From IMG/VR virus record IMGVR_UViG_3300010430_000297, positions 1-33,220 of that record: a stretch of DNA of 33,220 bases; one strand, written 5' to 3'. A program made the translations under genes and the position numbers. This document shows positions 1-33,220 of the stretch, in pieces. The notes under the pieces were generated by a model that was not told the DNA's origin, made no database searches, and saw only the letters and a list, made by a program, of their open reading frames with translations. The number at the start of each line of letters is the position of its first letter. Position 1 is the first letter of the stretch. This DNA comes from a virus.

Positions 1-122
1 AACTCATTACAATAGTGAATACCATAACGACAAATCTCCATCTTATCAGATGAATAGGTCTTACCTACTTTATATTCTTGATATCTACACTTGTAATTAG
101 TTGTAGCTTTATATGCTTTCAT
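1..122 (-). CDS. DUF7666-like protein, N-terminal part (runs off the left edge)
   Basis: The first 40 codons of a minus-strand gene are visible, starting ATG AAA GCA TAT AAA. The peptide begins MKAYKATTNYKCRYQEYKVG and continues with K-T-Y, then E-I-C-R-Y-G-I-H-Y-C-N. This is the usual opening of the small phage/bacterial family I know as DUF7666 (KAYK, C-x-x-x-QYxVGKTY, ICxxGxHxC). The family's function is unknown. The start is fixed by the promoter at 123-149, whose predicted +1 falls on this ATG. The gene is not coupled to its upstream neighbour (stop at 130) and has its own promoter embedded in that neighbour's 3' end. Family assignment is from memory of the motif only. Confidence 0.6.
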   Translation of the reverse strand, partial: MKAYKATTNYKCRYQEYKVGKTYSSDKMEICRYGIHYCNE

Positions 123-149
123 AAAAATATTATACTCGGGTTTTAATTA
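123..149 (-). promoter_or_regulatory. Early/middle-type promoter, copy 1
   Basis: On the minus strand the 14-mer TAATTAAAACCCGA (149-136) is followed by 13 nt and then ATG at 122. The 13 nt contain a perfect TATAAT (134-129), six nt before ATG, so predicted transcription starts on the A of ATG. The element lies in the last codons of the YopX-like gene. Identical 14-mers with identical spacing occur at 2797-2823 and 4274-4300. That this is an early or middle class is inference. Confidence 0.65.
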
Positions 150-471
150 ATTCGGGGTTCTCATATATATTACCAATGACCTCTTTACTATTATAGGCTA
201 AAAGCGTATACCAAGAACATTCAGTGTTCTTAGCGATATATTCTCCGGTCTTCGCTCGAACTATATAACCATTAACAGATAACTTAGGATTATTAGATAA
301 CTTCAATATATCTCCTTCGTAGATCTCCTTACCATTATCATCGTCCCTCCCAATGTATTGTTCAACGTTATCTATACAATCAACTGGTAAGTTACCATCA
401 ACGTTGAGAAGATTGAAGTAACTAAACTTACCCATCTTGGCATCATATACTCTAAATTTTAACTCTCTCAT
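130..471 (-). CDS. YopX-like phage protein
   Basis: This 113-aa protein shows the typical YopX-family frame: an N-terminal MRELKFRVYD (family consensus MREIKFRAWD), a central QYIGRDDDNGKEIYEGDIL (consensus QYTGLKDKNGKEIYEGDIV) and a C-terminal EVIGNIYENPEL. The family is common in phages and prophages, and its biochemical role is unknown. It is the last gene of a coupled set 2796-to-130, and its ATG overlaps the stop of the HAD-like gene as ATGA (468-471). Its final codons contain the promoter of the next gene downstream. No Shine-Dalgarno is visible. Confidence 0.85.
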   Translation of the reverse strand: MRELKFRVYDAKMGKFSYFNLLNVDGNLPVDCIDNVEQYIGRDDDNGKEIYEGDILKLSNNPKLSVNGYIVRAKTGEYIAKNTECSWYTLLAYNSKEVIGNIYENPELIKTRV

Positions 472-1022
472 AATTTAAATGCCTTCGTGATTCGTGCCTT
501 GATCGATTCTAAATATTCAGTTTGATCTACAATGGGTTCAGTCCAGACTGAAAAATGTTCAACTTGGAGTAACTGTTCCCTTGGGATGTTATGTAGGGCT
601 TTAACCTTGCACTTATAGTCAGTATTATGATACTCATAATTCTCATTATCAACTAGGACGTTGAAAGAATTTCCAAATCTTGGATGGTTCTCATATTTCG
701 CAATATCATCTCTACCAAAGATGTTAGTGTTTGGATTGAAACCTAATTCCAGATATTTGTTAACCAATAACACGTAATCCAACACACCCTGAGACATAAT
801 GAACACATTATCCCCCCCTAATAGATCTCTAGCAAATGTTAATAGTTCATCAGTCCAAGATCTCTTAAAGGATACATACCACCCATTATGTCGAATGCGG
901 AATTTCTCCCCTCTCCAGTGTTCCCCATAATCATATATTAGTTTATCTGCATGTTTTTCATTATCCGCACCCATAGAGTGAATCATACATTCATCCATGT
1001 CCATTATTAGATATTTTTCCAT
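468..1022 (-). CDS. FCP1/NIF-like HAD-superfamily protein, catalytic Thr replaced by Cys
   Basis: This 184-aa protein starts with LIMDMDECMIHS (residues 5-16), resembling motif I of FCP1/SCP-type HAD phosphatases (LVLDLDETLIHS). D8 and D10 are the expected nucleophile and acid/base. The usual Thr after DxDE is Cys12. Residues near 54-75 (RSWTDELLTFARDLL, then VFIMSQG) match the R-P-x-x-x-x-F-L...VIFT segment, and NVLVDNENY fits the late acidic motif. FCP1-like enzymes dephosphorylate proteins; the substrate here is unknown, and a nucleotidase-like role is possible. The ATG overlaps the preceding stop as TAATG at 1022, so translation is probably coupled. Confidence 0.6.
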   Translation of the reverse strand: MEKYLIMDMDECMIHSMGADNEKHADKLIYDYGEHWRGEKFRIRHNGWYVSFKRSWTDELLTFARDLLGGDNVFIMSQGVLDYVLLVNKYLELGFNPNTNIFGRDDIAKYENHPRFGNSFNVLVDNENYEYHNTDYKCKVKALHNIPREQLLQVEHFSVWTEPIVDQTEYLESIKARITKAFKL

Positions 1023-1879
1023 TATTCTAAAGGTTCTAAATCTACCTCATAAAAATCATTATAATAATCTTTAGTTGAATCGAATTCAACTAACTCGTTA
1101 ATATCTACACATCTAGCATATACACCCCTTTTCTTTTCTTGAATGGGATGGTGCATGTGTCCATAGTGAATAGCTTTAACTTCAGATCTAGCCATAATAT
1201 CAGTTACAACACCACGTTGCTTGATACATTCTTCGATGAGTGTCGGATCTTTATCCACAAGCCATTTGAAAGCACCATTGGGTAAGCTTGAGGTGCTGTG
1301 GTTGAAGTGTTCAGGGCAATCATGGGAAAATGCGAAATCACATTTGTCCACAAATTTAATGTCCTTAGTTGGCTCTCCCTTCCAATAATCCCAATTCTCA
1401 ACTCTAGTAACACGATCTACAGATAATCCTCCTGCAAGTAAAATCGCTTTCTTCCCATTTGGGAACGTAGCATATGCATGATCTTCAATTAGAAAAACAT
1501 TAGACCATTTAGACTCCCATATCTCAGGGTAAGTAGCATCATGATTTCCTCGTATGAAGAAGGCTCGCACATTTAAAGATTTACATAGTTCGTCTATAGT
1601 GGCAAGCCATGTTAAACAACGCGGAATTGCAAGCTCTCTCTCACCGAATCCTACACCAATATCACCTAGATGTAAATAGTCCGATCCACTAGGGACTTTA
1701 TTATAGATAATTTTCCAAGTTACATCCATATCATGAGTATCACCTTGAAGGATTATTCTATTAGATCTAAATTCATAAATAGGTTTTGATTTTTTAATCT
1801 TATCGTATCCATCTCTAAAAGATTTATGTTTCGTAGTTCTACTTTTCGAACCTTTACCACCATGCCATTCACTACTCAT
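1022..1879 (-). CDS. Calcineurin-like metallophosphoesterase
   Basis: The 285-aa protein carries all core metallophosphoesterase motifs in order: GDTHD (46-50), GDIG (72-75), GNHD (111-114), SHD (185-187) and GHMH (240-243). These residues bind the two-metal centre and would hydrolyse a phosphodiester or phosphomonoester. The first 35 residues are a basic, low-complexity tail. It lies in the RadA-like/phosphoesterase/HAD/YopX coupled set. Its ATG overlaps the stop of the RadA-like gene as ATGA (1876-1879). The substrate is not deducible; nucleic-acid or nucleotide processing is plausible given its neighbour. A second, differently built phosphoesterase lies at 4306-5361. Confidence 0.85.
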   Translation of the reverse strand: MSSEWHGGKGSKSRTTKHKSFRDGYDKIKKSKPIYEFRSNRIILQGDTHDMDVTWKIIYNKVPSGSDYLHLGDIGVGFGERELAIPRCLTWLATIDELCKSLNVRAFFIRGNHDATYPEIWESKWSNVFLIEDHAYATFPNGKKAILLAGGLSVDRVTRVENWDYWKGEPTKDIKFVDKCDFAFSHDCPEHFNHSTSSLPNGAFKWLVDKDPTLIEECIKQRGVVTDIMARSEVKAIHYGHMHHPIQEKKRGVYARCVDINELVEFDSTKDYYNDFYEVDLEPLE

Positions 1880-2796
1880 AATTCTACTTCTGTATTGTTA
1901 ATTTTCCAGATTGCATCTCCACCCCTACCATATTTTTTCAGTTTCTTATCAGTTTCCATTTCAGATAGGAGTAGTTTAGCAGATTGATCTTTAATGTCAA
2001 ACGCTTCCATGACTCTTTCTACAGTTATTAGAGGGGGATCATCCATTGTGAGGATTTCTTGCTTTCTAACGACCTTCACAGAGTCCTTCTTACCCTTCTT
2101 TTCATCTTCAGGTAGTTCATATTCACCTATGAACTCTAATCCAGTAGAACTCATTCTAGCTTCATGGAGGATAGTCTGACCAAATCTATTCTTATAGTTG
2201 TCAATGATTCTAAGATCCTTATCACCCTTAAGTTTCGAGATGTCTAGGTTTACATCTACAGCATATGGTAAAGATGAGCCACCTTTAATTGTACCATCTT
2301 GATTCTCCTGAACGATGAACAATAATGCACAATCATGGTCCTTAGCCTTTTTAACTAAGTTGTCAATGAAATACTTTATCCTAGCTCTAGAGTTTAACTC
2401 CAAGGCTGTAGTTAAAGATTGGAATGAGTCAATTACCAAGAAATCTAAATCTGGTATCAATGTTAAGATTACATCTACATCAGTAATGGTCGAAACATCA
2501 AGATTGATTACCTTGATTCTCTGACAATTATATGCAAGCTGTCTAATATCTTCTTCACCAGTGGCGAACCCAACATTATATCCAGCATTAGTTAGATACT
2601 CTCCAAGTAACAATGCAAAGGTAGTCTTACCAACTCCGGGTTTAGCCTTTAAAGTGATGGTAGAACCTTGCAATATACCCGTTCCAAAAATCGCATTCAA
2701 CGCCTCTACAGGTGTCTCTAGACGATTAAAAAAGGTGTCTGGTATTACTACATCAGACACCTTTGTAAATTTTACAGTCTCGAATCCCAAATTCAT
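1876..2796 (-). CDS. RadA-like RecA-fold ATPase
   Basis: This 306-aa protein aligns with the ATPase core of RadA/Sms. It has ETPVEALNAIFGTGILQGS leading into Walker A AKPGVGKTT (51-59), Walker B DFLVIDSFQSL (about 118-128), and KNRFG at 202-206, the signature of RadA branch-migration proteins. It lacks RadA's N-terminal zinc finger and C-terminal Lon-like domain. Residues about 245-306 instead look like a small winged-helix-type tail (MDDPPLITVERVMEAFDI...). A role in recombination or replication restart is inferred; a DnaB-like loader is the main alternative. It is first in a four-gene coupled set, and its ATG sits at the predicted +1 of the promoter at 2797-2823. Confidence 0.75.
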   Translation of the reverse strand: MNLGFETVKFTKVSDVVIPDTFFNRLETPVEALNAIFGTGILQGSTITLKAKPGVGKTTFALLLGEYLTNAGYNVGFATGEEDIRQLAYNCQRIKVINLDVSTITDVDVILTLIPDLDFLVIDSFQSLTTALELNSRARIKYFIDNLVKKAKDHDCALLFIVQENQDGTIKGGSSLPYAVDVNLDISKLKGDKDLRIIDNYKNRFGQTILHEARMSSTGLEFIGEYELPEDEKKGKKDSVKVVRKQEILTMDDPPLITVERVMEAFDIKDQSAKLLLSEMETDKKLKKYGRGGDAIWKINNTEVEL

Positions 2797-2823
2797 AGGA
2801 TCATTGTGGTCGGGTTTTAATTA
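2797..2823 (-). promoter_or_regulatory. Early/middle-type promoter, copy 2
   Basis: TAATTAAAACCCGA (2823-2810), then 13 nt, then ATG at 2796. The -10-like hexamer is CACAAT, weaker than copy 1, six nt before ATG. An ATG inside the spacer is out of frame and closes at once, which supports the 2796 start. It drives the RadA-like/phosphoesterase/HAD/YopX set. Confidence 0.6.
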
Positions 2824-2827
2824 CCTA

Positions 2828-3016
2828 TTATCCCACATTTTCCAAATACCAAAATGAGATTTCAGTGTCGAAATCCTTCTGACATTTAACACTACCATCT
2901 TTTACATATATGAAAGATTCGGGGTTGTCATTATCATCCCCCCAAATTTCAATCACATTCGATTCTGTCATTATAAAACTATAAGACCCTACTTCACCTT
3001 CGTATTTACTACTCAT
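2828..3016 (-). CDS. Small hypothetical protein, 62 aa
   Basis: A short acidic ORF with no family I can name. It has a regular composition (ESFIYVKDGSVKCQKDFDTE, W25, W56), no low-complexity run and no membrane segment. It begins 10 nt after the stop of the zinc metallopeptidase gene, so it may be translated from the same late RNA. A degenerate late-promoter-like ATAAATG lies 7 nt before ATG, with a mismatch in the last base. It ends TAA followed directly by TAG. Confidence 0.55.
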   Translation of the reverse strand: MSSKYEGEVGSYSFIMTESNVIEIWGDDNDNPESFIYVKDGSVKCQKDFDTEISFWYLENVG

Positions 3017-3026
3017 TTTTTTACAT

Positions 3027-3941
3027 TTATAATTGTGTTATTATATTCTTCACTAGAGATTTAAACTTATATGTTAATTGATTCGTTGGAAATTTCTTCC
3101 ACTTTTCAATAATCATCGCAAATAGTTCATCGGGATCTGTTGTCCCATATTCGGGGAATCCTAATTTAATTGAAAGGTTGTTCAATACCTGTCTAGACAC
3201 TCTTACAGGCTCGTCCATGCGGATCTTACGCTTCTTCATCTTGGCGTAATAGAGATTTAAAAGCTCTTTATATGCTGTCACTAGAAGTTTTCTAGAATTC
3301 TCTGACGATTGGAACACTACCCAATGGGCGTATTCATGGATGTAGATATTCGTCATGTGGGTCGAATAGTGGTCAATGTATATTACATTTTGACCTGCCA
3401 TCCCATACACAATATCATCTCCTACGAAATTTCTCGTATTTTTATTCTTAGATAGATCAGTTATAAGGATTCTAGGCTTTTTCGCAGGTAGGATATCCCT
3501 AACATAATCAACCATTCCCCTGACGGCGCGAGTGATATTGTTATAACGTCTAGAACCTTCTGAATGATCGGTTTTAACCGTTTCAGTGTCTAGAAATACT
3601 TGAATACCTTGATACTCATATATTTTCTCTACATTAGATCCTAACTTACTCTTCTTTAAGGAAGTTACATACGTGTCTAACTCAAATTCCAAGTATTTTA
3701 CAGCAGCATCTCTATCTGTCTCAAGAAGACCTTGATACTTATCTCTAATACCTTGTAATTGATTTGCCTGTGGATCACTTGGGTCTATTTCACCCTCTAA
3801 TACCCACCATAGCCAATCATCCTTAAGTCGTTCTATATCAGTAGGTGATACAGCATAATCCTCCACACCCGCCTGTTTAAGACGATCCTTCCTTAGAGGG
3901 TTCTTTAGACTTTTCTCAAGATATACGTTAAATCGTTCCAT
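3027..3941 (-). CDS. Zincin-type metallopeptidase (HEYAH)
   Basis: The 304-aa protein contains the zinc-binding helix YIHEYAHWVVF, with HEYAH at 202-206, and a plausible third ligand in DPDELFAMIIEKW (E272). Residues 1-100 are helical and charged; no signal peptide or membrane segment is visible. HExxH with a downstream Glu is typical of gluzincin-like peptidases. The target could be a host wall, a host protein or a virion protein. It is preceded by a late promoter at 3942-3953 that overlaps the stop of the gene before it. It is thus expected late, although neighbours on both sides carry the other promoter class. Specificity is not deducible. Confidence 0.7.
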   Translation of the reverse strand: MERFNVYLEKSLKNPLRKDRLKQAGVEDYAVSPTDIERLKDDWLWWVLEGEIDPSDPQANQLQGIRDKYQGLLETDRDAAVKYLEFELDTYVTSLKKSKLGSNVEKIYEYQGIQVFLDTETVKTDHSEGSRRYNNITRAVRGMVDYVRDILPAKKPRILITDLSKNKNTRNFVGDDIVYGMAGQNVIYIDHYSTHMTNIYIHEYAHWVVFQSSENSRKLLVTAYKELLNLYYAKMKKRKIRMDEPVRVSRQVLNNLSIKLGFPEYGTTDPDELFAMIIEKWKKFPTNQLTYKFKSLVKNIITQL

Positions 3942-3953
3942 CTATATATTTAT
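3942..3953 (-). promoter_or_regulatory. Late promoter, metallopeptidase gene
   Basis: ATAAATA (3953-3947), spacer TATAG (5 nt), ATG at 3941. The core overlaps the TAA stop of the upstream gene (3950-3952). The 5-nt spacer predicts transcription starting on the A of ATG. Confidence 0.65.
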
Positions 3954-4273
3954 TCAACTACGTCTTCCAGTTTATAGATACTATTAGTCGTGGTGAAATA
4001 TTCACCATCAATCTCAGTGACCAATGAGGTTTGGAATAGACCGGGAACCACTACACCATTTCTACTATGACGATACATTATTAGAGATTCCCCAACTACT
4101 GGGGGGTTTAATAGTGTTCCTATAATCCAATACCCTACATTAGGAGACAAGTGATCTTGCTCTCTTATGGGAGAGTCAAGTAAGTCCCACACGCTGTCAC
4201 CATACTCTTGTAGAGTATTGGCCGATTCGACCTTTGGATGTTCGGATACATCTAACTTTGTCAGTTTCTTCAT
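3950..4273 (-). CDS. Hypothetical protein, 107 aa
   Basis: I do not recognise the family with confidence. The central region (IGTLLNPPVVGESLIMYRHSRNG, then VPGLFQTSLV) and the C-terminal EYFTTTNSIYKLED resemble small phage proteins of unknown function with an F-x-TS...T-x-NS-x-Y pattern. There is no membrane segment or catalytic motif. The ATG lies at the predicted +1 of the promoter at 4274-4300, and an ATG within the promoter spacer is out of frame and closes at once. The gene is monocistronic or reads on into the metallopeptidase gene. Confidence 0.65.
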   Translation of the reverse strand: MKKLTKLDVSEHPKVESANTLQEYGDSVWDLLDSPIREQDHLSPNVGYWIIGTLLNPPVVGESLIMYRHSRNGVVVPGLFQTSLVTEIDGEYFTTTNSIYKLEDVVE

Positions 4274-4300
4274 GGAGCCATGATAGTCGGGTTTTAATTA
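4274..4300 (-). promoter_or_regulatory. Early/middle-type promoter, copy 3
   Basis: TAATTAAAACCCGA (4300-4287), 13 nt, ATG at 4273. The -10-like hexamer is TATCAT (one mismatch to TATAAT), six nt before ATG. It starts just downstream of the stop of the HTH-phosphoesterase gene (4306-4308). Confidence 0.65.
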
Positions 4301-4305
4301 CAACC

Positions 4306-5361
4306 TTAAGCTTTAATAGTCTTTCCTAGTGCTGCGATTGTAGCTTCTCCATCAACGATAGGAACTAATTCAACTCCAAAGGTGTTTTCACCTAATGCGA
4401 TCACTGCGAAACCATTAGTCCAATTAGGACTTGATGCGTATACAGGATTCATATCGCACATACATCCAATCTCATATCCAAACAATTGCTTCTCTTCCCT
4501 CTCTCCAATAGAAGGTTGGCGCATACACACACTACCCATTCTATGAACATGTCCCATCATTACAGATGCTCGGAATCTTTCAACTTCTCCTAATACAGAA
4601 CTAGCTGGATTTTTCCTAACCGTAGTTCCATGCATTACATATAGACCATTTAGATCTACATAATCGACCATTTCAATATCATCTTTAAATCCCCCAAGGA
4701 AGATATTTTCATAACTTAAAGCTTCCATAACTTCTGGAAGACAACCTAACTCTGGAATTCTCTCAGAGAGATACCTTCTAAGTCTTGACTCTGGCCCACC
4801 GGATGAATGATTTGCATTTGTCTCATAGATTTTAGCCCCTCCACTTACATCTAAAAGATTGGAAAGGAACTTTTGATATTCAACTCTTTCCTCTAAGAGA
4901 TTGTAATTCTTCATAATATCCTTTGGATACTTAGACAATGCTAGAATATCACAACTATCCCCATTAATAATAATGGTGGAAGGTTTCAATTGTCTAATAG
5001 TTTCTAGAAGAATTGTAATTGATTTTTCACATTGCATTGGAAAGTGAAGATCCGAGAATACTACAGCATAATCTGATAGTTCTGTTTTAACACTAGGCTT
5101 TACAGGTTTTGGAAGTGTGATTGGTGCTAACTCCTGTAGAAATTTCAGGATTTCTACTTCAGTTTTTTTAAACTTTGAAGGTTTAACCTTTTGGAGATTG
5201 TCATTTACATATCCCACTGGTTCTGTAATAGAAACACCTTCATAATATTTCTTAACCCATCCTTGGGCTGTAGATTTGGCAACACCAAACTCTTTATTAA
5301 TTTGCCCATAAGACCATCCATTATTTCTCGCGTCTACTACCTGTTGTTGTTTAATACTCAT
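4306..5361 (-). CDS. HTH-domain metallophosphoesterase fusion
   Basis: The 351-aa protein has two parts. Residues 1-40 form a homeodomain-like helix-turn-helix (QQQVVDARNNGWSYGQINKE, then FGVAKSTAQGWVKKY), like those of transposases and terminase small subunits. After a linker comes a metallophosphoesterase core: SDLHFP (103-108), NGDSCD (133-138), NANH (182-185, where GNHD is usual), HGT (244-246) and GHVHR (270-274). This suggests a DNA-targeted nuclease or phosphatase, but no substrate is shown. Unlike most genes here, its ATG is neither at a clear promoter +1 nor overlapping an upstream stop; 72 nt separate it from the rmlB stop. See the leader region 5362-5433. Confidence 0.8.
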   Translation of the reverse strand: MSIKQQQVVDARNNGWSYGQINKEFGVAKSTAQGWVKKYYEGVSITEPVGYVNDNLQKVKPSKFKKTEVEILKFLQELAPITLPKPVKPSVKTELSDYAVVFSDLHFPMQCEKSITILLETIRQLKPSTIIINGDSCDILALSKYPKDIMKNYNLLEERVEYQKFLSNLLDVSGGAKIYETNANHSSGGPESRLRRYLSERIPELGCLPEVMEALSYENIFLGGFKDDIEMVDYVDLNGLYVMHGTTVRKNPASSVLGEVERFRASVMMGHVHRMGSVCMRQPSIGEREEKQLFGYEIGCMCDMNPVYASSPNWTNGFAVIALGENTFGVELVPIVDGEATIAALGKTIKA

Positions 5362-5433
5362 AATTAAATTTTTAAATCCTCCATGCGGTCTTGGATTTAG
5401 TGAATCCTAACACGCGAATCTGGGTTGTCAATG
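5362..5433 (-). promoter_or_regulatory. Leader/intergenic region before the HTH-phosphoesterase gene
   Basis: This is one of the few real gaps. A late-promoter core CTAAATA (5441-5435) overlaps the rmlB stop, but no start codon follows at 5 nt. A sigma70-like pair is also present: TTGACA (5431-5426), 16 nt, TAGGAT (5409-5404). A 19-codon frame TTG...TAA (5431-5372) fills most of the gap. Which of these is real cannot be decided by eye. Confidence 0.3.
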
Positions 5434-6474
5434 TTATTTAGTGCCACTTCCCAGTCTTTTACCGTCGAAACCGTCCAAAATCTCCCTATTGTCCAAATAC
5501 CATCCTAATGTATTCGCTAGACCTATTACAATGTCCAATTTAGGTTCCCATCCAAGTTCATTCATAGCCTTACTATAATTTATAGAATACCTAGCATCAT
5601 GTCCCGGTCTATCCGTAACATATTTAATTTTAGAGGTTGTGTTGACCTCTCGGGAAAGGAACTCATACTTAATTAGATTAACCATATCTATATTGGTTAT
5701 CTCACTATCACCCCCAAATAAGTAAGTTTCTCCAGCAATACCTTTAAATAAAACATCGATTAGACCTCTACAATGATCCTCGACGAAAATCCAATCTCGT
5801 ATATTTTTACCATTACCATAAATGGGAATATCCTCATTATTCAACATCTTTTTGATAATGGTTGGGATTAGCTTTTCAGGGTGTTGAAAGGGGCCATAAT
5901 TATTAGAGCAGTTCGTTACCATAACATTCATACCGTAAGTGTGGTGGTATGACCTTGCTAGGTGGTCTGAGGCTGCTTTGGAGGCACTATAGGGACTTCT
6001 AGGACTGTAGGGTGTATTTTCATCGAAAGGCTCGGCATCTAGTTCTAAAGAGCCAAAGACTTCATCAGTTGAAACATGAATAAACTTGCTATTCTCTCTT
6101 TTCGTTCTCTTGGAATATTGTCGAAAAGCTTCTAATAGATTGAATGTGCCTACAATGTTAGTTTGAATGAAATCTGCGGGACTATCAATAGATCGATCTA
6201 CATGAGATTCGGCGGCTAAATGCATCACATGGTCGATATCATAATACGACATATAAAACTCACAATCCGTATATGTCGTAATATCCGCTTCTTGGAAGTG
6301 GAATGTTCGATGATCAAAATCTACCGTCTCTTGTTTCAAGCTATTATAATATTGATTTGATGCATATGTGAGTTTATCTAAACAAATTACCTTATCGACT
6401 CGTTTATCTGACATCAACATATTACATAATGATGTTCCGATAAACCCTGCTCCCCCTGTTACTAGTATATTCAT
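5434..6474 (-). CDS. rmlB: dTDP-glucose 4,6-dehydratase (RmlB/RfbB)
   Basis: The 346-aa protein is a clear extended SDR. It has the NAD-binding GGAGFIG (7-13), the dehydratase triad T136-D137-E138 in HVSTDEVFG, catalytic Y162-xxx-K166 in SPYSASKAASDHL, and the family stretches LAAESHVDRSI and NNYGPFQHPEKLIP. RmlB converts dTDP-glucose to dTDP-4-keto-6-deoxyglucose, the branch point for rhamnose and other deoxysugars. Length is normal for the family. The ATG overlaps the stop of the upstream 114-aa gene as ATGA (6471-6474). A RmlA-like enzyme and another SDR lie at the far end of the window, so a viral nucleotide-sugar route is likely, perhaps for surface glycan or virion modification. Confidence 0.95.
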   Translation of the reverse strand: MNILVTGGAGFIGTSLCNMLMSDKRVDKVICLDKLTYASNQYYNSLKQETVDFDHRTFHFQEADITTYTDCEFYMSYYDIDHVMHLAAESHVDRSIDSPADFIQTNIVGTFNLLEAFRQYSKRTKRENSKFIHVSTDEVFGSLELDAEPFDENTPYSPRSPYSASKAASDHLARSYHHTYGMNVMVTNCSNNYGPFQHPEKLIPTIIKKMLNNEDIPIYGNGKNIRDWIFVEDHCRGLIDVLFKGIAGETYLFGGDSEITNIDMVNLIKYEFLSREVNTTSKIKYVTDRPGHDARYSINYSKAMNELGWEPKLDIVIGLANTLGWYLDNREILDGFDGKRLGSGTK

Positions 6475-6815
6475 AATTTATATTCTGTTAATTTATAGTT
6501 CCAACTATCATAGTGACCAGTTTCGTAATCTCTAGAAATATTGATCAATATTAATTCGTAGATACCATCTTTCGTTTCATTAAAGTTTACAACACTATCT
6601 ATAACCTCCCCAGCATCGACACAATCTAAATCGTGTAATAACATATGTCCATCAATATTATTAGATTTACGCTTTAAGTAAGTCATCGACTTACGACTAT
6701 AGACACCGTTATTGTCGTGCCATATACTCGTTTTTATTCTCACTACGAGTTTTGGAGAAGATGGATTAAACCCATCTTCTTGTGCGAATATATCACCTAT
6801 ATATGCTGTATTCAT
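6471..6815 (-). CDS. Hypothetical protein, 114 aa, coupled to rmlB
   Basis: I do not recognise this protein. It is polar, with a beta-rich look (KLVVRIKTSIWHD, IYELILINISRDYE) and no membrane or catalytic motif. It overlaps rmlB by 4 nt and lies head-to-head with the small terminase gene across only 33 nt. No convincing promoter of either class precedes its ATG. Its translation start is therefore less secure than most here. Confidence 0.6.
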   Translation of the reverse strand: MNTAYIGDIFAQEDGFNPSSPKLVVRIKTSIWHDNNGVYSRKSMTYLKRKSNNIDGHMLLHDLDCVDAGEVIDSVVNFNETKDGIYELILINISRDYETGHYDSWNYKLTEYKL

Positions 6816-6836
6816 GTTGATTTCTATTAGTTTACG

Positions 6837-6848
6837 TTAAATACTCCT
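6837..6848 (+). promoter_or_regulatory. Late promoter, small terminase gene
   Basis: TTAAATA (6837-6843), spacer CTCCT (5 nt), ATG at 6849. The stretch TAAATACTCCT equals the T4 gene 23 late promoter core as I recall it, with the start codon at the expected +1. Confidence 0.75.
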
Positions 6849-7328
6849 ATGAGTGATAACGACGACCTTGACCGTGATGTGGATAATATCATATCGCAAA
6901 TCAAAAATCAAGGGAAAACTTTAAAAAAAGTTGAAAGGGAGAAACCCAATCTCCAGAAGGAGGATTTGGAGAAATTTGTCATTGACAATGCATCTTTGAT
7001 AATTGACGACTCCATTGAAATGATACAAGCCTTAAAGATTGACGTTATTGCAGGAGCAGACCCAAAAATGGTAGAATCTATTTCAGAACTTTTGAAGGCT
7101 ACAACATCTGCAATTGAGTCTTTATCTAAGCTTAAACTATCGGATGATAAAATCAAGGCACAAAAAGAAATAAAACAAATGGACATTGACTCCAAAGAAA
7201 TCGGTGGTAACATTGAAAACTCCAGTCAAGGAGGTGTATTCATAAGTAGAGAAGAACTATTAAGTAAACTTCTAAATCATTCACCTAAAGAGAAGTCTAT
7301 AGGGGATACTCCCCCTATAGACATTTAA
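6849..7328 (+). CDS. Probable terminase small subunit (gp16-like)
   Basis: The 159-aa, highly charged, mainly helical protein resembles T4 gp16 in plan. A disordered acidic N-terminus leads to a helical pair (about residues 45-115, NASLIIDDSIEMIQALK and VESISELLKATTSAIESLSK). The tail N-I-E-N-S-S-x-G-G-V-F-I-S-R-E-E-L matches gp16 N-I-Q-N-A-T-V-F-M-G-S-P-T-E-L in spirit. Small terminases form rings that recognise DNA and regulate the large subunit. Assignment is by pattern only. The gene is alone on the plus strand, 12 kb from terL, with its own late promoter. It ends tail-to-tail against the next gene with no gap, inside a strong hairpin. Confidence 0.6.
   Translation: MSDNDDLDRDVDNIISQIKNQGKTLKKVEREKPNLQKEDLEKFVIDNASLIIDDSIEMIQALKIDVIAGADPKMVESISELLKATTSAIESLSKLKLSDDKIKAQKEIKQMDIDSKEIGGNIENSSQGGVFISREELLSKLLNHSPKEKSIGDTPPIDI
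7295..7322. terminator. Bidirectional hairpin at a convergent gene junction
   Basis: A perfect 11-bp stem GTCTATAGGGG / CCCCTATAGAC (7295-7305 and 7312-7322) with loop ATACTC. It lies in the last codons of the small terminase gene and is followed by ATTTAATT on the plus strand and a few A/T on the other. It is placed to stop transcripts arriving from both sides, though the U-tracts are weak. Confidence 0.6.
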
Positions 7329-8252
7329 TTATGATCCAAGTTGTCCCTCATTTGTGTGAAGTAGATATTCCTTATCTTTAGCATCAGAACTAACTATTAG
7401 TTTAGATGTTCTACGTTCAACTGAATCAAACTCATCCCCTAATAGATCTAGTATAATAACCTCTTCAAGATCACCATCAGTGAATTTCTTCTTAATTTTA
7501 CTATTCGTAGATGTAGATGTATTCTTCTCTGAATCGAAAGGACTGTATTGTTTCTTATCCTTGTAGATTCTATAATCTTCATCACCTAGAGTTTCTTTAA
7601 TCTTCGCAAATACATCTTGCGATACATCCTTAACACTAAGATAAAAGAATACATCCTTAGCCATGTATGCGGCATTAGGTCTTAAGACAAGCTTACCAAC
7701 TGGTTCTTCCTCATATCTAAGTTGAGGTAACTTATCAACTATTGGTAATGTGTTATCGACTTCGGAAGAACTCTTAAGACTACCTCTAAAAATATCTTCA
7801 GTCAATTTTATAGAATCTGTTAACGTAGTCTGTACGAAGTTTGGTAATTTATTGTAAGTATCTACTGAAGAACCCAAGGGATATCCAATAGTTTCATATA
7901 ATGTATTATTTTGAGCGGATCTTGTAACATTCCCTAAAGTTCCAATAGAGTCTTCATGTCCTACTAGGAAATACTTCTTATCCTTTGCTAGTTCCCTAGT
8001 CTGTAAGCCCAATGGGCCATTCAACAAACTATTAACATAATACTCAATTGTATATGTGTCCAGATCTTCCCCCTCTTCATCTAACTTATTGATGAAGATT
8101 TCTAATTGATCCAGTCCAAGTTCATATATCATCTTGAACTGCACCATGAAATCAATTTCAAGCTCGGAGAAAGAATCCCCAAGATTTGTAATTGTTTCCA
8201 TATCGGACGCTGTATAACATATCGCCCTTAATGTTTCCACTTTATTGTTCAT
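7329..8252 (-). CDS. Hypothetical late protein, last gene of the baseplate operon
   Basis: The 307-aa protein is not recognised. It is acidic, with an N-terminal helical half (DMETITNLGDSFSELEIDFM, EIFINKLDEEG). A mid region (YETIGYPLGSS, LPNFVQTTL) and a Ser/Thr/Lys-rich stretch near residues 245-262 follow. Its ATG overlaps the lysozyme stop as ATGA (8249-8252). It is the fifth gene of a coupled late set with tube cap, gp53, hub and lysozyme, so a baseplate or virion role is likely by context only. Confidence 0.65.
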   Translation of the reverse strand: MNNKVETLRAICYTASDMETITNLGDSFSELEIDFMVQFKMIYELGLDQLEIFINKLDEEGEDLDTYTIEYYVNSLLNGPLGLQTRELAKDKKYFLVGHEDSIGTLGNVTRSAQNNTLYETIGYPLGSSVDTYNKLPNFVQTTLTDSIKLTEDIFRGSLKSSSEVDNTLPIVDKLPQLRYEEEPVGKLVLRPNAAYMAKDVFFYLSVKDVSQDVFAKIKETLGDEDYRIYKDKKQYSPFDSEKNTSTSTNSKIKKKFTDGDLEEVIILDLLGDEFDSVERRTSKLIVSSDAKDKEYLLHTNEGQLGS

Positions 8253-8968
8253 GTTTTACCTGTGAATAATGAATGTTCCTGTTTTCTTCGTTTAACTAAT
8301 CCATCTAATGTCTTACCCCCAGCTTTATTATATTTCAATATTGCCTTTGCGATTTCATCGTTAGTTCTAGTTCCGTTAGCTGTAACACCCCCAATATTCC
8401 CAACATTATATCTGAAGCTAGTTAGAGCATTCACCTGAGCTTCGCTCCAATTATAATTACGGGATTTGTTAAGTTTTAGAACTTTATTTCTATGTACATC
8501 TATCAGTTTTAACAACCTTCGAGATGCTTCCCCCTTCGACACTTTATCTGTCTTCGATTTAGCCTTAGATCCATAACCTATTGAATACTGTTTATAGTCC
8601 CAATATGGTATTGGGGAGAATTGTTCAAATTGTTTAATTAGATCTACCAACTGTGTAGATCCCTCTGGTGTAACTACCCCAACGACTGGTCGTTTCGTTT
8701 CAACTGGAGATGCTATATTTGGTTTAACTACAACACTCGGATTATTACCCTTAACATAATGGTTTAATAGTTGTTTAATGGTATCGTCGAAATTTGGATC
8801 TAGATTTTTACTATCAGCTATTTTTAAAGCCTGAACTATAACCCCCGGTGGTTCTGGTCTTTTTCCTAATTGATCATATACATAGCTCGCCTCGTAAGAT
8901 GTAGCTGCTGCTGCGAAGAGGGATAGTAAAACCTCTTTAATTCCTTCATTTAATTGTTTATTTGTCAT
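8249..8968 (-). CDS. Phage lysozyme (GH24-like muramidase) with N-terminal extension
   Basis: Residues about 105-239 form a T4-lysozyme-type domain. LIKQFEQFSPIPYWDYKQYS supplies the catalytic Glu (E115) and Asp (D124, eight residues between, as in T4). SIGYG (129-133) replaces TIGIG, then ALTSFRYNVG and a final RRKQEHSLF. It cuts the peptidoglycan glycan strand. Residues 1-100 are an extra segment with a short hydrophobic stretch (LLSLFAAAA, 14-22) and a Pro/Val-rich linker. Its place between the hub-like protein and a late unknown suggests a tail-associated lysozyme; a lysis endolysin remains possible. The start overlaps the hub stop as ATGA (8965-8968). Confidence 0.85.
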   Translation of the reverse strand: MTNKQLNEGIKEVLLSLFAAAATSYEASYVYDQLGKRPEPPGVIVQALKIADSKNLDPNFDDTIKQLLNHYVKGNNPSVVVKPNIASPVETKRPVVGVVTPEGSTQLVDLIKQFEQFSPIPYWDYKQYSIGYGSKAKSKTDKVSKGEASRRLLKLIDVHRNKVLKLNKSRNYNWSEAQVNALTSFRYNVGNIGGVTANGTRTNDEIAKAILKYNKAGGKTLDGLVKRRKQEHSLFTGKT

Positions 8969-10299
8969 TCAACGTCTTCCTTAATTTTTGCGTTTGGTCC
9001 GATATATGTTTTTGTACAAAATATCTCATTAGTATATAAATCTGCAAAGAATATGTGGCGAACTTCCGTAACATACCACCTACCCAATATTTTCTGATCA
9101 CTTTTCAACTTCGGCCCATTCTTCTTAGGGGAGAATATATCTATAAACTTACCCGCTTGTCTAACTGTGTTTCCTATGTTTGAAAATGATGCTTGAAGAT
9201 TGTAAAAGGTTAAAGCATTATGGATTTCAGCTTCAACCATTTTAACACTGTTGTCCACATTATATGGATAGCTAAATCTTTTAAATCTTTTATCTGTAGT
9301 CTTGTTTTTAATTGCGAATGGCTTAACCTTATCAGAGGCTTTAAAGGGATCTACGAATTTCTTTTTCCATTTCTCCTTGATATCATCAAATTTGATTTTT
9401 CGTATCTTATGTTGACCGAGAATTCTATCATATCCAAATACTAACGAATTGATGAAATAGTCCGAAGTCCAACTATATAAGGGCGTTGAGTATCCTAGGT
9501 TTTTCAAATTACCAATGTATTCTCCTACAGGTGGCCCAGATGGTGGGTTATTTTCATTCTCAAATCCTAGATCTGTTACTAAATCTCCAAGGCCAAACGC
9601 CTCTATAGTATTCTTATCATTATCTGAGTATATTTTAGATAATAGATCGAGTCTAAACTTATCAGTCTCCTTATCGAAGCGTATAAACCCTTTGACGTAT
9701 ATCTCCTCGTCTTTGGCGTAATAGCCTCTCATTAACTCTTGAATCGTATCGATATATCTAAATGTCGCAGGTGGTGTATATTCACCAACATCGAAATCAC
9801 CATCCTCCCAATTATCCTCATCTACCTTATCATCACCTAGAACTTCTTTGAAGATCTCTTTCAATACAGCACCAATCTTTCCGGTATATGTTTTAGCATA
9901 TGGAGATGTGTCTGTAAATGGTATAGAATCTTTAGATATTAGGGAAAAGGTTTTAATGTTCTCTGAACGAACTATAGGATTGACAGTATCGGAATCATTC
10001 ACAATGATAAAGGTGTGTTCAACTTTATCATTTTTCTTATCTATAGCGAAGGATTCTATCGGCTTAAATTTAATTAAAAATTCATCTCTACCATCTCCCC
10101 TGACGAAGTAATCATTTTCGATGAAATCGTATGGGTTAGCTATGGAAACAGTTCCACTCATGAATGGATCGAAAATATTGTCAACCAATGTCATCCCTCG
10201 TATAGCAGATTTCGTGAATGAGACTTCTTGATTATCTGGGTTAGATAATTTGAACTCACATTCATATTCGATATCATTTATTTTAAATACTTCACTCAT
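8965..10299 (-). CDS. Baseplate hub protein, gp27-like
   Basis: The 444-aa protein has an N-terminal beta-rich domain (SFTKSAIRGMTLVDNIFDPF, then SGTVSIANPYDFI) typical of hub/late-control-D-type folds. Its C-terminal stretch (NTVRQAGKFIDIF, LGRWYVTEVRHIFFADLY) is of the kind found in gp27-like hubs of marine T4-like phages. The hub trimer links the tail tube to the central spike. Neighbours are gp53 upstream and lysozyme downstream, which fits. The assignment rests on pattern and position, not a signature motif. The ATG overlaps the gp53 stop as TAATG. Confidence 0.6.
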   Translation of the reverse strand: MSEVFKINDIEYECEFKLSNPDNQEVSFTKSAIRGMTLVDNIFDPFMSGTVSIANPYDFIENDYFVRGDGRDEFLIKFKPIESFAIDKKNDKVEHTFIIVNDSDTVNPIVRSENIKTFSLISKDSIPFTDTSPYAKTYTGKIGAVLKEIFKEVLGDDKVDEDNWEDGDFDVGEYTPPATFRYIDTIQELMRGYYAKDEEIYVKGFIRFDKETDKFRLDLLSKIYSDNDKNTIEAFGLGDLVTDLGFENENNPPSGPPVGEYIGNLKNLGYSTPLYSWTSDYFINSLVFGYDRILGQHKIRKIKFDDIKEKWKKKFVDPFKASDKVKPFAIKNKTTDKRFKRFSYPYNVDNSVKMVEAEIHNALTFYNLQASFSNIGNTVRQAGKFIDIFSPKKNGPKLKSDQKILGRWYVTEVRHIFFADLYTNEIFCTKTYIGPNAKIKEDVE

Positions 10300-10697
10300 T
10301 AATAATGTCGCCCTGCGTAAACTGTGTCGTTCGTGATATCTTCATATATCGCAGCCCTTACAGAGTCTTTAATGTATTTAATTTGTGTGCCACCTTCAAC
10401 GTAAAAAGGCGCACCTGTGAATGTATCCAGATTAAGTAAGTATAATATCCACCAACTTTTCATATCTTCGTAAATCTGATATGAAAGTATAGATAAGGGT
10501 GTTCTTTTCTGCACATCGTAGAACTCGATATATTGACTATCTATTTCTGGAAATTCGATTTTCTTTAAAATATTATAAACGTAGAAATCTTTATCTTCTA
10601 CGGATTGTTTGAAGATTTTGAATATACGCTCATAGTCCCGAATTCCCAAGTCTGGTAATTCTGTTATTTCGTTTTGATATTTTCCGGTTTTAATCAT
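10299..10697 (-). CDS. 53: Baseplate wedge protein gp53-like
   Basis: The 132-aa protein contains the gp53-type core FYDVQKRTPLSILSYQIYED followed by WWILYLLNLD, a LysM-like segment in which a short strand leads into the SxxIYxxxxxWWIL motif, and a following PFYVEGG. T4 gp53 (196 aa) joins wedges to the hub; this one is shorter, as in many marine relatives. It starts 2 nt after the stop of the tube-cap-like gene and overlaps the hub gene by one base. Confidence 0.75.
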   Translation of the reverse strand: MIKTGKYQNEITELPDLGIRDYERIFKIFKQSVEDKDFYVYNILKKIEFPEIDSQYIEFYDVQKRTPLSILSYQIYEDMKSWWILYLLNLDTFTGAPFYVEGGTQIKYIKDSVRAAIYEDITNDTVYAGRHY

Positions 10698-10699
10698 AA

Positions 10700-11542
10700 T
10701 TACACTTCCTTTCCAAATCCTGCATGTTCCAGTGTTAGTGATTTGAATGACATATCTATTTTATATGCTTCGGGGACTACAACACCATCGATCTCTCTCC
10801 TAGTTCCCATCAAATTAACTGCGAAGCTTTCACAATATGCCCATCGAATGAATCTTTGACCGGGAACCTTAACTTTGTAGATTCTTGGAGGATCTACAGC
10901 GATACTATCCTTTCTTAAAGGTCTATTTATATATGTTAACCTTTGGACCAATTTATGGTTTTTGTCAATACTATCAGCATTGATAGTATTGGACACTACA
11001 AAGGATACTTCCAATGATCCATCACTCTTATCGAATTGGTAAAACATAGGAGTTTCCACATAGGTTCCGGGATTGCCACTATTTGTCATAGTTTTCAATG
11101 CCCCCGAGAAATCTCCAGATGCCGCTTCACTAAAAGCTTTCCCCACACTAGAAACATCCGTGATATTGGCGGCATTAGCAAGACCACCAGTTAAAACTTT
11201 CATTGACTCATTAACACTATTACCAATACCCCCAGATCCACCTACACCACTTTGAAAAGTATCCCCAAAGGTATTACTAAATGACCTAACATTATCACTG
11301 AAGAATGGGAAATTGAAATCATCTTCTGGGGTGGTAGCTTCGCCATACAGTTTATCGTAAAAAGCCTTAGCATCACCCCCAACCTCAGACGCTATCGCTA
11401 TATATCCTTGAATAGCTGACATTATCTGATTGGATTTTAGTTTATACGACTTCACCCAAACTCTAGGTGCTTTCTTTCGCATACCTGAGCCTCTTGGTGA
11501 ACTAGTCCAGTCATATTCTTTGACCACATCATACTTTGCCAT
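10700..11542 (-). CDS. Baseplate tail-tube cap/initiator protein (gp48/gp54-like)
   Basis: The 280-aa protein has a C-terminal half (FYQFDKSDGSLEVSFVVSNT, RPPRIYKVKVPG-type stretch, GQRFIRWAYCESFAVNLMG, then VVVPEAYKIDMSFKSLT) that matches the tube-like fold shared by gp48 and gp54. A Gly/Ser/Asn-rich low-complexity segment (about 95-165) separates it from the N-terminus. Such proteins cap the baseplate and start tube polymerisation. It is the first gene of a five-gene late operon and has its own late promoter at 11543-11554. Confidence 0.55.
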   Translation of the reverse strand: MAKYDVVKEYDWTSSPRGSGMRKKAPRVWVKSYKLKSNQIMSAIQGYIAIASEVGGDAKAFYDKLYGEATTPEDDFNFPFFSDNVRSFSNTFGDTFQSGVGGSGGIGNSVNESMKVLTGGLANAANITDVSSVGKAFSEAASGDFSGALKTMTNSGNPGTYVETPMFYQFDKSDGSLEVSFVVSNTINADSIDKNHKLVQRLTYINRPLRKDSIAVDPPRIYKVKVPGQRFIRWAYCESFAVNLMGTRREIDGVVVPEAYKIDMSFKSLTLEHAGFGKEV

Positions 11543-11554
11543 ATAAGTATTTAA
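11543..11554 (-). promoter_or_regulatory. Late promoter of the baseplate operon
   Basis: TTAAATA (11554-11548), spacer CTTAT (5 nt), ATG at 11542. It directly abuts the tape-measure stop codon (11555). It appears to be the only promoter for cap, gp53, hub, lysozyme and the 307-aa gene. Confidence 0.7.
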
Positions 11555-13447
11555 TCAGAGTGCATATGCACTCTCTCCATAACTCTGCCTATTATTTGGA
11601 ATATTAACATTTTGAGTCTTTGGCGTTGGTTGAGGGGGTTGAGGTGACACTACTGTAACATTACCCCCAGAAGGGCTACCACTGATTTTCTGTAGTTCTT
11701 TGAGGGATGCTGATCCAACATTTACTAGATTTGATAATAATTTAACTTGATCTGTTGACGATTTATATAGAAGTTTAAGCCATTTACTATTAACATTATT
11801 AGATATTAATAGAGCTGATGACACTTCACTTCCTCGACTAGTCAACATCTCAACCTTATCTGTCTTAGATTTGGCCTTTTTAAGATTAGCCTCATCTTCA
11901 GATGAGAATAATCCAGATATCCATCCTCCGATTTTATCTGCCAATCCTTTAAGAACTTTCATTGCACTACCAGCAATACCAGTGATAGTATCAACTATAC
12001 TAGGTATCCAAGTATTGATCATATCAGCAGTCTTAGCTGCCATTTTAGATATACTATCAGCAAACCACGCACCAGCTTCTTTAGCCTTATTCCATGCTGC
12101 TGTCGAGTATTCCTTAATAGTATTCCAAACTTTAGGTGCATTCGCAGAAACACTATCCCATGTGTCAGATGCAAACTTACTTGTAGAATCCCAAGCTCTT
12201 TTAGTAAAGTCCCCAATAGCTCCAGCAGCATCCTTCATTGGACCTTTCATGTTATTCCACGTTTCAGATACATATGATGATATTGCTTTAGCACCGTCTT
12301 TAACGCCACCCACAACTACACCACCGTTACCTTTAGAATCGTCTTCCATTATACCGAACCATTTCAATGGCGCAGATAACCAATCTGGAAGATCTTGAAG
12401 CTTTGATTTTATCCATCCTTTAAGACGATCCATCCAAGAACTATCTGGTGTTATTTTACCATCATTAGTTTCGGAAGAACCTAACCAACCAGCTAGAACT
12501 TCAATACCTTGAATTAAAGCACCCCCAGCAGGTATCATAGTTAGTAAACCTAATCCCACCTGTTTAAGACCTTCCTTAATATTTCCAGACTTAAAGGCAT
12601 CATACGACATTCCAAATCTCATAAATGTTCCTATGAGTGGTAGATATATAGCGTTATCCATGATGTGTTTACCTAAAGCACTCATCCATCCTTTAATAGT
12701 CTTCCAGCCATTCTCAACACTTAAAGCACCCCCTTCATCAAACATGCCCTTACTTTCGGCAAATGCTATCAATATATCTGCACCGATAGATAGTATTGGA
12801 CCAATACCGGGAACGAAGTTGAGGAACGCTGAGATTAATTCCGCAACACCCTTGAAAAATTTTCCAGCTTTAAACGCTTCATATGCAAAGTATAATCCTA
12901 TAATACCCCCAATGATTGGAAGTTTTTTGAGAACTTTTAGAGAAAGTTTCTTTAAAACAGTCTTACTTAGGATTTTGAGCGCACCCATAAATCCCACTTT
13001 ACCAATAACTTCAGCGATCTTAGATCCTGTGTCCCCAAAGAATCCAGACATTGACGCGAATATAGTGGCAACAGACCCAGCTAAAAGTGCCAACCCTCCT
13101 AATATCATGGATAGAAATCCACCACCAGATTTAGCCGCAGCCTTATCGTCTTCAGGGGACTCAGCCTTTGCTTGATCTTCAGCGATCTTACTTACAATCG
13201 TCTTCTGGGCAGTGTCATCTTCACTCTTCTTCTGATAGTCGAAGAATAACTGGTTGAATAGATTGAAGGTTTCAGTTAATTTCTTCTTTTCGATTGATGA
13301 TATACCATCCTTGCTGACCTTTTCCTTATTATTCAATGATCCACTCTTGCTAATATTCTTACTAGCAATTTCATCTTTCACTGGAACCCCCTTCTCTTCG
13401 ACAAGTTGATCCAATAATCCTAAAAGTTTTACAATAACCTCATCCAC
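11555..13447 (-). CDS. Tail tape measure protein (gp29-like)
   Basis: The 630-aa protein has a charged N-terminus, then long hydrophobic helices (about residues 105-225, including FLSMILGGLALLAGSVATIF and KKLPIIGGIIGLYFAYEAF). A Trp-spaced helical region follows (about 385-520, with repeated W-N/D-x-x-K-type segments), then a Pro-rich tail near 605. This pattern and its place between tube and baseplate genes mark a tape measure. T4 gp29 is 590 aa, so a T4-length tail is expected. The start is GTG at 13447: an ATG two bases earlier is out of frame. A late promoter sits 6 nt upstream. Confidence 0.8.
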   Translation of the reverse strand: MDEVIVKLLGLLDQLVEEKGVPVKDEIASKNISKSGSLNNKEKVSKDGISSIEKKKLTETFNLFNQLFFDYQKKSEDDTAQKTIVSKIAEDQAKAESPEDDKAAAKSGGGFLSMILGGLALLAGSVATIFASMSGFFGDTGSKIAEVIGKVGFMGALKILSKTVLKKLSLKVLKKLPIIGGIIGLYFAYEAFKAGKFFKGVAELISAFLNFVPGIGPILSIGADILIAFAESKGMFDEGGALSVENGWKTIKGWMSALGKHIMDNAIYLPLIGTFMRFGMSYDAFKSGNIKEGLKQVGLGLLTMIPAGGALIQGIEVLAGWLGSSETNDGKITPDSSWMDRLKGWIKSKLQDLPDWLSAPLKWFGIMEDDSKGNGGVVVGGVKDGAKAISSYVSETWNNMKGPMKDAAGAIGDFTKRAWDSTSKFASDTWDSVSANAPKVWNTIKEYSTAAWNKAKEAGAWFADSISKMAAKTADMINTWIPSIVDTITGIAGSAMKVLKGLADKIGGWISGLFSSEDEANLKKAKSKTDKVEMLTSRGSEVSSALLISNNVNSKWLKLLYKSSTDQVKLLSNLVNVGSASLKELQKISGSPSGGNVTVVSPQPPQPTPKTQNVNIPNNRQSYGESAYAL

Positions 13448-13460
13448 ATATATTATTTAA
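13448..13460 (-). promoter_or_regulatory. Late promoter, tape measure gene
   Basis: TTAAATA (13460-13454), spacer of 6 nt, GTG at 13447. It abuts the stop of the gp26-like gene at 13462. Confidence 0.65.
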
Positions 13461-13461
13461 C

Positions 13462-14193
13462 TCATGAATCAAAGAAGCTGACATCAATATCAAATGATTT
13501 TTCTTCCCCGTCAACATTAACAGTTAATGCCTCTGTTTCCTTCTTCTTAATATCCTGAATAAATGATATAATATCCTTATTCACAGACAATGGAAGATTC
13601 TCTACAATCTTGAACCTATCTTTTACAGGAATATCTCTAAATTGTAGAGTTTCTTCCCCAAATACAATAGTATTCACATATTTGACAATCTCATAGGTGT
13701 ATATATCTCCCACATTTTTACCAATTTCAGAATCCTCCTTCTTAACCACATCGATAGTTGCATTGATAATTTTATTATCCTCTATTAGATCTGGAATGTC
13801 AAGTTCTACTTTGATAGCACCCTTCAAAGTTTTGGTGGTTTTATGTTTCAGATTACTAATATTTGGGATAACTTGGGTTAAATCTACATCCACATCGCCA
13901 ATTTTCAGAGTATCCCCAATAGCATCTATACGTAATTGTAGAATTAATAAAACTCTATCAGTTGTAAGTAGTGTATCCAGTCCAGTATTTTTAATGATAA
14001 TATCGTTTAGATACTTCTGAAACTTTAAAGCGCCTATTGGACCATCTGCAATAGTGCTTATCAAATCCTTCTGCTATTTAAATGATAATGGGGAGCAATC
14101 GATTACACCTCCCCCAGAATTCACATTGACCTTAATTTTCTTATCTTTAAGTTCCTGAATCTTCTCTAAAAATGTTTTGACGTTATCTTCCAT
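13462..14193 (-). CDS. Baseplate hub/assembly protein (gp26-like), interrupted by an in-frame amber codon
   Basis: A late promoter 6 nt upstream leads to ATG at 14193. The frame reads 39 codons (MEDNVKTFLEKIQ... to SPLSFK), meets TAG at 14076-14074, then continues in the same frame for 203 codons (QKDLISTIADGPIGALKFQK...). The join SFK-[TAG]-QKDLIS looks like the uninterrupted N-terminal half of T4 gp26-type baseplate proteins, so the amber most likely replaces a Gln (CAG to TAG). Without readthrough, translation could only restart near TTG 14064. The downstream part keeps regular composition with no other stop. It could be a natural amber allele, a sequencing error, or programmed or suppressed readthrough. 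T4 gp26 is a baseplate hub component. Confidence 0.65.
14074..14076 (-). other. In-frame amber codon inside the gp26-like gene
   Basis: TAG at codon 40, followed by CAG (TAG-CAR is the first half of a known leaky context). Both flanks are coding in the same frame, and the upstream part has its own late promoter. Confidence 0.9.
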
Positions 14194-14206
14194 AATATCT
14201 ATTTAC
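14194..14206 (-). promoter_or_regulatory. Late promoter, gp26-like gene
   Basis: GTAAATA (14206-14200), spacer GATATT (6 nt), ATG at 14193. It lies in the 30-nt gap after the upstream gene and supports 14193, not TTG 14064, as the real start. Confidence 0.65.
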
Positions 14207-14223
14207 ATTGGTAGATCAGTTTA

Positions 14224-14952
14224 TCAAATACTCATCTCATTATTTTGAGATTCTGTCTCTTCCGTATACTTATCTACATAGTATTCGATATCGAGAGGTG
14301 TGCTATTGACTAGTAAAGTTCCATCTATTCGTTTAGATAGTAGGAATATAACATCTCTGAAATAGTTCTCATCATAACTGGAGAACATCCCCTTCAAAAA
14401 TGTAAGAGGATCATTGGTTAAGAAGTTTAATCTAAATTTACTTAGAGTAGGATTGTCAAATGTTACTATTTTAGACTTTTCCTTGGAAATAGTATTTATA
14501 ATTGCATTGAATGCCTTAGCTGGGAGATTGTTTATGATATCCATCTTATCCTGTGTAGATATATCTATCAGATTTATAGATATACCAGATATTTCGATAT
14601 ACTGTAGAATTTCATATATTGGTATTAATTCTGTTGAATCGTAGAACTTTTTAGGTATACCAACCCTCAATGTTGTATCTCCATCTACGATTTCAATATC
14701 AGACTCTATATCTGGTAATTGAGATAGGATATAGGATATTTGAATTTTTGTAGGTTTATCGAAGTTGAAATTTAAGTTATATGCAACATCATTATTCCAA
14801 CATTTCAATACTTCTTTAAACTTTTCAAAAATATTATCGCCCCGAAATGAATTTAAATAATCCACCAGAACGTCAGTGTTATCCCTTTGAACTGCATCAG
14901 ATATTAATTGCAGGTCTGAGAATAGTATCTTATATTTGTTGATAATTTTCAC
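14224..14952 (-). CDS. Putative baseplate assembly protein (gp26/gp51-like)
   Basis: The protein is about 242 aa. The region TFLKGMFSSYDENYFRDVIF followed by LLSKRIDGTLLVNSTPLDIEYYVD resembles the C-terminal helical segment of small T4-like hub assembly proteins (Y/F-x-x-x-x-F-L-L-S-K-x...). The N-terminal half (KIQISYILSQLPD, TTLRVGIPKKF) has the baseplate gp26-type look. Position between tube-like and gp26-like genes agrees. The start is uncertain: GTG at 14952 or TTG at 14958, both inside the 3' end of the upstream gene, so coupling is expected. No late promoter is visible. Confidence 0.45.
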   Translation of the reverse strand: MKIINKYKILFSDLQLISDAVQRDNTDVLVDYLNSFRGDNIFEKFKEVLKCWNNDVAYNLNFNFDKPTKIQISYILSQLPDIESDIEIVDGDTTLRVGIPKKFYDSTELIPIYEILQYIEISGISINLIDISTQDKMDIINNLPAKAFNAIINTISKEKSKIVTFDNPTLSKFRLNFLTNDPLTFLKGMFSSYDENYFRDVIFLLSKRIDGTLLVNSTPLDIEYYVDKYTEETESQNNEMSI

Positions 14953-15529
14953 AGGCAAATGTTACTGATTTTATCTTAAAGTCTGTATCTGCATAGTCTA
15001 GGGTGTATCCCTCGACCGCAGTTGGAAATATCTTATCAAATCTATATCCTTTGATGAATGCTCCAGCATTTGAATATTGTCTAACCTCCATAGTTCCTTT
15101 TAAGGATACTCCATCTTCAACCAATCCCTTAATACCAAGGGCAATCGCCCAAGGTCTAAAGAAGTTATGTTCGATATCTACTTCAGTTTCTAAAAAGTTT
15201 ACCGAAAATGATCTATCTAAGAAATTAGATCTTGAGTTCAATGCATAACCGGGAAGAAATCCACCCATAGCATCTCCAGACTCCGTAGCAGTGAACCCTG
15301 ATGATTCATTTGGCAATGTTACGGACTGTGCAACTAATATGTTACCACCCTTAGTCATAGACTGTGCGGAAGTTCTAGCTTGCCACTTTTCACCTGCTTC
15401 TGATAATACCGAATTAATAGATCCTTGAGAAACTCCATCAATAGTTACAGACCATAGGACTGGAAGATTGAGAAAGAATTTCTGATCATTCGCAAATGCG
15501 GAGAAGAATTCGTTGATGTTAACTGACAC
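14930..15529 (-). CDS. Tail-tube-fold protein, paralogue of gp19
   Basis: The 199-aa protein parallels the true tube gene just upstream: an N-terminal MSVNINEFFSAFANDQKFFL versus MPANINTFFNIASQKQFSRD. It has a C-terminal F-P-T-A-V-E-G-Y-T-L-D-Y...V-T-F-A-C-E-N-Y like the last strands of gp19-family proteins. It may be a tube terminator or adaptor at either end of the tube. The start is GTG at 15529, fixed by a late promoter exactly 5 nt upstream. A terminator hairpin separates it from the tube gene. Confidence 0.6.
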   Translation of the reverse strand: MSVNINEFFSAFANDQKFFLNLPVLWSVTIDGVSQGSINSVLSEAGEKWQARTSAQSMTKGGNILVAQSVTLPNESSGFTATESGDAMGGFLPGYALNSRSNFLDRSFSVNFLETEVDIEHNFFRPWAIALGIKGLVEDGVSLKGTMEVRQYSNAGAFIKGYRFDKIFPTAVEGYTLDYADTDFKIKSVTFACENYQQI

Positions 15530-15541
15530 AAATATATTTAA
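15530..15541 (-). promoter_or_regulatory. Late promoter, tube-like gene
   Basis: TTAAATA (15541-15535), spacer TATTT (5 nt), GTG at 15529. It lies just downstream of the terminator that ends the tail tube transcript. Confidence 0.65.
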
Positions 15542-15545
15542 CTAT

Positions 15546-15587
15546 AAAACAAAAAATCCCAACCGATTTTATTATCAGTTGGGATTT
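15546..15587 (-). terminator. Rho-independent terminator after the tail tube gene
   Basis: On the minus strand a perfect 10-bp stem AAATCCCAAC / GTTGGGATTT (arms 15578-15587 and 15554-15563, 14-nt loop) is followed by TTTTTTGTTTT. It lies 17 nt after the tube stop, as expected for a highly expressed gene. Confidence 0.85.
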
Positions 15588-15603
15588 AGGGAAATATTTT
15601 TAC

Positions 15604-16170
15604 TTATTTTGCAAAGTTCTCATACCAGTGGTAGGAGAATGAACATGTGATTGTCTTAATCTCACCAGTTCCGTCAGCGATCTCATATCCAACTTCACCA
15701 ATGTTACGAATTCCAACACCAACTAACTTAATAGTTTCGATTGTCTCCATACCTTGACCACCTTCATTACCTTGTCCACATGGAACACCTAGAACATCAA
15801 GAATGATATAACTTTCTGGTCCGGGCATACACATTTGACCAGTAGTAGTTTCATTATCGAATGATAGTCTAGAAGCTTTTTCGAATTTAGTTCTAAGATC
15901 TAAACCTTGATCCATATAGAACTCAAGACTATACGCCTCTGATCCGGGATATGAGGACTTACCATTCAAGTTGAAGGCTTGTCCACTATAGTTTACAACC
16001 TTGTTCTCGATATCTCTACCGGGAAGGTTAGCAGTTCTAGCGAATACCAAGTCTGTCTCCCCATCGAGAGACATACCGGGAACTACAATTTGCTTAACTC
16101 GAAAGAAGAAATCTCTAGAGAATTGCTTTTGGGAAGCAATGTTGAAGAATGTATTAATGTTTGCAGGCAT
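15604..16170 (-). CDS. 19: Tail tube protein (gp19-like)
   Basis: The 188-aa protein matches the T4 gp19 family. It begins M-P-A-N-I-N-x-F-F-N-x-A-S-x-K-Q-F-S-R-D-F-F-F-R-V, has FARTANLPGRDIENKVVNY, and later YSLEFYMDQG and the C-terminal ITCSFSYHWYENF. It polymerises inside the sheath to form the DNA conduit. Length is close to T4's 163 aa. It sits directly downstream of the sheath gene, as in T4, but with its own late promoter and its own terminator, consistent with high expression. Confidence 0.9.
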   Translation of the reverse strand: MPANINTFFNIASQKQFSRDFFFRVKQIVVPGMSLDGETDLVFARTANLPGRDIENKVVNYSGQAFNLNGKSSYPGSEAYSLEFYMDQGLDLRTKFEKASRLSFDNETTTGQMCMPGPESYIILDVLGVPCGQGNEGGQGMETIETIKLVGVGIRNIGEVGYEIADGTGEIKTITCSFSYHWYENFAK

Positions 16171-16182
16171 ATATTTATTTAG
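16171..16182 (-). promoter_or_regulatory. Late promoter, tail tube gene
   Basis: CTAAATA (16182-16176), spacer AATAT (5 nt), ATG at 16170. CTAAATA is also the form described for cyanophage late promoters. Confidence 0.75.
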
Positions 16183-16190
16183 TTATTTGA

Positions 16191-18494
16191 TTACCCAATT
16201 AGTTCTTGGAAATTCGCATCAGTTCTTGTAGATGTAAACGTAACAATTATGAATTCAGCAGTCCTAGTAGCTTTGATGTAAATATCAGCCTTAAGTTCAT
16301 TTGAATCAATAACTTCTGGAGTATTGTTTCGCTCATCACATACGATTAGGTAATCATATAGACCACCATTATTCTTCGCATATTCGAAGATTGGTGTTAG
16401 AGTATTAACGAAACGTGTTCTTGTGAACTCATTGTTTGGTTCGAACACATAGAAAACAGATGCTTTCTTAGTTGGACGTTCTAGAGCTAAGAACAACCTA
16501 CGAACATTGATTCTATCGAATGAACTTGGTTTTCTACTTAGAGTCTTCTGACCAAAGATTGCCATACCTTGTGATGGGGAGAACAATACTGGGTTAATAT
16601 TAGATTTGTAAAGCTCATCTCTCTGTTTCTGATTCGGAGTGATTGCGATATTGACCACATTACCGCTCACTAGTCCTCTAGTGTATCCAGCAGGGGCAGA
16701 CCAAGGGAATTCGGCTGCGTCATTGCGAGCGTATGCTGCGGCTGCTACAGAGGAGAATGGAACCCAAATCTTATCACCTAAGAACTCGTCATATACTTGC
16801 GCCCAGTTACCATACACAGCAGCATATGAAGTATTTTCTAGTTCAAATTGATGACGAATGCCCCAGTAGATGTGTTGTTGGAAATTCTTAGTTCTATCAG
16901 ATAATGTTTTAGTATTTTTACCTTTGACCATTAACTGTCTAATTGGATCAGCAATGAAGATACAATCTCCTCGACCACCAGTATTACTTGGAAGGTTACA
17001 GAAGTTTTCAAATTTATTAAACACTGTGCTATAGTTTGCGCGGATATTTTCACCAGTAGCACCTAGATCGCTAGATGTTTGTAGGGAAGAGATAGATGCA
17101 ACTATGGCAGTATCATCATAGTATGTTGTTCCAAGTTCTTCGGTTGCAACATATATTGTTCCAAGACCAGCTTCAACTACAACATCAATGTCGTAGATTT
17201 CGTCATTTACGACAGCATCTAAGGCTCTTTCAATTTTAGATGGAATCGATCCTAATTGTTTAGAAGCGAGGGCGGAATCTGAATAAGTCCCTAGAGCATA
17301 TAGATTATCAGCATAACCGATTCTTGCTGCAATCTCTGTAAGTCTTGCAGTTGGAACACCAGATTTAACCACATCGTTAGATGCAATTAGTCTATTGGTT
17401 AGGACACGCATTTTCTTAGTTGGAATACCAACTGCATTTAGAGAAGATGAAGAGAATTTATTGGAGATATATGGATTTACCAAGATCTCAACGTTACGAC
17501 TATTCTCATCCGCACTTTCTAGGAAGAATGATACTGTTGGACCCCCAAGAGGGTTTAGTTGTGTTCTATACGAATCGACAGAACCTACAATACGATCCTC
17601 TAGGACATAATCGAGTTTATATGCAGCAGTAGCATAGAGACTCTTACGAAGTTTAAATACCCCAATGTTTAGAACATCGTCATCATCTCTACCATCGATG
17701 TTATAATCCGTAAGATTTTCCATCACTTGGGAGATCGAAGCTGAGTATCCAGACGCAGAACTTAGACTAAATTGTAGAGTTCCATTTGGAATGTCTGTAT
17801 AACTAGTTGTAATATCTGAAGATAGGCTAACTGTTTTAGCCCCAATGATTGCATTGTGGACTGTATCAGGGTTAATGTTAGTATTATCTGCAAGACCAAC
17901 GTAGTAACCTTCAAATTGACTATTGATCGTTGTCTGCGCTTTGTTCAGAATGATTAGGCCAGCATTTCCCAATGTATCTAAGGATGTATAACCAGAACGA
18001 TCAATTGCAGATGTGGACCATGTGAATAGTGAACCTTCCTGTGCTTGGAAGTATTCATCTTCAGTTAGGATCATTTGAACTGGATCACCTAGGACATATG
18101 TGGCAGAAGCTGCTGTATAGTCAGTTCCTTGTCCCGCAGACATGCTAGGAATAGATGTAGTATAAGCTAGTGCTGGGTATACCAGCGCAGAGTAATTAGA
18201 TCCAAATCCAGATCCCGCATTCTCCCCATAAGGTAGACGAGATGTGTAGATACTAGCAGGAGAATTTAACTGTTCGGTAATACCATGATAGAAATATCTT
18301 TCTGCACTATTAGTAGGAGTTCCGTAGATTTGGATTAATTCATCTCTAGTTGTAATTTTTAAAACTTCATCAGTTGGGCCTTGAGAAGCATAACCAGCAA
18401 TAAAGATATTAGTTCCAACGTTTTGTGGAGCTGTAAGAGATAGATCACGTTCCCTGATTTCAACACCGGGTGATAGTAGAGTTCTAGTAGCCAT
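16191..18494 (-). CDS. 18: Tail sheath protein (gp18-like)
   Basis: The 767-aa protein starts MATRTLLSPGVEIRERDLS and continues with GTNIFIAGYASQGPTDEVL and ELIQIYGTPTNSAERYFY, the classic N-terminal sheath arm. Conserved C-terminal stretches are WVPFSSVAAAAYARNDAAEF, GMAIFGQKTL and INVRRLFLALER. It forms the contractile sheath. It is longer than T4 gp18 (659 aa); the extra residues are probably in the outward-facing middle domains (about 130-330). Its late promoter has a 6-nt spacer. Confidence 0.95.
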   Translation of the reverse strand: MATRTLLSPGVEIRERDLSLTAPQNVGTNIFIAGYASQGPTDEVLKITTRDELIQIYGTPTNSAERYFYHGITEQLNSPASIYTSRLPYGENAGSGFGSNYSALVYPALAYTTSIPSMSAGQGTDYTAASATYVLGDPVQMILTEDEYFQAQEGSLFTWSTSAIDRSGYTSLDTLGNAGLIILNKAQTTINSQFEGYYVGLADNTNINPDTVHNAIIGAKTVSLSSDITTSYTDIPNGTLQFSLSSASGYSASISQVMENLTDYNIDGRDDDDVLNIGVFKLRKSLYATAAYKLDYVLEDRIVGSVDSYRTQLNPLGGPTVSFFLESADENSRNVEILVNPYISNKFSSSSLNAVGIPTKKMRVLTNRLIASNDVVKSGVPTARLTEIAARIGYADNLYALGTYSDSALASKQLGSIPSKIERALDAVVNDEIYDIDVVVEAGLGTIYVATEELGTTYYDDTAIVASISSLQTSSDLGATGENIRANYSTVFNKFENFCNLPSNTGGRGDCIFIADPIRQLMVKGKNTKTLSDRTKNFQQHIYWGIRHQFELENTSYAAVYGNWAQVYDEFLGDKIWVPFSSVAAAAYARNDAAEFPWSAPAGYTRGLVSGNVVNIAITPNQKQRDELYKSNINPVLFSPSQGMAIFGQKTLSRKPSSFDRINVRRLFLALERPTKKASVFYVFEPNNEFTRTRFVNTLTPIFEYAKNNGGLYDYLIVCDERNNTPEVIDSNELKADIYIKATRTAEFIIVTFTSTRTDANFQELIG

Positions 18495-18507
18495 ATGTAG
18501 TATTTAT
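18495..18507 (-). promoter_or_regulatory. Late promoter, tail sheath gene
   Basis: ATAAATA (18507-18501), spacer CTACAT (6 nt), ATG at 18494. The 62-nt gap to the upstream gene's stop otherwise holds only a weak hairpin without a U-tract. Confidence 0.7.
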
Positions 18508-18556
18508 CTTTTATTTGACAAACTTTTCAAATGACTAAATAATAGATTTCAAATAC

Positions 18557-19141
18557 TTATATCTCACTTAGAATCTCAACGTGCATCTGGCTATATAAAA
18601 ATGTGAATCCAGATATGATTTCTTCCCCTTCTGATCCTTTCTGGTCAAATTCAATACCATCGATTGAAGTTGGGAATGCTTTAGTATACTTGAATGATAT
18701 TCTCTTCTTTCCGAATTCATCTAGACCATATACAGTTAAATCTGTTTGGTAGTCGTTAAAGTTCAAATCATTTGGAACTAATCCCGCCTCATTATAAACA
18801 CCAGTCTTTTGATCATGTAGAAGATTCAACCATGAGTAGATAGAATAATAGTTATTATACATACTATCAACATTGAATTTAATATTGACGGGCGGATATG
18901 AATCCTTACTATGTGATGATGTATATAACGTGGAACCCGCATATCGTGATTCTGTCCCTTTTACCACAATTTCTGGAACCATAGTTCCAAAGATGGAGAA
19001 TTGAACACTATCAGGGTTGATCACCTTACTATCCCTCTGAAACTTTCTAGCTATAGGCTTTAGAATAGGGGGAAGATCGAAGACAAGTAAGAACTTATCC
19101 TTACGTGCCTTATTGATGAATGATTGGACTGTGGTTTCCAT
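18557..19141 (-). CDS. Third tail-tube-fold protein
   Basis: The 194-aa protein has the tube-family ending (ISFKYTKAFPTSIDGIEFDQ, then IISGFTFLYSQMHVEIL), aligning with the F-P-T-A-V-E-G...V-T-F-A-C of the paralogue at 14930-15529. Its N-terminus differs (ARKDKFLLVFDLPPILKPIA). It lies between terminase and sheath, where T4 has gp17 then gp18, so it is an extra gene. A tube terminator (gp3-like) or sheath-associated role is possible. Its late promoter overlaps the terminase stop codon. Confidence 0.55.
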   Translation of the reverse strand: METTVQSFINKARKDKFLLVFDLPPILKPIARKFQRDSKVINPDSVQFSIFGTMVPEIVVKGTESRYAGSTLYTSSHSKDSYPPVNIKFNVDSMYNNYYSIYSWLNLLHDQKTGVYNEAGLVPNDLNFNDYQTDLTVYGLDEFGKKRISFKYTKAFPTSIDGIEFDQKGSEGEEIISGFTFLYSQMHVEILSEI

Positions 19142-19153
19142 ATATTTATTTAC
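19142..19153 (-). promoter_or_regulatory. Late promoter overlapping the terminase stop
   Basis: GTAAATA (19153-19147), spacer AATAT (5 nt), ATG at 19141. The TAA stop of terL lies within the core. Confidence 0.7.
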
Positions 19154-20933
19154 CGAAAACTCTGTTCATGGCATCATATTGATCTCTAGTCATATCTCTA
19201 TCTGGGTCTGCATATGGCATACCACCCCCTCCAAGTAATTGCCAACCTTCAGCTAGTAGTCCTGCTATTTCATCATCCCCTTCTCCGAATCCGCCAAATG
19301 CCACTGGATTCAACATAGAGTTTTCTATTCTATCAACTTGCTCGTTGGTATATAATGATGTTGGATTCTCAAAGTATTTGATTCCGTAATCTAATGCTGA
19401 TATCTTTACGGGTTTACCGCAGTCATCAACTTCATCAATTGTGAACCATCTTTCACATAGATTATTATCTAGAATCATCAATGCCCAAATAGTTGCCATT
19501 GTTCTATCATCATGCTTACCAGATGCGGCTTGCCAAGTATCATTAACCTTGATGAAGTCTTTGAAAATTTCTTCCAATGATGGTTCATTTTGAAATATAA
19601 CTGCCCTCTTATCACTGTAGAAGTATCGAGCGTTTGCAACAGCATGATATTTTGTATTTCTAGATGATACCATACCGAATAGTTCTAAGTTCTTTCTACC
19701 CGCTAATTTAGATCCCCAGTTGACTATCTTCTCATATGCAAAGTCTATACCAAGTCTATCTGCTACTTGACCCCCTTGATTGTTTCTCTCGATACATACT
19801 AGGGGATTCCCCCAGTGTCCTAGGATTTCATGTAACTTATTAGAGAATTCTGCAACTGGTATCATATTATCATAATACTCAGCAACTTCGATTATTTCTC
19901 GTATATCTGTTATATCTAGAACTTTAATTACAGAGTAGTCACCCCCAAGTCCTTCCCCAACATCAACACCAACTACATATATATGCTCTGGGTTAGGTTT
20001 GTCGAAAATGAGATACTTATCATCCATTAGACTATCTATTGGCTTTTTAACTTGTTTTAAAAGTTCACGATAAACCTCCTCATCCATAGATGACGTTCCT
20101 GTATTGACGAATTCAACCTCATACTCCTGTCTCCATTTCTCAGCAGATGCTAACCCACTCTTAATCTTATCTGCCCATGCTTGATCTCTTCCCGGAACTT
20201 CATTCCATAAGATCTTATCATATGCCCAACCATTTTTACCTTCAACAGCACCACTATATATACTATGGAATAGATTACCCGTTCCATTAGGTGTGGAACA
20301 CATGAATACTTTGGGATTATCCAAAGATGATACAATTGGAAATACTGATCCCCAAAATGGGTCCATTAAATGTTCTTCAATGAAAGCGCACTCATCAATA
20401 ACTAGAATGTTACAAGATTGACCCCGAGCAGCAGTTCCAGTAGTGGTTGATATATTAACTCTGGAACCATTTTCCAATTCCATACTAGTTTTACCATATG
20501 TACCATTTACAGGACATTTCAACCAGTTGGGTAGAAACTCATATGCCATTCTAATTCTACCAAAAATTTCAATTGCGGTTGCTTCTTTATTGGCGACCAA
20601 TAGGATTCGATTATCATCGTAGAAAATTGCAATCCATAATATATAGATTGTCATCAGAGTTGATTTTCCGATTTGGCGACTTGCTAATAATACAAAGAAA
20701 TTATTTTCATCCATCTTTTTCAAAATTCTCCTTTGTCCTTCATGTAGCACAATTGGAACTTTTCCCTTTCCGGGTATTAGAATGTAGAAATATGTTTCAG
20801 CAAAATGTAGAATATCTTTCTTACATTTTGTCATCTCGTCCACCATCTCTGGTGTGTATTCAAACTCAGCCCCCCTAGATGGAACCTTGGGATTTCCCAT
20901 ATAGAACTTCTCTTTTTTATCTTTAGCTGCCAT
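19146..20933 (-). CDS. 17: Terminase large subunit (gp17-like)
   Basis: The 595-aa protein is a complete packaging motor. The ATPase has Walker A SRQIGKST (85-92), Walker B ILVIDE (176-181) and coupling motif STPNGTGN (213-220). The RNase-H-like nuclease has D324 in GVDVGEG, E382 in CIERNN and D475/D476 in KHDDRTMAT. An N-terminal LHEGQRRIL supplies the Q motif. It cuts concatemeric DNA and drives it into the prohead. Length is close to T4 gp17 (610 aa). It is transcribed away from the prohead-core-like gene, and both use arms of one perfect inverted repeat as promoters. Confidence 0.97.
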   Translation of the reverse strand: MAAKDKKEKFYMGNPKVPSRGAEFEYTPEMVDEMTKCKKDILHFAETYFYILIPGKGKVPIVLHEGQRRILKKMDENNFFVLLASRQIGKSTLMTIYILWIAIFYDDNRILLVANKEATAIEIFGRIRMAYEFLPNWLKCPVNGTYGKTSMELENGSRVNISTTTGTAARGQSCNILVIDECAFIEEHLMDPFWGSVFPIVSSLDNPKVFMCSTPNGTGNLFHSIYSGAVEGKNGWAYDKILWNEVPGRDQAWADKIKSGLASAEKWRQEYEVEFVNTGTSSMDEEVYRELLKQVKKPIDSLMDDKYLIFDKPNPEHIYVVGVDVGEGLGGDYSVIKVLDITDIREIIEVAEYYDNMIPVAEFSNKLHEILGHWGNPLVCIERNNQGGQVADRLGIDFAYEKIVNWGSKLAGRKNLELFGMVSSRNTKYHAVANARYFYSDKRAVIFQNEPSLEEIFKDFIKVNDTWQAASGKHDDRTMATIWALMILDNNLCERWFTIDEVDDCGKPVKISALDYGIKYFENPTSLYTNEQVDRIENSMLNPVAFGGFGEGDDEIAGLLAEGWQLLGGGGMPYADPDRDMTRDQYDAMNRVFGK

Positions 20934-20950
20934 AATATACCTTTATTTAA
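20934..20950 (-). promoter_or_regulatory. Late promoter, terminase large subunit gene
   Basis: TTAAATA (20950-20944), then 10 nt including AAGG, then ATG at 20933. This is the longest late spacer in the window and predicts a leader of about 5 nt. Confidence 0.6.
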
Positions 20951-20975
20951 ACAAAAACGTTAAATAAAGGTATAT
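20935..20975. repeat. Perfect 16-bp inverted repeat forming divergent late promoters
   Basis: Arm ATATACCTTTATTTAA (20935-20950) is the exact reverse complement of TTAAATAAAGGTATAT (20960-20975), with 9 nt between. Each arm holds a late core plus AAAGG, and the right arm runs into the ATG of the plus-strand gene. This makes two mirror-image promoters about 10 bp apart. Confidence 0.9.
20960..20973 (+). promoter_or_regulatory. Late promoter, prohead-core-like gene
   Basis: TTAAATA (20960-20966), spacer AAGGTAT (7 nt) with an AAGG that could serve as a weak ribosome site, ATG at 20974. Confidence 0.6.
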
Positions 20976-21849
20976 GAAAAAAGGCGATTCAGTTCAAATT
21001 GGTGATATTTATGGTAAAATGCTCAATACCGTTAAGTATAACATTAAGGAGTCTAAGACTGCTTTTGGTGATTTCAAAGGAGAAAAGAAGAAGGATGCCG
21101 ATGGATATAATGAACCTTTAGACGATGACGAAGATGTTTGCGGCGAAGAGGATGAAGAAGAAACCAAGAAGGGTAAGTTCGAACTATTTAAGAAGGGTAA
21201 GAAAAAAACTAAAGGGTCTGACGATGAAGATTCAGATGAAGATTCAGACGATAATTTAAAAGAATCTAAAAAAGATAGTAGAGAAAAGGTAAATACTTTT
21301 ATGAGCAAATCAGTGTTCGACAAACTATACAGTAAAGTCCTTAAAGAAAACTTCGGCGAAGAAGATGGAAATGATATCGATGCCCTTGGCCTTGATGGAT
21401 CAACTCCTGATTCCGATCTTGATGATGACTTCGGAGGAGAAGATGAATTCGGAGAAGGGGAGGGTGATACCGTAACCTTTACACTTGACCGAGCAACCGC
21501 ACAAACTCTAATTGATGTCCTTCAAGGATCTCTTGGTGAAGAAGAAGGTGGTGGTGAAGATGAGTTCGGTGGAGATGACCTAGACTTCGGAGATGGAGAA
21601 GGTGATGACATGGACTTCGAGGAAGATGAAGAAGAAGGAACTAAAGTAGCTCCTGATAAGAAGCAAGCTTTCCAAGCCAAGTCTAATAAAGTTTCTGGAC
21701 ACCCAGCACCTAAGAGTGGTAAGGCTTCTACAGATGTAACTGACGAAACTGGAACTAAAGATGGTGCGCCACCAATTGCTGCCCTACAAGGTAAGAGCAA
21801 TCAAGTTCCTAAATCATCTCTAAAGAAAGCTACTGATTACTTCAAGTAA
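20974..21849 (+). CDS. Acidic prohead-core/scaffold-like protein
   Basis: The 291-aa protein is very acidic, with Asp/Glu-rich runs at about 47-63, 82-95, 127-166 and 188-222, interrupted by a Lys-rich patch (64-80) and a short ordered segment DTVTFTLDRATAQTLIDVL. Near the C-terminus a motif repeats: AFQAKSNKV (232-240) and ALQGKSNQV (270-278). Such Asp/Glu-rich proteins form the prohead core in T4-like phages (gp67, gp22). (L/I)xE tripeptides that T4 gp21 protease would cut occur (IKE, LKE, LGE). Core or scaffold is inferred from composition and from its place beside terL. A terminator follows. Confidence 0.5.
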   Translation: MKKGDSVQIGDIYGKMLNTVKYNIKESKTAFGDFKGEKKKDADGYNEPLDDDEDVCGEEDEEETKKGKFELFKKGKKKTKGSDDEDSDEDSDDNLKESKKDSREKVNTFMSKSVFDKLYSKVLKENFGEEDGNDIDALGLDGSTPDSDLDDDFGGEDEFGEGEGDTVTFTLDRATAQTLIDVLQGSLGEEEGGGEDEFGGDDLDFGDGEGDDMDFEEDEEEGTKVAPDKKQAFQAKSNKVSGHPAPKSGKASTDVTDETGTKDGAPPIAALQGKSNQVPKSSLKKATDYFK

Positions 21850-21877
21850 TTCTTAGATAACTAAAATTCAACCAGAC

Positions 21878-21905
21878 AAGCCTATCTTAACCGATAGGCT
21901 TTTTT
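21878..21905 (+). terminator. Rho-independent terminator after the prohead-core-like gene
   Basis: Stem AAGCCTATC (21878-21886) / GATAGGCTT (21893-21901), loop TTAACC, then a T run. The late promoter of the next gene begins two bases after the T run. Confidence 0.85.
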
Positions 21906-21906
21906 G

Positions 21907-21918
21907 TTAAATAGTATT
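21907..21918 (+). promoter_or_regulatory. Late promoter, 172-aa gene
   Basis: TTAAATA (21907-21913), spacer GTATT (5 nt), ATG at 21919. It fixes the start at 21919 and rules out the in-frame start at 21904, which lies in the terminator's T run. Confidence 0.75.
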
Positions 21919-22437
21919 ATGATACCTTTCAATAAATTTTTTCGCTTGATGGAATCGAATTCTATCCATCCTGAAACTCCTATACATGTTATAAATAGTA
22001 AAACTAAGGAAATCGTCTGGAAAGGTGTATACTCAAAGCGTAATATCGCTAGAAGAGCAGTGGATAGAAAAGATAATAAATATGGTGCATATATACATAA
22101 AGTTGTATATCCCAAAGGAATGGATTATACTCCCCCAATATTAGAATATAGAAAAAATCTAGCTGATGGTTCACCCGCACCATCTATTCAAGCTCACAAT
22201 GGTAAAGACCCTAATAGTATAGATAAGAAGTATCTATTCACTAAGGGAGATCGAAAGCACGATAATCCTAAGATGGATATTCCCGGTAGTATCTTAACTC
22301 TACCAGAACTGGAAGAGATGGGAATTAAGGATTTCCAAAGTGGTAAAACCCTATTCAACTTTAAGAATAGTAATACTGACATTCAAATGTTCACCAATCC
22401 GCAAGGACAATGGGTAGGTAGAGTCATTAAACATTAA
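21919..22437 (+). CDS. Hypothetical late protein, 172 aa
   Basis: I do not recognise this protein. It is basic in the N-terminal half (YSKRNIARRAVDRKDNKYGA), Pro-rich in the middle, and has a C-terminal beta-like stretch (TLFNFKNSNTDIQMFTNPQG). No membrane segment or catalytic motif is visible. It is a late gene between the core-like protein and the gp14-like neck protein, so a head or neck role is likely by context. Its TAA stop lies inside the late promoter of the next gene. Confidence 0.65.
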   Translation: MIPFNKFFRLMESNSIHPETPIHVINSKTKEIVWKGVYSKRNIARRAVDRKDNKYGAYIHKVVYPKGMDYTPPILEYRKNLADGSPAPSIQAHNGKDPNSIDKKYLFTKGDRKHDNPKMDIPGSILTLPELEEMGIKDFQSGKTLFNFKNSNTDIQMFTNPQGQWVGRVIKH

Positions 22438-22445
22438 ATAACAAT
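22434..22445 (+). promoter_or_regulatory. Late promoter, neck protein gene
   Basis: TTAAATA (22434-22440), spacer ACAAT (5 nt), ATG at 22446. It overlaps the stop of the preceding gene (22435-22437). Confidence 0.75.
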
Positions 22446-23228
22446 ATGGGATGCCCTCCAACACCACTTTCTTGTTTAGAACCCTCTAATATATTTGCAG
22501 GGGTCTATAATCCTAATTGTGGGGGATTTGCAGATCCATCCAACTTTCAAGCTGAACAAGCTATATTTGGTTCTGGTTTTCAAGAACTAATTAATAATTA
22601 TGGGGTTGAAGTGAATTACTTTGTCAATGGCTTCAATTTATCAGCTATGAATGTCTTGTATGGAGAACATACTACACAAGAATACTCTGGTCCACATGTG
22701 ATCAAGTCTTATATAGAACTTGAAGAATCCGTATCTCTATCTCAATTCGGCATGAGTTCGGATGATGAGTTAACAGCATATATTGCTATTAAAGACTTCA
22801 CAAATCTATTTGCATTATCTGGTGATATCTTCACAGATAATGGACAAAGAGTAGAACCCAAGTCAGATGACTTAATGGAGATTACAGCTTTAGGTTGTAA
22901 TAGACCGGGTGATAGAGGGGCTAAGATCTTTAGAATAACTGAAGTTTTAGATCAAAACACATCTGGTGGTATAAATCCTGTTATGGGACATTATGTTTGG
23001 GCTATCAAAGCGAAACGCTACGAAACTAGTCACGAAACCAATGCACCTATGGAACTTGGTAATGATCAAGTATATGATAATACTTTCAGTGGTAAATTAT
23101 CATCCACACTATTCCAAAGTCTCACAACTCAAGAAAAGGCATATCCGGGTGATATTGATGTGATAAGTCAAGAAGATGTCTACGACATGGATAAGGTAGA
23201 TAACGATATCTACGGAGACTACTACTAA
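22446..23228 (+). CDS. 14: Neck protein, gp14-like
   Basis: The 260-aa protein follows the layout of T4 gp14. NNYGVEVNYFVNGFN is followed by NVLYGEHTT, then IKSYIELEESVSLSQFGMSS with DELTAYIAI (T4: FSNFGMQVQDEVTLSI). A P-x-x-x-DLMEIT stretch before FRITEVLDQ corresponds to GDLIYFP...FEITWVEP. Neck proteins close the portal and join the tail. The acidic, Tyr-rich C-terminus (VYDMDKVDNDIYGDYY) is extra. It overlaps the convergent baseplate gene by 4 nt. Confidence 0.65.
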   Translation: MGCPPTPLSCLEPSNIFAGVYNPNCGGFADPSNFQAEQAIFGSGFQELINNYGVEVNYFVNGFNLSAMNVLYGEHTTQEYSGPHVIKSYIELEESVSLSQFGMSSDDELTAYIAIKDFTNLFALSGDIFTDNGQRVEPKSDDLMEITALGCNRPGDRGAKIFRITEVLDQNTSGGINPVMGHYVWAIKAKRYETSHETNAPMELGNDQVYDNTFSGKLSSTLFQSLTTQEKAYPGDIDVISQEDVYDMDKVDNDIYGDYY

Positions 23229-25348
23229 TATCCTAGTGACAGAGATTGATATAGAGTATCTAATATCATATTGTCATATATCCCATTAACACTATCTAAG
23301 GCTGATAAACCTGTAGTGCTATCAATGGTAGTTTTAGTATTTTCGAAGTCGATTACGCCACCAATTATATTACCATCGAATGCATCGTTATAATCGAAAA
23401 ATAAGTAGTATTTCTCAATATCTATGAAATCGAACGTAGTTGGTAGAACTAAAGGCCAGCCCCAGTCAGATGTATATCCAGATAGTGGGTATACGGAAGC
23501 CCCAGTGGCAGATAGCGGCTGTTGAGAATTTAATAGCGTGTAGATGTTGGAAAACTTCTCAAGTGCCACTATATCGGTTCCAGAGGATACCGAATATGTT
23601 TGAGTATTAAGTTTATCGCCAATGTTCACGCCAAATTCATCTTTAGTGGATCTTCCCCTAATATCTAAATTCTCTTTAAATTTATTCGAAGTTCCAAATA
23701 GTCTCACCTTATCAATAGATAATAGATTTACAATTCTCTCGATTTTCTCTGGTAGATACCAGTTTTCATCCCCAACACCAGTATAATTTAAATTTTCTCC
23801 AAGAGAGTTTAAAAATTCAACTTCACATTTATCAAGATCCTGTGTATTGTCTGTAAAGTTGGCGATCTTTTCGTATAGTTTAATACCTATGGCTTGATGA
23901 TCTGAATCGGCATTACCCAACACACCACCAATGAAATCCCCGAACAATACTTCCTTATCTAGAAGAGTTTCTTGGAATCTTAAATCTTTTATAGTTTCTT
24001 CTGGATTGAAATCCTCGTTCTTCTTATAAATGTCAAAGTAATTTGGGGGATACACACTGAAGTAATTAGAACTACCACTCAATGTATATGCGGATAGTTG
24101 ATCGCTTGTAAAGGTTCCCCCTGCATTTATTCTAACGTTCTCTAATACATCCACAGATGAGATGTTTGGGAAGGTTATATATCCTCTAAACGCACCCCCA
24201 TGATTCTGTGCAGATAGAGTGTAGTTCAATGATGATATTGAGTATACATCTGAAGTTGCTCCTGTCACATTGAGGTTTAGAGCGGATAGTTCAATACTAT
24301 CGAAATTTTTAATGGAGAAATCATCAACACCTTTCACTTTAATCACGAATGGTATGTTGGTATTATAATACTTGATAGGATTTATCTTAAATGAATCGAT
24401 TTCATAACCTTCTCCATCCATACCATTGGATGTTACAGTTAGGTAACTTCCAGCAGTATCTTCAATATTAGCGGATAGCGTAATTCCTAGGTTGTTGTAA
24501 TGATCAAGAGTTTTTCCGTGAAAATGATTATTCGTTCTATCAAAATACATTTTCACTAGAAGCTTATCTGTTATAGTATCCTCTTTGAGATATACAAGTT
24601 TGGTTGAAGATATACCCACGAACTCTGATCCAATATCAGTTGCAGGGCAATCGACTATCATATCGTCCACTATTTTCGCATATAGATCGACACCAACAAA
24701 TTCAATCTTATCAACTTCTCTATATTGATAGCTAGATAATGAATAGTTATAGATTCTATCATATAGAGTATTGAAGTTCTCTAAGTGTTTGAATTTATTG
24801 TCTAAGTTCCAATAATTTGAACTATCCGAACCAGACATCTCATAGAATATATTTGAAATTGATTGATATGGTGGGTAATATGAATCCACAACTAGTGGAC
24901 CATTAATCTTACCACATTTGAAATTGATGGTAGATAATGAGGACCCTGTAGATGAATAGATTAGAATTAATCCATTATACCATATAGGATCTCCATCGTA
25001 TACGATACCCTCACTGTCATATGATGGATTATATGATATATTGAACGTTAATGGTGTATAATCGTGTATAATTACGATCTTTTCAAAGGTTGAGATCTGT
25101 GCATTATTATTACAATCATACACGACCATATTCACAGTATACTTACCGGGATACTTATAACTCTTAGTTGCTGAGAATGAATCAGTTACAGTCCCATCTC
25201 CGAAATTCCACACAACTCTATTATGGATAGATTGTTGTAAATCTGGTATAAATGTTATAGGCGTTAGGTCAAGCGCATATGATGATAACGAGTCAACACC
25301 CGTATAATCAATAGCACTAAAATTCACATATGTTGTGGTATTACTCAT
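23225..25348 (-). CDS. Baseplate-associated protein with an N-terminal PKD domain
   Basis: Residues about 28-95 of this 707-aa protein form a PKD fold: VVWNFGDGTVTDSF (WNFGDG 47-52), then SYKYPGKYTVNMVVYD. PKD domains are immunoglobulin-like modules often involved in binding glycans or proteins. The rest is Ser/Tyr/Asn-rich and beta-looking, with a more helical segment at about 430-600 (EETIKDLRFQETLLDKEVLF). It follows gp25 and gp6 with an 8-nt overlap, the slot of gp7 in T4, so a wedge or fibre-attachment role is inferred. It is the only gene here with a TAG stop, in a TAG-TAG-TAG run that is antisense to the neighbour's Tyr codons. Confidence 0.6.
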   Translation of the reverse strand: MSNTTTYVNFSAIDYTGVDSLSSYALDLTPITFIPDLQQSIHNRVVWNFGDGTVTDSFSATKSYKYPGKYTVNMVVYDCNNNAQISTFEKIVIIHDYTPLTFNISYNPSYDSEGIVYDGDPIWYNGLILIYSSTGSSLSTINFKCGKINGPLVVDSYYPPYQSISNIFYEMSGSDSSNYWNLDNKFKHLENFNTLYDRIYNYSLSSYQYREVDKIEFVGVDLYAKIVDDMIVDCPATDIGSEFVGISSTKLVYLKEDTITDKLLVKMYFDRTNNHFHGKTLDHYNNLGITLSANIEDTAGSYLTVTSNGMDGEGYEIDSFKINPIKYYNTNIPFVIKVKGVDDFSIKNFDSIELSALNLNVTGATSDVYSISSLNYTLSAQNHGGAFRGYITFPNISSVDVLENVRINAGGTFTSDQLSAYTLSGSSNYFSVYPPNYFDIYKKNEDFNPEETIKDLRFQETLLDKEVLFGDFIGGVLGNADSDHQAIGIKLYEKIANFTDNTQDLDKCEVEFLNSLGENLNYTGVGDENWYLPEKIERIVNLLSIDKVRLFGTSNKFKENLDIRGRSTKDEFGVNIGDKLNTQTYSVSSGTDIVALEKFSNIYTLLNSQQPLSATGASVYPLSGYTSDWGWPLVLPTTFDFIDIEKYYLFFDYNDAFDGNIIGGVIDFENTKTTIDSTTGLSALDSVNGIYDNMILDTLYQSLSLGY

Positions 25349-27185
25349 CTATTACTTCTATTCTATTTATTAGGGTGTTGGGTCTGAATATATATGGATA
25401 CTTGAAATATGGTAATGTTGTGGTTTGATTTATTAAGGTTTCATCAACCCCATCAAACATAGGATTCCATACAACGAACGAAAGACCTTCGAAATCTATC
25501 AACTCTTCAGTGTTTGAAGTCTTTAATCTCCTAACGCTCTTCAAGCTTAGTATGTCAGAGGTTATAACAGACATGTCAACTCTCTGTCCAAGTTTAATAT
25601 TGGTCGGGCTGAAATACTGCAATATAATATCTACAACCTTTCCTTTGATTGCTTCTTTGTTGGTCTTATCTCCCTTCTCTCTCGTTATGACAAGTTTAGT
25701 ATTCGCATATACTTCCTTGGTTACACTTTTATTAGTGAATCCAAAATCTAAGGCCACATAGATTGGATCTCTTGGAACAACCTCATTGGTTATGATTTTC
25801 TTATCTTTTGTGATCTCTCTGATGAGCGTTTTGAAACTGTTACTTAAGAACTCTGGATAATGTTCATCTATAGTGCTAGTGAAGGTTGGAACACCGAACA
25901 CGTTGATATTATTAAAATCGCAAGAATCTGCGAAGTTGACTTGATTCAATATCACTCGATTCACCTTATTTGGATCTACGCAGATATCATAGAAGTATTG
26001 TATATACTCATTAATGAATGTTTCATTGTTTACAACTTTAACATCATTTAACACGTTTGGAATACTCTTCAATAGGAATTTTTCGTAGTCCGTTTCGGTC
26101 ACAAGTCTTAATTGCGATGATAGGAATAGTGGGCTATTTTCTCTAATCTGCTCTACACTCTCAGCGCCCTGAATAGAAGTTGAATTAGATGGATTATTGA
26201 AGATTATGAACGGGGATTCATTATTTGTAATTTGAGAAGAGTCAGAGACATTCACATCACTATAAATTTGATTGAATCTATTACTATTATATAAAAATAA
26301 TTTATTTCCGTTGATAGCATTTTTAGATATTAAACCCTTATCCCCATCACTTAGGACGTAGAAGATTGCAACCTCATCGCTAGATACGAGAGATTTTCCG
26401 AAAACGTCATTTCCGAATTTCACTTCGTAATGTCCATTTTCATTCAATCTTAAATCGAAAACTCTATCATTCGAATCTGAAAGGAATAGACTATCAACTT
26501 CATCATATTCATACCAAGTGTCAGTTCTAGCCTCCTTGACATATACCGAAATGGTTCCATTAGATATGAATCTAGTATCTCTATTATCAGTCAGATTATC
26601 GACAACTATCGGAATGGTTTCGTAATTTATACCTTCGGAGGTGTAAATTGGATACTCTCCAACACTTCCCTGATATAGAATTGTATTCTCTGCGATTGAT
26701 TCGATTGTTTCAACTGCGCTTGTAACCTTCTCGAAAGTATTATCATCAATGAAAGTGTATTGGACGTTATCTACCAGAAAATAGCTATATTTTCTGATAT
26801 TATAGTTACCGGGGGTTAGAAGTGCTGTAGCTACAGCATTAATTGGAGTTAGAGATGTCTGTTTACCTGTCGGCTTATATCCAATCAATTTAACAATCTT
26901 ATTCATGTTCTCGTAGATCGTAGCTTGAGTGAACATGGATTCAGTTGATGTTTGGTTTAGGTAGAACATCAGAACGTGTGTATAATACGCTAGGATATCT
27001 ACAAGAGAGGACATGTTACTACCTTCATAGTTCTGATCCGTGAAGTTTCCTCCCGCATTCAACTGTTCTTCGATGAAAGATTTTAAAGACAATGCATCAA
27101 AGTTTACATATGCATCTTGCGGGAGATTAAACTCTAAGTTTTCGTTCACAGTAATATTTAGATCATATGACGGTATAACCGACAC
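25341..27185 (-). CDS. 6: Baseplate wedge protein gp6-like
   Basis: The 614-aa protein has the strongly conserved N-terminal gp6 block SLVDILAYYTHVLMFYLNQT, followed by ESMFTQATIYENMNKIVKLI and GYKPTGKQTS. It also has a central EQIRENSPLFLSSQLRLVTETDYEKFL typical of baseplate J/gp6 proteins. gp6 forms the iris ring of the baseplate that transmits the contraction signal. Length is close to T4 gp6 (660 aa). The start is GTG at 27185, overlapping gp25 by 23 nt; no late promoter is visible, so coupled translation is likely. Confidence 0.9.
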   Translation of the reverse strand: MSVIPSYDLNITVNENLEFNLPQDAYVNFDALSLKSFIEEQLNAGGNFTDQNYEGSNMSSLVDILAYYTHVLMFYLNQTSTESMFTQATIYENMNKIVKLIGYKPTGKQTSLTPINAVATALLTPGNYNIRKYSYFLVDNVQYTFIDDNTFEKVTSAVETIESIAENTILYQGSVGEYPIYTSEGINYETIPIVVDNLTDNRDTRFISNGTISVYVKEARTDTWYEYDEVDSLFLSDSNDRVFDLRLNENGHYEVKFGNDVFGKSLVSSDEVAIFYVLSDGDKGLISKNAINGNKLFLYNSNRFNQIYSDVNVSDSSQITNNESPFIIFNNPSNSTSIQGAESVEQIRENSPLFLSSQLRLVTETDYEKFLLKSIPNVLNDVKVVNNETFINEYIQYFYDICVDPNKVNRVILNQVNFADSCDFNNINVFGVPTFTSTIDEHYPEFLSNSFKTLIREITKDKKIITNEVVPRDPIYVALDFGFTNKSVTKEVYANTKLVITREKGDKTNKEAIKGKVVDIILQYFSPTNIKLGQRVDMSVITSDILSLKSVRRLKTSNTEELIDFEGLSFVVWNPMFDGVDETLINQTTTLPYFKYPYIFRPNTLINRIEVIDE

Positions 27186-27648
27186 TGTTTAGTTCAGATT
27201 TAATTGATAGTCCTCGAATATCCAAAGATGGGACATCTATTTGTAGATTTATATAATAAGAATTCGCATCTTCATCCCCAATAACCTCAACATTCTTAAC
27301 GGTTATCCTAGGCTCCATCCTTGGAAGTTTACTTTCGATATCTTCTTGAATTATATCTGCCGTGAAGTCGTCAACAGGTTCAAATATGTATTGTCTAAGA
27401 TCTACGCCATATAAAGGACTCAAGATCTTATCACCCGGAGAAGTTAGGAATGCAGTAACAATACTATTCTTAATAGCTTCAATATCATATAAAACACTAA
27501 GATCCTTCAGATATTCTTGTTTGTTCAGCTGATTGTTAAATGATACCTCCGATGTTAGGTCAAATTCTATATCTTTATATAGATAATCCTTCTTTAGAGA
27601 TTGCTCTACTAAGGAATCAACTTGTAATGATTTGATTTTAATCGCCAC
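27163..27648 (-). CDS. 25: Baseplate wedge protein gp25 (lysozyme-like)
   Basis: The 161-aa protein shows the GPW/gp25 core AIKNSIVTAFLTSPGDKILS, then PLYGVDLRQYIFEP, and the conserved MEPRI (EPR) motif followed by VKNVEV. gp25 joins wedge to sheath and starts sheath polymerisation; despite its name it is not expected to be an active lysozyme. The start is GTG, 5 nt after the stop of the coiled-coil gene. No late core is present at the usual place, so it is read from the promoter at 29331-29342. Confidence 0.9.
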   Translation of the reverse strand: MAIKIKSLQVDSLVEQSLKKDYLYKDIEFDLTSEVSFNNQLNKQEYLKDLSVLYDIEAIKNSIVTAFLTSPGDKILSPLYGVDLRQYIFEPVDDFTADIIQEDIESKLPRMEPRITVKNVEVIGDEDANSYYINLQIDVPSLDIRGLSIKSELNSVGYTVI

Positions 27649-27653
27649 TATTA

Positions 27654-29330
27654 TTACTTGGTTAGGATTTCAATCATATCAATTTTAAATGAATCTTCAT
27701 CATATTCCAATGATTTTAACATTCTCTCGGTATAATCGTCAAATGATTCTGATTTAAGGTCTGAGAATGCCTTCAAATGTCCAAATCTCTTCATATCTGA
27801 ATCGATTGAAGATTTAAGTTGTCCGAATGAATTAAGTCCAGATCTAGTAACCTTAAATGGTCTATTAATAACATTATATTGAGTATTTTTATCTTCAATT
27901 CCCATACCAACTACGAAACTTCGCAACATGTCCTTTATCTCAGGATCGTTCCATAGTTTACGTTGGTTATTTAGTACTAAAGTATCTTTAGATGAGGGGA
28001 ATTGATTAATATAATCATTAAAGTTAGCATACGATGTGTCATGTTTGACCATATCTGGTGTAACCTTTAGAGACATTTTATTCAATTTGAGATTGCTATA
28101 GATGGATAGTAATCGCACTATGGGGAGGGCATTATAATCTCTTAACTTAGTTATATTTGTTTGAGGATTAAATTCTCGCTCATCTAAATCTTTAACTCTA
28201 TTATCCCCAACCTCATCTCCAATTCCATTATAAAATCTCTCATATGCTGCCATATATCCAAGTATTGGATTTACATTAGGGTCTGGAGATGTTAGATCTT
28301 CCAACATTTTAAGTTTAGCTTCAATTTCTTCTGAAGGTTCTTCCCAATTGATTTCGTCAGAATTTATTGTTTGACGATCACTAAGTTCCCCAGATAGATA
28401 TTCATGTAATCTACCTGCACTGGTGAATATTTCCTTTTGAAGTCTCTCTAGATATGTATCATTAATTGCTTCATTATTGGCTTGTATCTTCGTTGTTCTA
28501 TCGGTTAATGTAACCAGTTCTTCCTCATTTTTCTCAATTTTCTTATCAAGATCAATAATCTTACCTTCAGTTTCAGCATTCATTCGATATAGAGTATCTA
28601 TAGCCGATTGTGAGTTTTGGGTGTGGCTGTATTTATTTGTTAATATGTCCAACTTTCTTTTATTTTTGTCATATTCTGCATTTAGGTTTACTCTACGGCG
28701 ACTGTGTAAACCATCACCCTTATCCAACTCTCTTTTAATCATTTTTTCAGAATCTTCTAAAGCTGATATACGTCGCTCCAATGCGAATTTTTTACTTGGG
28801 GACATTTTAAAATTATTAATAATTTTAGAATTATCGGCAATGCTGGTTTCATACCCAGCTCTTTTACTCCTCTGCTTATCTAACGTGGCTGGAAGAGAAT
28901 TAATTTTACTTTCTTCGTCATATTTTACCTTGACCATTTTACCCTTCTTATTCTCAACGCCCATCATAGTTTGATAACCATCTCTCTGTCTATCAAACTC
29001 ATCAGCTATCTTTTTAACTTGGGGGGCGAAGGTATCATCATTGGCCAATAGTGAAAATGCACTGTTTAATACTTTCCACGCTCTAGATTGAACATCCATA
29101 TCTTTCTTGATATTAAGCTTATTTCCGTCTTCGTCTGTAACGTCACTCCCACTTTTACTCTTAAATTCCCATTTTTTCTTAGGTTTTAGTAATTCATTAT
29201 TATCTGAGAAACCAGCAGATTGGTTCGATAATCCTTTAGGTCCAGCGGCATTCTTTGCATTAAATATCGCATTACCACCCTGAACACCCTTACCTTCCGC
29301 GAGCATATATACTAACTTTTCAAACTTCAT
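27654..29330 (-). CDS. Hypothetical coiled-coil late protein
   Basis: I do not recognise this 558-aa protein. Residues about 160-320 are rich in K/E/D/L heptads (RRISALEDSEKMIKRELDKG, KIIDLDKKIEKNEEELVTL), predicting long coiled coils. The C-terminal 200 residues look globular. The N-terminus is Gly/Asn-rich (EGKGVQGGNAIFNAKNAAGP). The start chosen is ATG 29330, because a late promoter lies exactly 5 nt upstream; the in-frame codon at 29366 is beyond that promoter. It heads the operon that continues with gp25, gp6 and the PKD protein, so a baseplate or head-core role is possible. Confidence 0.7.
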   Translation of the reverse strand: MKFEKLVYMLAEGKGVQGGNAIFNAKNAAGPKGLSNQSAGFSDNNELLKPKKKWEFKSKSGSDVTDEDGNKLNIKKDMDVQSRAWKVLNSAFSLLANDDTFAPQVKKIADEFDRQRDGYQTMMGVENKKGKMVKVKYDEESKINSLPATLDKQRSKRAGYETSIADNSKIINNFKMSPSKKFALERRISALEDSEKMIKRELDKGDGLHSRRRVNLNAEYDKNKRKLDILTNKYSHTQNSQSAIDTLYRMNAETEGKIIDLDKKIEKNEEELVTLTDRTTKIQANNEAINDTYLERLQKEIFTSAGRLHEYLSGELSDRQTINSDEINWEEPSEEIEAKLKMLEDLTSPDPNVNPILGYMAAYERFYNGIGDEVGDNRVKDLDEREFNPQTNITKLRDYNALPIVRLLSIYSNLKLNKMSLKVTPDMVKHDTSYANFNDYINQFPSSKDTLVLNNQRKLWNDPEIKDMLRSFVVGMGIEDKNTQYNVINRPFKVTRSGLNSFGQLKSSIDSDMKRFGHLKAFSDLKSESFDDYTERMLKSLEYDEDSFKIDMIEILTK

Positions 29331-29342
29331 AGTATTATTTAC
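29331..29342 (-). promoter_or_regulatory. Late promoter of the coiled-coil/gp25/gp6/PKD operon
   Basis: GTAAATA (29342-29336), spacer ATACT (5 nt), ATG at 29330. It lies back-to-back with a plus-strand late promoter in a 34-nt gap. Confidence 0.75.
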
Positions 29343-29352
29343 CAACAAAAAG

Positions 29353-29364
29353 ATAAATATACTC
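29353..29364 (+). promoter_or_regulatory. Late promoter, 298-aa gene
   Basis: ATAAATA (29353-29359), spacer TACTC (5 nt), ATG at 29365. Confidence 0.75.
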
Positions 29365-30261
29365 ATGGGTAAGAAGTTTGACGCAATTTACAACGAAGCG
29401 GTCGTATCAAGATATCAAGTTGGAGGATATCTTCCGGGAGATATCGTGAAGTTTAGACCTTCATATAAATCTACTGCGTGTTATAAAGCAATGCATTCTA
29501 TAATGCAGAAGGAATTAGACGAATTGGCTAAATCTGGACTTAATATTAAAGTCACACAAGTTGGTGATAAATTGGCTAATCAATCAATGGCAAATCAGCA
29601 TAAAACTGCCGATCAAGCTGTTATCACTATTGCGGGTGATCAGGGGGGTGGTCGTTATTATGACTCCATCACGGTATCTGCCGATATGATCGACATGTTG
29701 GATGCTAGTGATCCAACTCCAAAGATTCCAGATCAATTTTATCGTAATCAGGACCAAGATATTAAAGCTGTCGAATGGAAATCAGATACTCAAAACATTA
29801 CAAGAGTTACCGATAAAGGTAATGGTAAGAATACTCCAACAGATTTAAAACTTGCAGGGGAAGGTACTCGTCTCAAGAGAGATAATGATAATCTATCTAC
29901 ATTGTATGAAAATACTTATAGATCTGATATCATCACCCCAAAGGAGAGACGTAAAATTACTAGTGTTCTTACCCATGTAGGTTTGGATGGTAATGCGAGA
30001 TTTGAAACTGTTGGTAAGGCTATCTCAGCTTTGACTCAGGTAATGTCTGATATTGGATTTGATGTAGACATGGTGAGTGATCATAAACTTGCTCAAGCGC
30101 ATCATGAACCGGGAGCTAAAGATTCCCTACTATTACCATTCAGACGCACAAGTGCATCTGCCGATCCATTCTCCGAAGAAGATCAAATCGAAAATAGTCG
30201 AGTATCATTCAATTATGAAGATGTCGGTAACGGATTTGAAGTTGTAGCATATGCTAGCTAA
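29365..30261 (+). CDS. Conserved-looking late protein of unknown function
   Basis: The 298-aa protein begins MGKKFDAIYNEAVVSRYQVG and continues GYLPGDIVKF. A similar opening (x-RYQxGGFLxGDxVKF) is familiar to me from unassigned structural-region proteins of marine T4-like phages. Residues 40-110 look alpha/beta (ACYKAMHSIMQKELDELAKS, DQAVITIAGDQGGG), followed by a charged middle part and a folded C-terminus. No catalytic motif stands out. Its stop lies 16 nt before the ATG of the next gene, which has its own late promoter. A virion or assembly role is inferred from expression class only. Confidence 0.7.
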   Translation: MGKKFDAIYNEAVVSRYQVGGYLPGDIVKFRPSYKSTACYKAMHSIMQKELDELAKSGLNIKVTQVGDKLANQSMANQHKTADQAVITIAGDQGGGRYYDSITVSADMIDMLDASDPTPKIPDQFYRNQDQDIKAVEWKSDTQNITRVTDKGNGKNTPTDLKLAGEGTRLKRDNDNLSTLYENTYRSDIITPKERRKITSVLTHVGLDGNARFETVGKAISALTQVMSDIGFDVDMVSDHKLAQAHHEPGAKDSLLLPFRRTSASADPFSEEDQIENSRVSFNYEDVGNGFEVVAYAS

Positions 30262-30265
30262 AACA

Positions 30266-30277
30266 CTAAATAATATC
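30266..30277 (+). promoter_or_regulatory. Late promoter, Ala/Gly-rich protein gene
   Basis: CTAAATA (30266-30272), spacer ATATC (5 nt), ATG at 30278. It places the start at 30278, not at the in-frame ATG 30251 inside the previous gene. Confidence 0.75.
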
Positions 30278-30964
30278 ATGTCATCATTTAATCATAAAGA
30301 TAACGTCCTCTTGCAAGAGGCTTACGACCTACAACTTCTTAAGGAACAAGCCCCCCATCTAACCGTTAAACAGTTACAGTCTGGGTTTGGGACTATGACA
30401 GAATCTCAATTAAGTTACATCGATACCGTAAACCAGAGAATTCTCAATGAGTTCTTCGGAGGTCTTAAGAATCTTGGCAAAGCTGCTAAGAACGTTGGTG
30501 GTGCTGCACTACAAGGTGTTAAAAATGCTGGTGGTGCTGCACTACAAGGTGCTAAGAACGTTGGTGGTGCTGCTGTCAATGCGGCATCTGCTGGAGCGCA
30601 AGGCGCATTGGCCGCTGGTAAACAGGTGGTAGACAATACTAAGGATATTGTCAATTCAGGTAATGTAGCCGCAGAATCCGAAAAGGCTATTGGTCAAGCA
30701 CAAGCCTCTATGCAACAACTTATCGACCTTGTAACTAAAGCTCAACAAAATGGTCTTATTAAAGCTCAAGGTGCTGTTACAGATATGACACTTGCAAACA
30801 TCATTGATGAACTCACAACTGCTCAACAATCTGCTACCACCTTTAACCAGAATGCCCTAGATACCGGATTTACTGGTGGTGCTGGGAAAGCTGCCGCTAG
30901 AGCTTATAAAGGGGCGCAACAATCACTTGCGGGTCAAGGAGCAGGTCAACCTGCGACTGCGTAA
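30278..30964 (+). CDS. Ala/Gly-rich late protein with hendecad repeats
   Basis: The 228-aa protein has an N-terminal helical part (VLLQEAYDLQLLKEQAPHLT, ending ILNEFFGGL). An Ala/Gly-rich segment follows with a repeated 11-residue unit (AKNVGGAALQG, VKNAGGAALQG, AKNVGGAAVN), then a Gln/Ala-rich helical C-terminus. The repeats would form amphipathic or glycine-zipper-like helices, seen in proteins that insert into membranes or pack tightly in virions. No family is named. It ends in a 19-nt overlap with the convergent clamp loader gene. Confidence 0.65.
   Translation: MSSFNHKDNVLLQEAYDLQLLKEQAPHLTVKQLQSGFGTMTESQLSYIDTVNQRILNEFFGGLKNLGKAAKNVGGAALQGVKNAGGAALQGAKNVGGAAVNAASAGAQGALAAGKQVVDNTKDIVNSGNVAAESEKAIGQAQASMQQLIDLVTKAQQNGLIKAQGAVTDMTLANIIDELTTAQQSATTFNQNALDTGFTGGAGKAAARAYKGAQQSLAGQGAGQPATA
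30485..30580 (+). repeat. 33-bp tandem repeat, about three copies
   Basis: Three in-frame units of 11 codons (30485-30517, 30518-30550, 30551-30580), sharing GGTGGTGCTGC cores. They encode the AKNVGGAALQG-type repeats and probably arose by slippage or unequal exchange. Confidence 0.85.
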
Positions 30965-31872
30965 TCTTCTAAATTTAGAAGACAGGCAAAAAAGTTAATT
31001 TCTTTATCGGCTACTCTAGTGGCGATATCTAAATGCTCTGCAATCTTAATGATCATCATCTTCTTATTGATGTCATCAATCTTAGAACTATATACATAAT
31101 TTAAAAGATCCGTTAGTAACTGATCCCACTCGGAATTGAAGATATTATCATTCTCTATTAGATATTTTCTAGTAGCTAAAGTCTTACCATCTTTTAAGTT
31201 ATCCCATATAAGAGTTAGTAACTCATTATTGTCTCCAACTTCGGTGACAACTAGTTTCCCATCAATACAAAACTTCTGCATCTCGTTGATACATTTTCTA
31301 AGATCTGGGAAGTGTCTCTTAACTAGAGCAACCAATGATCTACCACTAGCTTTGTTAATCTCAACATTTTCAGCCCTTAAGATCTTAACACACCTATTAA
31401 CTGCATCTATCAAGGATGGTTTAATATCTAGACTTTGACATCTGGATTGTAGAGCAGGAATGATCTTATGACGGTAGTTACCAGTCAATATGAATCTAGT
31501 GGTGTCTGTATAAGACTCCATAAGATTTCTTAATGCCCCCTGTGCAGATAATGATAAGAAATCACACTCATCTAGGATGATAACCTTCAATCCACCATCA
31601 ATACTCTTTGTTTGGGCGAATCCTGTAACCTTTACTCTAATATTGTCAATACCTGTTTCATCAGATGCATTAACGTATAGATAATCACATTTTAGAACGT
31701 CTTGCACTAAAATTCGGGCTAGACTGGTTTTTCCAGATCCCTGAACTCCGCAAAATAATAAATTTGGAATATTTTTTCCATAATTTAATAAAATTTCACG
31801 AATTTCAGTTGAAATGCATAAATCGGCTAGTGTTTGAGGGCGGTATTTTTCGAACCAAATTTTATCTGTCAT
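30946..31872 (-). CDS. 44: Sliding-clamp loader ATPase subunit (gp44-like)
   Basis: The 308-aa AAA+ protein begins MTDKIWFEKYRPQTLADLCI and carries Walker A GVQGSGKTS (42-50), Walker B VIILDECD (97-104), sensor-1 TGN (130-132) and the RFC-box LQSRC (141-145, arginine finger). These features and its length match T4 gp44 (319 aa), which with gp62 loads the gp45 clamp. In T4 the clamp also activates late transcription. The partner genes are not in this window. Its ATG overlaps the stop of the rmlA-like gene as ATGA (31869-31872), an unusual coupling of replication and sugar genes. Confidence 0.92.
   Translation of the reverse strand: MTDKIWFEKYRPQTLADLCISTEIREILLNYGKNIPNLLFCGVQGSGKTSLARILVQDVLKCDYLYVNASDETGIDNIRVKVTGFAQTKSIDGGLKVIILDECDFLSLSAQGALRNLMESYTDTTRFILTGNYRHKIIPALQSRCQSLDIKPSLIDAVNRCVKILRAENVEINKASGRSLVALVKRHFPDLRKCINEMQKFCIDGKLVVTEVGDNNELLTLIWDNLKDGKTLATRKYLIENDNIFNSEWDQLLTDLLNYVYSSKIDDINKKMMIIKIAEHLDIATRVADKEINFFACLLNLEDYAVAG
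30965..30982. repeat. 18-bp perfect palindrome at a convergent junction
   Basis: TCTTCTAAATTTAGAAGA begins one base after the stop of the Ala/Gly-rich gene and lies within the last codons of the clamp loader gene. It may be a weak bidirectional terminator, but no T run follows on either strand. Confidence 0.5.
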
Positions 31873-32612
31873 ATCTCTTCCAAGAAGATAGCATCGGTGG
31901 TGCGTTTGTCAAGGGCGCGAACGAATTCAGCGCATTCTAACAAATCGTCGTGCGTCCCACAGTCAAACCACACCCCATCAAATTCAACAGCAGTCACACC
32001 TTCGTAATCATTATCATTCAATAATCCAATTAGATCTGTAATCTCTAACTCCCCTCTTAGGGAGGGTTTAACTTTCTTCGCATATTCCACCGCTCGATTA
32101 GAAAATACATATAGTCCAATTACAGCATCATTGCTAATGAACTCTTTCGGTTTCTCGACGATTGATACCAACTTTCCAGTTGATTCATCAAGCAATGCTA
32201 CACCATACGCTGACGGTTCTGTAACCTTATATGTGAAAATAGTGTTAGGATGTATATTTTCTGGAAGCTTACCTAGAAGAACATTATCTCCAAGAATTAG
32301 AGTAACTTCATCATCGCCAATGAACTCTTCCCCAATGATAAATGCTTCTGCAAGTCCATTTGGATTTTCTTGAACTATATATTCAACATTTACTCCAAAT
32401 TTAGAACCATCTCCAATATACTTCTCGAATAGTTCAAACTGTTTCAGAGAAGCTACAATGATTAGAATATCCTTAATATCCATGTCGATCAGAGTCTTCA
32501 GAGGGTAGTAGATCATGGGTTGTTTATACACTGGTAGTAATTGCTTACTAATACCATGTGTTAGGGGAAATAGTCGAGTCCCCTTACCTCCTGCTAAGAT
32601 AATACCTTTCAT
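31869..32612 (-). CDS. rmlA: Glucose-1-phosphate thymidylyltransferase-like nucleotidyltransferase (RmlA)
   Basis: The 247-aa protein has the sugar-nucleotidyltransferase signature MKGIILAGGKGTRLFPLT (GGxGTRL at 8-14), SKQLLPVYKQPMIYYPL, QENPNGLAEAF (81-91), the metal-binding LGDN (107-110), VEKPKEF and a final VWFDCGTHDDLLE. RmlA joins glucose-1-phosphate to dTTP, giving the substrate of RmlB. It is about 40 residues shorter than typical RmlA, lacking the C-terminal extension that carries the allosteric region. It overlaps an SDR gene upstream and the clamp loader gene downstream by 4 nt each. Confidence 0.9.
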   Translation of the reverse strand: MKGIILAGGKGTRLFPLTHGISKQLLPVYKQPMIYYPLKTLIDMDIKDILIIVASLKQFELFEKYIGDGSKFGVNVEYIVQENPNGLAEAFIIGEEFIGDDEVTLILGDNVLLGKLPENIHPNTIFTYKVTEPSAYGVALLDESTGKLVSIVEKPKEFISNDAVIGLYVFSNRAVEYAKKVKPSLRGELEITDLIGLLNDNDYEGVTAVEFDGVWFDCGTHDDLLECAEFVRALDKRTTDAIFLEEI

Positions 32613-33220
32613 GATGCACAGACTCCGTTGATTTTGTTGCAGATCCCGTTCATAAATTGAGTTTCAGTTAGGAATGGGTGTAATCCTGAAGCTTTATGAT
32701 TATCTAATATGCAGTTACTTCTAGGTGCTGCCATCTTTAAGGAATCAACGTCAACCCACTTAGGGTTTAACCTTTTCCATCCACCCACATTCATATGATT
32801 GAGTTTTTGGATCACTTCTCTTGTCGTTAGAGGATTTGGATTGACGATGTTGTATATATCCTGTTTTACATTCCAATCGGTATCTGGATTTATCAGTAAA
32901 GCATTCACAAAACCGCATAAATCTGGTATATATGTCTTAGAGTTTTTAAAATCTATCAGATTCGGATAATCCATAATCTTCTTCAAGAAGTTTCTAGGAC
33001 TCTCGATATCGTCAGAGATTGGCATTCTAATTCTCAAGAGCTTCATCTTCAAATCTCTCGTTAATGTTTCGAATGCGTGTTTACTCTTACTGTAGAAACT
33101 ACTATCATCAAACAGCCCGAAATTCGGTGTATAGTTTTCAGAGAAGTTATATTCATACCCATTATAGATACACCCACTACTTATATGGATGTAACGCACT
33201 TCTGCACGTTCACAAAGAGA
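32609..33220 (-). CDS. Short-chain dehydrogenase/epimerase, partial (start beyond the right edge)
   Basis: The open frame runs off the window: codons upstream of the GTG at 33199 read ...SLCERAE-VRYIHISSGCIY without a stop. IHISSGCIYNGYE and FYSKSKHAFETL contain the SDR Ser and the Y-x-x-x-K pair, and LLRIRMPISDD the following strand. The NAD-binding GxxGxxG must lie outside. It resembles NAD-dependent epimerases and RmlD-like reductases, so it probably makes the final sugar of this nucleotide-sugar set; the exact reaction is not deducible. It overlaps rmlA by 4 nt (32609-32612). Confidence 0.75.
   Translation of the reverse strand, partial: SLCERAEVRYIHISSGCIYNGYEYNFSENYTPNFGLFDDSSFYSKSKHAFETLTRDLKMKLLRIRMPISDDIESPRNFLKKIMDYPNLIDFKNSKTYIPDLCGFVNALLINPDTDWNVKQDIYNIVNPNPLTTREVIQKLNHMNVGGWKRLNPKWVDVDSLKMAAPRSNCILDNHKASGLHPFLTETQFMNGICNKINGVCAS

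Follow-up and report, generated by a model that had tools for sequence, protein, structure and literature searches.

Is an amber codon inside a conserved phage tail gene a sign of an altered genetic code, a regulated event of translation, or an isolated defect? This question is raised by IMG/VR record IMGVR_UViG_3300010430_000297, of which a stretch of 33,220 nucleotides (here called the window) was analyzed. On the minus strand of the window, a gene resembling T4 gene 26 carries an in-frame TAG at codon 40. An initial annotation, made from the sequence alone, offered four options, i.e., an amber mutation, a sequencing or assembly error, programmed readthrough, and recoding of TAG to Gln. Our results favor mutation or sequence error and do not favor the other two: the TAG is very probably a lone nonsense substitution, affecting an invariant Gln codon in an otherwise intact, standard-code gene of a T4-like phage.

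An in-frame TAG in a gp26-like gene

The in-frame TAG was confirmed as a real feature of the sequence. The frame runs on the minus strand from an ATG (14193) through 38 further codons to the TAG (14076-14074) and then through 203 codons to a TGA (13462), reading MEDNVKTFLEK...SPLSFK-TAG-QKDLISTIADG...SFFDS-TGA. This agrees with the layout described initially, in which the 39 coding codons before the TAG include the ATG. Full readthrough would give a protein of 243 residues. The ORF caller reported only 13462-14064, with an internal TTG as the start. A natural start near 14064, which the initial annotation had named as the case that would dissolve the anomaly, was rejected because homologs begin at the upstream ATG; this start was shared by 10 of 10 close homologs checked. 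Homologs of the upstream neighbor (Table 1) are full length.

Table 1. Features of the gp26-like locus in the window and CTA-anticodon tRNAs in related contigs
Feature	Position	Strand	Evidence or remark
gp26-like baseplate hub chaperone gene with internal TAG	13462..14193	-	Frame reading, PF12322, phrog_150, AlphaFold, structure matches
In-frame TAG, codon 40	14074..14076	-	Gln in 52/52 distinct full-length homologs
39-codon segment preceding TAG	14077..14193	-	Predicted helix 2-16, strands 20-24 and 29-33, first two residues of helix 38-70
203-codon segment 3' of TAG	13465..14073	-	Conserved; decay not seen
TTG chosen as start by ORF callers (200-aa ORF)	14062..14064	-	Product without residues 1-43, including invariant Q40-Q41-K42
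Intact upstream neighbor, possible gp51/gp26 relative	14224..14958	-	Same Pfam family weakly, 23.2 bits, just under cutoff of 24.5
TAAATA late-promoter core of gp26-like gene	14200..14205	-	12 nt upstream of ATG
Second TAAATA, present only because of TAG	14075..14080	-	TTTAAATAG; 16 nt upstream of in-frame TTG (usual, 11)
CTA tRNA, G001 (206 kb)	23941-24013 (= L029 4242-4314)		Rfam tRNA, 63.8 bits
CTA tRNA, G014 (138 kb)	2757-2830		
CTA tRNA, G020 (197 kb)	193136-193210		

The identification of the protein as gp26-like was well supported. The readthrough protein matched Pfam family PF12322 (T4_baseplate; E = 4.4e-9; 36.8 bits versus a cutoff of 24.5) over residues 19 to 221, i.e., across the TAG, and it also matched PHROG 150 (phrog_150; baseplate hub). 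An AlphaFold model built from 34 sequences had a mean pLDDT of 91.8. Predicted viral structures that matched this model included gp26, hub subunits, and hub assembly chaperones (E values of 6e-8 to 3e-5). A fold search of the PDB with the model yielded no significant match, and named phages searched with the protein yielded none. Like T4 gene 26, the window gene lies near tail tube and sheath genes and has a late-promoter core; unlike it, the gene carries a premature TAG, and its protein is very remote in sequence from T4 gp26 (hhalign E of 0.0036, probability of 9%). Judged by profile and predicted fold, the readthrough product is a T4 gp26-type baseplate hub chaperone. In T4, gp26 appears as a hub-assembly chaperone (PMC3004832).

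The normal gene would thus encode a 243-residue hub chaperone of the gp26 type, expressed from a late promoter just 5' of the ATG. Read literally, translation of this copy would end at residue 39 and functional gp26 would be absent, in which case the particle would fail to build its tail hub unless the stop were suppressed. In the model, only the first two residues of a 33-residue helix (38-70) precede the TAG; the 39-residue peptide is therefore not a whole domain, nor is a product begun at 14064.

Codon 40 is an invariant glutamine in homologs

Homologs were collected from IMG/VR by two independent routes, using the protein itself and the tail sheath gene 2 kb upstream. When they were aligned across the site, as the initial annotation had advised, codon 40 was Gln in all 52 distinct full-length homologs (37 CAA and 15 CAG), which span about 68% down to 30% identity; none of the 52 had a stop anywhere. 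Gln40 is one of nine invariant columns among 34 diverse members, and the CAG that follows the TAG encodes Gln41, which forms an invariant Gln-Gln pair with Gln40. One transition separates TAG from the CAG of several homologs, including the closest relative. Because Gln40 is invariant and no homolog has a stop, the TAG represents a Gln codon lost in a single, isolated step.

Both sides of the TAG retain the pattern of coding sequence. Differences from the closest homolog at the first, second, and third codon positions were 0.18, 0.08, and 0.56 before the TAG and 0.24, 0.12, and 0.59 after it. The excess at third positions over first and second positions, together with the Pfam domain spanning the TAG, indicates a coding region on either side and bears out the initial view that the junction lies in one conserved region. 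At 27 columns conserved at ≥90%, the window gene deviates at only one besides codon 40 (D139 for E). Its protein has a mean identity of 0.448 to the other homologs, versus 0.439 for the nearest intact relative. From these comparisons, the frame 3' of the TAG appears to be under normal constraint, with no sign of decay; dS is saturated between homologs, and dN/dS was unusable. An exact-pattern search that allowed either base gave no independent copy of the site, and bacterial genomes searched for the host or for relatives gave no hit.

TAG is used as a stop codon in the window and its relatives

The window holds about 35 genes and has a coding density of 97% under the standard code (table 11). 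A gene-by-gene comparison of these genes with relatives revealed no other internal stop, leaving the TAG at codon 40 as the sole internal one among about 10,500 codons, of which 311 encode Gln. Poor assembly and wide decay were rejected as explanations, as no other broken genes were found in the window. In a tblastn comparison of 21 related contigs (~1.98 Mb of matched conserved sequence), the TAG at codon 40 was the only sense-strand in-frame stop backed by three or more genomes, and 17 of 17 query genomes read Gln at this codon. The other internal stops listed were set aside, being antisense shadow frames, probable tRNA antisense frames (e.g., SRSHQSPC*), or untranslated stretches 5' of a start; those at G006:77972 and G020:113005 were weakly aligned cases with two queries.

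TAG-recoded phages (table 15, crAss-like phages, and phAss-1) resemble the window in having TAG where homologs have Gln, and CTA tRNAs occur in some relatives of the window's phage. However, TAG lies within 41 of 147 ORFs (28%) in phAss-1 (PMC10607447), as opposed to 1 of about 35 genes here. In recoded phages, coding capacity rises from a median of about 67 to 69% to 90% with recoding (PMC11210395), whereas the window is already at 97% under the standard code. A CTA suppressor tRNA is present in only 52% of table-15 phages (PMC11210395). On the basis of the single internal TAG, the coding density, and the lack of any other supported stop in the ~1.98 Mb, recoding of TAG to Gln was rejected; the option raised initially is unsupported, as no internal TAG was seen in the relatives with a CTA tRNA either.

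Two further observations concern other genes of the window. The gene for a PKD-domain tail protein (23225-25348, minus strand) is the only one that ends in TAG, and it terminates in three tandem TAG codons. Sugar-nucleotide genes of the nucleotidyltransferase and NAD-dependent epimerase/dehydratase families are located at 31869-32612, at 5434-6474 (minus strand), and possibly at 32609-33220 (minus strand) in this T4-like phage; they are suggestive of dTDP-sugar synthesis.

CTA-anticodon tRNAs, possible suppressors, in related phages

A tRNA search of the window detected none, and thus no CUA-anticodon tRNA in this fragment. As the window is a 33-kb fragment, this result is uninformative about the rest of the genome. 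Of 20 related contigs, three (G001, G014, and G020; Table 1) contain a tract with a CTA anticodon that folds as a tRNA. An amber suppressor tRNA encoded elsewhere in the phage genome might therefore read the TAG, yielding a reduced amount of full-length gp26 and making the stop tolerable, which would also fit the lack of decay 3' of the TAG. We consider this reading unlikely. The three CTA tRNAs are unlike the Gln tRNAs of the clade (they have G1-C72 and A73, and the closest tRNAs, about 70% identical, are of other types), yet codon 40 is invariantly Gln. Moreover, in the genomes that carry them, conserved genes show no internal TAG, whereas 5 to 8% of genes end with TAG as a stop, and the window itself has just the single internal TAG. 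The stronger proposal that the hub chaperone is made only by suppression of this TAG, through a phage-encoded amber tRNA outside the fragment, seems distinctly improbable.

Late promoters and a second TAAATA created by the TAG

The late promoter reported before the ATG was recovered as a TAAATA core (14205-14200), and the motif lies at about the same place upstream of the gene in 10 of 10 homologs checked. TAAATA occurs within 20 nt of the start in 13 of 34 window genes, versus 0.34 expected. Examples with a distance of 11 (or 12) nt are 10700-11542, 14930-15529, 15604-16170, 16191-18494, 18557-19141, 22446-23228, and 29365-30261. In a survey of 12 contigs of the clade (the window and 11 related contigs; 1,267 ORFs), TAAATA starts exactly 11 nt 5' of the start codon in 250 ORFs and at 12 nt in 66 more, with few at other distances. 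Counted from the motif, ATG follows TAAATA 268 times at offset 11 and 82 times at offset 12, as opposed to 12 to 49 times at other offsets from 6 to 39. The commonest distances were 33 to 34 nt in the T4 stretch examined and 28 to 30 nt in one cyanophage, in contrast to 11 nt in this clade. In the T4 late promoter, the octamer occupies -13 to -6; with this geometry and a spacing of 11 nt, transcription would begin on the A of the start codon. By this analogy, the spacing predicts that late mRNAs across the clade are leaderless. Few window genes have a Shine-Dalgarno-like motif. The literature searched contained no report of a fixed 11-nt TAAATA spacing or of leaderless late mRNAs.

The base change behind the TAG also produces a second TAAATA core (14080-14075), 16 nt before an in-frame TTG. 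The TAG could then be functional, either by programmed readthrough or in a split or restarted gene that gives a C-terminal product; in T4, the annotation of gene 26 includes a shorter C-terminal product, 26', and some starts in the clade have TAAATA 13 to 16 nt upstream. However, the arrangement is conserved in no homolog, its spacing is 16 where the rule is 11, and TTG follows TAAATA at a spacing of 11 in just 1 of 255 cases. The product would lack helix 2-16, the hairpin, the start of helix 38-70, and the invariant Q40-K42. Given the usual spacing and the rarity of TTG starts in the clade, we take the second TAAATA to be a coincidence.

Programmed readthrough, which the initial annotation had listed with the context TAG-CAG, fared no better. 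A stop at codon 40 is present in 0 of 52 homologs, RNA structure 3' of the TAG is not beyond chance (fold z = -0.47), and the CAG is a residue of the invariant pair rather than a selected context. A readthrough context of the tobacco mosaic virus (TMV) type is CAR-YYA, and TAG CAG AAG does not contain it in full. A functional TAG of any of these kinds is extremely improbable. Suppression could also come from the host, if it has a suppressor tRNA or if UAG is naturally leaky. Being listed for T4 as a hub-assembly chaperone (PMC3004832), gp26 is plausibly needed at low amounts, so that enough might be made for the mutation to be nearly neutral, and the intact sequence 3' of the TAG would agree with this. 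The absence of a stop at codon 40 from all homologs and the lack of RNA structure apply here too, however, and we regard this explanation as very doubtful.

A probable isolated nonsense codon

Since nothing else in the window is recoded, an isolated mutation or a sequencing error is the likeliest origin of the TAG, and we infer that the TAG is nonfunctional. An error is conceivable because the TAG is seen in a metagenomic consensus; we put a consensus or sequencing error at slightly less than an even chance. The second candidate, at roughly one chance in three, is a true nonsense allele segregating among the phages of the population and captured in the assembly.

The rate of such events was estimated from a near-identical contig from another sample (L084; IMGVR_UViG_3300010392_000759), which has 2 differences in 13,505 bases (99.985% identity over window positions 14990-28494). 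Both differences lie in the tail tube gene, separated by 32 nt and close to the end of this contig; one is synonymous, and the other affects a variable residue. The contig stops at window position 14990, leaving 914 bases between it and the TAG site. With 4.9% of random substitutions yielding a stop and half of the observed difference rate taken as unselected (error or standing variation), 2 Mb should contain about 7 nonsense codons (about 2.6 if only transitions are counted), a rate that derives from two differences only. One was seen in 2 Mb; a related contig adds a lone TAA in a small gene. As this rate predicts several unselected nonsense codons, one TAG needs no special mechanism. The lone TAA (G002, 148237, minus strand) occurs where the homolog has Gln, in a small conserved gene with 78% identity across it.

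Against an isolated stop, a probably essential gene would not be expected to carry a nonsense allele as the majority sequence of a viable population without suppression, and CTA-anticodon tRNAs occur in three relatives. Amber nonsense alleles of essential tail genes are familiar from classical phage genetics. The window TAG resembles them in that a single Gln codon is lost in a late structural or assembly gene; it differs in coming from a metagenomic consensus, where it may be an error, and in that no suppressor host is known here. An isolated nonsense codon at this site is an ordinary event.

The locus also serves as a warning, as ORF callers set the start of the gp26-like gene at the internal TTG and thereby hide its first 43 residues. 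The CTA tRNAs in standard-code relatives without internal TAG raise the separate question of what those tRNAs do. Were a phage-encoded tRNA to suppress the TAG, a late assembly step would depend on a phage tRNA, and the locus would represent an early stage or an isolated case of recoding in a T4-like lineage. If the TAG is fixed and suppressed, this would be a rare T4-like phage with a single suppressed amber codon.
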